64,000 bases of DNA from Anadara kagoshimensis (lineage: Eukaryota; Mollusca; Bivalvia; Arcoida; Arcidae), in assembly GCA_021292105.1 (NCBI GenBank), contig CM037868.1, positions 33,808,523 to 33,872,522 of the forward strand. Direction: 5' to 3'. Made by a program: the position numbers and the translations under genes. Positions 1 to 64,000 of the stretch are shown here, piece after piece (the first letter of the stretch is position 1; each line of letters opens with the position of its first letter). The notes beneath the pieces are model-generated. The model made no database searches. It saw nothing but the letters and a program-made list of their open reading frames with translations, and was not told the origin of the DNA.

Positions 1-554
1 GAGGTATAAAAATAATTTCTTTATCTTGGAACCAGCTCTCCTGTAAAAGTTAGGATTTAGAAAAAAATTATTTTAATAGTATTTCGTCTGATAGCAAGGT
101 CCTTCAATACATCTTTTCGTTTCCTGTGAATATATAAAAATTAATAACATTATTGGTACTTAAATCATGCCAGAGTTTGTTATTTCGGCAAAATCCAACC
201 CAAGATATAGTGATATAAGTACCCATGTTGATTTATTATTTGCTAACAAATAATTATTTCTCAAAACAAATGAATGTTTTTAAAAGATTTCTTAAGGCGT
301 ACAGTCTTAAGAAAATCTTTTTAAAAACATTTCATTAGAATTTTAATCGTTTAACTCACTCGTCCCTAATGTTTTTTAATTCCGTAAAACGAACATTATT
401 TGATGTTGATTTACATTGGATCTCAATAACAATATGATGATTTTGGATAAGCCATCACAGAAATTGTGTGACAGAACGCACCAAAAGCATCATTGTCTTA
501 TATTCTTATATTTTTTTTCAGTTTTTCTATTGTCAACTTTTCTATGCAGCAATA
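1..554. other. AT-rich stretch, no gene seen
   Basis: No coding potential recognised. An imperfect inverted repeat at about 268-296 and 306-336 (arms rich in TTTTTAAAAGATTT) would fold into a hairpin. A splice-acceptor-like CTTTTACAG lies on the minus strand near 45-53. Joined to the last exon found (2278-2448) it would read an immediate TGA, so I do not call it an exon of the minus-strand gene. Confidence 0.5.
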
Positions 555-950
555 TATCCCCTTCTCCTGCTTATGGTGTATTTGTGTTCCAATTAATACG
601 CTATGGAAGAGCCTCTTTCCACTATAGGGACTTTGTATAGCGAAGTAGGCTGCTTGCAAATAAATTGTTGACTAAGGGATATTGCAAGCCTAGGCTTATC
701 AAGGCCCTCAAGACGTTTATGGCCATCATCACAGTAATGTCGATAAGTTTCGCGTCTCTGTGTCCAGGATTGCACTGAATATATTTGATGTCCCATAGTT
801 CCATGTTCCTTTCACACAATTTTGATTACACACGTGGCGGATGTAGCTAGCTAAACAGGAGGTGCTTACCCTTCCGGAGCACCCGTCCTCACTTCCCTGG
901 TAGAAGTCCACGTGTATAACATGGATAAGTATGTTTGTTTTTGATTCTAT
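555..950 (+). mobile_element. 5'-truncated Penelope-like element, 3' end copy
   Basis: The start (562-640) encodes the motif AYGVFVFQLIRYGRASFHY, which I recognise from the C-terminal part of Penelope-like element polyproteins, followed by a stop and a decayed continuation. Then comes the family's non-coding 3' region: CACGTGGCGGATGTAGCTAG, a GCTTACCCTTCCGGAGCACC block, and an end resembling GGATAAGTATGTTTGTTTTT. About eighteen related copies lie in this window in both orientations. The PLE assignment rests on motif memory plus the nearby RT fragment at 1190-2009. Confidence 0.75.
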
Positions 951-1117
951 ATCTGTTTTTATTTGATTGATACTTATATATTAAAACATAAGTCGTTGAA
1001 GTTAGCATAAATTTGGTTTTATTCAACTTCCGATAATGCTTTAATGTTTTCAAGTTAATGAATATTAAATTAATGAGCCTCTTGATATATTTCCTAGCTT
1101 TTTACTGTGCATTTTGT

Positions 1118-1200
1118 CATAGCTAAATAGGAGCTGCTTACACTTCCGAAGTACACCAGTGGAAGTTCGCGTGTTTAGCCTAATTTGCTAGTTTCAGAGA
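1118..1200 (+). mobile_element. PLE 3'-region fragment
   Basis: A diverged copy of the PLE 3' region (AGCTAAATAGGAGCTGCTTA, then an eroded TGGAAGTTCGCGTG block). It lies directly upstream of the PLE reverse-transcriptase fragment, as expected if terminal sequences flank the coding region or if one PLE inserted beside another. Confidence 0.6.
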
Positions 1201-2009
1201 TTTGACTTCGGCAGACGATGGGCTAAATGAGAAGATGTTGCGCTTGATACCTTATCCGACTGGATAAAGGTTGTGAGATCTTTCGTTAAAACTAGGATTG
1301 CCAAAAGGGTCTATGGGTAATAAACAGTCTTCAGTCTTTAGTACTCAAGTATCCAGAAATCAAGGTAATTCTTACAGACATACACAACAATTATGTTGTT
1401 GTCCCAGCTGATAAGGCTTCCAACAACATTATTCTCATTTGTAAGATATTCTACCTTGAATGTCTTATTAAGGAGCTTGGTTTAGATAGTATTTCAAATA
1501 ACCCTGCATATACTAGAACTAATTTTATTAAAGATGAAGTACTTTCCAACCATAGGGGAGTTCTCGTGTCTTTTGGTATTAATCTTAAAAAGATAGATCT
1601 TGATCTTCCTTACTTGTATTGAATTCCTAAACACCATAAAATCCATACAAGGAAAAATATATAGCAGGTTCAGCTAAATGTACTATTAAATCATTATCGG
1701 TAACTCTAATACAAATTTTGACAATCGTCAAAGATGGTCTTAAGTCTTATTCAGAAAAAATATATTCTACATCTGGAATCAACTAAATGTGAATTCTCAA
1801 AAATTCTAAAGAATTACTTGAGCATCTTGCTTTTAATGCTTTATCTCATGTAAAAAGTATAAATCATTTGATATTTCTACACTATACACCACTATTCCTC
1901 ATTCTAAATTGAAAGAACGTCTTAAAAAATTATTCACTTGTCTTTCTTTTACAAAAACTGTAAGCCAAGATACAAATATCTGGTGCTGAATAGTGATTCT
2001 GGTTGTTTT
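1190..2009 (+). pseudogene. Penelope-like element reverse transcriptase, decayed fragment
   Basis: Conceptual translation in shifting frames gives successive PLE hallmarks: LSDWIKVVRSFVKTRIAKRV (about 1237-1310), NNYVVVPADKASNNIILI (about 1388-1440), an IPKHHK block near 1625, a GSAKCTIKSLS block near 1670, ILKNSKELLEHL near 1797-1830, FDISTLYTTIPH at 1867-1902 and YKYLVLNSDSGCFV ending at about 2009. VPADKA, IPK-HK and TLYTTIPH are typical of PLE RTs and differ from LINE or LTR RTs. Several stops (after PYLY near 1620, and two near 1665) and frameshifts show it is dead. The catalytic YLDD region and the rest of the protein are missing: at 2009 the RT reading is joined directly to the 3' region of the family, an internal deletion. 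No intact endonuclease domain was seen. Confidence 0.85.
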
Positions 2010-2140
2010 GTGCTTACCCTTCCGGAGCACCCGGCCTCACTTCTCTGGTGGAAGTTCACGTGTCTATCCTAACTTGTCAGTTCCAAAGTTTTTACTTTGC
2101 TTCTGGATTGTGATTCGGACATGGATTAGTATGTTTGTTT
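2010..2140 (+). mobile_element. PLE 3' region joined to the RT fragment
   Basis: Starts inside the GCTTACCCTTCCGGAGCACC block and runs to GGATTGTGATTCGGACATGG and ATTAGTATGTTTGTTTTT, the family's 3' end. It follows the RT fragment without a gap, which supports assigning the whole dispersed family to the PLE. Confidence 0.75.
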
Positions 2141-2277
2141 TTTTTATTTGACTTTGCTTTGGGATTTTGGTTTGGGCATGAATTGTATTTGTTTTGGATT
2201 ATCTTGGATCGGTTTTTGGGTCTGGCTGATTTTGGAATCATAGAACTGTGACCAACTGGTTTCTTTCACATACTTAC

Positions 2278-2448
2278 ACAATTTGCAAGCTAATCTGCAT
2301 TGTGTAGGATCAACAGAGCAGACTAATGCTAAAATTCTTGGATCGTTACAACTGGGAGCTTTGTTGTAACAAGACTCATGCATTGGTTTTGATGTGGTTG
2401 TTGACTGCGTTTGCTTTGTGGTTGGTTTTGTGGCAAGTTGTGAAGAAC
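2278..2448 (-). CDS. Exon 10: Thr/Pro-rich linker plus third ShKT domain
   Basis: Acceptor AATTCCAG before 2448, donor GTAAGTATG after 2278. Length 171 nt, phase 1 to phase 1. It begins SSQLATKPTT, continues Thr/Ser/Pro/Gln-rich (a likely O-glycosylated spacer), then has a six-cysteine ShKT domain starting SCYNKAPSCND and ending RLACKL plus a split Cys codon. It is clearly paralogous to exon 9 (same linker style, Cys spacing and donor sequence), so the exon was duplicated. No following exon was recognised in 1-2277. Confidence 0.87.
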
Positions 2449-2632
2449 CTGGAATTCAATAACTATGTATCAAAGTATGTTTTTGCATCGAGTCAGATTA
2501 TAGTTGAGTGCAACATTGACCTTTTTAAAGTATCATCCTTGATGCTAGACCAAAATATGGCACCCAGTGACCCTGTCGACCCTGTCCTCTTGATAAAGAT
2601 CGCCAGACGAGGATTTGTTTTATTGGTAGATT

Positions 2633-2925
2633 AAACGGGAATTTACGTCCCAGTCAAGAATATTTCACTTTTATTAAGACGTCGCCAGCTATAGATGACG
2701 GTGACTTTTCCATGTGTGTTGCACTGATGGCATTATACAGCAGGGTTCTTTATCGGGTCAAGCCCACAGTGACACGGGACCTGCTTTATTTCAAGTTCTA
2801 ATCAGAAAAACCTGTGACTTTTATTTCATAATGCCTAGTGCGTGGGAAAGAAAAGTTACTACCCACTTTTAAGTCTTGGATGAAAATAAGTTGGGGCACG
2901 AACCCGCGATCTACCACTTGAGAGA
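2633..2925 (-). mobile_element. tRNA-headed SINE, diverged
   Basis: Reverse-oriented copy of the main SINE family. Tail motif first (ACGTCCCAGTCAAGAATATT), then the central domain (GCATTATACAGCAGGGTTCT), then an eroded tRNA-like head with a B-box-like region ending near 2920. Confidence 0.75.
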
Positions 2926-2934
2926 ATTTGTTTT

Positions 2935-3034
2935 GTTGGAAGGTTAAATAGGGATTTACTTTCCAGTCAAGGTTGTTTTACTTATATCGAAACGTCACCA
3001 CCTACATGTGAAGTGTCAGACAAGGAAGCAATAT

Positions 3035-3124
<90 letters not shown>

Positions 3125-3200
3125 TGACCCGATCAGGGTTCCAACCCACGAACTCTCCATCTGGAGGTTTACGTTCTACCACTGTGCCACCGATGCGGTA
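2935..3200 (-). mobile_element. SINE copy split by a TA microsatellite
   Basis: A tail (TTTACTTTCCAGTCAAGG) at 2950 and a tRNA-like head with B-box complement GGGTTCCAACCC (about 3136-3147) flank a pure TA run. The central SINE domain is missing and replaced by the microsatellite. Confidence 0.65.
3037..3121. repeat. (TA)n microsatellite
   Basis: About 42 uninterrupted TA units. Both strands are open as alternating Tyr/Ile codons, which is not a gene. Confidence 0.97.
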
Positions 3201-3238
3201 GGAAGAGTGTTACAGTGAACTTAAATAGTTTATCTTAC

Positions 3239-3265
3239 CTCCGGCTGGTATATAGGATCCGCCAC
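3239..3265 (-). CDS. 27-nt micro-exon between ShKT 2 and ShKT 3 exons
   Basis: Acceptor ATACTTTACAG before 3265 and donor GTAAGATAAAC after 3239. The 27 nt are phase 1 to phase 1 and would insert GGSYIPAG between ShKT 2 (whose last Cys codon T|GT it completes) and the linker of exon 10. Inclusion or skipping both keep frame. A homologous 23-nt block at 26934-26912 precedes exon 9, which supports real exon ancestry. Use in mRNA is unproven. Confidence 0.6.
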
Positions 3266-3744
3266 CTGTAAAGTATAAGTACATATTTATATATAGTATA
3301 TTACTTTGAATTATCACATTTCACGAACCGACCCCTTAGCGTCATTTTGCATATTTGCAACTTTGCAACCACAATCCAAGTGATGATTAAAATTAGTAAT
3401 TCATAGGAAATTATCTCTTTTTTGTAAGAAATATGATCATGTTATATATAACTTCTAGGGTCATAGTCGATTTCCGGCCTGTTTTAAATTGAGTTTTGTA
3501 TATGAATCACGTCCCAGTGCCTTGCAAACTTTCGCGTGAAACGATCTGTCACGATAAAAGAGTAAACCATTATATAATCTCAATACATCAATATTAATGA
3601 CACGAATTTCCCAGGTATATAGTTTTTAAGAAAAAAACTTTGTTTTACATAACTAGATGGTCATTTGAAAGAAACATCCTCATCGGTACGCGAATTTATA
3701 TCATCTGGGATATAAAATACTTCAATAACACAAGCATCTTTGGT
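3266..3744. other. Intronic AT-rich sequence
   Basis: No gene, tandem repeat or recognised mobile element seen. Confidence 0.5.
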
Positions 3745-3995
3745 TTTTGTTGTTGTTGAATGTTGCTTAACGCCGAAACAGCAATTTTTCAGCTATTCGC
3801 GACAATAAGAACTTTATTAATCTATGAACAACACCTGTATCCATTTGAATTGCGAGTGTGTTGTAAGGTTTGCCTTGTACTAGCACGCACTCAGGGCGAC
3901 TTTAAGGTGCTAGCCTTTAGAGTCAGTACGCTGCAGACATGCGCACCACTTCCCACTGGCATTATACTGACACACATAGGGTTTATTCGATAGGC
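3745..3995 (-). mobile_element. Second SINE family, tail-side part
   Basis: Shares GAATGTTGCTTAACG, TTTTTCAGCTATTCGCGAC and CCTTGTACTAGCACGCACTC with copies at 51405-51772 and 63388-63728. Those carry a tRNA-like head on the minus strand, so this is a head-truncated minus-strand copy. The 77-residue frame inside it is not a gene. Confidence 0.7.
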
Positions 3996-4016
3996 ACTTT
4001 ATTAAGAACCTCAAAC

Positions 4017-4285
4017 ATTTTGATGGCAATCATCACAATATTGGTAAGTATAATGTTTGCATCCAAAATCATTTTGGATATACTTGAAGTCCAATAGTTC
4101 CTTGTTTCGTTACATCTTCATTCCACAAAACATGGGTTTAGCTAGCTAAACAGGCATGCTTACAGTTCGGTAGCACCTGGTCGATGTTTTATGATAAAAT
4201 GTTTAAAATTAAAACCTAATTTATAAGTTCAAAAGTGTTAACTTTTGCTTGTTGATTGTGATTTGGGCTTGGGTTTGTATGTTTT
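4017..4285 (+). mobile_element. PLE 3' end, strongly diverged
   Basis: Recognisable order of family blocks: TTTTGATGGCAATCATCACA, TAGTTCCTTGTTTCG, GTTTAGCTAGCTAAACAGGC, and the terminal GATTGTGATTTGGGCTTGGG. Confidence 0.65.
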
Positions 4286-5187
4286 CCATTAATGTCCTGC
4301 TCTTTTTCCCTTCTAAAAAGAATTATTTATAACGAAAAACGGTTTCGAATACAAATACTTGATATGTTGATTCGATGACTCTCAACCAAAAGTTTAAAAT
4401 TTGAAAATTCCATAATGATCTTACTTTACAATGAGAGTGTACATACAGTGTGATGTTTTGTATCTAACATTAGACTAGTTTTTTCTGTCTGTATTTGGTG
4501 AAATACAAGTTTTATCAAACACGCGTAATACAGAATGTTGTATCACCACAGTGTGGTGATACAACACTGGCGCTAAAGTACACGTGCACTTCTTACTGTG
4601 ACGCCATTTGGGAATCTTCGTTTCGTCAAATGTAAACAATGACGTCATTACTACAAAGCATGTCATAACATAGTTCAGTGGTTTTCTGTGATAAAATGTA
4701 TTTTTTCACATAAAGTATTGGGTTTTTATCATTTTAATGACCTAATAGGAAATGTTAAAAAAATATCATATACACAGTGTGTATATAATATGTAATATGT
4801 ATTTTTAAAAGCTTTATGAATTTAAGTGTAAGAATTCAGGTTAACTACTGATGAAGAATTTTATCTTACAATTAATATGAATTTTGCTATAATACATTCA
4901 TTTTTAATGTGATACAAGGGTATCTGATACCAAAGGATGCGTGCGTTTGTTTGCGGACTTCTGCAGATCCTGTAATGACGTTATCAGATTGGAATGTAAC
5001 GTAAACAAAGATCAGGGATTTCCCCTAGATTCAGTCGTGTCAAGACAAATGAAAGCAGTTGAAAACTACGATAAATCATAAAAAATGTCCATTTTTATCC
5101 GAAAATAAAACGGTAAAATGTAATTATTGGCAACATAATTGCCTTTGATAAAATTTCATAACAAAAAGAAAATGTAATGCAATTTTA
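4286..5187. other. Intronic sequence with a perfect hairpin
   Basis: No gene seen. A palindrome at 4536-4549 and 4553-4566 (14-bp perfect arms, GTTGTATCACCAC, 3-nt loop) could be a small foldback. The remainder is AT-rich without recognised repeats. Confidence 0.55.
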
Positions 5188-5405
5188 TATATTTGACGTC
5201 TCATAGTTCCATGTTCCTTTAACACAATTTTGATTACACACGTGGCGGGTGTAGTTAGCTAAACAGGAGGTGCTTACCCTTCCGGAGCACCCAGCCTCAT
5301 TTCCCTGGTGGAAGTTCACGTGTCTAACCTAACTTGTCAGTTCCAAAGTTTTATATTGCTTCTGGATTGTGATTCGGATATGGATTAGTATGTTTGTTTT
5401 TGATA
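5188..5405 (+). mobile_element. PLE 3' end copy
   Basis: Well conserved from TTTGACGTCTCATAGTTCC through CACGTGGCGGGTGTAGTTAG and GGAGCACCCAGCC to GATATGGATTAGTATGTTTG. It ends about 190 bp before the related minisatellite. Confidence 0.8.
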
Positions 5406-5589
5406 TAGAATATAATTCATTATCTAATCATCAAAGATGACCTGAATTCGGCATCAACGGCATTTAGGCTGTACCCGTCGCAAACTTTAACATAACGAAC
5501 ATATATAAAGTAAACTAAGGAATTATTTTAGAGTAATTAAATTCAAATCTCAAGTAACAATAACAAGTTAAACAAGTTCGAAACCACGA

Positions 5590-7130
5590 TCTCCAACATT
5601 CCGAACAATCGGGACTGTGATTTAGACATAAATTTGTATGTTTGTTTTTCCTTTGCATCAGGACTGTGATTTAGACATAAATTTGTATGTTTGTTTTTCC
5701 TTTGCATCAGGACTGTGGTTTAGACATAAATTTGTATGTTTGTTTTTCCTTTGCATCAGGACTGTGATTTGGACATGGATTTGTATGTTTGTTTTTCCTT
5801 TGCATCAGGACTGTGATTTAGACATAAATTTGTATGTTTGTTTTTACTTTGCATCAGGACTGTGATTTGGACATAACTTGGACATGGATTGGTATGTTTC
5901 TTTTTACATTGGGATTGTGATTTGGAAATTGTTTGCTTGTTTTTTCTTTGCCTAAGGGCTGTGATTTGGACATAAATTAGTATGTTTGTTTTCCTTTGTA
6001 TCAGGACTGTGATTTAGACATAAATTTGTATGTTTGTTTTCCTTTGTATCAGGACTGTGATTTAGACATAAATTTGTATGTTTGTTTTTCCTTTGCATCA
6101 GGACTGTGATTTGAACATGGATTTGTATGTTTGTTTTTCTTTTCATCAGGACTCTGATTTAAACATAAATTTGTATGTTTGTTTTTACTTTGCATCAGGA
6201 CTGTGATTTGGACATAATTTGGACATGGATTGGTATGTTTCTTTTTACATTGGGATTGTGATTTGGAAATTGTATGCTTGTTTTTTCTTTGCCTCAGGGC
6301 TGTAATTTGGACATAAATTTGTATGTTTGTTTTCCTTTGTATCAGGACTGTGATTTGGACATAGATTTGTATGTTTGTTTTCCTATTATCAGGACCGTGA
6401 TTTGGACATAAATTAGTATGTTTGTTTTCCTTTGTACCAGGACTGTGATTTGGACATAAATTTGTATGTTTCTTTTTACTTTGCATCAGGACTGTGATTT
6501 GGACATACATTAGTATGTTTGTTTTTCTATGCATCAGGACTGTGATTTGGACATAATTTGGACATGGATTGGTATGTTTGTTTTTACTTTGCATTAGGTC
6601 TGTGATTTAATTATAAACTTGTATGTTTGTTTTTACTTTGCATCAGGACTGTGATTTGGACATACATTAGTATGTTTGTTTTTTCTTTGCATCAGGACTG
6701 TGATTTGGACATAATTTGGACATGGGTTGGTATGTTTCTTTTTACTTTGTACCAGGACTCTGATTTAAACATAAATTTGTATGTTTGTTTTTACTTTGCA
6801 TCAGGACTGTGATTTGGACATAAATTTGTATGTTTGTTTTTTCTTTGCATCAGGACTGTGATTTGAACATGGATTAGTATGTTTGTTTTCCTTTGTATCA
6901 GGACTGAGATTTGGACATTAATTTGTATGTTTGTTTTCCTTTGTATCAGGACCGTGATTTGGACATAAATTAGTATGTTTGTTTTCCTTTGCATCAGGAC
7001 TGTGATTTGGACATAAATGTGTATGTTTGTTTTTACTTTGCATCAGGACTGTGATTTAAACATACATTAGTCTGTTTGTTTTTTCTTTGCATAAGGACTG
7101 TGATTTGGACATAATTTGGACATGGATTGG
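5590..7130. repeat. 48-49-bp minisatellite, segment 1
   Basis: About 30 diverged units of the type GCATCAGGACTGTGATTTGG, ACATAAATTTGTATGTTTG, TTTTCCTTT. Some units are longer because GACATAATTTGGACATGG is partly duplicated. The unit core matches the 3' end of the PLE family (GGATTGTGATTCGGACATGG then ATTAGTATGTTTGTTTTT). It is one of four segments of a single array split by three insertions. Confidence 0.92.
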
Positions 7131-7150
7131 TTAGGGTTAGGGTTAGGGTT
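7131..7150 (+). repeat. Interstitial telomere-type repeat (TTAGGG)3
   Basis: Three exact TTAGGG units plus TT lie exactly at the left junction between the minisatellite (ending ATTGG) and the first 338-bp unit. TTAGGG is the usual telomere repeat of molluscs and vertebrates. Confidence 0.9.
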
Positions 7151-7181
7151 AAAATAATTTTGGTTTCATAAATTTGGTCCA

Positions 7182-7227
7182 AGCACTACTGATGAGGAAT
7201 TGTATTCCGAAACGGCCGTCTAGTGCT
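7182..7227 (+). ncRNA. Type-I hammerhead ribozyme (first of 13 intact copies)
   Basis: Stem I AGCACTA (7182-7188) pairs with TAGTGCT (7221-7227), 7 bp. Core CTGATGA is 7189-7195. Stem II is GGAAT/ATTCC with loop TGT (7196-7208). Core GAAA starts at 7209. Stem III is ACGG/CCGT (7212-7219), a very short palindrome. Cleavage is predicted after GTC at 7220. All conserved core bases are present. The same motif, flanked by one extra base each side, lies at 7519-7566, 7857-7904, 8194-8241, 8532-8579, 8870-8917, 9208-9255, 9546-9593, 9884-9931, 10219-10266, 10555-10602, 10892-10939 and 11230-11277. A short self-complementary stem III is typical of animal hammerheads that work best as dimers. Confidence 0.93.
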
Positions 7228-10200
7228 GAAAAATTAAAACTGGTATAATATGTAATTTAAACCCCTGAGCCGATATCTCTGCTGGTGGCTGGTGCCCCGA
7301 GGATATAACCAACTCAGTAGGCAATAATTTCGTATTATTGTCAGAAATATACTATAATTGTCTAAATTTCCTGCAAGTTAAAGTTTGAAATTTCTCAAAA
7401 ACTAAGGCATACTCCCTCATGCAAATTATGTCCTTAGCTTAATTTGGTAAAATATATTTTGGTCCTTTGGGTAGCTTTTCAACATCTTAAAATAATTTTG
7501 GTTTCATAAATTTGGTCCAAGCACTACTGATGAGGAATTGTATTCCGAAACGGCCGTCTAGTGCTGAAAAATTAAAACTGGTATAATATGTAATTTAAAC
7601 CCCTGAGCCGATATCTCTGCTGGTGGCTGGTGCCCCGAGGATATCACCAACTCAGTAGGCAATAATTTCGTATTATTGTCAGAAATATACTATAATTGTC
7701 TAAATTTCCTGCAAGTTAAAGTTTGAAATTTCTCAAAAACTAAGGCATACTCCCTCATGCAAAGTATGTCCTTAGCTTAATTTGGTAAAATATATTTTGG
7801 TCCTTTGGGTAGCTTTTCAACATCTTAAAATAATTTTGGTTTCATAAATTTGGTCCAAGCACTACTGATGAGGAATTGTATTCCGAAACGGCCGTCTAGT
7901 GCTGAAAAATTAAAACTGGTATAATATGTAATTTAAACCCCTGAGCCGATATCTCTGCTGGTGGCTGGTGCCCCGAGGATATCACCAACTCAGTAGGCAA
8001 TAATTTCGTATTATTGTCAGAAATATACTATAATTGTCTAAATTTCCTGCAAGTTAAAGTTTGAAATTTCTCAAAAACTAAGGCATACTCCCTCATGCAA
8101 AGTATGTCCTTAGCTTAATTTGGTAAAATATATTTTGGTCCTTTGGGTAGCTTTTCAACATCTTAAATAATTTTGGTTTCATAAATTTGGTCCAAGCACT
8201 ACTGATGAGGAATTGTATTCCGAAACGGCCGTCTAGTGCTGAAAAATTAAAACTGGTATAATATGTAATTTAAACCCCTGAGCCGATATCTCTGCTGGTG
8301 GCTGGTGCCCCGAGGATATCACCAACTCAGTAGGCAATAAGTTCGTATTATTGTCAGAAATATACTATAATTGTCTAAATTTCCTGCAAGTTAAAGTTTG
8401 AAATTTCTCAAAAACTAAGGCATACTCCCTCATGCAAAGTATGTCCTTAGCTTAATTTGGTAAAATATATTTTGGTCCTTTGGGTAGCTTTTCAACATCT
8501 TAAAATAATTTTAGTTTCATAAATTTGGTCCAAGCACTACTGATGAGGAATTGTATTCCGAAACGGCCGTCTAGTGCTGAAAAATTAAAACTGGTATAAT
8601 ATGTAATTTAAACCCCTGAGCCGATATCTCTGCTGGTGGCTGGTGCCCCGAGGATATCACCAACTCAGTAGGCAATAATTTCGTATTATTGTCAGAAATA
8701 TACTATAATTGTCTAAATTTCCTGCAAGTTAAAGTTTGAAATTTCTCAAAAACTAAGGCATACTCCCTCATGCAAAGTATGTCCTTAGCTTAATTTGGTA
8801 AAATATATTTTGGTCCTTTGGGTAGCTTTTCAACATCTTAAAATAATTTTGGTTTCATAAATTTGGTCCAAGCACTACTGATGAGGAATTGTATTCCGAA
8901 ACGGCCGTCTAGTGCTGAAAAATTAAAACTGGTATAATATGTAATTTAAACCCCTCAGCCGATATCTCTGCTGGTGGCTGGTGCCCCGAGGATATCACCA
9001 ACTCAGTAGGCAATAATTTCGTATTATTGTCAGAAATATACTATAATTGTCTAAATTTCCTGCAAGTTAAAGTTTGAAATTTCTCAAAAACTAAGGCATA
9101 CTCCCTCATGCAAAGTATGTCCTTAGCTTAATTTGGTAAAATATATTTTGGTCCTTTGGGTAGCTTTTCAACATCTTAAAATAATTTTGGTTTCATAAAT
9201 TTGGTCCAAGCACTACTGATGAGGAATTGTATTCCGAAACGGCCGTCTAGTGCTGAAAAATTAAAACTGGTATAATATGTAATTTAAACCCCTCAGCCGA
9301 TATCTCTGCTGGTGGCTGGTGCCCCGAGGATATCACCAACTCAGTAGGCAATAATTTCGTATTATTGTCAGAAATATACTATAATTGTCTAAATTTCCTG
9401 CAAGTTAAAGTTTGAAATTTCTCAAAAACTAAGGCATACTCCCTCATGCAAAGTATGTCCTTAGCTTAATTTGGTAAAATATATTTTGGTCCTTTGGGTA
9501 GCTTTTCAACATCTTAAAATAATTTTGGTTTCATAAATTTGGTCCAAGCACTACTGATGAGGAATTGTATTCCGAAACGGCCGTCTAGTGCTGAAAAATT
9601 AAAACTGGTATAATATGTAATTTAAACCCCTCAGCCGATATCTCTGCTGGTGGCTGGTGCCCCGAGGATATCACCAACTCAGTAGGCAATAATTTCGTAT
9701 TATTGTCAGAAATATACTATAATTGTCTAAATTTCCTGCAAGTTAAAGTTTGAAATTTCTCAAAAACTAAGGCATACTCCCTCATGCAAAGTATGTCCTT
9801 AGCTTAATTTGGTAAAATATATTTTGGTCCTTTGGGTAGCTTTTCAACATCTTAAAATAATTTTGGTTTCATAAATTTGGTCCAAGCACTACTGATGAGG
9901 AATTGTATTCCGAAACGGCCGTCTAGTGCTGAAAAATTAAAACTGGTATAATATGTAATTTAAACCCCTGAGCCGATATCTCTGCTGGTGGCTGGTGCCC
10001 CGAGGATATCACCAACTCATAGGCAATTTTCGTATTATTGTCAGAAATATACTATAATTGTCTAAATTTCCTGCAAGTTAAAGTTTGAAATTTCTCAAAA
10101 ACTAAGGCATACTCCCTCATGCAAAGTATGTCCTTAGCTTAATTTGGTAAAATATATTTTGGTCCTTTGGGTAGCTTTTCAACATCTTAAAATAATTTTG

Positions 10201-11308
10201 GTTTCATAAATTTGGTCCAAGCACTACTGATGAGGAATTGTATTCCGAAACGGCCGTCTAGTGCTGAAAATTAAAACTGGTATAATATGTAATTTAAACC
10301 CCTGAGCCGATATCTCTGCTGGTGGCTGGTGCCCCGAGGATATCACCAACTCAGTAGGCAATAATTTCGTATTATTGTCAGAAATATCTATAATTGTCTA
10401 AATTTCCTGCAAGTTAAAGTTTGAAATTTCTCAAAAACTAAGGCATACTCCCTCATGCAAAGTATGTCCTTAGCTTAATTTGGTAAAATATATTTTGGTC
10501 CTTTGGGTAGCTTTTCAACATCTTAAAATAATTTTGGTTTCATAAATTTGGTCCAAGCACTACTGATGAGGAATTGTATTCCGAAACGGCCGTCTAGTGC
10601 TGAAAATTAAAACTGGTATAATATGTAATTTAAACCCCTGAGCCGATATCTCTGCTGGTGGCTGGTGCCCCGAGGATATCACCAACTCAGTAGGCAATAA
10701 TTTCGTATTATTGTCAGAAATATACTATAATTGTCTAAATTTCCTGCAAGTTAAAGTTTGAAATTTCTCAAAAACTAAGGCATACTCCCTCATGCAAAGT
10801 ATGTCCTTAGCTTAATTTGGTAAAATATATTTTGGTCCTTTGGGCAGCTTTTCAACATCTTAAAATAATTTTGGTTTCATAAATTTGGTCCAAGCACTAC
10901 TGATGAGGAATTGTATTCCGAAACGGCCGTCTAGTGCTGAAAAATTAAAACTGGTATAATATGTAATTTAAACCCCTGAGCCGATATCTCTGCTGGTGGC
11001 TGGTGCCCCGAGGATATCACCAACTCAGTAGGCAATAAGTTCGTATTATTGTCAGAAATATACTATAATTGTCTAAATTTCCTGCAAGTTAAAGTTTGAA
11101 ATTTCTCAAAAACTAAGGCATACTCCCTCATGCAAAGTATGTCCTTAGCTTAATTTGGTAAAATATATTTTGGTCCTTTGGGTAGCTTTTCAACATCTTA
11201 AAATAATTTTGGTTTCATAAATTTGGTCCAAGCACTACTGATGAGGAATTGTATTCCGAAACGGCCGTCTAGTGCTAAAAAATTAAAACTGGTATAATAT
11301 GTAATTGG

Positions 11309-12611
11309 TATGTTTCTTTTACTTTGTATCAGGACTGTGATTTAGACATAAATTTGTATGTTTGTTTTTACTTTGCATCAGGACTGTGATTTGGACATGG
11401 ATTAGTATGTTTGTTTTTCCTTTGCATCAGGACTGTGATTTGGACATAAATTTTTATGTTTGTTTTTCCTTTGCATCAGGACTGTGATTTGGACATAAAT
11501 GTGTATGTTTGTTTTCCTTTTCATCAAGATTGTGATTTGGACATAAATTTGTATGTTTGTTTTCCTTTGCATCAGAATTGTGATTTGAACATAAATTTGT
11601 ATGTTTGTTTTCCTTTTCATCAAGATTGTGATTTGGACATAAATTTGTATGTTTGTTTTCCTTTGCATCAGAATTGTGATTTGAACATAAATTTGTATGT
11701 TTGTTTTCCTTTTCATCAAGATTGTGATTTGGACATTAATTTGTATGTTTGTTTTCCTTTGCATCAGAATTGTGATTTGAACATAAATTTGTATGTTTGT
11801 TTTCCTTTTCATCAAGATTGTGATTTGGACATAAATTTGTATGTTTGTTTTCCTTTGCATCAGAATTGTGATTTGAACATAAATTTGTATGTTTGTTTTT
11901 CCTTTGCATCAGAATTGTGATTTGGACATAAATTTGTATGTTTGTTTTCCTTTGCATCAGAATTGTGATTTGGACACAAATTTGTATGTTTGTTTTCCTT
12001 TTCATCAAGATTGTGATTTGGACATAAATGTGTATGTTTGTTTTCCTTTGCATCAGAATTGTGATTTGAACATAAATTTGTATGTTTGTTTTTCCTTTGC
12101 ATCAGGTATGTTATTTGGACATAAATTTGTATGTTTGTTTTCCTTTGCATCAGAATTGTGATTTGGACATAAATTTGTATGTTTGTTTTCCTTTTCATCA
12201 AGATTGTGATTTGGACATAAATTTGTATGTTTGTTTTCCCTTGCATCAGGACTTTGATTTGGACATACATTTGTATGTTTGTTTTTCCTTTGCATCAGGA
12301 CTGTGATTTGGACATAAATTTGTATGTTTGTTTTTCCTTTGCATCAGAATTGTGATTTGAACATAAATTTGTATGTTTGTTTTCCTTTTCATCAAGATTG
12401 TGATTTGGACATGGATTAGCATGTTTGTTTTTCCTTTGCATTAGGACTGTGATTTCGACATAAATTTGTATGTTTGTTTTCCCTGTACACCAGGACTGTG
12501 ATTTGGACATAAATTTGTATGTTTGTTTTTCCTTTGCATCAGGACTGTGATTTGGACATGGATTAGCATGTTTGTTTTTCCTTTGCATCAGGACTGTGAT
12601 TTGGACATAAA
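11309..12611. repeat. 48-49-bp minisatellite, segment 2, with dimeric higher-order units
   Basis: About 27 units. Between about 11515 and 11880 two unit types alternate (CATCAAGATTGTGATTTGG and CATCAGAATTGTGATTTGA), a roughly 97-bp higher-order repeat showing recent amplification by pairs. Because 48 is divisible by three, both strands stay open for over 450 nt (repeating FVFPLHQDCDLDIN-type peptides). These are not genes. Confidence 0.92.
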
Positions 12612-15600
12612 GGAGGTTGTGCACTATAGGCCATTTTTGGCCCCATACCAGAATATAACGATTTTTCTGTAGAATTTAGTCCAAGATTTGGTCTTTGTAA
12701 AAACATAAAAATTTAAGTGTTCTGATGTACTGTTGCTTAGCAACTGACCCTTAGCAAATCTTAAATATGGACATTTCGCATTATGATTTTAACATATTGT
12801 GGCAGATTTCATCCCATTCTAATGTTTTTGTGTGAATAATCTTTCTACATTACTACATTTATCAATAAAAGTAAATATTAAGTTCGAGAACATAAAACAT
12901 TATTTGTCACTATGGCAACGAAATGTCCATAGCAACGGATAGTTAAATATACTTATAAAGATATAAAAATGGGTACATGTGTGCTCTTAGCAATTGATGG
13001 TTAACATAATGTATAAAGTCATAAAATAAAACTTTATTTGTTACCATGGCAACTTATTGTCCATAGCAACGGATTGCTAAATATACACATGTACATATGG
13101 AGTGGATGTAATTGTTCGCATGGGAACAGATCATTGAAACTAGAAATTGCGTTTGAGCAGAGGTCAATCGCGGGGTAAGTCACCCCAATTAACATTGGAA
13201 AAGAACTGAAAGTGTTAGCAGTAGCAATGATAGGTGTATTTGAATGTAGATAAAGGTGTAATAACTTCTGGAAATTGTTATTTTCATATAATTATGATGT
13301 TTCCACGTGCACATTCATAACAAGAATTGTTAATGTTTTACTATCTAAGGTACTGCAACTTTCAAGAAAATTTCACTAGGCCATAAAAAAGTAGGTCACA
13401 ATGACCTTCTTTGTGTTGAAACACATACAGCATTGGAATTGTACTTACGACCGGGTTTCATCAAAATTGTCATATTAAATTTTATATTGTCAAAGAAAAT
13501 CACTGACTAAAAACTATGTCACAATGATCTTTTCTGTGTTGCAATATGTAGAGCATATAAAGTCGTAGATATGAACCAAGTTTGATAAAAATGGAAGAAA
13601 ATCATCAGACCATAAAAACAAGGTCACAATGACCGACTTTTAGCGCAACATGTACAGCATCTAAGATTGTACCAAGAAACTAAGTCATCAAAATTGGCCG
13701 ATTAGTTTCTTTTCTAAAGTGCAAAATCAGTACAATGGAATGTCGTTATTATCTCCCTTTCTATTTCAACCAATGAGATGTGACCACCAAAAGACACAAC
13801 TGCAATGCCCCGCCGGAGATCGGTTGCAAATGCCTAAATATCATCCGAATAGGGATCATTGCAGCTCATGCAAATGGAACTTGGGATGGTATTTAATGCA
13901 AGAATGTTTATAGGCTTCCTTCCTGAAATTCACTGTTTTTCTCGGATCAGTTACTTGATGGTACAGAAAACCAGACAAGCTGGGTGCCTCTGTATAATAA
14001 AAATAATCTTAACAGATGTCTTAATCACCAACCAATCAACGTGAGTTTAATAGTTCACCAGTGTTAAACATCCCATATGTATGTACATGTAAATATAAAT
14101 AATTACATGGGTATGTATACAGAGTAGTCTAACTAATTTGGGAAAGGTGGGTCTCACTTCCACTTTTACTGAAAAGTAGCACCATCAAGATCTCCTTCTC
14201 CAAGTTAGAATACCATGTGTGTAAATGTTAGTGGTGCTAGTCCCTTGATCATTGTATTGAACCACCAAATGTAAATTATGCAGGATGAATCTTCTTTCAT
14301 AAGACAACATCATTTTGGGAACGCAGTGGAACACAGTGAAAGGATGGACAGACATAAATATTTATAAGCGCTAAAGGGGGCGATGAGGATAAAACTTTTG
14401 ACAAACAAAAAGACAGACTACATAAGTTTCATTGAGAGGGGACTAATACTAGTGTTTAGTGACGAAGTTCAGTTTTTAAAGGGTCAAATTACCTTAAAAG
14501 TTCACCATTCCATTATTAGCAATTTATAACTTGTGTGTATACATGTATTTGTATTTTGAACAAGATCTAACAATACCTTATGATGAAAATTTCTGTACGT
14601 AAATAAACTGGGTGAATTATTTAAAAAAAACATGTATTACAATAATTCCAAAATATCCTGAAAAGATGAGAGAGAGGAGAAAAAAAATAAAATTAATAAA
14701 TAAAACCTCCTGATTTGTGATAATATTTTTTTTAAAATGCTGCAGAAAAAAGGAAATAGTAAAATTAAAAAATATATTATATAATTAAAAACCAGATTTA
14801 TAATAAAAATTTAAATTTTTGAAGAAAAAAAATTAATTAAGATGTGCGAGAGAGAAAAAAATGAAACCTGGACCTACTAAAGATAATATACATGTTTAAT
14901 ATTTAACAAAAATTGAAATGTGTGGAGGTGAGAGAGAGATTTAATTTATCCTCATCGAATGTAATGTTAATAATTTATAAAAATATAATTTATATTTTTT
15001 CAAAAATGATATATTTAAAAAAAAAATACACACAGTCTTCATCGGGATTTGAACACGGGTCGTCAGTTTCTAAGTCGATACTGGTACCTATTGCCCCATC
15101 ACGCTATTCAATGTAAACAGTGGTTTTCATAGTACAAGACCGTGTGTAATCCGATCTACGCTTCCAACTGACATTCCTGAATTTTATTTTTTCCATTGCT
15201 TGATTTGCCGTGTTTTTCAAAAACCGCTCCTCAAAATTAATGGAATTATGATCGCTACATTGTAAACCATACACACAAACCGGTACAAGTGACTTTCACC
15301 TCGGTGTCACTGAACTCTGTCCCGACTCTCGGGAGTCAGGATATGTGTGCCAATTTTCGTATCACCATATTATCAGACACAAAATAACAGTATCCATGAG
15401 ATAAAACGAAAAAGAAAAGTTACATAATTATATGCACATCACTGAAATCGCGAATGTGTAGCTTGAATTGCGTATTAATGTTCTTTAACGATCTACGTAG
15501 CCGGTGTGCAGTGACCAGTTGTTGTTGTTCTTGACAACGTCGTCGATTTTTGAAATGTGTAGCATTACGCTCTATAGCATAAACGGTTACCGGCGTTGTT

Positions 15601-16161
15601 TTTAAACAGTTATTTATAAATGCATAAAATTTTATCGATTCCGTTTTGTTAAAATATATGTAATCAACAAAAATCACAAATATATTTTAACTTTTTTGCT
15701 TATTATAACAGAAAGAACATATAAGTAAATGTTCACTTTAGCCACATTGTGCTACACAATTTACCTTACCCCATACTTCCCGACTTTAGTGGACAATTTT
15801 ATTGACGATTTTTTTCAAATTAAACTATGAGCGCAGTCGTGCTCCACAACAATATTTTAACACGTGGTTCTTTTATTCAACATTAGTTTATAGTTTAAAT
15901 ATCTTTTTGGAGCACGACTGCGCTCATAGTTTAATTTGAAGAAATGTACCGGAAAAATGTCAATATTTCGAAAAATAGGACAAACACCCAGTACTTTAGT
16001 GATACATGACGACAGTTTAAAATATTTTGTGTGTAAAACTTTTATGGATTTATTTTATTTGTATAATTGGAAATGTGTTCGGTAACATATCAAAGATATT
16101 TCCCCCTTCAAAAAATAATTAAAATTGTGGTGCCGAGAGGGGCCCATAGCGCACAACCTCC
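12612..16161. mobile_element. 3.55-kb TIR element inserted between AAA and TTT, Spy-like
   Basis: Left end GGAGGTTGTGCACTATAGGC and right end (reverse complement) GGAGGTTGTGCGCTATGGGC are terminal inverted repeats of about 21 bp with two mismatches. The flanks are ACATAAA on the left and TTTGTATG on the right. Joining them restores the minisatellite unit exactly, so there is no target-site duplication. Insertion precisely between AAA and TTT without duplication is the signature described for the Spy group of DNA transposons. No transposase was recognised inside; the frames of 60-85 codons have no known motifs, so it is probably non-autonomous. It contains AT-rich DNA with GCAACG/CATAGCAAC repeats near 12900-13070, and a perfect hairpin at 15815-15939. 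Confidence 0.75.
15815..15939. repeat. Perfect 31-bp inverted repeat (hairpin)
   Basis: Arms 15815-15845 and 15909-15939 are exact reverse complements (core GAGCGCAGTCGTGCTCC) around a 63-bp loop. It looks like a small nested foldback or MITE inside the Spy-like element. Confidence 0.85.
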
Positions 16162-16432
16162 TTTGTATGTTTGTTTTTCCTTTGCATCAGAATTGTGATT
16201 TGGACATGGATTAGCATGTTTGATTTTCTTTGCATCAGGGCTGTGATTTGGACATGGATGAGTATGTTTGTTTTTTCTTTGCTTCAGGGCTGTGATTTGG
16301 ACATGAATGAGTATGTTTGTTTTTTCTTTGCTTCAGGACTGTGATTTGGACATAAATTTGTATGTTTGTTTTCCTTTGCATCAGGACTCTGATTTAGACA
16401 TAAATTTGTATGTTTGTTTTTACTTTGCATCG
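16162..16432. repeat. 48-49-bp minisatellite, segment 3
   Basis: Five to six units, continuing in register from segment 2 across the Spy-like insertion and ending in GCATCG, the left target duplication of the next insertion. Confidence 0.9.
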
Positions 16433-16709
16433 TACGATGGTGCATAGGTGACAGCAAACATACACTTTTGAAAAGTGTATAGTTGTATAGGTAAAAGTGT
16501 ATAGAAAACGCTATACACATTTACATTTGTAAAAGTGTATAGTTGTATAGGTAAAAGTGTATTAAAAACGCTATACACATTTACATTTGCAAAAGTGTAT
16601 AGTTGTATAGGTAAAAGTGTATAGAAAAAGCTATACACATTTACATTTGCAAAAGTGTATAGTTGTATAGGTAAAAGTGTATAGAAAAAGCTATACACAT
16701 TTACATTTG
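16433..16709. repeat. Left inverted terminus of 60-bp tandem units
   Basis: Units of exactly 60 bp (phase points 16501, 16561, 16621, 16681) with GGTAAAAGTGTATAGAAAA and CTATACACATTTACATTTG. Each holds small palindromes. The same units appear inverted at 25361-25691. Confidence 0.93.
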
Positions 16710-16728
16710 AAAATTCTCTATTGGATTG

Positions 16729-17036
16729 TACCGCTGTGGTTTCTCAGTAGGTAGAATGTTCACTCCGTAAGTGGGAGGTCATGGGTTTGAACCCCAGCCA
16801 GGTCTGACACAAGACTTGAAAATGGGAAGTGAATGTTCTTTCGCCAAACACTCGGCATTACAAAACGGAAAGTCCTGTGTCTTGGTAGGCTTGGCACGAT
16901 TAAGAACCCTGTTGTATAATGCAATCGGTGCAACGCACAGGCAAAATTTCTGAACCTTCGCTTATGGCTGGCGACATCTCGGTATAAGTGAAATATTCTT
17001 GATTAGGACGTTAAACGCTATTATTCAACTCAACTC
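16729..17036 (+). mobile_element. tRNA-headed SINE
   Basis: Head with A-box-like GTTTCTCAGTAGG and B-box GGGTTTGAACC, then the family's central domain and the tail GACGTTAAACGCTATTATTC, ending CAACTCAACT. Confidence 0.85.
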
Positions 17037-18250
17037 TATTTGATTTTCATCACACTTCACATGATCTCAGTATTAGACATTATTTAAAAAGAACCCTTAG
17101 GGTTTTATTCTTATCAATAGTCCAAAACTGTATTAATTCATTAATTGATTCATAAAGATGCTTTCTTTCAAATATACAATTTTGTTTGATAACTGCACGT
17201 GATTATAGAGGTAATTTTTATGTTATCCTGAGACACCCCTTTTTTAAAAGTCCAATTTGATTTAAATGACCAATTTCAATGAATGTAAATTTAATTGACA
17301 CCTGTGTACCTTACAAAAACAAACATTCCCTAAGTTTTATTACTAATAAAATTTCATTTTTAGAAGGGTTAGAAGGTTAGTTATATATAGGTTAGATGAC
17401 AATAAGACAATATTCAGGAATAAAACAGAGGTGGAGCGGAGCACTCTTAATAAATTGAGAAAATCGAGCTTAAATTTAGCAAGACGTTTTTTTATTGTTA
17501 AAAGGGTGCAATAAATCACCTTCTAACCCACTTAGAAGGCTATCTTATGTCCAGATTTCAATGAAAACTATCTTTACTCCACAGGTTCTTTAATCAAGTG
17601 TTTATGCTATAATTATTTTCATTTTGGTCAGTAGGCCCTGAAGCAATTAATTCAGCCAACAGATTGAAAAAAAAAACTTCAGAGTTATTACAGAATTTGG
17701 TCCACTTTGGGAGTAAAGAAAAGTAATTAAGTAAGGGAGTTAAGGTAGCATTCAAATATTACAGTCACTTCAGTTTTGTCTGTTGTTGATACAACATACA
17801 TATATAGTAGAAGACAGTATTGGAGATTTTGTGCTACACCGTGTTTATATTTGAATGGATTTGGTTATATTATTTTACAAGATCTTTTTTTAAAAGAGAT
17901 ATTAAGAAAAAATGAAAAACAGAAAAAGGGTGCATAGAAAGAAAATGTGTGCAGCAACAGAATTGATTCAAATGCAGCTTTCAAAATATTCATACCTAAT
18001 GGATTAAGAAATTTAATATTTAATTTAAAAATGGCAAAGATTTTTTCAAAGTGAAATCTATTATGAAAACTGAACAATTATTTTTAATATCATATTTAAA
18101 TGAGGAAAGCCATTATTAATTATTCCAGCAAGTAGTTATTTGGAAAAATTACCTTATTATTATAAATTTAATGATTGTTTACAAGTGCTAAAATTGGATT
18201 TTTATTTGGTTATTAAAAGTTACATGATTGTTTTTATTCATTAATGTTAT
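17037..18250. other. Unique AT-rich interior of the foldback element
   Basis: No coding region or repeat recognised. The 70-codon minus frame at 17865-18077 has no motif. Confidence 0.5.
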
Positions 18251-18735
18251 TTGTTTTATCATGATACATGGTATGACCAAGGTGCTCATTCCACATATGA
18301 AACTGTTAAAATGCGTATCAATGACCAATATTACCAAATTTGGTTTGCAGCGTTGAACTGTATTTTTTGTAAACAAGAATTTTGTTTTGAATCATATGTG
18401 AACTATAACTTTAATATCAATCTTTTGACAAAAATATGTCGTGGGAGTCTTTTATTAAATGTGGAAACAGGACGTTTTGATAGAATTCCAATAGATCAAC
18501 GTTTGTGTAGATGTTGTAACGATACGGTTGTAACATGAACTATGTTAAAACAGAATATCATTTTGTTCTGGTGTGTCCAGCGTTCCAGTCTCAGAGAACA
18601 AGCTTTTTACCGCGTTATTTTCATTCTTTTCCGAACAAATATAAATTTATATCTTTACTTAAAGCAGATTCTGAAATACTAACCTCAAAACTGTGTAAAT
18701 ATCTGACAGAGGCATGGAAAATAAGAACTGCCTAA
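18251..18735 (+). pseudogene. LINE 3'-end fragment, frameshifted
   Basis: Two adjoining frames (18251-18538 and 18535-18735) read as one non-LTR retrotransposon C-terminus. The first has GRFDRIPIDQRLCRCCND, a Cys-pair zinc motif after a conserved Arg-rich turn. The second continues EYHFVLVCPAFQSQRTSFL, the matching His/Cys half. A frameshift near 18535 separates them. An (ATT)n tract (18745-18795) follows. Confidence 0.8.
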
Positions 18736-18743
18736 ATGACATG

Positions 18744-18744
<1 letters not shown>

Positions 18745-18795
<51 letters not shown>
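18745..18795. repeat. (ATT)n microsatellite
   Basis: About 17 units following the LINE remnant. Confidence 0.95.
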
Positions 18796-19034
18796 GGCTA
18801 TATTTGATGTTATTCTCTGCCATTGCTGTAACATTATATAATTTTGTATGCTATAGCATGTACATTTATGCTGACGCAATAAACTTATATATATCTTGCA
18901 GTTTTCTGGCTTCTTATTCATGGAGATTTTATGGTCATGTCTCAGTGGGTCTAAGAATTTTCTTTTGTCATTGTTCTATTGGGATGTCACTACTAAGAAG
19001 GGCAGTTTACAGTGCAGGCAATGCAAATACAAGT

Positions 19035-19563
19035 TAAAAAAAATACAAATACTTTATTGTACAAATACACCTTCATGGGGGCGTGTACAGTTAGAAACAT
19101 GGTTATGCTGCACATACAAATACAAATCCGATATAAATAATTTATTGTACAAATACACCTTCATGGGGCCGTGTACAGTCAATACAAGTATAATATTTAC
19201 ATATGCATACAAATAAGAACACAAACCGTTTATGACATTTTAAAATATTTTGTCTAAGTGAGAAACAATTATGTCCATATCTTCCAATAAGAGCAGGGTG
19301 TCTTTCAGGAGGATTAAACATGAATGTAGATAAATGAGAGAAATTATATTTTAAGATGTCTGGGAAGACATGAGATAAAATAGTAAATATGTTTTTTTCG
19401 GTAGGTGGCATATTCCATCTTCAATATGACCGCCTGTGCATAACTTAAGTCTCCCGCGCTCTACCTCGAGATCATGCGCACTGAGTCTTAATGCGATGAG
19501 AATTATTTCTAATAGCCAAATTTGGTGCGTATTCCATGCAGGGATTAAACTTATATAATACAT
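19035..19563 (-). pseudogene. LINE 3'-end fragment, minus strand
   Basis: Reading from 19563 downward gives LRLSAHDLEVERGR, a conserved block before the C-terminal zinc motif of many animal LINEs, followed by a decayed HIEDGICHL region and a shifted frame to about 19220. The downstream 19035-19200 part has two near-identical 3'-UTR-like blocks (TTGTACAAATACACCTTCAT), a short tandem duplication. Confidence 0.7.
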
Positions 19564-20298
19564 TCTAATTTGATTTTACACTCGAAGTTTGTAATGTGTA
19601 CTGTAGTAAGAATTCGGTTTTAAGTGCTTTTTCGATTGTCAAATTTTGGGTTATGTGACAATCTATGCCTAATTTCTTTTGAAGAGTATTTATTTTGATA
19701 ACAGTAGAAAGTTTTTATTTATTTGAGAGCTTGATATGTCCTCCAGATATGCTTTATGTATCAGTCTATGACTATCTGTAGTCTGTTCCAATAGTTGACA
19801 GTATTTATACAGTTCTACGTCAAACGCACAAAATCTTCCCTAAAATAGGGAATCTTTTGAATTTAAAGTAACAATTGTAGTTTGGTCAGTTTGATTGTAT
19901 AGCAATAAAATTTAAATTAAATTTGGACAGTGATGTTACCTCAAGCTGTTTAATGTATTAGATATTTTCAGGGTTATACTTCACTTGGTGTCCATTCATG
20001 GTCTATTGTTAAATAAAGACTACATCCTTTCTTGTGTGTATCAGCATTGTCATAAGAAATCTTAAAGTTAAAACTTATGTAATTATGATACATGGCTTAA
20101 AAATCAGAATTAAAATATACACACAAAATGTAGTTTTTCACAATGTAACATTTTTGACAGATAAAAATAAAAACATTCTTCAGTTTACAATATGGCTACA
20201 TGTACTGAATATTTACTTTCAAGCAGTAACATTATTTTTTGATATAATAATCATAATACTAGTATCTATCAATTACCTACTGCAGATTTGTATATATA
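19564..20298. other. AT-rich sequence, nothing recognised
   Basis: No gene, SINE or tandem repeat identified. Confidence 0.45.
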
Positions 20299-20863
20299 CA
20301 GTACAGACCTGTTGAAAGTTCAACACTAAGGTAACAAATCAGTGGCGGCAATTTATTTCTATCTTGTTATGCTGTATAGAAGTCTCAGGGAAGCCCTTTT
20401 CGATTATGACTGCAGCGGATAACGTTCTCAAAGAACAGGAGCACCATACAAGATGCTCATTTAAACGCATAGAACGGACGTTACTTAGTTCACCAGGAGA
20501 TAAAGTAGAGTTAACTTGCATGAACGAGATACTTACTCAAGACTTGAACAATGTTGTTGCACATCAGGTTGTGACAGCCACTTACAGTTTCTCGTGATTG
20601 GAGAGCTTTTTTAATTTCAAAGAGTTACAACTCTTTCAAAACCAAATACTGATGTTGCATAGAGCTCCAAGAAGCTCTTTATTCTTTTTACATAACAAAT
20701 GGAGATCCACTGAGAGCTCTATACGTCATTACACAGTGCTTCATTGCCTATCTCAATAACTTTTCTGTAGTGGCTGTCTATTTCTCAGCAGCTTTCAGGT
20801 TACTAGTTATCCATATTTTAGCCACCCGGTAGTCAAAACTTCATTCCTTGCAGGTCTGTACTG
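20299..20863. mobile_element. MITE of the CAGTACAGACCTG family
   Basis: Left end CAGTACAGACCTGTTGAAAG; right end reverse-complements to CAGTACAGACCTGCAAGG. About 565 bp, with TA at the left border. The 77-codon frame inside has no motif. Members share TIRs and an internal block about plain TCTCGGCA-type sequence, but no transposase. Confidence 0.75.
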
Positions 20864-20974
20864 CATATTTTTTGTAATTTTTTTGTTTGTAATTAATGGC
20901 AAAATAAAGACATGTTGGCATGGACATAATAAAATTTAAAAAGTAATACCTATATCATTAAGGCATTTGGTTTA

Positions 20975-21053
<79 letters not shown>

Positions 21054-21573
21054 GGCTAGGACATCCAGATAAAATTCAGATTTAAAGTTAGTCAGATTCA
21101 TACTAGAAGAGGTATTTCTAAATCTTACAACAATGGCTATGTTTACTTCAGTTTGTATTGTATATATTTAGTGAGAGAGGATATGTACCAAGTTCTGCCG
21201 GGGGGGGGGACATTGGACCATTTCCTAGGTAGCTGTAGGATTGATTTGCAGATTTTTACTAAAGTTTCATCACAGATATTATTATTCCAATTTTAAAATG
21301 TAATCTCTTTACCTATATTACAGTTTTGAGTGCCCCATACCTCCGAGGGGTTTAATCATTGAATTTAGCATTTTAACTAGTGTGCTAACAGAGGGACAAT
21401 AAGATGTACTTAGATAAACATTTAAAAAAGCCACAAAACTAGCAATCTGATTAGTCGAGGACATAAGGTTGCCTTCTAAATTTTGTTATCCTTTTGATTC
21501 TCCATCCACTCTGTCCATTGATACATTGATAAGGCGGACAGTATCCCCAGGTTGTGACATCATAAATCAAATA
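20864..21573. repeat. (TC)n(AC)n microsatellite region
   Basis: (TC)n at 20977-21012 runs directly into (AC)n at 21013-21050. A G9 run lies near 21201. The rest is AT-rich with no gene seen. Confidence 0.85.
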
Positions 21574-21757
21574 CAGTACAGACCTGTCGAAAAATTAACA
21601 CTTAGTTTACAAAAAGTAGTGTAACCCCGGCAACCAAGTGGAGACAAATAACAGCTGCAAAAAAGCTTTGAAACTGAAGTTTACAATGGGCCCAGATAAA
21701 CGATAGTACTACGGTAATTTGCTGTCTTAATGTTAAACTTTCGACAGGTCTGTACTG
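21574..21757. mobile_element. Short MITE with clear TIRs and TA duplication
   Basis: 184 bp. TIR CAGTACAGACCTGTCGAAA at the left; TTTCGACAGGTCTGTACTG at the right. TA is on both sides, as for Tc1/mariner-like targets. This is the cleanest copy of the family whose terminus also forms the 35-bp array at 48236-49365. Confidence 0.88.
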
Positions 21758-21937
21758 TATATTGTAATGGATAAAATGCGAACTAGGAGTAAATGTTAAT
21801 TACACGGTAAGGGGTTGTTAAGCCCCGTGAGTATGACAGTAAAATATACATTTTCATATACTTGTCGAAATTGAATAAATTAATACAAGAATGAAGTTCT
21901 ACCCTTTCTCTTTCTCTCTCTCTCTTCGTGTGCATTT

Positions 21938-23549
21938 GGAACTGCGATTGATTAGCATACTTGGGAAAGTCTTTGAAAGATGTGTCCTTAAATATCTTAA
22001 CAACTATTTACTACATAATCACATATTGACCCCTTTTCAATCTGGTTTTGTCCATGGCGATTCTACTATTAACCAACTTTCATACCTAACCAATCAAATA
22101 TTTCAAGCCTTAGATGATGGCAAAGAAGTCCGTGCAGTATTTTTAGATATTAGTAAGGCTTTTGATAGAGTCTGGCACAAGGGCTTATTGCTTAAACTTA
22201 AAAGTATTGGTATATCCGGTTCTGTACTTTCCTGGTTCTGCAGTTACTTATCAAATAGAAATCAAAGAGTTGTTATCAAAAATTCTTCTTCTAATTGGAA
22301 ATCTATTTCTGCTGGTGTTCCCCAAGGTTCTATACTTGGTCCTTATCTATTTCTCATATACATAAATGACATTGTTAATAGTATCACGTGTAATATTAGA
22401 CTCTTTGCCGATGATACTTCCCTATATGTTATTGTTGAAAATCCAAGATCTGCCAGTATTTCTCTTTCCCATAGTATTGATGCTATTTATTCATGGTCTC
22501 AAAGATGGTTAGTTGACTTTAATCCTAATAAAACAGAATGTATGACCTTTTCAAAAAGAAGAAATATCCAACATCCACCATTATATATGAATAATATTCT
22601 GTTCAAAGAAGTTTTCACTCACAAACATCTAGGGATAACCTTTTCATCTGATGGCTCTTGGTCTTCCCACATAGATTTTATATTAGGTAAAGCTCGATCT
22701 CGACTTTCTTTACTGCGCCTTTTAAAATTCAAGCTAGATAGGAATACTTTACAAAAACTCTATTTTACATTGATCAGACCCATTTTGGAATACGGAGATG
22801 TCCTATGGGATAATACTACATTGTTTTATAGTAATTCGCTTGAAAAAATCAATTTGGAAGCAGCCCGCATCGTTACCGGTGCCACACAACTAACTAGTAC
22901 TTCACTTCTCTTAAAAGAATCAGGCTGGGAAACACTAAGTGACAGACGTAAAAAACACAAACTTATTCTATTTTATAAGATGTATCACAATATGACCCCT
23001 GACTATCTTTCTAATTTAGTACCCTCTCACAATTTTGAAACCCATTCGTACAATACACGACAACAGAATAATCTCGTACACATCTCTTCTAAAACCAAAC
23101 ATTATTTCGACTCATTTTTACCCTCTGTTGTTAGAGATTGGAATGAAATTCCAGAGGAAATAAGAAACTCCTCTTTATATAGGTTTAAATCATATCTAAA
23201 TAGAAATAAGTTAAATATTCCAAAGTTTTTTGCCAAAGGCAGTCGATTGGGACAAATTCTTCACGCACGCCTAAGAATGAATTGCAGTTCGCTAAATAGT
23301 CATCTGTCCCAGAAAATGATAATTGATTCCCCCAACTGTCTCTGTGGTAATACTGAAACCACCAAACACTATATATTTGATTGCCCAAATTTTAATCGAC
23401 AAAGAACTGAACTATATAATTCCTTAAACCACCAAAATTTTAATTTAAATACTCTTTTGTACGGTAATCCAAACTTATCTGATGTTGAAAACACAGAAAT
23501 CTTTTTAAAATTTCAAAAATTTATCATTGATACTAGAAGATTTAAATAA
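21938..23549 (+). CDS. LINE (non-LTR) reverse transcriptase, 5'-truncated
   Basis: Open frame of 552 codons, of which homology starts near residue 17. The N-terminal MKFYPFSFSLSL part comes from a CT-rich flank, so the ATG at 21891 is accidental. Visible RT blocks: RLISILGKVFERCVLKYL, FQSGFVHGDSTINQL, AVFLDISKAFDRVWH (catalytic Asp), SAGVPQGSILGPYLFLIYIN, RLFADDTSLYV (catalytic FADD) and HKHLGITFSSDGSW. After the RT comes a thumb/C-terminal region (ALNEI-like SVVRDWNEIPEEI) and a zinc motif CLCGNTETTKHYIFDC. The order is typical of Jockey/CR1-group LINEs. The endonuclease and ORF1 are missing, as in most 5'-truncated insertions. The frame is uninterrupted, so the insertion is young. It is nested in the foldback element and lies opposite to the host gene. 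Confidence 0.94.
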
Positions 23550-25360
23550 ATTGATGTTATTTTTCAGAATTTATTTTTACAAGCCATTAGTAATAATTTT
23601 AATTAATATTTATCATCTTTACAACAATTTAAAGATCTTTTTTCCAATCCATTTATTTTCTTTCATTACATAAGTGCATATCATTGCATTATTATCTGTA
23701 TTGATTATTATCATCTACATTATTATTTATATTGATTATTATCTATTGTCGGTCTTACTATTTGTAATTTATTATTCTTGGAGACGGATTAATATAATGG
23801 TATTTAACCATTGTTTCCGAATCCATATATATTTATAATTATGTATGTTATTGTATAACAATTTAGTGAATAAAATACTGTTTACACTAACTGAGATACC
23901 CAGTATTCAATCTGTTAACTTATCCAAATGTTGTTATTATATCACATCTTGTTTTTTTTTAAAATATCCAAGGTTTGAACAATAAATTCATAACCTCAAT
24001 ACTTTTATGCATTAGAGCATAACATGATGCAGATTGTTTTGTTTATCAGAAACCTGGCCAACTCTTGTTAAGGTTTAACCAAATGTACACATGTATATAA
24101 AGACAAAAAACAGGGCTATAATTATAGTTTGTGTAGTTTATATATAATTAGCAATAATTCGAACTACATCAGAATATAACATAATTTTTCTTCTGCTAGA
24201 TAAATTTAACTCGATTCACAGCTAACATGAAAAGTAGTAAATGGTGCAATCTTTGGATAAAATTGGTGATAAAAGAAAAACAGCTAACTTGTCTATGGGT
24301 CTTTTCATTCGTATTTCATATTCCCTCCAGAAGATGAATCAGTATGGTCTTAAATATTGCATTTGAACTTGTTTCATTAAAGATTTAAATGCCATAAAGA
24401 ATGGATAGTCAGGTCAACAATGGAAAATCGCAGTTACAATTTGTGCAAGTTTACAACTTTCAAATTCTGAGTGGTCATACTTTAGGGAACATCTATGGCA
24501 TTTCACTTGTTATAAATTATGGTTTAAATTTATTTTTGTGACAATTGTCCATTAAAATGAATTATTGAAATCTACAGATACATGTAATACTTCAAAATTG
24601 GAGCATTTATCCAATCATACTTGCAAAAATTAATCTACAAACGTAAATCTTATAAATTTACGAAATTAGAAACTTCTTCATTTTTGAAATCCATCTCAAT
24701 ATTCTGTTGCAAAATCATCATTGATGGCTTTATTCAACATTGCTTTCGAAGGAGTAAACTTGGCCGACTCCCTAAAATATTAAAAAGGCTAAGGTGTTAC
24801 CTCATTTGCAATTTGAGTATGTTTTAAATACAGTAATCTCCCTATAATTTATCACAGGAAAATATCACTTTCATAAAACATATATAACATAAAACTAAGA
24901 TACATGTAATTGGAAGAAATTACCGGATAAATAAAAGACATGCACACAGAATTTTATTACTCCAAAGATTTATCTTATTGATAATAGTATTTTTGATTTT
25001 CTTGTTTATTTCTAACATCTCATCAGTGCTTCAGTACTTTGATTTTCTGTTGAGAAAAATTGATTAAATCAATTGTATAATCTTGTTACAGATAAATGTA
25101 GCTTATTGAAGTTTAAAACTGGCCCTTTCTGTGTAAATCAAATCTGATGTTTTAATTGGGAGATGACCCAATGGTCTTTTAATTGTCCTGAAGGTTGGTA
25201 AAAAAGAATTAATTTAAGTAGTATGAAATGAACATTTCTCCGCCCCTTTTTGAGATTCCGGACTTGTCTATTTAAAGTGTATTTCTCATTTACCCAATGA
25301 GCCGTAAATTACTGGTGACCTAGAAATAAATATGAATGGTGGATTCTAAAAGCTAAAAAG
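23550..25360 (+). other. LINE 3' UTR and AT-rich unique sequence
   Basis: ATAAAATACTG at about 23871 may serve as the LINE poly(A) signal; the LINE probably ends near 23890. The remainder has no recognised gene; the 68-codon frame at 24621-24827 has no motif. Confidence 0.5.
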
Positions 25361-25691
25361 TAAATGTGTATAGCTTTTTCTATACATTTTTACTTATACA
25401 ACTATACACTTTTACAAATGTAAATGTGTATAGCGTTTTTAATACACTTTTACCTATACAACTATACACTTTTGCAAATGTAAATGTGTATAGCTTTTTC
25501 TATACACTTTTACCTATACAACTATACACTTTTGCAAATGTAAATGTGTATAGCGTTTTTAATACACTTTTACCTATACAACTATACACTTTTGCAAATG
25601 TAAATGTGTATAGCGTTTTTAATACACTTTTACCTATACAACTATACACTTTTCAAAAGTGTATGTTTGCTGTCACCTATGCACCATCGTA
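25361..25691. repeat. Right inverted terminus of 60-bp tandem units
   Basis: About five 60-bp units, the reverse complement of 16433-16709, ending TGTCACCTATGCACCATCGT A. Half-palindromes such as CTATACACTTTT and AAAAGTGTATAG recur. Confidence 0.93.
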
Positions 25692-25697
25692 GCATCG

Positions 25698-26035
25698 GGA
25701 CTGTGATTTGGACATAAATTTGTATGTTTGTTTTCCTTTGCATCAGGACTGTGATTTGGACATGAATTTGTGTGTTTGTTTTTACTTTGCATCAGAACTG
25801 TGATTTGGACATACATTTGTATGTTTGTTTTCTTTTGCATCAGGACTGTGATTTGGACATACATTTGTATGTTTGTTTTTCTTTGCATCAGGACTGTGAT
25901 TTAGACATAATTTGGGCATGGATTTGTATGTTTCTTTTTACATTGTGATTGTGATTTGGAAATTGTATATATATTTTTCCTTTGCATGAGAACTGTGATT
26001 TGAACATGGATTAGTATGTTTGTTTGTTGTTGTTT
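25698..26035. repeat. 48-49-bp minisatellite, segment 4
   Basis: About six units, the last reading AACTGTGATTTGAACATGG then ATTAGTATGTTTG. It stops 37 bp from the donor of exon 9, so the array abuts the exon. Confidence 0.9.
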
Positions 26036-26072
26036 TAATTTATACATCTATTGGTCACCGACACATACTTAC

Positions 26073-26249
26073 ATAGTTTACATGATTTGCTGCATTGTTT
26101 GGGATCAGCACTACAAACCATGGCTAAAATCGTTTGATCAATACAGTTTGGAGCTTCGTCATAACAAGATCTATGTGTTGTTTTTACTGTGGGTGCCTGT
26201 GTTGTTGTACTGGGGTTTGTAGCGGTGGTAACTTGTGGTTGAGAAGTGC
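26073..26249 (-). CDS. Exon 9: Thr/Pro-rich linker plus second ShKT domain
   Basis: Acceptor TTTCTTTACAG before 26249, donor GTAAGTATGTG after 26073. Length 177 nt, phase 1 to 1. It starts TSQPQVTTATNPSTTTQAPT (mucin-like), then a six-Cys ShKT domain beginning SCYDEAPNCIDQ and ending CSKSCKL plus a split Cys codon. It joins exon 8 in frame when the damaged micro-exon at 26912-26934 is skipped. Confidence 0.9.
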
Positions 26250-26911
26250 CTGTAAAGAAATAAGAAAATCATTCATCAATGTACTCATTATCTGTAGAGC
26301 GATATGTGATAAATTGCATTTTGAGATCATAGTTACGGTATATGCAGTTCAATAGGGACCGTTCTAGAAGTAATTTTCAATCTGTTGTTGTTTACAGTTG
26401 TAAACAAAATTTTGCAAGTGGTAATTTCATCATAAATTGCTTCATAATTGAAAGTTATTCCTGATATTTACAGTATAAATCTTTGGTATTACTACTAAAA
26501 ATTTGCGAACGGGCAGTTACGTTAGTATTACAATACTGGTTTCAATTCTACTTTGGATTTTTCACAAATTAAAATAAAATACTAGAGAGAAATTATTGAG
26601 TTTAATGTTCCTATCAGATAAATGGGTTATTGAACTGATATCACTTGAATAATCCTATAATATTACTATCATTATATAAACCTATTACAACTCATGACAA
26701 TTGAAAGTTTAAACAACAATAATAATAATAATAATGAAGTGTCACAGTCGCACATTTGTCCAACCCTTTTGGACGAATGAATTGTTCATAGGTATTTTGC
26801 TAACACTAGGTGAAATATAAAACCTGCCTGACGAAAACAAACAGTCCATAAGTAGTACGCTATCAAAAGGGAATATGTAAAATTCGATGACTCGATTTAA
26901 GCTTAACTTAC
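26250..26911. other. Intronic sequence, nothing recognised
   Basis: AT-rich, with a short (AAT)n near 26718-26736. No mobile element identified. Confidence 0.5.
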
Positions 26912-26934
26912 CTCCAGGAATATAGGACCGCCAC
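26912..26934 (-). pseudogene. Frame-damaged homologue of the 27-nt micro-exon
   Basis: Acceptor TTATTTTACAG and donor GTAAGTTAAGC flank GTGGCGGTCCTATATTCCTG GAG (23 nt). Compared with 3239-3265 it has lost four bases net, so inclusion would shift frame and create a stop in exon 9. Either it is skipped, or it acts as a poison exon that lowers expression. Confidence 0.55.
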
Positions 26935-26959
26935 CTGTAAAATAATAATTAGACATAAT

Positions 26960-27040
26960 TACATATTATACCGTTTTAATTTTACAGCACTGGACAGTCG
27001 TTTCGGAATTACTCCTCATCACATGATGATATGCATATCA
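26960..27040 (-). mobile_element. Solo hammerhead relic
   Basis: On the minus strand: TGATGAGGAGTAATTCCGAA, then ACGACTGTCCAGTGCTG, then a 3' end GGTATAATATGTAATTA matching the end of the 338-bp unit. C of the CTGATGA core is changed, so it is probably inactive. Confidence 0.75.
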
Positions 27041-27569
27041 TGAAATGAATATTCTGCATAAAATTGTAACTTATGTTCTTATTCTTGTTTCTACATTATA
27101 GACATTGACAGTGCTCTTAAAATATTTAAAAAGCAGATAAGTTTAGAATTAGATGTTTCATTTACTTTTTAACATTTTATAACATGTAAACTAAAATTGA
27201 AAGAATAAAAATAATAATATGCACATTATATAAACTGCATGAACGTCATCAATGCTTAAACGATTGGAAAATAAAAAAAAATATTTCAAGAGACACTGTT
27301 ATCCATAAATGGCTGCACAAAAAAAAACAAAAAAACGCAATATCTTAGCTTACCTTAAAATCACTTATCACATTAGTGTTTTCAACAATTTACCAATTTA
27401 ATTTTATAATGATTAGAACATAATAATAAAAATAATAATACTAATAATAATAATAATATAATAATAATAATAATTTATGGAAGACAATAAAAAACAAGAT
27501 AACAGACTGATAGATTTTACAATTAGTGAATTATCCGTCACAATAGGAATGATCGATTTACTTATTGAA
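27041..27569. other. Intronic AT-rich sequence
   Basis: (ATA)n and (AAT)n tracts near 27420-27472; nothing else recognised. Confidence 0.5.
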
Positions 27570-27872
27570 TTGGATTTGTGCCCAGTCAAAAATAATTCAT
27601 CGATATCGAAATGTCACCAGCTATAGAGGAAGTGACGGAAATTGTTCCTTTGCAACACCCTCAAGCTTAAGGATGTGAACGTTCAACGCCTTTTGTGACA
27701 CAGTGTATCGTGTTTTAAAGTCTTTCAAAAGGACCTCATGTCTTTCATTTCAAAATGCCGATTTCTTAGCTAAAGAACAGTCACTACTTGTTTTCAAGGC
27801 TTTGTCAAAAACCGGTCGGGTTTCGAACACACGACCTACATGCAGAACGTTCTACCAACTGAGCTACCGTAA
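27570..27872 (-). mobile_element. SINE, strongly diverged
   Basis: Tail GTGCCCAGTCAAAAATAATT, then a head with CCGGTCGGGTTTCGAACACA and CTACCAACTGAGCTACCG (A- and B-box complements). The central domain is eroded. It ends about 24 bp from the donor of exon 8. Confidence 0.75.
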
Positions 27873-27895
27873 TGTAAGATGAACTAAATACGTAC

Positions 27896-28051
27896 TACAG
27901 AATCCACAAGTCCGTCTGCATAGGAAGTTTCTGACGAGGTTATCATAACAAAATCGTGGGTGGTTTAACGCAGCACACGCTAAGGAATCGTAGTCTTGGC
28001 ATATAATGTCTGGTGGGGGATTATCAAGTCTAAATCGCCCAGTTGATATAC
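27896..28051 (-). CDS. Exon 8: first ShKT domain
   Basis: Acceptor GGTTTTCACAG before 28051, donor GTACGTATT after 27896. Length 156 nt, phase 1 to 1. Short linker GISTGRFRLDNPPPD, then ShKT with six Cys: the C-x7-C start CQDYDSLAC, a central CYDNLVRNFLC and the diagnostic CRRTCGFC end. It lacks the Thr/Pro linker of exons 9 and 10 and its ShKT is more divergent. A longer open frame reads through the donor into the adjacent SINE, but splicing gives the phase that matches exon 9. Confidence 0.9.
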
Positions 28052-28079
28052 CTGTGAAAACCAAAAGCATATATATACT

Positions 28080-28350
28080 CGGGGATATTGCAAGCCTAGG
28101 CTCCTCAAAGCCCTCAAAAATTTTATGGGCATCATCACAATATTGTAGACAAGTTTGACGTCTCTGTGTCCAGGATTGCCCTGGATATATTTGACGTCCC
28201 ATAGTTCCATGTTCCTTTTCACACAGTTTTGATTAACACGTGGCGGATGTAGCTAGCTAAACAGGGGGCGTTTACCCTTCTGCAGCACCCGGCCTCACTT
28301 TACTGGTGGAAGTTCACGTGTCTTACCTAACTTGTCAGTTTCAAAGTGTT
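28080..28350 (+). mobile_element. PLE 3' end copy
   Basis: From GGGGATATTGCAAGCCTAGG through TTTGACGTCCCATAGTTCC, CACGTGGCGGATGTAGCTAG and GTTTACCCTTCTGCAGCACC to TTGTCAGTTTCAAAGTGTTT. Confidence 0.8.
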
Positions 28351-28374
28351 TACGAAACAAATTTTAATCCGTCT

Positions 28375-28490
28375 ATTTCCTTATTTCAACATCTTAAAAC
28401 ATTTCAATTTCGACAATTGTAGTTCGAACGCTACTAATGATGTAATATATCCCGAAACTGTCGTATAGTACTGCAAAATTAAAAAAAGTT
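28375..28490 (+). mobile_element. Solo hammerhead relic downstream of a PLE end
   Basis: TTTCAACATCTTAAAACATT, then CGCTACTAATGATGTAATAT, CCCGAAACTGTCGTATAGTA. The core is changed (CTAATGATG), so it should be inactive. It follows the PLE 3' region by about 25 bp. Confidence 0.65.
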
Positions 28491-28494
28491 TAGC

Positions 28495-28580
28495 AATACT
28501 GTCAAACCTGCCTAAAAGACCACCTATATATAAGGGTCACCTGCTTAAAAAGGTTAGTAAAACTATATCACAATTGTTCT
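28495..28580. mobile_element. Fragment of the GTCAAACCTG MITE family
   Basis: TGTCAAACCTGCCTAAAAGA and the GGGTCACCTGCTTAAAAAGG block match one end of the family whose intact copy is 59046-59222. A related scrap lies at 28735-28790. Confidence 0.65.
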
Positions 28581-28589
28581 TTATACAAT

Positions 28590-28728
28590 CAAAAACAAAA
28601 ATACAAATCCATGTCTGAAACACAATCCAGAAGCAAAGTAAAAACAATGGAACTGACAAGTTAGGTCAGACATATTAACTTCCACCAGGAAAGTGAGGCC
28701 GGGTGCTCCGGAAAGGTAAGCACCTAAA
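28590..28728 (-). mobile_element. PLE 3' end copy, minus strand
   Basis: Reverse complement order: AATCCATGTCTGAAACACAA, ACAAGTTAGGTCAG, GAGGCCGGGTGCTCCGG. Well conserved but short. Confidence 0.8.
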
Positions 28729-28904
28729 TTATTTGAACCCGTATATAAAGGCCACCTGCCAAAAAAGGTTACTTTAACTGGTTCTCTTATAACTAAAAAA
28801 TAAGGATCTATAGCTAATTAAACATTAAGTGTTTACCCTTTCGAAGATTCCGGCCCCACTTTCAAGTTGACAATGTGAGTGTTAAAAGAATTTACAATTT
28901 TTTA

Positions 28905-29120
28905 ATGTTGCCCTGTATATTCTTAATGTACGATAACTCTTCATTCTTAATTTTGATTAAACACGTGGCAAGTATAGCTAGCTAACCTGGTGGTGTTAAC
29001 CGTCCGGATTGTTCGGACTAACTTCCCATACGGCAGTTCATATATTTAACTTAATTTTCGATTTTACCATGTTTTTCTGTCATTTTGGGATTGTGATTTT
29101 TACTTGGATTAATATGTTAA
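28905..29120 (+). mobile_element. PLE 3' end copy, diverged
   Basis: ACACGTGGCAAGTATAGCTA, GCTAACCTGGTGGTG, then TTGGGATTGTGATTTTTACT and the family end TTAATATGTT. Immediately followed by a hammerhead relic. Confidence 0.7.
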
Positions 29121-29127
29121 AGTTAAA

Positions 29128-29341
29128 AAGTTAAAGCTAAAAAAACTAAGGTATACTCCCTCATGCAAAGTATTTCCTCAGTTTAATTTGGTAAAATATA
29201 TTTTGGTCCTTTTGTTAGCTTTTCAACATCTTCAAAATAATTTTCGTTTCAGAATTTTGGTCCAAGCACTACTGATGAGGAATTGTATTCCGACAAAGTC
29301 GTCTAGTGCTGTTAAATTAAAACTGGTATAATATGTAATTT
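29128..29341 (+). mobile_element. Solo retrozyme-type copy with near-complete hammerhead
   Basis: Matches the 338-bp unit from AACTAAGG to its 3' end ATATGTAATTT. Stem I (AGCACTA/TAGTGCT), CTGATGA and stem II are intact, but the GAAA core is altered to GACA with a changed stem III (AAGTCGTC), so cleavage should be lost. It ends at exactly the same base as the large array. Confidence 0.85.
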
Positions 29342-29501
29342 GATAAATTTAGCAGATTTCAATGTTTTTACGTTAGAATTTGGATAGTGATTTGAACATG
29401 GGCTAGTATGTTGGTTTTTAATAATTTCTCTAATAATGATGAAACTTTGTGATTATTTTCTGAGTGGTGTCATGCATGCTTGAAATGTATTACTACATTA
29501 C

Positions 29502-29640
29502 CATTTCTACAGAGATCCCTGTTACAATATTCGCCTGTACAACATTCTCCACAATAAGGAATTGACACTAGTGTAGGTTGGACTTGGCGCCTTCCAACTA
29601 ACAATGGAGATACCGTAGGTGATGTATGTCTCGAACAAGT
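29502..29640 (-). CDS. Exon 7: LU domain 2, C-terminal part
   Basis: Acceptor CTTTTTAG before 29640, donor GTAATG after 29502. Length 139 nt, phase 0 to 1. It starts TCSRHTSPTV, has a loop longer than in LU 1, then YCGECCTGEYCN, the CC-x4-CN hallmark of Ly-6/uPAR folds, and ends RDLCRN. Confidence 0.9.
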
Positions 29641-30083
29641 CTAAAAAGAAAGGTATTATTTAGTGATATTTGAATATTACCTAACCTGTTTTACCTGAAA
29701 GGCTAAAATAAATTTCTTCTCCTGTAGTGTTCGAAATAAATTTGTTGAAATCAAAATATTTTGAGAAAAAAGAACGGCAAAAAAATTTACCAAATAGTCC
29801 TAAGACAATACATTGAATGGTTAAAATAGCTTAGTTTTTAATATCTACAATATCTACATTGTCAAGCTGGTAACGGCAGCGGAATGCTTTAAAACTTAAG
29901 AGGTTTCATTTGACATGATATTGATCACAAACAGTGCTTTTCCTCTATGTCATAATCGTATAATAAATTTATATCTATGCAAAATTTATCTGCAAAACTG
30001 AAAGCAAATAAAAAGCGACTTTGAAACTGCCATAAATTCATACTAGAACAAAACTGATTATATTTTTTTTTGTCATCACAGTA
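29641..30083. other. Intronic sequence, nothing recognised
   Basis: AT-rich; no repeat or gene identified. Confidence 0.5.
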
Positions 30084-30405
30084 TTGAGTTTATCGGTGTT
30101 TAACGTCCAGTCAAGAATGTTTCACTTATATCGAGACGTCGCCAGCTATAGACGAATGTGCAGAAACTTTGCCAGTGCTTAGCGCTGATGGCATTATACA
30201 GCAGGGTTCTTTATCGTGACAAGCCTACCAAGACACGGGACCTCGTTTATTTTAACTTACCATCCAAAAGAACCGTGACTTTCATTTCGTAATGCCGAGT
30301 GCTTGGCGAAAGAACAGTCTCTATCCACTTTTAAATCTTGGGTCAGACCCAGCCGGGGTTGGAACCCACGACCTCCCACTTACGGAGCGAGCACTCTACC
30401 AACAA
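30084..30405 (-). mobile_element. tRNA-headed SINE
   Basis: Tail TTTAACGTCCAGTCAAGAAT, centre GCATTATACAGCAGGGTTCT, head with GGGGTTGGAACCCACGACCT. Near full length; the last bases of the head are lost. Confidence 0.85.
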
Positions 30406-30407
30406 AA

Positions 30408-30675
30408 CTCATCACAGTATTGTTGATAAGTTTGATTTCTCTGTGTTCAGGATTGCCCTGGATATATTTGACGTCTCATAGTTCCTTTTAAGCAATTTTG
30501 ATTACACACGTGGCATAAGTAGTAGCTAGCTAAACAGGAGGTGCTTACCCTTCCAGAGCACCCGGCCTCACTTCCCTGGTGGAAGTTCACGTGTCTAACC
30601 TAACTTGTTAGTTGCAAAGTTTTTACTTTGCTTCTGGATTGTGATTCGGTCATGGATTAGTATGTTTGATTTTGA
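30408..30675 (+). mobile_element. PLE 3' end copy
   Basis: Conserved from ACAGTATTGTTGATAAGTTT through TTTGACGTCTCATAGTTCC to GTCATGGATTAGTATGTTTG. Abuts the head of the preceding SINE. Confidence 0.8.
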
Positions 30676-31026
30676 TTATATGCACAAACTGCATCCGTCT
30701 TATGAAAATGTATTTAGTTTTATCGCTTGGTTTTATTAGGAAAAGGAATTGCGATGACTAACGGGCAGACTGAACCGTAAAACGATAAATTCTTGTTGAA
30801 TGTTGCTTAACGTCTTAACGCCTAACGTATGCACGTATGCGAATGAAGTTGAAAAATTGTTTGCTTAGTTGGTTAAAGTAGACAACCAATCCTCAATTAT
30901 TTCGATTAATCGGAAAACCACTAATGTTTTTCTCTTATTATTTTTTTTTTGAGGTTACTCTCTACTCTTTTCTAATTTTCAAGATAAAAAAATATTTTTA
31001 TTGTATATTCCATATTACAAACTCAC

Positions 31027-31095
31027 GCTGTTTCGTGTACATCCAAGACGATAGCGCACCTCTTTATTCACAAATATCTTCTCCGTATAACAGAC
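31027..31095 (-). CDS. Exon 6: LU domain 2, middle part
   Basis: Acceptor ATTTTAAG before 31095, donor GTGAGTTTG after 31027. Exactly 23 codons, phase 0 to 0. It reads VCYTEKIFVNKEVRYRLGC then TRNS: two Cys at the positions seen in exon 3 of LU 1. Confidence 0.9.
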
Positions 31096-31284
31096 CTTAA
31101 AATAAACACATAAAATTTTACCATGAATATTTCTATTTATCATCAGCTGGGCTAGACCCAGTTCCAAGTGACGAAACTTTATACGACAAAGCAAGACGCT
31201 TACATATAAATAGCTAAATAAAGTCCAGAGTTGTTATCAACCCCCTTTAAAAATGTTATGGTCATCATAATATCAATGGTAATC

Positions 31285-31615
31285 AAAAACAAACATACCA
31301 ATCCATTTCCGAATCACAATCAAGAAGCAAAGTAAAAACTTTGGAACCGACAATGTAGGTTAGACACGTGAACTTCCATCAGGAAAGTGAGACCGGGTGC
31401 TCCGGAAGGGTAAGCACCTCCTGTTTAGCTAGCTACACCCTAGCCACGTGTGTAATAAAAATTGTGTGAAAGGAACATGGAACTATGAGACGTCAAATAT
31501 ATCCAAGGCAATCCTGGACACAGGGACATCAAACTTATCAACAATACTGTGATGACGGCCATAAAACTTTTAGAGGGCCTTGATAAGCCTAGGCTTGCAA
31601 TATCCCTGAGTCAAA
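31285..31615 (-). mobile_element. PLE 3' end copy, minus strand
   Basis: One of the best preserved copies: CAAACATACCAATCCATTTC, GAGACCGGGTGCTCCGGAAG, GCTAGCTACACCCTAGCCAC, ATGGAACTATGAGACGTC, ending GCCTAGGCTTGCAATATCCC. Confidence 0.85.
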
Positions 31616-31639
31616 AATTTATTGGTAAGTATGATGTTT

Positions 31640-32190
31640 CTCTATCAATAAATAGCAAAAATATATTTAAGAGCCCATAGTTCCGTTCATTCTTAACGCG
31701 TGGAAAGTGTAGTCAGCTAAAGAGAGTTGAGTAATGGTGTTAAACGTCCCAGTCAAGACTATGTCACTTATATCGAGAAGTCGCCAGCTATAGGCGCAGG
31801 TGCAGAAACTTTGCCTGTGCGTTGCGCTGATGGCATTATACAGCAGGGTTCTTTAGCGTGACAAGCCCACCGTGACACGGGACCTCGTTTTTTAAGTTTT
31901 CATCCGAAAGAACCGTGACTTTCATTTCGTAATGCCGAGTGCTTGGCGAAAGAACAGTCACTACCCACTTTCAAGTCTTGGGTCAGACCCGGCCGGGGAT
32001 CAAACCCACGACCTCCCAATTACGAAGCAAGCACTTACCAACTGAGCTACCGCAGTGGTGTAGTTAGCTAAAGAGATACTGAAACTCCTGGAGCACCGGT
32101 CTCACCTTTCTGGTAGAAGTTAACGTGTTCAGTTTAATTTGCCATTTTCAAACTTGAAATTGTAATTCTACATGTATTAGTATGCTTATT
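31640..32190 (+). mobile_element. PLE 3' end copy split by a SINE
   Basis: Left part to 31725 and right part from 32058 are one diverged PLE copy. The break carries a 19-bp duplication: GTGTAGTCAGCTAAAGAGA (31707-31725) and GTGTAGTTAGCTAAAGAGA (32058-32076), one mismatch. Confidence 0.8.
31726..32057 (-). mobile_element. Full-length tRNA-headed SINE with target duplication
   Basis: Complete: tail GTTGAGTAATGGTGTTAAAC, centre, and head ending CAACTGAGCTACCGCAGT. Flanked by the 19-bp duplication described for the host PLE, typical of LINE-driven insertion, and younger than that PLE. Confidence 0.92.
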
Positions 32191-32194
32191 TATT

Positions 32195-32520
32195 TAGTTT
32201 TATCTCGAAATTAAAAACATACTTATCCATGTCCGAATCATAACCCGGGAGCAAGGTAACAACATTGGAACTGGAAAGTTAAACAAGTGAGCTTACAACA
32301 GAAAAGTGAGATCGGGTGTTCCGGAAGGGTAAGCACCTACTGTTTTCCCATACCCGTCATGTGTGAAATCAAAATTGAGAGAAGGCTGATGAAACTATGA
32401 GACGTCAAATATATCCAGGGCAGACATCAAACTTTACCATAATACTGTGATGACAGCCAAAAAACTTTTTGAGGCCCTGATAAGCCTATGCTGCATTATC
32501 CATGTGCCAACAAATATTTT
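32195..32520 (-). mobile_element. PLE 3' end copy, minus strand
   Basis: AAACATACTTATCCATGTCC, GGGTGTTCCGGAAGGGTAAG, CTATGAGACGTCAAATATAT, ending ATAAGCCTATGC. Moderately diverged. Confidence 0.75.
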
Positions 32521-33405
32521 TGTAAGCGGTTTGCTTTATTGCTTTTTGTGGACGTCATAATTGAGCTATAAGTCTAAATATAAGATATTCTATTATAATT
32601 ATACTTTTCATTTACTAAATGACGATTTGTCTGGAATCAATTAACGTTGTATCATGTAACTAACAAGAGGTTTTGAAACGGTTTCCAAGATCACATAATT
32701 TGTTTTCGTAGCACCCGTTTTTTAAATGTTCAAGCAAAAAACAAATATATCACATAACCCTCCTGTTTACTGATGGAATAAAACGGTGTAATATTTTTCG
32801 TATTACACAGGCACCCATGTAATACCACTTGATTGTGACGTAATCAGTTATCACGCTTCTGATTTACGTAGTGGTCGTGCCTAATGACGTCATATGAAAA
32901 CTGTGTCAGTATGTTGTTTATTTTTAGACTTTTAAAGACTTCGATTCTTTGAAAAATAATTTTGATGCATTTGGAAAAATATTATGATTTAAACTTACAT
33001 GCTGATTACGTCATTTTTCTAGGTGATTAATTTACTTTTACTATAACTAAACAGAACTATATTCTTACTTGCGCAGTTCATTTTGAGGTGATTTGTCTGA
33101 CCTAGATAGAAATCGTCCGTTTCTATATGGCATCAAATAATATGTCATTATATCTCGGTACTTTGAGTTATGTGATATATAGAATCTTAGACTCGTAAGG
33201 GTTTAATATTAAATTTATTAAATTAGTTTAATAAATTTCATATTGAACCCTCACTCGTTTAAGATCCTCTATATACATCTCCATTCAATTTGCCATTTAG
33301 CACCTGGACTCACATTCCTAGTGCAATTTAATGTGCTTGACTCAGTTTCAGAACACTTACTTTAATTAAGACATGGATTGGTATGTTTGTTTTTTAAAAC
33401 ACCTA
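32521..33405. other. Intronic sequence with an imperfect palindrome
   Basis: 33183-33270 is an imperfect inverted repeat (GGGTTTAATATTAAATTTA against its complement). A PLE-like scrap (GACATGGATTGGTATGTTTG) sits at 33370-33390. No gene seen. Confidence 0.5.
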
Positions 33406-33631
33406 CAGTACAGGCGCGTCAAAAGTTTCACACTATGCCACTGCATAAGTGACAAATCTACAGCGCATCTTGGCATCTCATTAAATATATTTTAGCTGAT
33501 GCTTTCTATCTCGGCAAGTCAAATTTTCGGTTACGAGGTATCCATAGTTCGATACCCGACAATCGAATTTTCACTCCTATTTGTTGGATCAGTGTAAAAC
33601 TTTCGACAAAATTGTAAGTTTGTGCTGTACT
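33406..33631. mobile_element. MITE of the CAGTACAGACCTG family, diverged
   Basis: Left CAGTACAGGCGCGTCAAAAG; right CAGTGTAAAACTTTCGACA then GTGCTGTACT. About 226 bp. Confidence 0.65.
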
Positions 33632-33687
33632 TATAGGCATATTCCACATAAATCAACTTCGTCACTCCAATGATTAAACTTAAATTG

Positions 33688-33721
33688 AGAGAGAGAGAGA
33701 GAGAGAAGAGAGAAGAGAGAG

Positions 33722-33752
<31 letters not shown>

Positions 33753-33754
33753 GA
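33688..33754. repeat. (GA)n tract beside a splice donor
   Basis: On the host-gene strand this is (CT)n starting a few bases after the exon 5 donor GTAATC. It is interrupted by a few AA/GA changes. Confidence 0.93.
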
Positions 33755-33758
33755 TTAC

Positions 33759-33841
33759 CTCATCTGCTTGACAAGAGGAGACCATGTTACAATCGCCAGG
33801 ATGTACGACGTCGTCACAGGTAAAACATCGTTTGTTCATAG
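33759..33841 (-). CDS. Exon 5: LU domain 2, N-terminal part
   Basis: Acceptor CTTACAG before 33841, donor GTAATC after 33759. Length 83 nt; two bases complete the codon left open by exon 4 (A|CT), then 27 codons to phase 0. It reads MNKRCFTCDDVVHPGDC then NMVSSCQADE: the C-x2-C start and spacing of an LU domain. The ATG is internal, not a start. Confidence 0.9.
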
Positions 33842-34019
33842 CTGTAAGTAACATTTTTTACAGTATCAAAAACGGACACACTTATCCATGTTCAAATCAC
33901 AATCCAAAAAAGTAAAATCTTGACAGATAACTCTTTATTTTCCCAATTTTCTTCAATTATTTTTTCTTTGGGATTGTAATTTGTACATGGACCAACATGT
34001 TTCCGTTTGATTATATTAA
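33842..34019. mobile_element. Eroded PLE end scraps
   Basis: CACTTATCCATGTTCAAATC and ACATGGACCAACATG resemble short pieces of the PLE 3' end in both orientations. Weak. Confidence 0.4.
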
Positions 34020-34370
34020 TTTAACCCGTGATAATTTACTAGAACCAGACGACCGTTTTTGAGTACAATTCAGTATTTCTCGGACCAAATAAAAACAAAC
34101 ATATCGATCCCTGTTCAAACCATATTTCCAAAGCAGGAATATTACGTCAATCATGGGAAATTCAGTCAAGCTCATCTGCAAGGATAAGTTCCTGTTTAGC
34201 CAGCTGCACCAGCCACATGTGTCAAAATAGATTATGAATTGAACATGAAACTATCGAATGTATATTGCAATATATTCAGGGTAATACTGGACACCGAGAC
34301 ATCACAATTATCACCAATATTACGGCTAAAAGACTTTTTAAGGGCCTTTGTAAACTCTGACATTAATTAC
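34020..34370 (-). mobile_element. PLE 3' end copy with an adjoining hammerhead relic
   Basis: On the minus strand the PLE blocks (34090-34370) are followed by TACTGAATTGTACTC and AACGGTCGTCTGGTTCT (34030-34075), a decayed hammerhead. The order PLE end then hammerhead repeats that at 28080-28490 and 28905-29341. Confidence 0.6.
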
Positions 34371-34494
34371 ATTAATTATATATGGGTAAACAATTTATGT
34401 GAAAGTCGCTTAGAAATATAAAGTTCTCGTAGTGGGAAGAAGCTATAATATAGCGGATTAATTTTCCGTCAAATGGCCGGATGTTTGATTTACA

Positions 34495-34640
34495 GAATGA
34501 AAACTTGGCCTCTGAATACCGCCATTTGATGACGTCACTGACACGTCATTAGTTGCCGTGACGCTGCTTTAGTACCGTGATGGCGGCCTTTGTCAGATTT
34601 TTGTGGACGTGGCCTGTGATCCGTCAATTGTAAAGCTGAC
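34495..34640. repeat. Dispersed repeat shared with 40634-40745
   Basis: Both contain GTTGCCGTGACGCTGCTTT, ATGGCGGCCTTTGTC and GATCCGTCAATT. At 40552-40728 the same sequence is part of an inverted repeat, so this is a MITE-like family. Confidence 0.65.
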
Positions 34641-34794
34641 TATACAATATTCTTATACCATATATGTATTTATTTTCGAGGTAAATGAAATTAAGACATA
34701 TTCACATAGTTAAATTTTCGCGTATATAAATATGCACTATAACACAATAAGCACAATTTAATTATTGCTCTGGATTAATATTACCGCAAAATAA

Positions 34795-34885
34795 ACAACC
34801 GCGAAAAAAGCGAAAATTAGTACACCGCGAAAATTAGTACACCGCAAAAATTAGAAAATGAGTACACCGCGAAAATTAGTACATC
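34795..34885. repeat. Short tandem repeat, GCGAAAATTAGTACACC
   Basis: About four to five imperfect copies of an 18-20-bp unit (GCGAAAATTAGTACACC). Confidence 0.7.
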
Positions 34886-34991
34886 GCAAAATATATATAC
34901 ATTTACAGTATAAGCAGGCATATTACTGCGTACAAAATACAAAATGACGACCGAACAAATTCAGGGGATAGATAATAACAGATTTACTCAC

Positions 34992-35106
34992 TGACTGGTG
35001 CATCACATAGCTGTCTATTACAATAGTCAGTATCACAACATTTATAACAATACGCTACGTCATCAAGGTCAGTTCGCTTTCTTCCATAGTTAGAGATACC
35101 ACATGT
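34992..35106 (-). CDS. Exon 4: LU domain 1, C-terminal part
   Basis: Acceptor GTTTTAACAG before 35106, donor GTGAGTAAATC after 34992. Length 115 nt, phase 0 to 1. It reads TCGISNYGRKRTDLDDVAYC then YKCCDTDYCNRQLC: the CC-x4-CN end of a Ly-6/uPAR fold, with the same extra Cys pair as exon 7. Confidence 0.92.
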
Positions 35107-35177
35107 CTGTTAAAACAAACAAATAATGACAAAAAAATTTCTTGTGGAGGACTGTTGAAATTTTTGCAATACAATGT

Positions 35178-35318
35178 AGTCAAACCGGTCTAAAAAGCCA
35201 CCTCTGTATAAGAGCCACCTGCTAATAAACGCAAGTAGAGTTGCATTCCGTCTGTTCTTTATTCATTTTCTTTAAACCTGTGTATAAAGGCCACTTTTTC
35301 CGGTACCTTTGGGTGGAC
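35178..35318. mobile_element. MITE of the GTCAAACCTG family
   Basis: Starts AGTCAAACCGGTCTAAAAAG and ends GTGGACT, with the internal GAGCCACCTGC and GTTCTTTATTCAT blocks. Confidence 0.7.
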
Positions 35319-35334
35319 TTTATAGACAATTTTG

Positions 35335-35425
35335 ACTGTGAAAAAATTAGGATTCAACAATTTTGGCAAGAACATTACTTGTTAGGAATTTTATTTCGAG
35401 ACAGTCTAGTGCTGTTAAAAGAAAC
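35335..35425 (+). mobile_element. Solo hammerhead relic, decayed
   Basis: TTAGGAATTTTATTTCGAGA then CAGTCTAGTGCTGTTAAAA aligns with the ribozyme region of the 338-bp unit; the core is broken. Confidence 0.55.
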
Positions 35426-35534
35426 AAATTTTGTAATAAGTATTCGGGAAAAGGCGCCAAGTCGGTTAATCTAAAGGGTAGCTTATCTCTGATCCTAGAT
35501 ATTTTGATCCGTCTTTTTGGTATTAAATTATTAC

Positions 35535-35698
35535 ACTCGTGGCGGGTGTAGCTAGCTAAACAGGAAGCGCATACCCTTCCGGAGCACCCGGCCTCACTTC
35601 CCTGGTGTAAGTTTACGTGTCTAATCTATCTTGTCAGTTCCAAAGTATTTACTTCGCTTCCGTGATTCGGAAATGGATGAGTATGTTTGTTTTTGATT
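35535..35698 (+). mobile_element. PLE 3' end copy
   Basis: CTCGTGGCGGGTGTAGCTAG to GAAATGGATGAGTATGTTTG; short but well conserved. Confidence 0.8.
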
Positions 35699-35844
35699 AT
35701 GCCAGTACTGCATGAAAAACCATACAATAAAGTCATTATTCATGACAAAATACAATTGCTGTAAGATTATATGACGTCATATGTAAACTGCCCTGGTTTT
35801 TTAGTCATTTTTACTGTTCTTTTTAATTAAATACACATTATGTC

Positions 35845-35990
35845 AATCTTAAATATACAGTTCTAGACAGTTGTTTCAGAACATCGTTCCTCGTCAGTGG
35901 TGATTTGACCAAAATTTTGAAATTACATTTTTTGCAAAGGGGTAGAAAAAACTCTAAAGGACAAAAATATATTTAACCGGAATTAGTGAT
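35845..35990 (-). mobile_element. Solo hammerhead relic with intact core bases
   Basis: Minus strand: CTGACGAGGAACGATGTTCT then GAAACAACTGTC. CTGANGA and GAAA are both present and stem II pairs, but stem I (ending CACCA / TAGAAC) no longer pairs well. Upstream it matches the 338-bp unit (ATATATTTTTGTCCTTT). Confidence 0.7.
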
Positions 35991-36153
35991 TATATTAGTC
36001 CAAAAAAACTTTAAAAATAAAAGATCGAAGTGTCTCAAATTTCAGAATAAAGAGGAATTTGCACTCAGCACTCAGATGTTTGGAACTATTACGCAAGTTG
36101 AAGAAAAAAATACACACAGACGACTTTGAGGGATTCTGTATAGTTCTACTTAC

Positions 36154-36225
36154 ATCGTTCAACTGGCATTTGGGTGTGAAATATATACTTCCGTCAGGTG
36201 CGATATATAATGTAGCAGCACATAC
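36154..36225 (-). CDS. Exon 3: LU domain 1, middle part
   Basis: Acceptor TTTTTATAG before 36225, donor GTAAGTAG after 36154. 24 codons, phase 0 to 0. It reads VCAATLYIAPDGSIYFTPKC then QLND, the classic strand-loop-strand of an LU domain. Confidence 0.92.
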
Positions 36226-36304
36226 CTATAAAAATGGAAAAAAGTATAAAAAAATAGTGCAAATTCCTTAACAATTATTTTATTTTGATGTGTATATATG
36301 CATG

Positions 36305-36625
36305 TATCAAAAACATACATACTAATCCATGTCCGAATCACAATCCAGAAGCAAAGTAAAAACTTTGGAACTGACAAATTAGGTAAGACACGTGAACTTC
36401 ACCCGCAAGTGAGGCTGTGTGCTCGGGAAAGGTAAGCGACTCCTGTATAGCTAGCTACACCAGTCACGTGTGTAATCCAAATTTATGAAAGTAACATGGA
36501 ATTATGGGATGTCAATTATATGCAGGACAATCCTGGACACAAAGACCTCAAACTTATCAACAATACAGTGATGACGGCCATAAAACTTTTTGAGGGTCTT
36601 CATAACCGTAGGCGTGCAATATCCC
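36305..36625 (-). mobile_element. PLE 3' end copy, minus strand
   Basis: CATACTAATCCATGTCCGAA, AAGTGAGGCTGTGTGCTCGG, GGAATTATGGGATGTC, ending GGCGTGCAATATCCC. Long copy. Confidence 0.85.
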
Positions 36626-37394
36626 TGAGTATAAAATTCAGATTTATATAATTTCAAAGAATTACAAATAATAAATTCAAGTTGGTTTTAAAAACATTTT
36701 AACATATTCTTAAGTTAATATATATATATATACATACATGCATGCATAAAATTTAGATTTGTATACAAATGCCAATGTCAATAATCTATTTAGCATAATA
36801 TGACGTCGACCATTTACAACTCTTTCTATGAACAATCAGAAACAAAGAAAGTATATATATATGTGATTGTATCAAGTAGAAACCGGTCAAAATATCCACG
36901 TCAACATTTTAAGTATTGTGACGTAACAGTTTGTAGAACGACGTCATCATTATACCGCGATCACTGCCGTGAAAACAGGTACCTGTACGCCTTTATAAGC
37001 AACACAGTGCTCATCATGGAGACAGATATTTTATAGAACAAGCAAATGAATGCTACATTTATACTGCATGTGACTGAAAAATTGTACTTGACTTTAGGTC
37101 CTTATATTGTTAGAATTTCCGATAATTTTTGCAAACTCAAGTAGTTTTGCGCGCATTTACAATTGGATAATGCGTAAATAGCTACGTCATAAATGACATC
37201 ATAACTTTAGTATTCGTCAGAATTTTTAAGTAAAATTTTGTAAAAGATAGAGAATGAATTTTTATACATTTTAAAGACAAAAAATATTTTTGTGACAATT
37301 TGAGATTTTAACCAATTTCTCCTTGATACAATCACGTATACTTTTTAATATGCCATTTAAGGTAAACACGAAAACTTCTACCAGCGAAGTGGGA
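36626..37394. other. Intronic sequence, nothing recognised
   Basis: AT-rich with a short (TA)n near 36719-36732. The 78-codon frame at 36800-37036 has no motif. Confidence 0.5.
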
Positions 37395-37515
37395 ACAGGG
37401 TGGTAAACAAAAACAAACATACTAATCCATGTCTAAACCACAATCCAGAAGCAAACTATAAACTTTGGAATTGACAAGTTAGTTAAGATATGTGAATTTC
37501 TACCAGCGAAGTGAG
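37395..37515 (-). mobile_element. PLE 3' terminal fragment, minus strand
   Basis: AAACATACTAATCCATGTCT, ACAATCCAGAAGCAAAC, CGAAGTGAGACCTGGG. Confidence 0.75.
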
Positions 37516-37574
37516 ACCTGGGTTGAATAAACAGTTGGTAGAAATACTTGACCTCAGAATCTTTTAGTAACAGG

Positions 37575-38065
37575 TTTATTACATATTATATCTGGGGTCC
37601 GTGCATCAAATTTTATATCATATATGCTCATGGTGTATTTCTTTCCCAATTAATACGTTATGGTAAAGCTTGTTTCCACTACAAGGACTTTGTACAACGA
37701 AGTAGGTTCCTTGCAAATAAATGGTTGACTCAGGGATATTGCAAACTTAGGCTTATCAAGGCCCTCAACAATTTTTATGGCCGTCATCACAGTGCTGTGG
37801 ACAAGTTTGATGGCTCTGTGTCCAGGATTGCCCTGGATATATTTGACGTCTTACAGTTCCATTTTCCTTTCACACAGTTTTGATTACACACGTGGCGGGT
37901 GTAGCTAGCTAAACAGGTGGTGCTTACCCTTCCGGAACACCCGGCCTCACTTCCCTGGTGTAAATTCACATGTATAACCTAACTTGTTAGTTTCAAAGTT
38001 TTTACTTTGCTTCTGGATTGTGATTCGGACATTGATTAGTATGTTAACTTTGTTTTTGATTATCA
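37575..38065 (+). mobile_element. Longest PLE 3' copy with C-terminal coding sequence
   Basis: 37628-37860 encodes AHGVFLSQLIRYGKACFHYK, QRSRFLANKWLTQGYCKLRL and NNFYGRHHSAVDKF, open to a stop at 37881. This is the conserved C-terminal tail of PLE proteins, downstream of the RT. It then runs through the whole 3' region to ATTGATTAGTATGTTAAC. It shows that the dispersed family is the 3' part of a PLE. Confidence 0.82.
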
Positions 38066-38131
38066 CTAAATAGATTATATGAGATTTAACAGAATCGTGA
38101 GCACAATAAATTAATTATGACTTTATAATAC

Positions 38132-38208
38132 CTCATTGGATGCACACTTAACAATTCGTCGACAATCCCTGGTATGTGCTACTTGAGCGCACTCATAACA
38201 TAAAGGCC
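38132..38208 (-). CDS. Exon 2: LU domain 1, N-terminal part
   Basis: Acceptor TTTTTAACAG before 38208, donor GTATTATAAAG after 38132. Length 77 nt: two bases complete a Gly codon begun in exon 1, then 25 codons to phase 0. It reads GPLCYECAQVAHTRDC then RRIVKCASNE. The LU domain starts right after the predicted signal cleavage, as in secreted Ly-6 proteins. Confidence 0.92.
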
Positions 38209-38319
38209 CTGTTAAAAAGACATACTTATATGAATATAGTATACATAGTGTAAATGGTATTAATACTTTAAATGAATTTTATCGCCAAGAAAATAGTAAC
38301 GGGCTTGAAATTAAAATAA

Positions 38320-38375
38320 TCAAAACAGTACCAATCCATGTCAAAATCATAATCCAAAGCAAAGTAAAAACTTGC
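38320..38375 (-). mobile_element. PLE 3' terminal scrap
   Basis: AGTACCAATCCATGTCAAAA, then AATCCAAAGCAAAGTAAAAA. Confidence 0.6.
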
Positions 38376-38426
38376 AAAATAATTTATCTTTTAAACATCA
38401 AGAAACAAATTCTTATTTTACAATTT

Positions 38427-38660
38427 TGGTTCTGACGCCAACCGGATCTGACCCAAGATTTGAAAGAGGGTAGTGGAAGGTTTTTTTTTGCCACCAAAAG
38501 GGCATTATGAAAAGAAAGTTGCGGTTCTTTCGGTTTGGAACTTTGGAATAAACGAAGTTTTGTTTCACGAAGGCGTGGTACGATAAAAAAACCTGCTGTA
38601 CAATGCTATGAGTGCAACGCACAGGTACAATTTCTGTACTTTCCTATTGATAGCAACATA
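38427..38660 (+). mobile_element. SINE, head-truncated and diverged
   Basis: ATCTGACCCAAGATTTGAAA, GGTTCTTTCGG and GTGCAACGCACAGG follow the family order on the plus strand. Confidence 0.7.
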
Positions 38661-38799
38661 TTTTGTTTTTACGTGTTAAATATTTTCATATCATTCTTTG
38701 GTTTTTAATGTCATGGGCTACTTTTGTGGTTTTTTTCTGAAATAACACATTGTCGTATTATATCATAAAAATTCAAACGTAGCCCATGGATATAAATAT

Positions 38800-39042
38800 A
38801 GTCAAACCTGTCTATAAAAGTCATCCAAGGGAATCAATAAAAGTGGGTTTATGGACAGGTGGCCTTTATATACAGGTTCAAATAACATGAAAAAAGAACA
38901 ATTGGGATACAATTCTACTGGCCTTTATAAGCAGGTGACCCTTATATAGAGGTGGTATTTATAAGCAGGTGACCCTTATATAGAGGTAGCTTTATAAGCA
39001 GGTTACCCTTATATAGAGTTGGCATTTAATGCAAGTTGGATA
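38800..39042. mobile_element. MITE of the GTCAAACCTG family with internal duplication
   Basis: Starts AGTCAAACCTGTCTATAAAA. Near its other end the block TTATAAGCAGGTGACCCTTA is repeated three times, so one end was tandemly amplified. Confidence 0.8.
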
Positions 39043-39088
39043 GTAAAGAAAACACAGGTATTTATGAACAGAATGATGAGGACCTCAC

Positions 39089-39144
39089 CTGATTGCACTT
39101 GCTCGACTATAAATATAGCAATAACTACAACAAAATAAAAAAAT
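39089..39144 (-). CDS. Exon 1b: signal-peptide core of the LU/ShKT gene
   Basis: Acceptor ATATTTCAG before 39144, donor GTGAGG after 39089. 56 nt: one base, 18 codons, one base. It reads FFYFVVVIAIFIVEQVQS, a strong hydrophobic core followed by a polar cleavage region, and runs in frame into GPLCYEC of exon 2. An upstream exon must supply the ATG. In the other frame an ATG lies at 39159-39157, but that frame does not join exon 2. Tiny ATG exons in suitable phase exist further upstream by chance (for example near 44635 and 51190); none can be chosen. Confidence 0.78.
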
Positions 39145-39264
39145 CTGAAATATATTCATTCAAAATTTATACGCTATAGTAGATTTTTTCCCAATACGCG
39201 AACTTTATACAGAGATACAAGCTGCTTACAAATAAATTGTAATTTTTCGATTGTCAACTTGCCT

Positions 39265-39412
39265 TTCCTTTGCGTGGGTAGTGACTGTTCTTCCGCCAAG
39301 CACTCGGCATTACGAAATGAAAGTCACGGTTCTTTCGGAAGGGAACTTACAATAAACGAGATCCCGTGTCTTGGTAGGCTTGGCAAGAAAAAGAACCCTG
39401 TTGTATATTGCC
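39265..39412 (+). mobile_element. SINE internal fragment, left arm of an inverted pair
   Basis: GGGTAGTGACTGTTCTTCCG to GAACCCTGTTGTATATTGC: central domain only. Confidence 0.8.
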
Positions 39413-39722
39413 GTCAAGAATTTTTCACTTATATCGAGTCGTCGACACCTATATGCGAAAGTGCAGAAATTTTGCCTGTGCGTTGCGCTAATGGCATTAT
39501 ACAGCAGGGTTCTTTAGCGTGCCAAGCCAACCGTGACACGGGACCTCGTTTATTTTAAGTTCCCATCCGAAAGAACCGTGACTTTCATTTCATAATGCCG
39601 AGTGCTTGGCGAAAGAACAGTCACTACCCACTTTCAAAGACTTGGGATAGACCCGGCCGGGGTTCGAACCCACGACCTCCCACTGAAGGAGCGAGCACTC
39701 TACCACTTGAGCTACCGCAGTG
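39413..39722 (-). mobile_element. SINE, nearly full length, right arm of an inverted pair
   Basis: Tail CGTCAAGAATTTTTCACTTA to head CACTTGAGCTACCGCAGTGG. Its 39489-39631 part is the reverse complement of 39272-39412, so a transcript could form a duplex of about 140 bp. Confidence 0.88.
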
Positions 39723-39737
39723 GTTAATTGTGACAAT

Positions 39738-39950
39738 ACACGATTCAAATAAAACCAAAAATACCAATGCACATACAAATCGCAATCACAAAGCTATGTA
39801 AAAAATGAAAACTGAAAAATGGAGTTAAACACGTGAATTTTCGTCTGTAATTGAGACTGGATGTTCCAAATGAGTAAGCATTTTCTGTTTAGCTAGCTAA
39901 ATCCATCAGGTGTGTAATTAATGCATGTTTCATGTTATTTCAATATACCT
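39738..39950 (-). mobile_element. PLE 3' end copy, diverged
   Basis: ATACCAATGCACATACAAAT, GAGACTGGATGTTCC, TTTAGCTAGCTAAATCC in reverse order. Confidence 0.65.
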
Positions 39951-40089
39951 GTCAATATTGCAATCGTTTTAACAGAGTGCGCCATGTTAACGTTGCAGAT
40001 AAAATCATAGTTTAAAATTGTTCTTATCTTGAAGAAGGAAATCATGACAATCTTGTTTTATTTTTGAACCATTAGTTTAACCTCTCCAG

Positions 40090-40345
40090 CAAATTAAGAA
40101 CTTACTATAAATCAAACCCATACATGGAATTCGCTCCATATCTAGATAATATTAAAAATAGCTCCTACCGTATTTGCTTGACTAAATTAAGGTTAAGTCT
40201 ACATACACTTGAAATTGAACAAGGTCGACACAAAAATATTCCTGGTCCATTGCGTATCTGTAAATTGTGCAACAGCTCAGGTATAGAATATGAAGCTAAT
40301 TTTTTTCTTTTTAATGCCAGCTGTACGCGCTTTACAGACAGGAAC
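40090..40345 (+). pseudogene. LINE 3'-end fragment
   Basis: Encodes LTKLRLSLHTLEIEQGRH, then RICKLCNSSGIEYEANFFLF, the conserved block and Cys pair of LINE C-termini. Short and 5'-truncated; the downstream part lacks the final Cys. Confidence 0.8.
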
Positions 40346-40551
40346 TTGTTATATAATTAATAATAATAAAAAAAATAATACGGGAAAATGTATTATTTAG
40401 TAGGTGTGTAAGGGGGTACCTACAATAAACGGTAGCGCAAAAGCCGGATTAAGTTTAAAAGTTTCAATTTACGTCAATGTTTTTCAAAGTTTGAAAATGA
40501 AGAAAGGTGTTTCACCTAATAAGGTTATTAAATCAATTGACTTATCGCTTA

Positions 40552-40728
40552 CCACGCCCACAATGTTCCGACAAAGGCCTGGCATGATTGAATTACACGC
40601 GAAAATAATGAAAAATTGGCCTGAATTGCGCATTCTTAATGGCGTCACTGACACTAGTACGTCATAAGTTGCCGTGACGCTGCTTTGGTACCGTAATGGC
40701 GGCCTTTGTCGGAACATTGTGGGCGTGG
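40552..40728. repeat. Perfect 28-bp inverted repeat
   Basis: Arms 40552-40579 and 40701-40728 (core CACAATGTTCCGACAAAGG) around about 121 bp. Likely a foldback or MITE; half of it recurs at 34495-34640. The overlapping open frames on both strands here come from this palindrome. Confidence 0.85.
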
Positions 40729-40847
40729 CAGGCGATCCGTCAATTTTGATCATCCCAGTTACTCCAAAAACATTTCGTTCTTGAAGTGTATACACTAACC
40801 GACGTAAATAGTCAACTCGTCCGTCATCACTACGTAACTTAGTTACA

Positions 40848-41150
40848 TTTTGTAAGTTGGAGGTCGTGGGTTCGAACCCCGGCTGGGTCTGACCCAAGAC
40901 TTAAAAGCGAGTACTGACGGTTCTTTCGCAAAGCATTCGGCATTACGAAATGAAGGTCATGGTTCTTTCGGGTGGGATCTTAAAACAAACGAGGTCCCGT
41001 GTAGGCTTAGCCCTGCTGTATAATGCCATCGGCGCAACACAAAGGCAAAATTTCTGCACATTCGCCTATAGCTGGCGACGTCTCAATATAAGTGAAATAT
41101 TCTTCACTGGGATGTTAAACACCATTAAATTACCCAACTCAATTCAACTG
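40848..41150 (+). mobile_element. tRNA-headed SINE, 5' head shortened
   Basis: GTGGGTTCGAACCCCGGCTG (B box), central domain, tail CACTGGGATGTTAAACACCA, ending CAACTCAATTCAAC. Confidence 0.85.
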
Positions 41151-41311
41151 GTAAAAAATTATATATAGCCAAGGATGAGACCAAAACAGGGATTTTTAGT
41201 AACGACTCGGGTCATGTAAGTAAAAGAAAAATTGATTTGTATCCGTCCCATTGCAAAACTCAAGATATTTCATTCTTTCTATAAAATAAGGTAAAAAACA
41301 GTTTTGAAAAT

Positions 41312-41425
41312 ACAATCAAACATGAAGGTAACCCATGGGATCAGTAAAAGTGTCCTTTATGGACAGGTGACATTTATATACATGTTCAAATAATATGAAT
41401 AAAGAACAATTGGGATACAATTACA
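41312..41425. mobile_element. MITE of the GTCAAACCTG family, partial
   Basis: TCCTTTATGGACAGGTGACA and AAAGAACAATTGGGATACAA blocks. A further scrap of the other end lies at 41715-41780, separated by a (TC)n tract and a PLE piece. Confidence 0.7.
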
Positions 41426-41512
41426 TCAGTATTAAGTAAACTTAAATTAATCCACCATTCCAAATGATTACGTTATCACGCTCTCTATCTAGTTTGTACA
41501 ACGTTTTGAATT

Positions 41513-41562
<50 letters not shown>
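41513..41562. repeat. (TC)n microsatellite
   Basis: About 24 pure CT units. Confidence 0.96.
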
Positions 41563-41567
<5 letters not shown>

Positions 41568-41589
41568 TTGCACTGATTACATGTATGTT

Positions 41590-41710
41590 TTTTGACACCC
41601 CATAGTTCCAAGTGCCATTCATTCTGAATTTTGATAACACACGATTCGGGTGTAGCTAGCTGCACTGGATATGCTTACCCATCCGCATAGTGGAAGTTCA
41701 CATGCAGTTC
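41590..41710 (+). mobile_element. PLE 3'-region fragment
   Basis: TGACACCCCATAGTTCCAAG, CGGGTGTAGCTAGCTGCAC, ATGCTTACCCATCCG. Confidence 0.65.
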
Positions 41711-41780
41711 AAAGTATGTAGCTTAAAGCCCACCTCTAAAAAGGACCACCTGCTTATAAAGGCCAGTATAATTGTTAACA

Positions 41781-42665
41781 GTGACAACGTTTTTAAGTTA
41801 GAATTATTTCTCGTTTCCTAGGTCCAGTACAAAGAGACATTTCATCTTTGCCATCAATGACATCACAGCCATTCGACGTGTGACCTTTAACTCCTTTCTC
41901 GTCAGCTCGGTGTAAAACTTTTCGACAGGTCTGTACTGTATTACATGTACATAACAACGTTTCTAAGTTATGATTATTTCTCGCTCCCTAGGTTCAGTAC
42001 AAAGAGACATTTCATCTTTGCCATCAATGACATCACAGCCATTCGACGTGTGACCTTTAACTCCTTTTTCGTCAGCTCGGTGTAAAAACTTTTCGACAAG
42101 GCTGTACTGTATTACATGTACATAACAACGTTTCTAAGTTATGATTATTTCTCGCTCCCTAGGTTCAGTACAAAGAGACATTTCATCTTTGCCATCAATG
42201 ACATCACAGCCATTCGACGTGTGACCTTTAACTCCTTTTTCGTCAGCTCGGTGTAAAAACTTTTTGACATTTTTGTACTGTATTACATGTACATAACAAC
42301 GTTTCTAAGTTAGAATTATTTCTCGTTCCCTTAGTATAATACAAAAGAGACATTTCATCTTTGCCATCAATGACACCACAACCATTCGACGTCGAAGCTT
42401 TGGCTACGTTTCGTCAGCTCGGTGTAAAAACTTTTCGACAGGTCTGTACTGTATTACATGTACATAACAACGTTTCTAAGTTAGAATTATTTCTCGCTCC
42501 CTAGGTTCAGTACAAAGAGACATTTCATCTTTGCCATCAATGACACCACAACCATTCGACGTCGGAGCTTTGACTACGTTTCGTCAGCTCAGTGTAAAAC
42601 TTTTCGACAGGGCTGTACTTCATTACATAATGATTATAGTGTGCATCGCAGCGTTTCTAAGTTAT
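41781..42665. repeat. 171-bp tandem array, about 5 copies
   Basis: Phase points at 41825, 41995, 42166, 42337 and 42508. Each unit has CAAAGAGACATTTCATCTTT, CATTCGACGT, CGTCAGCTCGGTGTAAAA, then the MITE terminus TTTTCGACAGGTCTGTACTG. The units are thus tandem copies of one half of that MITE family. A related unit lies at 44960-45165. Confidence 0.92.
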
Positions 42666-42700
42666 AATAATTTTATTATTATTATTATTATTATTTTATT

Positions 42701-44800
42701 ATGATTCCCCACCACCGAAGGTGGGGAATCATATTGTTTTCGTTCTGTTTCTTCTTATTATTATTATTATTATTATTATTATTTTTTTATTATTATTATT
42801 CCGCCAGGACCATATGATGCAGCCTATCTCGGGAACGGCTTGATGGATTTAGATGAAATTTGGTACCAATAATCTGTTGTATGTGTAGATAATCAAGACG
42901 TGTTCATTTTCGTTATCTTGAAGGTGGGTGGGTGGGTGTAAATTGCTTAATTGAATACGTAGTTAAATACCCGGGGAAACTAATTCTGAATGGACATAAG
43001 TTAATGTTAATGAGTTAATCCGATTAGTGACCATCAAAAACTTCGCGATTTTTAAAACCACAGCTTGTCACGTCACACGCCTGTTATTAAAACCTTACAC
43101 AATGAGCTGAATGGTGTATACAATTTGCCTTGATAGATCGAAGAAGGTTAAGCGTGTCGAAATGGCTTCGGGGTATTCTGTTAATCACTGACTGTGGAAG
43201 TAGAAGACTGCCCACTTTTTAAGTTAACACCAATGAAATTTCTCCTTTTACTGACTGACACTTTCCTAATGACCGGTATGTCGTTTGTCCCTTTAACCGG
43301 ACTTTATATAGTGTGTTGAAATATATTGGAAAATTGATGCTATGGTGATGCATAAGATAAGAATTATATTAAAATTTGAAATGAAATTTAGAACATTTTT
43401 AAAAACTATTTTGTTCCCTTAGTCGTGATCACGATCTATAAGGCACCAATATTTATTTTCCCGAAATCATACTCGTAAAATTAAGGCAAAAATTGTAAAT
43501 AAAATTAATTTATTATAACTACCATTTTGTATATTATAGGATAATTATTTTGTTGTAAACATTTCAATTTAATGTACCATTTCCATGAACATTGCCAATA
43601 CAAAAATTCATATATTTTGACTGAGTAGATATATGGTTATTAACATGAACCTCAAACATATAGGAATAACCGATATAAGTCGCGAAATTAAAATACGATG
43701 TGTATTGCGCATTGAATCACGATTATTAATCAATATACTTTTTTAAAAAAATATTAAATAAACATCACAAAGGGTAACTTTTATTATATTTTATTTTGGA
43801 TTTTACAATAATTCCGAGTTCATCGGTGTTTATACTGTCTGACGACATCGGGAGGGCACCTAGGTATATCCTCATGCAATGTCGACACGCTCCTATATTA
43901 CCTGGATCTACCTGCCCATAATTAGAAGGTCTTACATTCACACCTAAGACAAGGATCTGAATCAACTCTACTTTAAGACCAGTCGTTAATTAATTTGTTT
44001 ATTCAGTGGCACTCGCCGATCCGTCACTGGCATCAATGTGTTATCACCTGTTAATTACTGGTGACCAAGATACCGGTGAACTTTGAAAACTTGTGGCCAG
44101 AAAAATCGCAAAGCGCCGTTTTTTTGTCGCCAGTTAAAGAAAAAAAATCGCAATTGGCGACGTTGGCGATGCCCAGCGCAAACCCTCCAATACGTGTTCA
44201 TTCATTGTAACACGCGGCGACGCCGAATCAGAGGCCTGAAAGGGGTTATACGAGTTTTCTTATTTAATGAAATTCATTGAAAACGTCACTTCCTATGCCG
44301 AGAAGGCCTTCCAATGTACGATTTTTCTTAACCGAAAACTTTAATTTAAATCTACTTTAACTTTCAAAGAAATTTAAAAAGGTAATCAAGGTAGGATTTT
44401 TTTTTAGTTTACCAGGTCGGCGCTGTACAAATGTACTTCAAACACAACTGCCTTTAGAATGTAACCGTACATCAAGGCAATATATACACAACATTAAAAA
44501 CGCATGTGACGCGAAAATCACAAAATTTACCTGTTGATTATTAACTAAACAACAACATCTCTTGTTCATTTATTGTTTTATTCAATCTTGTAATTCATAT
44601 ATGAAGGGCCGTAACTTTGATGTAAGACTACCTGCACATGCAGGTACCCGACTCGACTAGTGTATTACGTCAAATGTTGTATGTGTCAAAAAGTATCCTT
44701 TTTGGCGACACAGTAATGAAATTGGCAACAAAATTTTATACCAATTGGGTCTTTTCACCAGATATATGCCATAAACTATTTATGTATGGTGGGGAATCAT
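42701..44800. mobile_element. 2.1-kb segment bounded by inverted ATGATTCCCCACC
   Basis: Left end has a hairpin ATGATTCCCCACC / GGTGGGGAATCAT (42701-42713, 42720-42732). An identical GGTGGGGAATCAT lies at 44788-44800 in inverse orientation to the left arm. Both borders abut ATT-rich tracts. The interior has a GGTGGGTGGGTG stretch and a bit of TTATTATTATT, but no recognised transposase. The 66-codon minus frame at 43765-43965 has no motif. Candidate non-autonomous element only. Confidence 0.45.
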
Positions 44801-44830
44801 ACGTAACTGGTATCCCAGTTACAATCTCTA

Positions 44831-44885
<55 letters not shown>

Positions 44886-44923
44886 TTTTATTATTATTAT
44901 ATTATATATTTTTATTATTATTA

Positions 44924-44955
<32 letters not shown>
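44831..44955. repeat. (ATT)n microsatellite cluster
   Basis: Two ATT tracts separated by a short TATATTTTT segment. Confidence 0.95.
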
Positions 44956-44959
<4 letters not shown>

Positions 44960-45165
44960 TTCTGTAGGTTTAGTGCAACGTTGACATTTTTTATCATTGC
45001 AATTAATGACACTCAGGAAACTCGGCAACTGAAGATTGGACTCCCTTTTCGATAGTGAAATCACGGTAGTGTTAAACTTTTTGACAGAACTGTACTTGAC
45101 TACGTATCTAAGCAAGAATTATTTCTCGCTCTCTAGGTGTAGTACAGCGTTGACATTAATAATGT
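44960..45165. repeat. Diverged copy of the 171-bp unit
   Basis: CATTTCTGTAGGTTTAGTGC, GTGTTAAACTTTTTGACAGA and TTATTTCTCGCTCTCTAGG follow the unit order of 41781-42665. Confidence 0.7.
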
Positions 45166-45231
45166 ATTGATACTAAGGTTAAAAAACAACTAAGGACTTC
45201 AAATGTCATGATTTTTTAAAATCCGACCAAG

Positions 45232-45232
<1 letters not shown>

Positions 45233-45259
<27 letters not shown>
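45233..45259. repeat. Poly(T) tract
   Basis: About 27 T, interpretable as the poly(A) tail of an old minus-strand insertion, though no body was recognised. Confidence 0.7.
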
Positions 45260-45264
<5 letters not shown>

Positions 45265-45392
45265 CCAACTCATGACTATCTTCTATCAAAGATTTCTGAT
45301 GTCCTATTTTTAAATCCAATTTATTTATCTGTTTTATATACTTATGTACATATAACAACATTTATAAGCATATGGAGCCTACGGAGGAATTC

Positions 45393-45669
45393 AGTTGAGT
45401 TGAGTAATGTTGTTTGACGTCCCAGTCAAAAAAAATTCACTTACATCGAGACGTCGCCAGCTATAGGCGAAGGTGCAGAAATTTTGTCTGTGCGTTGTGC
45501 TGATGGCATTATACAACAGGGTTCTTTATCGTGCCAAGCGTAATTCCGAGTGCTTGGCGACAGAACAGTCATTACCCACTTTCAAGCCTTGGGTCAGACT
45601 TGGTTGTGGTTCGAACCCATCACCTCCCACTTACGGAGCGAGCATTCTACCGACTGGGCTATCGCAGTG
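45393..45669 (-). mobile_element. tRNA-headed SINE with an internal deletion
   Basis: Tail AGTTGAGTTGAGTAATGTTG and head GGGCTATCGCAGTG are present. About 60 bp between GTGCCAAGC and GTAATTCCGAGTGC are missing compared with full copies. Confidence 0.88.
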
Positions 45670-45839
45670 TAGCCTACGAAGCAGCACTGCATTTCAGAAA
45701 ACGACACCCAATAAAAGGTCATGTGCAAGAATTAAAGAGCCACAAATAAATAATAATAAAAATAAGAATATTTATGATAATTATAATATATAAAGAGACG
45801 TTACTGTTGAAGCGCCAAAGAAGTACGTTTAAGTCGAAA

Positions 45840-45910
45840 CGACACTGAGATCTCCCGCTTTACATTTCCAGTGAACTGGACGACCGGGTTCGATTCCCGG
45901 CGTCTGGAAA
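45840..45910 (+). mobile_element. tRNA-like SINE head fragment
   Basis: GACCGGGTTCGATTCCCGGC is a B box and T-arm; the 5' half does not fold as a tRNA. Confidence 0.5.
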
Positions 45911-46009
45911 GGGATTTTGTCACTGTGCCATGTACCATTTTTACAAAAAAATGATTATTAAATATATTAAAATTGTATTTGACAAGTGTAACGAGTACGC
46001 ACAGACTAC

Positions 46010-46330
46010 GCGGACATGGCCGAGTATAGGCGGAAATGGCCGAGTATAGGCGGAAATGGCCGAGTGGTACTGTCACTGGTTTTCTGAGTCAAGGATCGTG
46101 GGTTCAGACCTCATTCAGGACTTGAAAGTTTTCTGAGATAATTTTCGTCTCCTGTCCATACAAGGGCTGTAAAAAACTAACTAAGTACCAGAATAGTCTT
46201 TCGGATGAGACTCAAAACCGAGGTCCCGTGTCTCAATGTAACGCTAATAACACCTCTGTAGGGTTCGAAAAAAGTAAGTGACCTGTGGCCGCTACATAGG
46301 ACGCCTTTTACAACTAGAACCGATTGAAAC
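46010..46330 (+). mobile_element. SINE with a triplicated head motif
   Basis: GCGGAAATGGCCGAGTATAG-type 21-bp units occur three times, then an A-box-like GGCCGAGTGGTACTG and GTGGGTTCAGACC, then GAGGTCCCGTGTCTC. The head is of the NNGGCCGAGTGG tRNA type, a different source from the main family. Confidence 0.65.
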
Positions 46331-46888
46331 AGACTGAGCAGAATAAGAAAGAAAGAAAAAAAGAAAGGCAGACAGACAACCATTTGAACTCAACGTTGTC
46401 GCAGTGTCGTCTTCAGAGGGTGATCCAGCCACTGGAGGAATATAAACACAAAATGAACGAATTAATAATAAAAAATAAGTTAAATTATCAGCGTTGAAAT
46501 CTAAAAATTCCAATGTAACTCAATGTAACTCATATAAAAAAGAATTAAACGATCGAACTGTCACATGTGACCTTTGCCCCTGTCTGTTGTCCCTGATAAG
46601 ATATTTAAATGGAACGCGTATCCACTCAGGTATAGTCCAACGACATTGACCTGTCTGCTTGACCTTTAATTTAAATATTTATTTTTGGGACCAACGCATT
46701 TATGCTAAGGTAACACCGGTGTTTATTTTTGTCTACATCATGTGAATTGTGCTGTTTATGTATTTATTGCGAATCCTAACATAACTCATGTCTTGTGTGG
46801 ATCTCCCTAGGTGAATGTACTCAATGAAAGGTCAAGCTGACAGGCCAATGTTGTCTGTGTATAGGAACGGGGTGTATTTGTAGGTAAG
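46331..46888. other. No gene recognised
   Basis: Intergenic or intronic sequence. TCAAGCTGACAGGCCAATGTTGT-like phrases recur near 51170 and 56455, suggesting a further low-copy repeat (key words AAAGGTCAA, ACAGGTCAAT). Confidence 0.45.
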
Positions 46889-47096
46889 GTACAGGCCTGT
46901 CAAAAGTTTAACACGGCGGTAACGAAACGAAATCGAAACTTAACTGATAAATTGCCGAGATAGAGATGGTTGTTGATCAAAAAACGGTCGAGATATCGAT
47001 AAAGGCTGTCGAGATATAGCGTATAAGGGGTCGATACGAACTGTCGATTCGGCATTAATTCGCTAACTCGGTGTTAAATTTTCGACATGCCTGTAT
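46889..47096. mobile_element. MITE of the CAGTACAGACCTG family
   Basis: Left GTACAGGCCTGTCAAAAGTT; right GGTGTTAAATTTTCGACATG, then CCTGTAT. About 208 bp. Confidence 0.75.
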
Positions 47097-47430
47097 TATA
47101 TTTTAACGTAATTGTCGACCCCCTGATCTGAACTATGTAAACATGTCATTGAAGAGTTAACTTCGAAACAGGAAGTATTTTAAAATCGGAGTGGAGAGAA
47201 CTCTGTTCAAATCTGCCATGTGTTTATTTTTGTGAGATCCGGCATGTGTGAAGTTTTGTGGTAAAACATTGATCATATCCGCCATGGATATAATCAACTT
47301 TGTAAACACGATTTAAATTATGGATGAAAACCAACACATCTAGTGTAGATATGATGAATATTTAATCAACTCACCTGGGAATATATAGTATATATGTGTA
47401 AGTAGCTATATAATTATTTAACATTTGTAA

Positions 47431-47705
47431 GTTGAATATTGGTGTTTAACGTCCGGGTCAAGAAAATTTCACTTATATCGAAACGTAGCCAGCTATAGGC
47501 GATGTTGCAGAAATTTTGCCTGTGCGTTGTGCTGATGGCATTATACAGCAGGGTTCTTTAGCGTGCCAAGCCCACCGTGACCCGGGACCTCATTTATTTT
47601 AAGTTCCCATCCGAAAGAACCGTTACTTTCATTTCGTAATATATATGCCGAGTGCTTGGCGAAAGAACAGTCACTACCCGAATTTAAAGTCTTGGGATCA
47701 GACCC
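47431..47705 (-). mobile_element. tRNA-headed SINE, head lost
   Basis: Tail TTGGTGTTTAACGTCCGGGT to TTAAAGTCTTGGGATCAGAC. Confidence 0.85.
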
Positions 47706-47966
47706 GTTTCTAGGGATGGTGAGGGTGGTTGTAGCTATATAAGTTATATATCTAACATAAGTATTGTCATAATATATTAAGCGGAGACGCTTCTAGGGAT
47801 GATGAGGTGGTGGAGCGAAGTTGTTACTAAAGGGGGTAGTACAGGGGATGACTGAGCTAGTGTTGATGAACAGTGTAGACTTGTAGAAAGTTTAACAATG
47901 AGCTATCCAAAAGGAGTTGATGCTCTGCTGCAGGATAGCCAAGGGCACATAGCAGCTTCCAAGATA

Positions 47967-48143
47967 AGTCTACCCTGTCTATAAAGACCACCATAAAGAA
48001 CCAGTAAAAGTGGTTTTAATAGGCAGGTTGCCTTTATGTACTGGTTCAAATAACACGAATAAAGAACAATTGGGATACAAATATACTGGGCTTTATAAGC
48101 AGGTGGTCCTTATATAGAAGCGTTCTTTAAGACAGGTTGGACT
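47967..48143. mobile_element. MITE of the GTCAAACCTG family
   Basis: AGTCTACCCTGTCTATAAAG at the left, GACAGGTTGGACT at the right: inverted ends over 177 bp. Confidence 0.85.
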
Positions 48144-48149
48144 ATATAG

Positions 48150-48235
48150 CTTATTATTTGTTAGTTTAGTGTTAAACTTTCGACAGGTCTGTACTGTATT
48201 GTTGCACTATAGTGTATCCACATAAAGTTACTGCA
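48150..48235. mobile_element. MITE terminus (right end) before the 35-bp array
   Basis: TAGTGTTAAACTTTCGACAG then GTCTGTACTGTATT is the inverted form of the array unit. The array may have grown between the two ends of one MITE. Confidence 0.7.
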
Positions 48236-49365
48236 TAGACCTGTCGCAAGTTTAACACTGAGCTACAGTACAGACCTGTCGAAAGTTTAACACTGAGCTA
48301 CAGTACAGACCTGTCGAAAGTTTAACACTGAGCTACAGTACAGACCTGTCGAAAGTTTAACACTCAGCTACAGTACAGACCTGTCGCAAGTTTAACACTG
48401 AGCTAGAGTACATACCTGTCGAAAGTTTAACACTGAGTTACAGTACAGACCTGTCGAAAGTTTAACACTGAGCTACAGTACAGACCTGTCGCAAGTTTAA
48501 CACTGAGCTACAGTACAGACCTGTCGAAAGTTTAACACTCAGCTACAGTACAGACCTGTCGCAAGTTTAACACTGAGCTACAGTACAGACCTGTCGAAAG
48601 TTTAACACTGACCTACAGTACAGACCTGTCGAAAGTTTAACACTGAGTTACAGCGCAGACCTTTTGAAAGTTTAACACTAAGCTACAGTGCAGACCTGTT
48701 GCAAGTTTAAAACTAAGCTACAGTACAGACCTGTCGAAAGTTTAACACTTAGCTACAGTACAGACCTGTCGAAAGTTTAACACTAAGCTAGATTAACACT
48801 TAGCTACAGTACAGACCTGTCGAAAGTTTAACACTAAGCTACAGTGCAGACCTGTTGCTAGTTTAACACTAAGCTACAGTACATACCTGTCGCAAGTTTA
48901 ACACTCAGCTACAGTACAGACCTGTCGCAAGTTTAACACTGAGTTACAGTACAGACCTGTTGAAAGTTTAACACTGAGTTACAGTACAGACCTGTCGCAA
49001 GTTTAACACTGAGTTACAGTACAGACCTGTTGAAAGTTTAACACTGAGCTACAGTGCAGACCTGTCGCAAGTTTAACACTGAGTTACAGTACAGACCTGT
49101 TGAAAGTTTAACACTGAGTTACAGTACAGACCTGTCGAAAGTTTAACACTGAGCTACAGTGCAGACCTGTTGCTAGTTTAACACTAAGCTACAGTACATA
49201 CCTGTCGCAAGTTTAACACTCAGCTACAATACAGACCTGTCGAAAGTTTAACACTGAGTTACAGTACAGACCTGTTGAAAGTTTAACACTGAGCTACAGT
49301 GCAGACCTGTCGCAAGTTTAACACTGAGTTACAGTACAGACCTGTCGAAAGTTTAACACTGAGTC
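48236..49365. repeat. 35-bp minisatellite made of a MITE terminus, about 32 copies
   Basis: Unit CAGTACAGACCTGTCGAAAG plus TTTAACACTGAGCTA. Variant positions (GAAAG/GCAAG, GAGCTA/GAGTTA/CAGCTA/AAGCTA, CAGTACAG/CAGTGCAG) recur in blocks, indicating segmental duplication inside the array. The unit equals the TIR of the MITEs at 21574-21757 and elsewhere. Confidence 0.95.
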
Positions 49366-49580
49366 TGTAAAGCCGAGATATGGATACCTAGACCTAGTGG
49401 TCTAGTAAGACTAATTAGCCCACTAAACCCCCATTTTTTATTTTTTGACTTTTTTTTTTGGGGGGGGGGGGGGGGTGTGCGTCTGACAGCTTCTATTATT
49501 GAATTTTTAAAATTGCTGGCGAAAATAGCAGGAACGAAAACAAGCGTTGATAAAATATGTAACAGAAAAGGGAAAAATGC
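49366..49580. other. Low-complexity sequence with a G run
   Basis: T9 followed by about 16 G near 49460-49476. No gene. Confidence 0.6.
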
Positions 49581-49582
49581 AC

Positions 49583-49857
49583 CGGCCAAACCGGGACCCG
49601 AACCTGGAACCTTCCCAATACTAGCAAGACGCTCTACCTACTGAGCTACCAGGCTTACTTATCGAGTCCGTTCCACCACATTCCTTCCTTTTTTCCATTC
49701 AGCTCCCTTGAATCGAAACCACCAGGTTCCACCTTTGGATGTACCTGTTGATCGACCACTTCGATGGTTAAAAATGTTACAGGAAAAGGGGAAATTCAGC
49801 GGCCAAACCCGGGACCGTCCCAATACTAGCGGAACGCTCTACGCACTGGGCTACCCC
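49583..49857 (-). mobile_element. Two copies of a tRNA-like SINE head
   Basis: 49583-49656 on the minus strand has GCCTGGTAGCTCAGTAGGTA and GGTTCGGGTCCCGG (A and B boxes). 49786-49857 is a second, more damaged copy ending in a C16 run. Both follow a GAAAAGGGGAAA-like sequence, so the whole unit was duplicated. Confidence 0.65.
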
Positions 49858-49889
49858 CCCCCCCCCCCCCCAGGCCCGAGACAGTTAGT

Positions 49890-50278
49890 TAACATTTACT
49901 CACCTACTTTACTTAGTCCTCTTCGTGCTTGGAGCACATAAGGCCTTGACCTAGGACTTCCATCTCTACCTGCCTGTCTGCTGACATTTTTTGTACCGTG
50001 CCCCACGTCCATCCTTGTTCTTGCATTTCCTTTTCGAATGATCTTCTCCAAGTCTCCTTCGGTCGTCCTCTGCTTCTTTTACCAGGTGGTGTCCATCTAA
50101 TTGCAATTCTTGGTATATCTGACGTTCCCATCCGTAAGACATGACCAATCCAACTCCATCTTCTCTTTCTGATTTGTTTTGAAATTGGGACTGTTTCAGT
50201 TCTTTCATAAAGTTCTTCATTTGTTACTTTGTTTGGCCAAAATATTTTCAGGATTCTGCGTAGACATTTAATTAACAT
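49890..50278 (-). pseudogene. LINE C-terminal domain, RTE/endonuclease-RT type
   Basis: Reads RRWSWIGHVLRMGTSDIPRI, RWTPPGKRSRGRPKETWRRS and EMQEQGWTWGTVQKMSADR: the conserved tail of animal LINE proteins often annotated as endonuclease-reverse transcriptase. Only the last about 110 residues are present; 5'-truncated. Confidence 0.88.
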
Positions 50279-50409
50279 ATGTTAATAATATAACGTATGT
50301 TATTAGACAATTCTGCTAAGAATGTGTCATATAACGAATGCACCAGGCTAGGATCATAATCCACCACTATCCAGTTAGTACCAGGTCAGTTTGTAGTGTG
50401 CTCACCCCT

Positions 50410-50645
50410 GTTTTCGAAGGCCGGGTTTGGAATACCTGCAGAGTATAACCGAGATTTGAAAATAGCTCCTGTTCATTATTTAAAAATTGAAAGTCAAGGG
50501 ATGCTTCGGAACCGATGTCTTTTGTCACAGTAGGCATAACATATTGCAAAGGTAATTTTCTGTCATTTCAACTTGTAGCTAGTAATATCTCGATATAAGT
50601 GAAATGTTCTTAATACGGACGTAAAACAGCATTCAATCAATAAAT
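50410..50645 (+). mobile_element. SINE, very diverged
   Basis: CCGAGATTTGAAAATAG, then ATCTCGATATAAGTGAAATG and TACGGACGTAAAACAGCATT give the tail of the main family. Confidence 0.6.
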
Positions 50646-50744
50646 ATTTAAACCACTCATTCACGTTTGGTATTTTAGTAAAACGTAAATAAAACAACAT
50701 ATGATGGGTGACAGATGGGTAACCTTTAGTTCATACTATTAACA

Positions 50745-51085
50745 GAGTTGAGTTGAGTAATGGTGTTTAACGTCCCAGTCAAGAATTTTTCACTTATATC
50801 GAGACGTCGCCAGCTATAGGCGAATGTGCAGAAATTTTGCCTGTGCGTTGCGCTGATGGCATTATACAGCAGAATTCTTTATCGTGCCAAGCCTACCAAG
50901 ACACGGGGCCTCATTTATTTTAAGTTCCCATCTGAAAGAACCGTAACTTTCATTTTGTAATGCTGAGTGCTTGGCGAAAGAACAGTCACTACCCACTTTC
51001 AAGTCTTTGGTCAGACCCGGCCGGGTTTCGAACCCACGACCTCCCACTTACGGAGCGAGCACTCTACCAACTGAGCTACCGCAGT
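50745..51085 (-). mobile_element. Full-length tRNA-headed SINE
   Basis: Tail GAGTTGAGTTGAGTAATGGT to head ACCAACTGAGCTACCGCAGT. About 335 bp and complete; a good reference copy with 60674-61014. Confidence 0.93.
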
Positions 51086-51404
51086 GCTCACATACTATTA
51101 ACAGTCAATCCTGCTAAGTACTACTATTGGATGGGTCCTTCTGTATGGATATTTCCAATAAAAGGTCAAACGGACAGGTCAATGTTGTTTACCTATACAT
51201 GTACATATATATACATGAACTTGCAGTTAATTACAGTCCTTTAATTTATGAGAACAAATTATTTTGAAGTACCAAAAAGACTTTTTGACTGGAGCCTCAA
51301 TATTTGGACTTTTTCAGACTTTGGACTTCATGATCAGAAGTTGTTGCACCAATCGTTCACATTTCGTATTTTAAGAGCACATGAAACAACATATGATTTC
51401 CTTG
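51086..51404. other. No gene recognised
   Basis: Contains the recurring AAAGGTCAAACGGACAGGTC phrase at 51160-51180; otherwise unique. Confidence 0.45.
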
Positions 51405-51772
51405 GTTGTTTGAATATTGCTTAACGTCGCATCAGCATTTTTTCAACTATCCGCGACGAGAACTGTTTTTATTAATCTCTATGGGTTAATCTATTAACAT
51501 GTCAAGTGCGAGTGTGTTGTATGGTCTGCCTTGTACTAGTGCACACTCAGGGCGACTTTAACGTGCTAACTCACAGTACGCCGCAAACAAGCGTACCACT
51601 CCCCCCAGTCATATTATTCTGATACTAGGTAACCAGTAAATGCCAACGGCAAGGAAAACTCACTTTCCCACATGTGGTCTGAGTGGGACTCGAAGTCACA
51701 GCAGTGAGTCCCTGGATTTGTAGACTAAAGTCTTAGTTATCCATAAGGCCAACGTGGCCTCAAAACGTTCGA
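51405..51772 (-). mobile_element. Second SINE family, full-length
   Basis: Tail GAATATTGCTTAACGTCGCA, body CCTTGTACTAGTGCACACTC, head on the minus strand GAGGCCACGTTGGCCTTATG with B-box-like GACTTCGAGTCCC. The head is of a Ser/Leu-tRNA-like type. Confidence 0.82.
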
Positions 51773-51955
51773 CAGGCCCACATTGTACATATGGTGACAA
51801 GGGAGTAACCGGTTAATATACATGCATACTGTATTTATATAAACACAAACTTGTTTAACTTCCTCTTTCCTGAATTATACATTAATAAACAGATACTTTG
51901 TAATTTATAAACAACATCGGATAATGAAAACGGATACATGTACTTTACAATATAT

Positions 51956-51962
<7 letters not shown>

Positions 51963-52006
<44 letters not shown>

Positions 52007-52246
52007 TAGTTAAAACTATAAGGTAAAAAGATAGCCAGAATTCAATAAGAGAGGGATTTTACTTTCTACCGAAGTATTGATGACTGTCTATGCCTTTTTT
52101 ATTTGAGAGAGAGAGAGCGTTAAAATAAAAGGAAAAAAGAAAGGGTAGTAACAATTAAAGGAGAGAGAGAGAGAGAGAGAGAGGAGCAGTTAAAATATAA
52201 GGTAAAAAGGAAAAGGTAGTAAAGATAGCCAGAATCCAATAATCTA

Positions 52247-52320
<74 letters not shown>

Positions 52321-52457
52321 TTTTTGACTTTCTACCGAAGTATTGATAACTCTATGCCTTGTTATTTTAGAGAGAGCAAAAATCAAGAACGTGGGATATT
52401 AAGTTTGTATTCCTAATTAAAGCTCAATTTTTTACGGAAAATCCCAGTTCGAGCCGC

Positions 52458-52502
<45 letters not shown>
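51963..52502. repeat. Cluster of (GA)n microsatellites in a duplicated segment
   Basis: (GA)n tracts at 51963-52001, 52107-52118, 52162-52182, 52251-52320 and 52462-52502. The flanks GTAGTTAAAACTATAAGGTA and TTTTACTTTCTACCGAAGT-like words repeat, so a roughly 170-bp segment with its GA tract was duplicated about three times. Confidence 0.88.
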
Positions 52503-52505
<3 letters not shown>

Positions 52506-52791
52506 GCTGTGTTATATTAATGAATTATTTATAAATATACTTTGTCATAGTAGGAAACATGCAATTAATGCACTTAAAATATCATAAATTGACATATAAG
52601 GTCCAACAAGGGTTTTTTTCTGGCATGGGAATGTAGTTTTATTAGATACTGGCATGGAGGGACATATGAAGGACAACAAGTGATTACTTGACTTGTTCTT
52701 ATCGTGTTTCTTTTAAAATTGAATGTAGAAACTTGTGCCTAAGAGCCTGACAAACATTTACCAAAACCCCGTGTGACAATATCGGTTGGTA
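52503..52791. other. No gene recognised
   Basis: AT-rich; no repeats recognised. Confidence 0.5.
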
Positions 52792-53093
52792 AGTTGAGTT
52801 GAATAATGGTTTCACTGATATTGAGACGTCGCCAGCTATAGGCGAAGGTGCAGAAATTTCGCCTGTGTGTTGCGCTAATGGCATTATACAGCAGGGTGCT
52901 TTATCCTGTCAAGCCTACCGTGTCACGGAACCTCGTTTATTTTAAGTCCCCATCCGAAAGAACCGTGACTTTCATTTCTTAATGCCGAGTGCTTGGCGAA
53001 AGAACAGTCACTACCCACTTTCAAGCCTTGGGTCAGACCCGGTCGGCATTCGAACCTACGACCTTCCACTTACAGAGCGAGCACTCTACCACA
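52792..53093 (-). mobile_element. tRNA-headed SINE with a short tail deletion
   Basis: AAGTTGAGTTGAATAATGGT runs directly into TTTCACTGATATTGAGACGT, lacking the ACGTCCCAGTC part. Head reaches GCGAGCACTCTACCAC. Confidence 0.88.
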
Positions 53094-53573
53094 ATCCTGT
53101 GTGGCAAAATCGGTCGATGATAATACAACAGTAAAATGGTATACAGATTTGTAATAAAAACAGTGCTTTCCAGTGTTGCGGTAAAACAGTGTATTCCAGT
53201 GTTGTGGTAAAAAAAACCAACAAAATAGTGACCAGTGCAGTGTAAAACCATGAATGTTATCAAGTGGTGTGGTAAGAAATATACAAAACAGGTCCAGTGT
53301 TGTGGTTAAAAAACAAAGTGGTATACAGCGTTGTTGTAAACACCAAAGTTGCATATAAATTTAATTTAAACAATATTTTATTGAAAGATTTTGAAAAGGA
53401 ATGGACAGCAGAGTGGCATATAGTGGCGTCTTAAGAAAATAAAGTGGTTCCCAACACTGTAACACAACTGGTGGTACCTTATTGTCGAGTTAAAATATTT
53501 AAAATATTTTTGCCAAACCTTTTCATTTCAAGTTATTTTACAACCTGTAAGGTTTTTGTTTCATCTTTTGTAG
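53094..53573. repeat. Degenerate tandem repeat upstream of the KLHL gene
   Basis: 53140-53460 has repeated CCAGTGTTGTGGTAAAA-like words at about 30-45-bp spacing, strongly diverged. The end (53540-53573) is a polypyrimidine stretch leading to the acceptor TTTTGTAG. Confidence 0.6.
53571..53573 (+). promoter_or_regulatory. Probable 3' splice site of a 5'-UTR intron (KLHL gene)
   Basis: TTTGTTTCATCTTTTGTAG is a strong polypyrimidine tract plus AG, 21 bp before the KLHL start codon. It suggests an upstream non-coding exon that I could not locate. Confidence 0.6.
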
Positions 53574-53589
53574 ACTAATATACAAACGA

Positions 53590-53604
53590 ATGAAATGGAT
53601 TTAG
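53590..53604 (+). promoter_or_regulatory. Five-codon upstream frame overlapping the KLHL start
   Basis: ATGAAATGGATTTAG starts 5 bases before the main ATG in another frame and overlaps it. Its own context is weak (C at -3, A at +4), whereas the main ATG has G at -3 and G at +4, so leaky scanning should favour the main start. Confidence 0.55.
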
Positions 53605-55331
53605 AAAATGGACATTACAGTGCACTGGTGGAAGGGTTGAAACGTTTATTGGACAATGGTGGACATTCAGATATTACTGTGGAAGTCGGCAACAAAACAT
53701 TCCCCTGTCACAAAGCCGTGCTTGCCGCCATGTCGCCATATTTTGACGCCATGTTTTCTTCAGGCATGCGTGAAACCGTCAGCGGCCATGTGAATTTTCC
53801 GGATATGGAAGTTGATCTTTTTGAGAATGTGTTAAATTACATCTATACTGGGAAAGCTGATTTGACGATCGAAAATGCCGTTGAACTTCTCCATATTTCG
53901 GCTGTACTTCAAATTAAATCACTACAGAAACTGTGTGAGGATTTTCTATATCCGCATTTGTCTTCCGAAAATTGTTTGAAAGTATGGAGATTGTCGGTTG
54001 CTCACGATTGCAAAGTATTAAGTTCGAAAGCACTTGATATGGTCGCTGCGCACTTCCGGGAAGTTATTAAGACTGACGAATTCTGGGAAATTGATGGGAA
54101 GGAATTGGCCGCCATTATTGACAGTGATTTGATAGACTTGAAACCGGAAGATGCGATATGCGATGTCGCGATCAAGTGGATAAAACGGGACGAAACCAAT
54201 CGCGTTCAAAGTGCCGGAATATTATTTGAAAATATCCGACTTCCGTTTCTTAGACCGGAGTATCTAGTCACATTAGAAGATCAAAACTTATTCTTGCGGA
54301 ATGATGAAAAATGCGTGAAATTTTTGAACGATGCCAAAAATTATTCTCTGTTGCCAGCCCGGAAGCAGGAAATATACAGCAAGCAAACTCGTCATCGCGC
54401 AAACTCGGGTTGGGAGGAAGTTTTAGTTGTTGTGGGAGGTTGTGAGACAGCATTACCGCCATATATACGGTCGTTAGAAGTCACGTGTTACAGTTTCAGC
54501 AAGCGGAAGTGGTTTGAGTTATGTCCCCTGCCTTATGATCCAGGCATAGAATTTGCAACGTGTTCTTACAAGAACGATATTTACATCTCAGGCGGGGGAT
54601 GCATGCAAAAGTGTTTACTGCGTTACGATTCCGATAAAGATTTATGGGCACAGTTAACGACGATGAAAGAGGGTAGACGCCGCCACGCCTTGCAGGCAAC
54701 CACCGGGTTCCTGTATGCGATAGGGGGCTACGATAACAAGTTGGAAGAAGGGTCCCGAATGAACAAGACCATCGAGATGTACAGTATAGCTGACGGTACT
54801 TGGGAACTAGTTGGGGAACTAGCGGTCCCTGTCAGTTCATTTTCCTCGGCCCTTATCGGTGATTGCATTTACATATTTGGCGGAGAGAAAAATGATAAAA
54901 AAGACACTGCGATTGTTCAGTGTTATGATACGAGACACAGACAATCTTACAAACTAGATAGCAAAATCCCACTCGCCTGTAAATTAACGAAGTCGGTCGT
55001 CTGCAACAACAGAATTTTTCTGATTTTTTTCGACGGCCGAGTGACCGAGTTTGTAAAGGATAAAACCGAAAAAACAAAAGCCGTGTGTCGGACAGTTGGG
55101 AAACTGACGTCTTTTCAACGAATTCACTTCGGCGTGGTTCATTACCAGGGCTGCATTTTAGTTGTGGGCGGGGAGTGTGACAGTAACACTTTATGCAATG
55201 ACCTAATTATGTTTGACCCAAATACCACCGGATGTAGAAAATTAGAGGATACATTACCAGCTGCGCGATTAATAGACGGATGCGTGAAAATATCCGCACA
55301 GAAAAAATACATGAAACCAATTGATACATAA
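53595..55331 (+). CDS. BTB-BACK-Kelch protein (KLHL family), CUL3 adaptor candidate
   Basis: 578 codons in one uninterrupted exon, the usual KLHL length. BTB/POZ about residues 17-127: HSDITVEVGNKTFPCHKAVL, MSPYFDAMFSSGMRE, NYIYTGKADLTIENAVELL. BACK about 130-235: ENCLKVWRLSVAHDC to LPFLRPEYL. Kelch repeats about 275-565: ISGGG, LYAIGGYDN, IYIFGGEKN and ILVVGGECD are strand-turn signatures of a beta-propeller, with one weak blade (around FLIFFDGRVTEF). Family members bind CUL3 through BTB/BACK and recruit substrates through the Kelch propeller for ubiquitination; this is family knowledge, and the substrate is unknown. The start is supported by a good Kozak context and by the BTB beginning just downstream. 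Codon use and GC are higher than in the flanks. A coding sequence in one exon is common for some KLHL genes; a retrocopy is possible but there are no disabling mutations. The subfamily is not assigned. Confidence 0.97.
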   Translation: MDLENGHYSALVEGLKRLLDNGGHSDITVEVGNKTFPCHKAVLAAMSPYFDAMFSSGMRETVSGHVNFPDMEVDLFENVLNYIYTGKADLTIENAVELLHISAVLQIKSLQKLCEDFLYPHLSSENCLKVWRLSVAHDCKVLSSKALDMVAAHFREVIKTDEFWEIDGKELAAIIDSDLIDLKPEDAICDVAIKWIKRDETNRVQSAGILFENIRLPFLRPEYLVTLEDQNLFLRNDEKCVKFLNDAKNYSLLPARKQEIYSKQTRHRANSGWEEVLVVVGGCETALPPYIRSLEVTCYSFSKRKWFELCPLPYDPGIEFATCSYKNDIYISGGGCMQKCLLRYDSDKDLWAQLTTMKEGRRRHALQATTGFLYAIGGYDNKLEEGSRMNKTIEMYSIADGTWELVGELAVPVSSFSSALIGDCIYIFGGEKNDKKDTAIVQCYDTRHRQSYKLDSKIPLACKLTKSVVCNNRIFLIFFDGRVTEFVKDKTEKTKAVCRTVGKLTSFQRIHFGVVHYQGCILVVGGECDSNTLCNDLIMFDPNTTGCRKLEDTLPAARLIDGCVKISAQKKYMKPIDT

Positions 55332-56516
55332 GGCCAATTATAATTGTGATACGTCAGGCAAATACAATATATATGACTCTTTCAATTCGATTCTGTTCCT
55401 ACTCAAATTGGGTTATAATTATTCCACATTTACTCCAGACCCGTCATTTAGATGACAACGGTATTCCAGAACATGTTACTACTAAAACCTTCTGGAATTC
55501 CAGTCAAATCTAAATTATGCACAGAAGTATGAATAAAAGTCATATATACCATCGCTTAAAAACGAAAAACATTTTGAAGGAATTCACAATTCATGCAACA
55601 CCAAGGCATCATCTGGGAATATATATATAACTCAGCTATTAACTTGTTGATTCGGACAATTTTCCTGTTTTTATTATTATTATTATTATTATTTATTTTA
55701 TTTTTTATTACTACTATTATTATTTTAATTTTTTTTTTTTTTTTTTTTGTAAACGCCTAATAATTTTGAACTCGTATTTGATTTCTATGAAAATAACATG
55801 ACGAGTTACAGATCAAGTTTAAGTTCCGTTCCAGTTCACTGATTTTTGACGTTCCGGTTCACTGTTTTAAATTTATAAGCCTTAGACTAAAATTTCATTA
55901 AATGAAAAAAAATCAGACTTTTTCCTAAATGCTTCCAGCTAATGAAATAAAATTTTGAATGTGAATCATACATCATATCTATAGAATATAAAATTGCAAC
56001 TCGACTTGTGCACCCTGGTGCCTAACGATTTTTAATTATTATTTTCCGTCTGTGGAAGGCACAGCATTTATTTAAAAACTGATTTTTAAAATTTCAATTT
56101 TCCGGGTTTGTTTCCTGGAATTATTTTACACAACGAGCAGTATTAATGCAAATATTAACTATGCCAACACATGGTACCTTTGAGCTTGATTGAATGTATT
56201 TAAGCTTGCTTGTAAATGAATTTTAAAGGTAAAGTTTCAACGTACAGGCAAACAATATTGACCTGGCCGTTTGACCTTCAGTTTAAATATTTATCATAAA
56301 CGTGTTTATTTTTGTAAAGGAAAAACGCGCGTGTTTTTCGTCTACATAATAGTGAGTATCACTTAACACGAACACTGTTCATGTATAGAATGCGATCTCT
56401 AATACTATACATGTGATGGATAGATTCTCTTACTTGAATAGTTCTAATGAAAGGTCAAGCGCACAGGTCAATACTGTTTGACTATCACAAGGTTAAGGTC
56501 GCTGGATACACTTACA
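55332..56516 (+). other. KLHL 3' UTR and downstream sequence
   Basis: AATAAA at 55532-55537 is a plausible poly(A) signal about 200 bp after the stop. Further on are TTA and poly(T) tracts (55670-55750) and AAAGGTCAAGCGCACAGGTC near 56450, a phrase shared with 46830 and 51165. No other gene. Confidence 0.6.
55532..55537 (+). terminator. Candidate polyadenylation signal of the KLHL gene
   Basis: First AATAAA after the KLHL stop codon, about 200 bp downstream. A canonical hexamer, but unproven. Confidence 0.5.
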
Positions 56517-57145
56517 ATACAGACCTGTCGAAAGTTTAACACTAAGCGAATCAAAATGGGTCGAAGTTCGGTCACTGAGTGGCCGAGTTATGGATATCTA
56601 TTGGGCGAAAACTTTGCCGAAATTCTGATAAGTTGTCGAGACATATCCATATACAGTACAGGTCTGTCGAAAGTTTAACGGAAAAGGTCGTAGCTCAGTC
56701 ACCGAGTGGCCGAGTTATGGATACCTATTCGACGAAAACTAGCGGAGAGATTAATAGCTTCCGTAAAGTTGTAGAGACACACATGTAAGGGTTTATCAAC
56801 AATTCTGAACGATAGATTTCTGCAATTTTTCGAATTTTCGACCATTACAGTTTGTCAGCTATATATTTTGGCAGAGTGTTTATAAACACGGGTGGGTCTA
56901 TTCTACACAAATAGGTATTAATACCGATTTACTGTTTGTATATATATTCACGTCTTTGTACGTTCATTTGTCAAAACGACATTATATATGTATCCCAAAT
57001 ACAGTATATTTATAGACTCTTCCGTGATTATAAACACTGCCAACAAATCGATGACGGGCTATAGCTGTCTAAGTCCTGGGTCATTTGACAGTTGAGCTTC
57101 AACTCCTTTTCTTTCACTCATTGTTTAACTTTTGACAGGTATACA
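56517..57145. mobile_element. MITE of the CAGTACAGACCTG family, partly duplicated
   Basis: Left AATACAGACCTGTCGAAAGT; a second left-type end at 56654 (CAGTACAGGTCTGTCGAAAG) starts a repeated block (GTCACCGAGTGGCCGAGTTA). Right end TTTAACTTTTGACAGGTA near 57126. Confidence 0.65.
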
Positions 57146-57184
57146 ATATATATTTAAAAAGCGGTTATACATGTATGTTATAGA

Positions 57185-57840
57185 ACTCTTCTGTAAAAGA
57201 AGTTTTAAAAGTTAAATATCCCTACTGTCCTTAATATGAAGTGTGAACAAATTATGTTTGGAATATACCGACTTTTTTGAAAGTGGTCTTTCATGTTCCA
57301 TGGGTAAACGTCACTTTGTGTACCAGTTGTATAACTTGCCCTGGTTTTACAAAGAGATTAAATAATGTCGAATCTTCTGTAAAAAAGTTCTGAAAGTTTA
57401 GGTATCCCTACTGTACTTAATATGAAATGTCAGCATTTTCGTATATGCCGAGTGTTTTGAAGGCGTCATTTTATCTGTCGTGAGTACACGCTACTTTGTA
57501 TGCCAGTTGTATAACTTCCCCGTGTTTTACTGACAGGTTGAATGTTATGGAACTCTTCTGTAAACGAAGTTCTGAAAGTTTAGGTATCCCTACTGTACTT
57601 AATATGAAGTGTGAACAAAGTATGGTTCGTGTATGTCGAGTGTTTTTAATGTGTTATTTTTATTTGCATGAGTAAACGTTACTGTTACTTTGTGTGCCAG
57701 TTGTACAGCTTCCCCTGGTTTTACAGAGTCAGAGGTTGAATGATGTCCAGTCTTCTGTAAAAAAAGGTTTTGAAAATTTAAGTCCTTGAAGTCCTTAAAA
57801 TGTGTAATTTTATGTGTCATGAGTCTACTTCACTTGGTTT
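57185..57840. repeat. About 185-bp tandem repeat, 3.5 diverged copies
   Basis: Phase points near 57191, 57375, 57557 and 57751. Shared blocks: TATCCCTACTGTACTTAATA, GTGCCAGTTGTA and CCTGGTTTTACA. No coding potential. Confidence 0.88.
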
Positions 57841-58179
57841 TACAATCATCCCTTAACTCGGATGTTAATATGGACAATTTAAAATCCTAATTTTCTTTAT
57901 TAATTTGTTTTATCGATTAGGTATTCAGGGATTTAAGGTTACTAGTATTTTGAAGGTCACTTCTAGCTTACATTGTAAAACACTTGCATTTAGTTCATAA
58001 AAGATTGCCAAAATTATTAACTAAATTAGGGAAAATCATGGTTTAGAAATGACTGTGAAACTGCAGCCTGGTGCATCTTTTCGCATTTAAAATGAACCGA
58101 TAATAAACCATGTTTTAAGTTACGCATTTCATGTATTCATATTGTCCTTAACATATATCTCCTGTGCCTACCTACCTAC
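57841..58179. other. No gene recognised
   Basis: AT-rich; no repeat found. Confidence 0.5.
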
Positions 58180-58416
58180 CTATTCTCGTTGCTCCTGGTA
58201 GAGCATCAAGGTCAACACACGACTTCGCCACCCAGTCCTATTTTGTGCTTTGGCCTCTGCATCTCTCAATGTCAGGTAAAGTTCTTTTAGTTCTGCTTCT
58301 ACAGTTCTGTGCTTGGTTGTGTTTGGCCTGCTCCGTGGTCTTTTCCCTAGTGGTGTCCATCTAAGAACAACTTTGGGGATGTTTTTTCCTGCCATTTTAA
58401 AGACATGTCTAGTCAT
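58180..58416 (-). pseudogene. LINE C-terminal domain fragment, RTE/endonuclease-RT type
   Basis: Reads MTRHVFKMAGKNIPKVVLRW, TPLGKRPRSRPNTTKHRTVE and LTLRDAEAKAQNRTGWRS. Homologous to 49890-50278 but diverged. About 78 residues, 5'-truncated. Confidence 0.82.
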
Positions 58417-58799
58417 CCGAGTCTTTTCTGTTTTATTTCAATGACGATACGTTCCTTTACATATAGAGAAAACAAATTATGTTTTATGTATTCCGATTGT
58501 GTGTGTGTGTGCCATGCTTTTGCCTGTATATTTTCTCTGTAGACGCATGCGCATTTACGTATGATGAGCCGGAAATGGGCAATGTAAATATTAGGCATGC
58601 CAATACCAAAGATTATTTTTCTATAATAAATTCTCGTTTTAAAAAAATGTTTCTGTGTCTGATAGTACAGCTTATGTTGAGATTTAAGTAAAAGTGGTAT
58701 ACATACCACTCAAGATTCTTTCATTTATATCGAGACATACAGTTCTAGAATGGTGAAGGAAACCAAAATACCTGATGAAAACAACAATCTTCGAACTTA
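58417..58799. other. No gene recognised
   Basis: Contains a short (GT)n at 58498-58511. Both-strand frames of 70-98 codons have no motif. Confidence 0.5.
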
Positions 58800-58990
58800 G
58801 ATGGTTAGAGACACTGTGACCGGGTGTTAGAGGCACTGTGGCCGGGTGTTAGAGGCACTTTGGCCGGGTGTTAGAGGTACTGTGACCGGGTCTTAGAGGC
58901 ACTGTGACCGGGTGGTAGAGGCACTGTGGCCGGGTGTTAGAGGCGCAGAGGCACTGTGACCGGGAGTTAAAAACACTGTGACCTGTCGCA
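58800..58990. repeat. 22-bp minisatellite, about 8 copies
   Basis: Unit ACTGTGACCGGGTGTTAGAG GC with GACC/GGCC variants. Next to a GGCCGAGTGG-type tRNA-like remnant (minus strand, near 59000-59020), from which it may derive. Confidence 0.9.
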
Positions 58991-59045
58991 CCCGTTTTGA
59001 ACCACTCGGCCACTGAGACCCAGTCTTGAAATGTCAACTAAATAC

Positions 59046-59222
59046 AGTCAAACCTGTCTATAAAGGCCATCCAAGTGAACCAGTTAAGGTGGTCTTAATG
59101 GGCAGGTGGCTTTTATATACAGGTTCAAATAACATGAATAAAGAACAATTAGGATGCAATTTTACTGGCCTTTATAAGCAGGTGACCCTTATATAGAGGT
59201 GGCCTTTAAGGCAGGTTGGACT
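59046..59222. mobile_element. MITE of the GTCAAACCTG family, best copy
   Basis: 177 bp with inverted ends AGTCAAACCTGTCTATAAAG and CTTTAAGGCAGGTTGGACT. Internal GGTTCAAATAACATGAATAA and TTATAAGCAGGTGACCCTTA blocks are shared with 38800-39042, 47967-48143, 35178-35318 and scraps elsewhere. Confidence 0.9.
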
Positions 59223-59304
59223 CTACTTTCATTTCTATCAAGCCGGACAATTGTGTGACCTAACAAAGTTATTTTTCACACTAGGATCTGTCCCAGTAGA
59301 GCAC

Positions 59305-59578
59305 AGTTGAGTTGAGTTGAGTACTGGCGTTTAACGTCCCTGTCAAGAATATTTTACTTATATCGAGACGTCGCCAGCTATAGGCAAAGGTGCAGACATT
59401 TTGCCTGTGCGTTGCGCTAATGACATTATACAGCAGGGTTCTTTATCGTGCCAAGCCTACTAAGACACGGAACCTCGTTTATTTTCAGTTCCAATCCGAA
59501 AGAACCGTCACTTTTATTTCGTAATGCCGAGTGCTAGGCGAAAGAACAGTCATTACCCACTTTCAAGTCTTAGGTAGT
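59305..59578 (-). mobile_element. tRNA-headed SINE, head lost
   Basis: Tail GAGTTGAGTTGAGTACTGGC to ACCCACTTTCAAGTCTTAGG. Confidence 0.88.
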
Positions 59579-59741
59579 AGAGCATAGTGGAAGGGATTTA
59601 ACATAAGAACACAAGTAGCACGACTTTCACCATATAAAAAGCATGATCATGAGTGGCGATTCTACAATGGAGTTCTACCTTAACCGTTTGAGCAGGGGTG
59701 ATGCCATATGTTTTTATGTAGAACCTATACCATAAACATAT

Positions 59742-59912
59742 ACCGCCTCTGTGGCTCAGTTGTAAAGCGCCCGCCTAGAGAGCGTGAGATCGTGGGTTCG
59801 AACCCCGGTCGGGTAGGGTCTACATGTATTTTGTTTTGGTCAGACCCCGGCCAGGGTTCAAGCACCCATATACAAAGCGAACTCTATAGCAACTGAGCTA
59901 CCGTAGGGGCCG
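59742..59912. mobile_element. Inverted pair of tRNA-like SINE heads
   Basis: Plus-strand head 59742-59812 (GTGGCTCAGTTGTAAAGC, GTGGGTTCGAACCCCGG) and minus-strand head 59838-59912 (CAACTGAGCTACCGTAGG). The acceptor arms do not pair as in a real tRNA. Confidence 0.7.
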
Positions 59913-60212
59913 AGATAAAGCTGTGGATTCGATACTAATTTAGGATCATTAGCGTAGTGTAAAAATTTAATATAAGAGAACTGTAAATATATTGTATATA
60001 ATTATGATTAAACCTTCAAACTCCGTATTTTTGTACCTTTACAACCAATCGCTTGTCAAAGGTCTCCTAAAATACCCTCTTCTGGCTTTAAATATTGATT
60101 TGGTGTAAATCGCTCTGTATCCAAGCAATAAATTAATCTTTCAAAAACGTTTTTGAAGTTTTACAGCCGTCTTGTCTTTTAAGATATGCCAAAGACGACT
60201 GATTCAAAATTA

Positions 60213-60327
60213 TAGTACAGACCTGTCAAAAATTTAGCACAAGGCTGAAAAAATAGTGCCGAATCGCAGTGGCGGATTTAAGGGAGGGGGTGGTTGCGAG
60301 CGGTTGCAACCCCCCTTTGAAAAATTT

Positions 60328-60373
<46 letters not shown>

Positions 60374-61055
60374 ATTGACTGATGTGACCCCATATGTTAA
60401 TATAACAACCCATGTATGTATATTTCAGACCCCTTGTCTCTGGAAGCTCGCGCCTACGGCGCTCGCACCTAGCAATGATATAATTCTCAACCCCCCCCCC
60501 CCCCCCCCATAAAAAAATCCTGGATCCGCCTCTAAATCGGCAGCTCGTCCCAGCCCTTGTTAGCTAGATCTCAACATATTTTCAGGAGTCGCTATCTCTT
60601 CTGTTCACTATATTGACCTATATCTCAGTGCTATGAATCCTTTTCGTTAGCCCAATGTAGTATTAGCCAACCACTGCGGTAGCTCAGTTGGTAGAGTGCT
60701 TGCTCCGTAAGTGGAAGGTCGTGGGTTCGATCCCGGGCCGGGTCTGACCCAAGACTTGAAAGTGGGTAGTGACTGTTCTTTCGCCAAGCACTCGACATTA
60801 CGAAATGAAAGTCACGGTTCTTTCGGATGGGAACTTAAAATAAACGAGGTCCCGTGTCACGGTGGGCTTGGCACGCTAAAGAAACCTGCTGTATAATGCC
60901 ATCAGCGCAACGCACAGGCAAAATGTCTGCACCTTCGCCTATAGCTGGCGACGTCCCGATATAAGTGAAATATTCTTGACTGGGACGTTAAACACCATTA
61001 CTCAACTCAACTCCAATGTAGTATTAAACTTTCGACGGGTCTATATTGCACTATA
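60213..61055. mobile_element. MITE of the CAGTACAGACCTG family, host of a SINE
   Basis: Left ATAGTACAGACCTGTCAAAA at 60213; right GTAGTATTAAACTTTCGACG at about 61018-61040. Within it are (GA)n at 60330-60371, a C20 run at 60489-60508 and a full SINE. Confidence 0.7.
60674..61014 (+). mobile_element. Full-length tRNA-headed SINE, best plus-strand copy
   Basis: Head GCGGTAGCTCAGTTGGTAGA (A box) and GTGGGTTCGATCCCGGGCC (B box). Central domain AAGTCACGGTTCTTTCGG to CACGGTGGGCTTGGCACG. Tail TTGACTGGGACGTTAAACAC ending CAACTCAACT. The conserved centre and tail suggest a V-SINE/RUDI-type molluscan family (name from memory, unverified). About eighteen copies lie in this window. Confidence 0.94.
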
Positions 61056-61183
61056 TTTCAGCTAGTAAATTAGTTAAAAATAAATATAGCTTTGCTAAAA
61101 AAAAGGTTCAAAAAGTTTTAAAGTCCTCTTATGTTTTAAGTTTAATGTTATTGATAAATATGTCCAAAACTGATGCAGAATAG

Positions 61184-61677
61184 CAGTACAGACCTGTCAA
61201 AAGTTTAACACTAGTCCGTAAAGTTCGTATAAACTCGACAGGTCAAATCTGCCCTCCTTAGCTACAGGTATATATCTCGATTAATTATCTACTACTAAGA
61301 TAGATCACAAGTAGAGTGCTTGTTCGGTATGTAGAGGGTCGTTGGTTCATACCCCAGCCGAGTTTGACCAAGTCTTGAAAGTGGGTTATGACTGTTCTTT
61401 CGCCAAGCACTCGGCATCACGAAATGAAAGCCACATTTCTTTCGGATCGGAATTTAAAATAAACGAGGTCACGGTAGGCGTGTCACGATAAAGAACTCTG
61501 CTATATAATGCTATCAGCACTTGGCACAGGCAAAATTTCTGAACCTTCTCCTTTAGCTGGCTACGTCTCGATATAAGTGAAATGTTCTTGACTGGAAGGT
61601 AAAACACCATTATTGAACTCAACTCGACTCGACTCCTTTTCGTAAGCTCAGTGTTAAACTTTGGACTGGTCTGTACT
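61184..61677. mobile_element. MITE of the CAGTACAGACCTG family, host of a SINE
   Basis: Left CAGTACAGACCTGTCAAAAG; right CAGTGTTAAACTTTGGACTG then GTCTGTACTT. A SINE fills 61310-61635. Confidence 0.78.
61310..61635 (+). mobile_element. tRNA-headed SINE
   Basis: Head GTAGAGTGCTTGTTCGGTAT, B box TTGGTTCATACCCC, tail GTAAAACACCATTATTGAAC. Near complete, moderately diverged. Confidence 0.87.
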
Positions 61678-61818
61678 TCTGTTATCCCTTAAGTCCCATA
61701 AAAATGTCACCGTCTACAATAAGTAAGTTTGTAAATATTCCATCGTGACCGGCTTGAACATAATACCGATTTGACATATAAATCGGTCTGTTATCAAGCA
61801 TTTTTCAGACCCAAGTAA

Positions 61819-62431
61819 GGTACAGACCTGTCAAAAGTTTAACAAAAAGCTAAAACTGAGTTCTAAATCGGCAGCTCATCCGAGCTGATCCCAGGTGTGG
61901 TACCTTCCGAGAATTTTTCGTCAGCTGTCACCAGTACACATATATCACTGCGCATGTCTATTGCTATCTATCTCTGGACATTTTTCGGCAACTAGCAATC
62001 CATATTTTGGTTACTCGGGTTTCCTTAACGTGTCGTACCAAAAATAAAAAGAATATATTATAGATGGTATAAGCTCGAAATCATCTTCAAAATGACACCT
62101 TGGATTCATGATTAACTTGAAAACTAACAAAGTTGTTTAGTTTTTAAATTTGCCCAATTTAAGTTAAGGAAAATCTTAACTAAAACAATTAATGTGAAAT
62201 TTGGTTCAGGTTAGCTACCTTTCGAGATCTTTTCGTCAGTTGTCTGTTGTTATCACCATTGCACCTATCGCCGGACCCGCCGGGCATGTCTATTGTTGTC
62301 ACCATTGCTGGCTATCTCTGGTAATTTTTCGGTAACCGCCAAAATATGTATCTGGGTCACTCGGCAGTCAAGCTACGGAACCTACATGTAAGTCGTCAGC
62401 CCAGTGTTGAACTTTCGACAGGTCTGTGTTA
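61819..62431. mobile_element. MITE of the CAGTACAGACCTG family, long copy
   Basis: Left GTACAGACCTGTCAAAAGTT; right CAGTGTTGAACTTTCGACAG then GTCTGTGTT. About 613 bp with two TTTTCGTCAGYTGTC segments (61917 and 62230), an internal duplication. Confidence 0.75.
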
Positions 62432-62536
62432 TACAGTTTCAGCCATATATTAAACACACCACAAATTAATCTTTCATAAAAGTTTCAACAGTTTCACAGC
62501 CCTCTCGTGTCCTAAGAGCATTGTCACTGATGTTTT

Positions 62537-62870
62537 ATACCATTTTTTGAATTTAATCATAAAATACATATGACAATATGCCCCCACTCACTTATATGAA
62601 AAGAAAACACACTGCACATAGCAACTTCAACATCATGCATTTTCATATAAATACAATATTTTAGATTGTCTACAACTTTACCGAAAATATACATCTTTTA
62701 TTATCAACAACATTTATAATTAATTCTTGTTTCTTCCATTTCCAAGTTTTTACACATGTCCTTCTTTGCACCCTAGAGAACCCTGTATATATATATATAT
62801 ATATTATATATATATATTGTCATATACCATTTTTTTAAATGTATTTTATGATTAAATTCAAAAAATGGTA
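62537..62870. mobile_element. Foldback/MITE with 31-bp inverted ends
   Basis: Arms 62539-62569 and 62839-62870 (core TTTGAATTTAATCATAAAAT) are near-perfect reverse complements. A (TA)n lies inside at 62786-62817. Confidence 0.8.
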
Positions 62871-62942
62871 CGTGACACTGATATGCCGTATACTGATTTA
62901 GATTCAGTATGTTTACCTTGAGTCATATAACACCTATGAGAT

Positions 62943-62961
62943 TAGCTGATTGATTGATTGA

Positions 62962-63025
<64 letters not shown>

Positions 63026-63060
63026 CAGTCAATCGATCAATAAATCAATCAATCAATCGA
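62943..63060. repeat. (TTGA)n microsatellite followed by its inverse
   Basis: About 19 ATTG units then TCAATCAATCAATCGATCA, so the tract can fold on itself. Confidence 0.95.
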
Positions 63061-63387
63061 TCAATTCACTGCCGGAATTGGTTTAAAGATCAACCAATAA
63101 AGGAGAGGGGAAACTGACAGTATGTCAGCACTCTGTTCAACTCGTAATCTTACCCGGGGTATGAAAAGAAACAAAACAAACATTTAGGTGATTATATAGA
63201 ACAGGAAGTTTTAAAATTGTTTAAATCTTTTAAAATTTATAAGTTACACAAAAGATAACAAAAGATAAGTAGGACGTTAGTGCGTACACTTGAAGTAAAC
63301 ATGGACGCCATTATGTAACACCCAAACTGTAAGTATATATGTGCATGGTACACTGTATCATAACGAGATGAGTTGAGTAATGTTTGA
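63061..63387. other. No gene recognised
   Basis: AT-rich; nothing identified. Confidence 0.5.
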
Positions 63388-63728
63388 TTGGTTGAATGTT
63401 GTTTAACCTAGCATCAGCTATTCGCGACGATAACTATTTAATTAATCTCTATGAATTAATCTATTAACAATTTCGTGTATGCATGTAAAGTGCGAGTGTG
63501 TTGTATGGTCTGCCTTGTACTAGCGCGCACTCAGATTAACTTTAACGTACTAGCTCACAAATTCAGTACTTCGCAGACAAGCGTACCACTCCCCCATTTA
63601 CATATTATACTGACACTGGGTGAATCGGTAAAGGCCAACGGCAAGGAAAATTCACTTTCCCACATATATGGTCTGAGTGGGACTCGAACTCACAGCGGTG
63701 AGAGACCCTGGATTTGAAGACCGCGGCC
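63388..63728 (-). mobile_element. Second SINE family, full-length copy
   Basis: Tail GGTTGAATGTTGTTTAACCT, body TTGTATGGTCTGCCTTGTAC, head GAGTGGGACTCGAACTCACA (B-box complement) to GACCGCGGCC. Collinear with 51405-51772. Confidence 0.85.
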
Positions 63729-63734
63729 TCTGAA

Positions 63735-64000
63735 TTGATTAATGGTGTTTAACCTCTAGTCAAGAATAATTCAATTATATCGAGGTGTCGCCAGCTATAG
63801 GCGAATGTGTAGAAATTTTGTCTGAGTGTTACGCTGGTGACATCTTTATCGTACCAAGCCTACCGTGACACGGGACCTCGTTTATTTAAAGTACCCATCA
63901 GAAAGAACCGTGACTTTCATTTCGTAATTGGTGAAAGAATGATGACATAACAGTCGCTACCATTTTCAAGTCTTGAGTCAAACCCGGTCGGGGTTCGAAC
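63735..64000 (-). mobile_element. tRNA-headed SINE, cut by the window edge
   Basis: Tail TTAATGGTGTTTAACCTCTA; the copy reaches GGTCGGGGTTCGAAC (B-box complement) at the last base. The rest of the head is outside the window. Confidence 0.87.

Follow-up and report, generated by a model that had tools for sequence, protein, structure and literature searches.

How can a repeat that encodes no enzyme of its own, and carries a hammerhead ribozyme, be copied into new places in an animal genome? The question is raised by a locus of the bivalve Anadara kagoshimensis that lies in a 64,000-nt stretch of contig CM037868.1 (the window, to which all coordinates refer). Type I hammerheads in small tandem repeats that give rise to circular RNA have been described in mussel, coral and axolotl, and similar repeats are found in other animals (PMC7229834). 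The Anadara array is of this already known kind, the metazoan non-LTR retrozyme, as that class is set out in the cited sections of the same paper. Two points about the class bear on the locus. A review of metazoan retrozyme repeats, in the part cited here, finds no conserved motif that points to their autonomous mobilising retrotransposon (PMC7761336), and the 2020 retrozyme paper suggests that something besides self-pairing must block the ribozyme in circles (PMC7229834). The most informative parts of the locus, which went unnoticed in the original prediction, are telomeric repeats at one junction, the empty insertion site, and dispersed truncated relatives, with three loci that have a common 3′ end. 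The insertion junctions and the broken relatives give a hint of how such elements may insert new copies elsewhere.

Hammerhead ribozymes of the 338-bp array

Tandem Repeats Finder delimits the array at 7149-11306, with 99% matches between copies. The exact core CTGATGA-GGAAT-TGT-ATTCC-GAA-ACGGCCGT-C occurs in it 13 times, and stem I is AGCACTA / TAGTGCT in 13/13 copies.

7149..11306, forward strand: tandem array of the 338-bp retrozyme unit, 12.3 copies, consensus 35.2% G+C
7182..7227, forward strand: hammerhead 1, core start 7189, predicted cut after 7220
7520..7565, forward strand: hammerhead 2, core start 7527, predicted cut after 7558, Rfam Hammerhead_1 28.1 bits
7858..7903, forward strand: hammerhead 3, core start 7865, predicted cut after 7896, Rfam Hammerhead_1 28.1 bits
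8195..8240, forward strand: hammerhead 4, core start 8202
8533..8578, forward strand: hammerhead 5, core start 8540
8871..8916, forward strand: hammerhead 6, core start 8878
9209..9254, forward strand: hammerhead 7, core start 9216
9547..9592, forward strand: hammerhead 8, core start 9554
9885..9930, forward strand: hammerhead 9, core start 9892
10220..10265, forward strand: hammerhead 10, core start 10227
10556..10601, forward strand: hammerhead 11, core start 10563
10893..10938, forward strand: hammerhead 12, core start 10900
11231..11276, forward strand: hammerhead 13, the last, core start 11238, with a further 30 nt of unit up to 11306

Thus the repeat finder and the pattern search both bear out what had been claimed of this DNA, namely 13 hammerheads in a 338-bp tandem array with the type I core intact in every copy. 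The span given at that time, 7131 to 11303, needs correction at its start, as 7131-7148 is (TTAGGG)3 and lies outside the unit; the 3′ end of the array is at 11306, or indeed at 11303 if a final ATT is counted as target.

A general hammerhead pattern has 14 matches in the window, the 13 of the array and an unrelated one on the other strand (24980-25026). Dinucleotide shuffles (n = 100) gave a mean of 0.35 matches and a maximum of 3, and a chance origin of the motif was therefore rejected. The Rfam hammerhead models, which the original prediction had named as a check, match at 28.1 bits with Hammerhead_1 (E 1.2e-5 with an 81-base query, 5.6e-5 with a 366-base query). This is under the gathering score of 34, so that no hammerhead is reported at the gathering threshold. 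It should be noted that the Hammerhead_1 consensus likewise has a loopless 4-bp stem III. With a 4,350-base query and E up to 10 the hammerhead was missed, probably by loss in the search filter. A RAGATH-1-hammerhead row (15.5 bits, E 1.2) represents the same motif in a related family. No second ribozyme was found in the unit by Rfam besides a sub-threshold RAGATH-6 row; this row and those for JPX, a snoRNA, CLRN1-AS1 and mir-84 are far under their gathering scores and are taken as chance. The exact 32-base core has 0 matches in viral contigs and 0 in prokaryotic contigs, and phage records gave no match, as is expected of an animal element.

The repeat length of 338 bp lies within the range of the retrozyme class (about 150-450 bp) and the G+C content is below its limit (<45-50%). 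No stop-to-stop open reading frame of at least 110 aa is present inside the array, and a Pol III B box is absent from the unit with two mismatches allowed. Unit length, G+C content and the lack of a 110-aa reading frame fit the animal retrozymes described in the cited sections of PMC7229834. The earlier view of a retrozyme-like element is thus supported by the 13 cores, the near-identical 338-bp units, the Rfam match and the existence of a published class. Protein similarity places the host among the bivalves.

Stem III and the predicted double hammerhead

Stem III is the palindrome ACGGCCGT. Within one copy no more than 2 bp can close it, around a GGCC loop, whereas 8 bp can form between two copies. 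The short stem III originally described holds for a single copy, but the palindrome and its pairing across two copies had been overlooked. In structure modeling the favoured form is predicted to be a dimer, the double hammerhead, and a lone copy is predicted to misfold. The minimum free energy (MFE) of the free dimer, -36.7 kcal/mol, belongs to the double-hammerhead structure; that of the monomer, -13.4 kcal/mol, belongs to a misfold with paired core bases, and the hammerhead-shaped monomer is at -8.9. For the first adjacent pair in cis, the unconstrained MFE equals that of the constrained double hammerhead (-86.2), and two monomeric hammerheads give -68.6. The mean pairing probability of stem III is 0.952-0.954 in 12/12 adjacent pairs. 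Shuffled octamers reached a stem III probability of 0.9 in 5 of 100 cases (10 of the 100 shuffles are palindromic), and the energy gain of the dimer is unexceptional by itself, as 33/300 octamer shuffles equal it. Pairing is weaker in the inner stem I of the double hammerhead (probability 0.213-0.913), and in the circular monomer stems I and II have probabilities of about 0.1. A hammerhead that favours the dimer, if it behaves as modeled, would be a simple answer to the question of the blocked ribozyme in circles.

An unusual stability of the unit as a whole was rejected both for the linear form (z -1.18) and for the circle (z -0.89; 17/100 shuffles as low).

The insertion site

The array interrupts a minisatellite, and the features of the two junctions are as follows.

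5608..7130, forward strand: 49-bp minisatellite, left part, interrupted by the array
7126..7131, forward strand: possible target-site duplication ATTGGT, left copy, from comparison with the empty units at 5880, 6221, 6560 and 6718
7131..7148, forward strand: (TTAGGG)3 telomeric repeats at the 5′ junction
11304..11309, forward strand: possible target-site duplication, right copy; ATT (11304-11306) is perhaps the 3′ end of the unit instead
11307..12611, forward strand: 48/49-bp minisatellite, right part

The empty site is kept in four neighbouring minisatellite units, as GGACATGGATTGGTATG at 5880, 6221 and 6560 and as GGACATGGGTTGGTATG at 6718. The (TTAGGG)3 sequence sits exactly between the target and the first base of the unit and is absent from the four paralogous empty sites. 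No other stretch of two telomeric repeats was found in the window, also with one mismatch allowed. The target-site duplication is 2 to 6 bp long, with junction bases at both ends that can be assigned to either side (in the class it is >4 bp when present). A 3-nt microhomology is found at each junction and is weak.

The telomeric repeats tie the event to a telomerase-type activity, weakly and by a single example. They may also be unrelated to it, if an interstitial telomeric microsatellite was there already and the array either inserted into it or was placed next to it in the assembly. Short telomeric stretches inserted at repaired breaks are described in primates and rodents (PMC2246262), and this lends the alternative some weight; however, the repeats stand precisely at the join of target and unit, and the four empty paralogues have none, so that an unrelated origin appears rather unlikely.

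Dispersed relatives and a 3′ end common to three loci

Six 5′-truncated relatives of the unit are present in the window. Their 3′ ends are given as nucleotides past the ribozyme cut site.

29141..29341, forward strand: relative A, 5′-truncated single copy, 93% in a 153-bp part and 95% in a 38-bp part, 3′ end at +38, GAC in place of the core GAA
26957..27021, reverse strand: relative E, its 5′ truncation within the ribozyme core, 87%, 3′ end at +37
35827..35985, reverse strand: relative C, decayed, 72%, end between +36 and +40
28384..28493, forward strand: relative B, decayed, end between +19 and +28
34007..34097, reverse strand: relative D, decayed, end between +29 and +40
35336..35419, forward strand: relative G, decayed, family profile E 2.5e-8, ends at about +18

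Important is the agreement among the array and the two relatives most similar to it, A and E: their 3′ ends are at +37, +38 and +37, and their 5′ ends differ. By post hoc arithmetic, the chance for two more ends to lie no further than 1 nt from the first, with 338 positions available, is about 8e-5; the common end has three loci as its basis, and the detection of relatives is biased toward the ribozyme region. The older relatives B, C, D and G have 3′ ends anywhere from +18 to +40. With a single-sequence profile the alignment of A continues to +53, although identity visibly ends at +38, and G is found at 35300-35424 (E 5.6e-5). A reversed decoy profile found no copies. Profile rows at 29766-29710 (E 0.0036), 38386-38440 (0.035) and 4819-4864 (0.27), and two weaker ones, were omitted from the six. 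At relatives A and B no hammerhead was found by Rfam with E up to 1, which fits their damaged cores, and by eye no clear target-site duplication is present at A or E. An enrichment of insertions in the 49-bp minisatellite was also considered and rejected; only the array is clearly inside it, and the flanks of A and D resemble it by eye but gave no profile match.

The common 3′ end suggests a single internal start of reverse transcription, on RNA that is circular or has been left uncut, comparable to what is described for a Penelope-like element (PMC11167929). This reading bears on the mobilisation of animal retrozymes: if true genome-wide, the +37/+38 end with variable 5′ truncation would be a testable start site for the question of the mobilising retrotransposon.

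Relatives A to G could instead be what is left of an autonomous Penelope-like element that had the hammerhead and a 37-nt tail in its terminal repeat, and the 338-bp unit could be an internally deleted derivative that kept the tail recognised by the enzyme. Consistent with this, nothing in the window convincingly matches unit positions from about +54 to +156; the ribozyme region is present in all six relatives, whose 3′ ends range from +18 to +40; and Penelope-like elements are reported to have minimal type I hammerheads and to co-occur with retrozymes (PMC7229834, PMC7761336). Yet 5′ truncation alone explains the missing part, and no Penelope-like gene is found among the 19 reading frames described below, so that a relic origin is judged rather improbable.

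The copying enzyme

All 19 stop-to-stop reading frames of at least 110 aa in the window (19/19) were compared with Pfam, and none is a Penelope-like reverse transcriptase or GIY-YIG gene, in a search that shorter gene pieces would escape. The single reverse transcriptase found among them (21879-23546) is LINE-like, and its solved relatives include R2 retrotransposon proteins. Pfam rows for Fibrinogen_BP and DUF5027, under their cut-offs and in readings of the minisatellite, are taken as chance.

An enzyme of the LINE type, for example of the kind encoded at 21879-23546, might copy retrozyme RNA, with the common 3′ end as its start. A LINE-like reverse transcriptase is encoded inside the window, and LINE copies, too, typically share a 3′ end and vary at the 5′ end. 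Repeats in Nematostella are reported with 15-bp duplications like those of LINE insertions, which speak for LINE enzymes in that animal (PMC4918200). Against a LINE enzyme here, the duplication at the array is at most 6 bp, and the putative start is inside the RNA beside the hammerhead, as in the Penelope-like element of the anole (PMC11167929); a LINE enzyme is therefore considered a doubtful candidate. In the anole element the reverse transcriptase begins at an internal position beyond the point where the hammerhead cuts, and most frequently does so once an ATT has been cleaved; unprocessed RNA is the dominant template and RNA ends at the cut site were unseen (PMC11167929), which favours oligomers over circles as templates.

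Variation among units and a proposed cycle

Measured from cut to cut, the array has 12 complete units of 335-338 bp, and pairs of them differ in a mean of 2.5 alignment columns (maximum 5). Variable columns number 12/338, and 9 of the 12 are private to a single unit. Units 6-8 share a variant at position 47, units 10-11 one at position 9, and units 4 and 12 one at position 108. Several differences are short deletions, some within A runs. Selection on the ribozyme cannot be read from the intact cores and was rejected, as 12 variable columns placed at random would all fall outside the 55 ribozyme positions with P about 0.11.

The sharing of the variants at 47 and 108 argues against an origin of the array from one circle copied 12 times. 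A single insertion of a monomer or short oligomer could have been followed by unequal crossing-over, as in satellite DNA, with the hammerhead as a passenger, and two of the three shared variants (47 and 9) are indeed in neighbouring units, as local duplication would give. But the 9/12 private columns and the 2.5 differences per pair point to fast amplification, and the dispersed single copies, two with the 3′ end of the array, suggest RNA mobility; growth as a mere satellite is hence rather unlikely. An artefact of assembly, in which a repeat was collapsed or expanded, is a very improbable source of the array in view of its clean joins to the minisatellite on both flanks and the differently aged relatives elsewhere in the window, even though the short deletions, some in A runs, resemble long-read errors and the copy number could still be wrong.

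On balance, the array is probably a non-autonomous metazoan retrozyme of a bivalve that was mobilised as follows. In a read-through transcript of several units, neighbouring hammerheads would pair via the self-complementary octamer ACGGCCGU into a double hammerhead, which would cut after GUC and give 338-nt monomers. A host ligase would close these into circles, and a lone circle is predicted to be poor at cutting itself again. A reverse transcriptase acting in trans, most likely Penelope-like, would nick the target (GG-ATT-GGT in the minisatellite), and the cDNA would begin at one site about 37 nt past the cut site; its template would be RNA continuous through that cut site, either as a circle or as an oligomer left uncut. 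The enzyme would often halt in the first unit and leave 5′-truncated single copies; the 12.3 units may have been made by reverse transcription, by template switching or by later growth of the array. Before the other end was closed, three telomeric repeats would have been added, for which telomerase working at the free ...TTGG 3′ terminus is a possible source.

More tentative is an extension to animal retrozymes in general. In these a Penelope-type enzyme might start at a single place about 37 nt past the cut, on joined RNA, the dimer-favouring hammerhead might act as a one-way gate by which oligomers are cut and circles stay closed, and either telomerase or this telomerase-like enzyme itself might finish the free end of the target, with TTAGGG left behind at the 5′ junction.

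Comparison with known systems

By description, the retrozymes of Mytilus galloprovincialis (350-390 bp) are alike in their type I hammerhead, small tandem repeats, low G+C, lack of a long reading frame and mollusc host (PMC7229834). The Anadara locus differs in its explicit insertion site with telomeric repeats and in its 5′-truncated relatives, two of which share the 3′ end; neither is part of the Mytilus description in the sections cited (PMC7229834). The dimeric hammerheads of axolotl and newt also have a weak stem III, of 1-2 pairs and a tetraloop (palindromic in HHR_Amex1), and their dimers cleave better in vitro, whereas the Anadara array is in an invertebrate and its dependence on the dimer is predicted from modeling (PMC7229834).

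Penelope-like elements share a minimal type I hammerhead, a tandem arrangement and ATT at the target, and they have an internal start of reverse transcription downstream of the cut, as is proposed for the Anadara unit (PMC11167929; PMC7761336). They carry a telomerase-like reverse transcriptase and usually a GIY-YIG endonuclease, and the 338-bp unit has no gene for either. The start site, putatively at +37 in the Anadara unit, is further downstream in the anole element, where it is not homologous to the cut DNA; the ATT of Anadara could be (PMC11167929).

The terminons of bdelloid rotifers are similar in having hammerheads, head-to-tail arrays, and copies 5′-truncated by short telomeric repeats (PMC6431247). 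As described in the cited part of that source, they have reverse-complement telomeric repeats after the 3′ hammerhead and are at chromosome ends; no such repeats are found just after the last Anadara hammerhead, and the only telomeric repeats of the window are the TTAGGG of the 5′ junction, inside a minisatellite. Where breaks were repaired with interstitial telomeric sequences, TTAGGG is likewise in register with the 3′ end of the target, here ...TTGG (PMC2246262). In the cited part of that description no retroelement array accompanies them, whereas the telomeric repeats of Anadara stand beside one.

Hammerhead array

7149-11306, + strand, 338-bp tandem array of retrozyme units

Thirteen identical hammerhead cores are found on the + strand of the array, from 7189 to 11269. 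A general hammerhead pattern matches the window 14 times, i.e., at the 13 array cores and at one unrelated site, and a mean of 0.35 times in 100 shuffles. Thus the original prediction of 13 hammerheads in a 338-bp tandem array is confirmed. The further claim that all copies keep every core base is correct in that no ribozyme position varies, but it provides no signal of selection. Measured from cut to cut, the 12 units span 335-338 bp, with 2.5 columns different per pair, and since their alignment has only 12 variable columns (chance that all miss the ribozyme, P about 0.11), the invariant ribozyme is uninformative on selection.

Rfam at the gathering threshold reports no hammerheads in the window, nor are they found when the 4,350 bases at 7051-11400 are searched with E up to 10. 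With short inputs, a full-length match to RF00163 (type I hammerhead) is found at 28.1 bits, below the gathering value of 34, with E-values of 1.2e-5 (81 bases) and 5.6e-5 (366 bases). Rfam search filters may conceal short ribozymes in long inputs (4,350 vs 81 bases). The RF00163 consensus stem III is loopless with four pairs, the same as here.

Of the 12 variable columns, nine vary in a single unit each. Shared variants are at position 47 (units 6-8), position 108 (units 4 and 12) and, within a run of A, position 9 (units 10-11). Shared variants are not expected if one circle was copied twelve times; they would be expected from templates switching between circles, from copying of an uncut oligomer, or from local duplication at a later stage.

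Dispersed relatives and a 3′ end common to three loci

A search of the window with the array masked returned single, 5′-truncated copies (A to E), and a family profile built from the unit and these copies added G.

29141-29341, relative A, 93% over 153 bp and 95% over 38 bp
28384-28493, relative B
35985-35827, relative C
34097-34007, relative D
27021-26957, relative E, 87%
35336-35419, relative G, E 2.5e-8

The family profile also gave a marginal match (29766-29710, E 0.0036) plus some weaker hits. A single-sequence profile with E up to 5 recovered the six relatives A to E and G, together with a seventh match, 29838-29713 (E 0.056); the search with a reversed decoy gave zero. The ribozyme region is present in all six clear relatives, and is damaged or truncated in A, B, C and E, and likewise, by alignment, in D and G.

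Numbered downstream of the predicted cut site (after GTC), the 3′ ends are at +37 in the array, +38 in A and +37 in E, with differing flanks. In A the profile alignment extends to +53, yet identity is lost at +38. The four older relatives (B, C, D, G) end less precisely, at +18 to +40, and apart from the array itself nothing in the window convincingly matches unit positions from about +54 to +156. A single 3′ end combined with variable 5′ ends is characteristic of target-primed reverse transcription. Since every copy spans the cut site, the template would be a circle or an uncut oligomer, and not a cut linear monomer.

Insertion site

5608-7118 and 11303-12611, 49-bp minisatellite interrupted by the array

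Minisatellite units at 5880, 6221 and 6560 display the empty site GGACATGGATTGGTATGTTT without insert, and the unit at 6718, also without insert, reads GGACATGGGTTGGTATG. At the filled site, the 5′ junction is ...GGACATGGATTGG, followed by TTAGGG TTAGGG TTAGGG and the unit sequence TTAAAATAA; at the 3′ junction the array ends in ...TATAATATGTAATT, followed by GGTATGTTTC. The target-site duplication could be as short as GG or as long as ATTGGT, because ATT may be the unit end and T may belong to the telomeric repeat.

No further telomeric stretch of two repeats is found in the window, even allowing one mismatch. TTAGGG continues the target end ...TTGG in register, and such a register is described as a sign used for telomerase action at mammalian breaks (PMC2246262). 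The in-register end thus fits telomerase action at the 5′ junction, but one example cannot establish it.

The 49-bp minisatellite is found again at 16161-16713 and 25356-26025, adjoining a 60-bp tandem repeat rich in CTATACAC/GTGTATAG. Between the two loci the minisatellite strand is the same and the 60-bp repeat with a shared linker is inverted, as if these were parts of one mobile element.

Ribozyme fold and predicted dimer

All fold figures are predicted from thermodynamics and take neither tertiary contacts nor kinetics into account. There are 7 pairs in stem I and 5 in stem II, which has a UGU loop. The self-complementary octamer ACGGCCGU makes up stem III and forms at best two pairs and a GGCC tetraloop within one copy, and eight pairs between two copies. 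A single ribozyme has its energy minimum (-13.4 kcal/mol) in a non-hammerhead fold with paired core bases, compared with -8.9 for the hammerhead shape. Two copies folded freely give the double hammerhead at -36.7 kcal/mol. For the first adjacent pair in cis the free minimum is also the double hammerhead (-86.2, same as constrained), with two monomeric hammerheads at -68.6.

In all 12 adjacent pairs, stem III pairs with a mean probability of 0.952-0.954, the outer stem I with 0.967-0.968 and the inner one with 0.213-0.913. Stem III pairing of at least 0.9 is kept in 44 of 50 shuffles of the spacer of one pair, and is found in 5 of 100 octamer shuffles, a set of 100 that includes 10 palindromes. 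The dimerisation energy gain alone is equalled by 33 of 300 octamer shuffles, which counts against the dimer reading. In a circular monomer, stems I and II form with a probability of about 0.1.

In one account of related ribozymes, axolotl hammerheads whose stem III is similar show weak cleavage as monomers and improved cleavage as dimers, and a cloned mussel repeat cuts at about 0.1 per minute (PMC7229834). Because of these, weak monomer cleavage by the array hammerheads is possible.

Other features of the window

53574-55328, kelch-like (BTB-BACK-Kelch) stop-to-stop ORF, 585 codons, without introns
21879-23546, reverse transcriptase (RT) ORF, 556 aa, Pfam RVT_1, R2/LINE-like
41784-42628, 171-bp tandem repeat, 5 copies, 92%
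48237-49363, 35-bp tandem repeat, about 16 copies in each of two neighbouring arrays
49583-49655 and 51018-51081, - strand, tRNA-like Rfam matches, close together

For the kelch-like ORF, 183 relatives have E-values of 0.001 or lower; the best, at 93%, is an unnamed protein (source 'lgn'). Among the matches listed (120 of 183) the best named are Pinctada imbricata (62%) and Pecten maximus (57%), and these relatives support a bivalve origin. ARAGORN calls only 49583-49655 (-) of the two tRNA-like matches, as tRNA-Thr(agt).

Pfam on all 19 stop-to-stop ORFs of at least 110 aa in the window detects one RT only and no GIY-YIG domain. Five solved sequences match the RT ORF with E-values of 0.001 or lower, namely three R2 retrotransposon proteins and two labelled just as reverse transcriptase-like protein. 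Among the 120 matches listed for this ORF, four are labelled Candidatus Thiodiazotropha MAGs, and are probably host clam sequence binned with a symbiont.

Comparison with known mobile elements

The array is a real retrozyme array of a bivalve and belongs to an already known kind. The part worth following is the insertion anatomy, with a candidate fixed point at which reverse transcription begins, a telomeric junction, and a ribozyme predicted to be dimer-gated.

Penelope-like elements are named as candidate retrozyme movers (PMC7229834; PMC7761336). As one review puts it, retrozyme repeats hold no motif that would reveal Penelope-like mobilisation (PMC7761336). Nematostella repeats, as described in one study, have 15-bp, LINE-like duplications, which speak against a Penelope link (PMC4918200). 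In Terminons, rotifer relatives of Penelope, most copies are described as 5′-truncated by short telomeric repeats (PMC6431247).

In an anole Penelope-like element, reverse transcription begins within the RNA, at a point downstream of where the hammerhead cuts and mostly after cleavage at ATT, and this internal start accounts for the genomic tail (PMC11167929). Its main template was found to be unprocessed RNA, and RNA termini at the cut site were not seen (PMC11167929), which favours an oligomer template over a circle. In outline, the array has the same arrangement as the anole element, including the ATT at the target.
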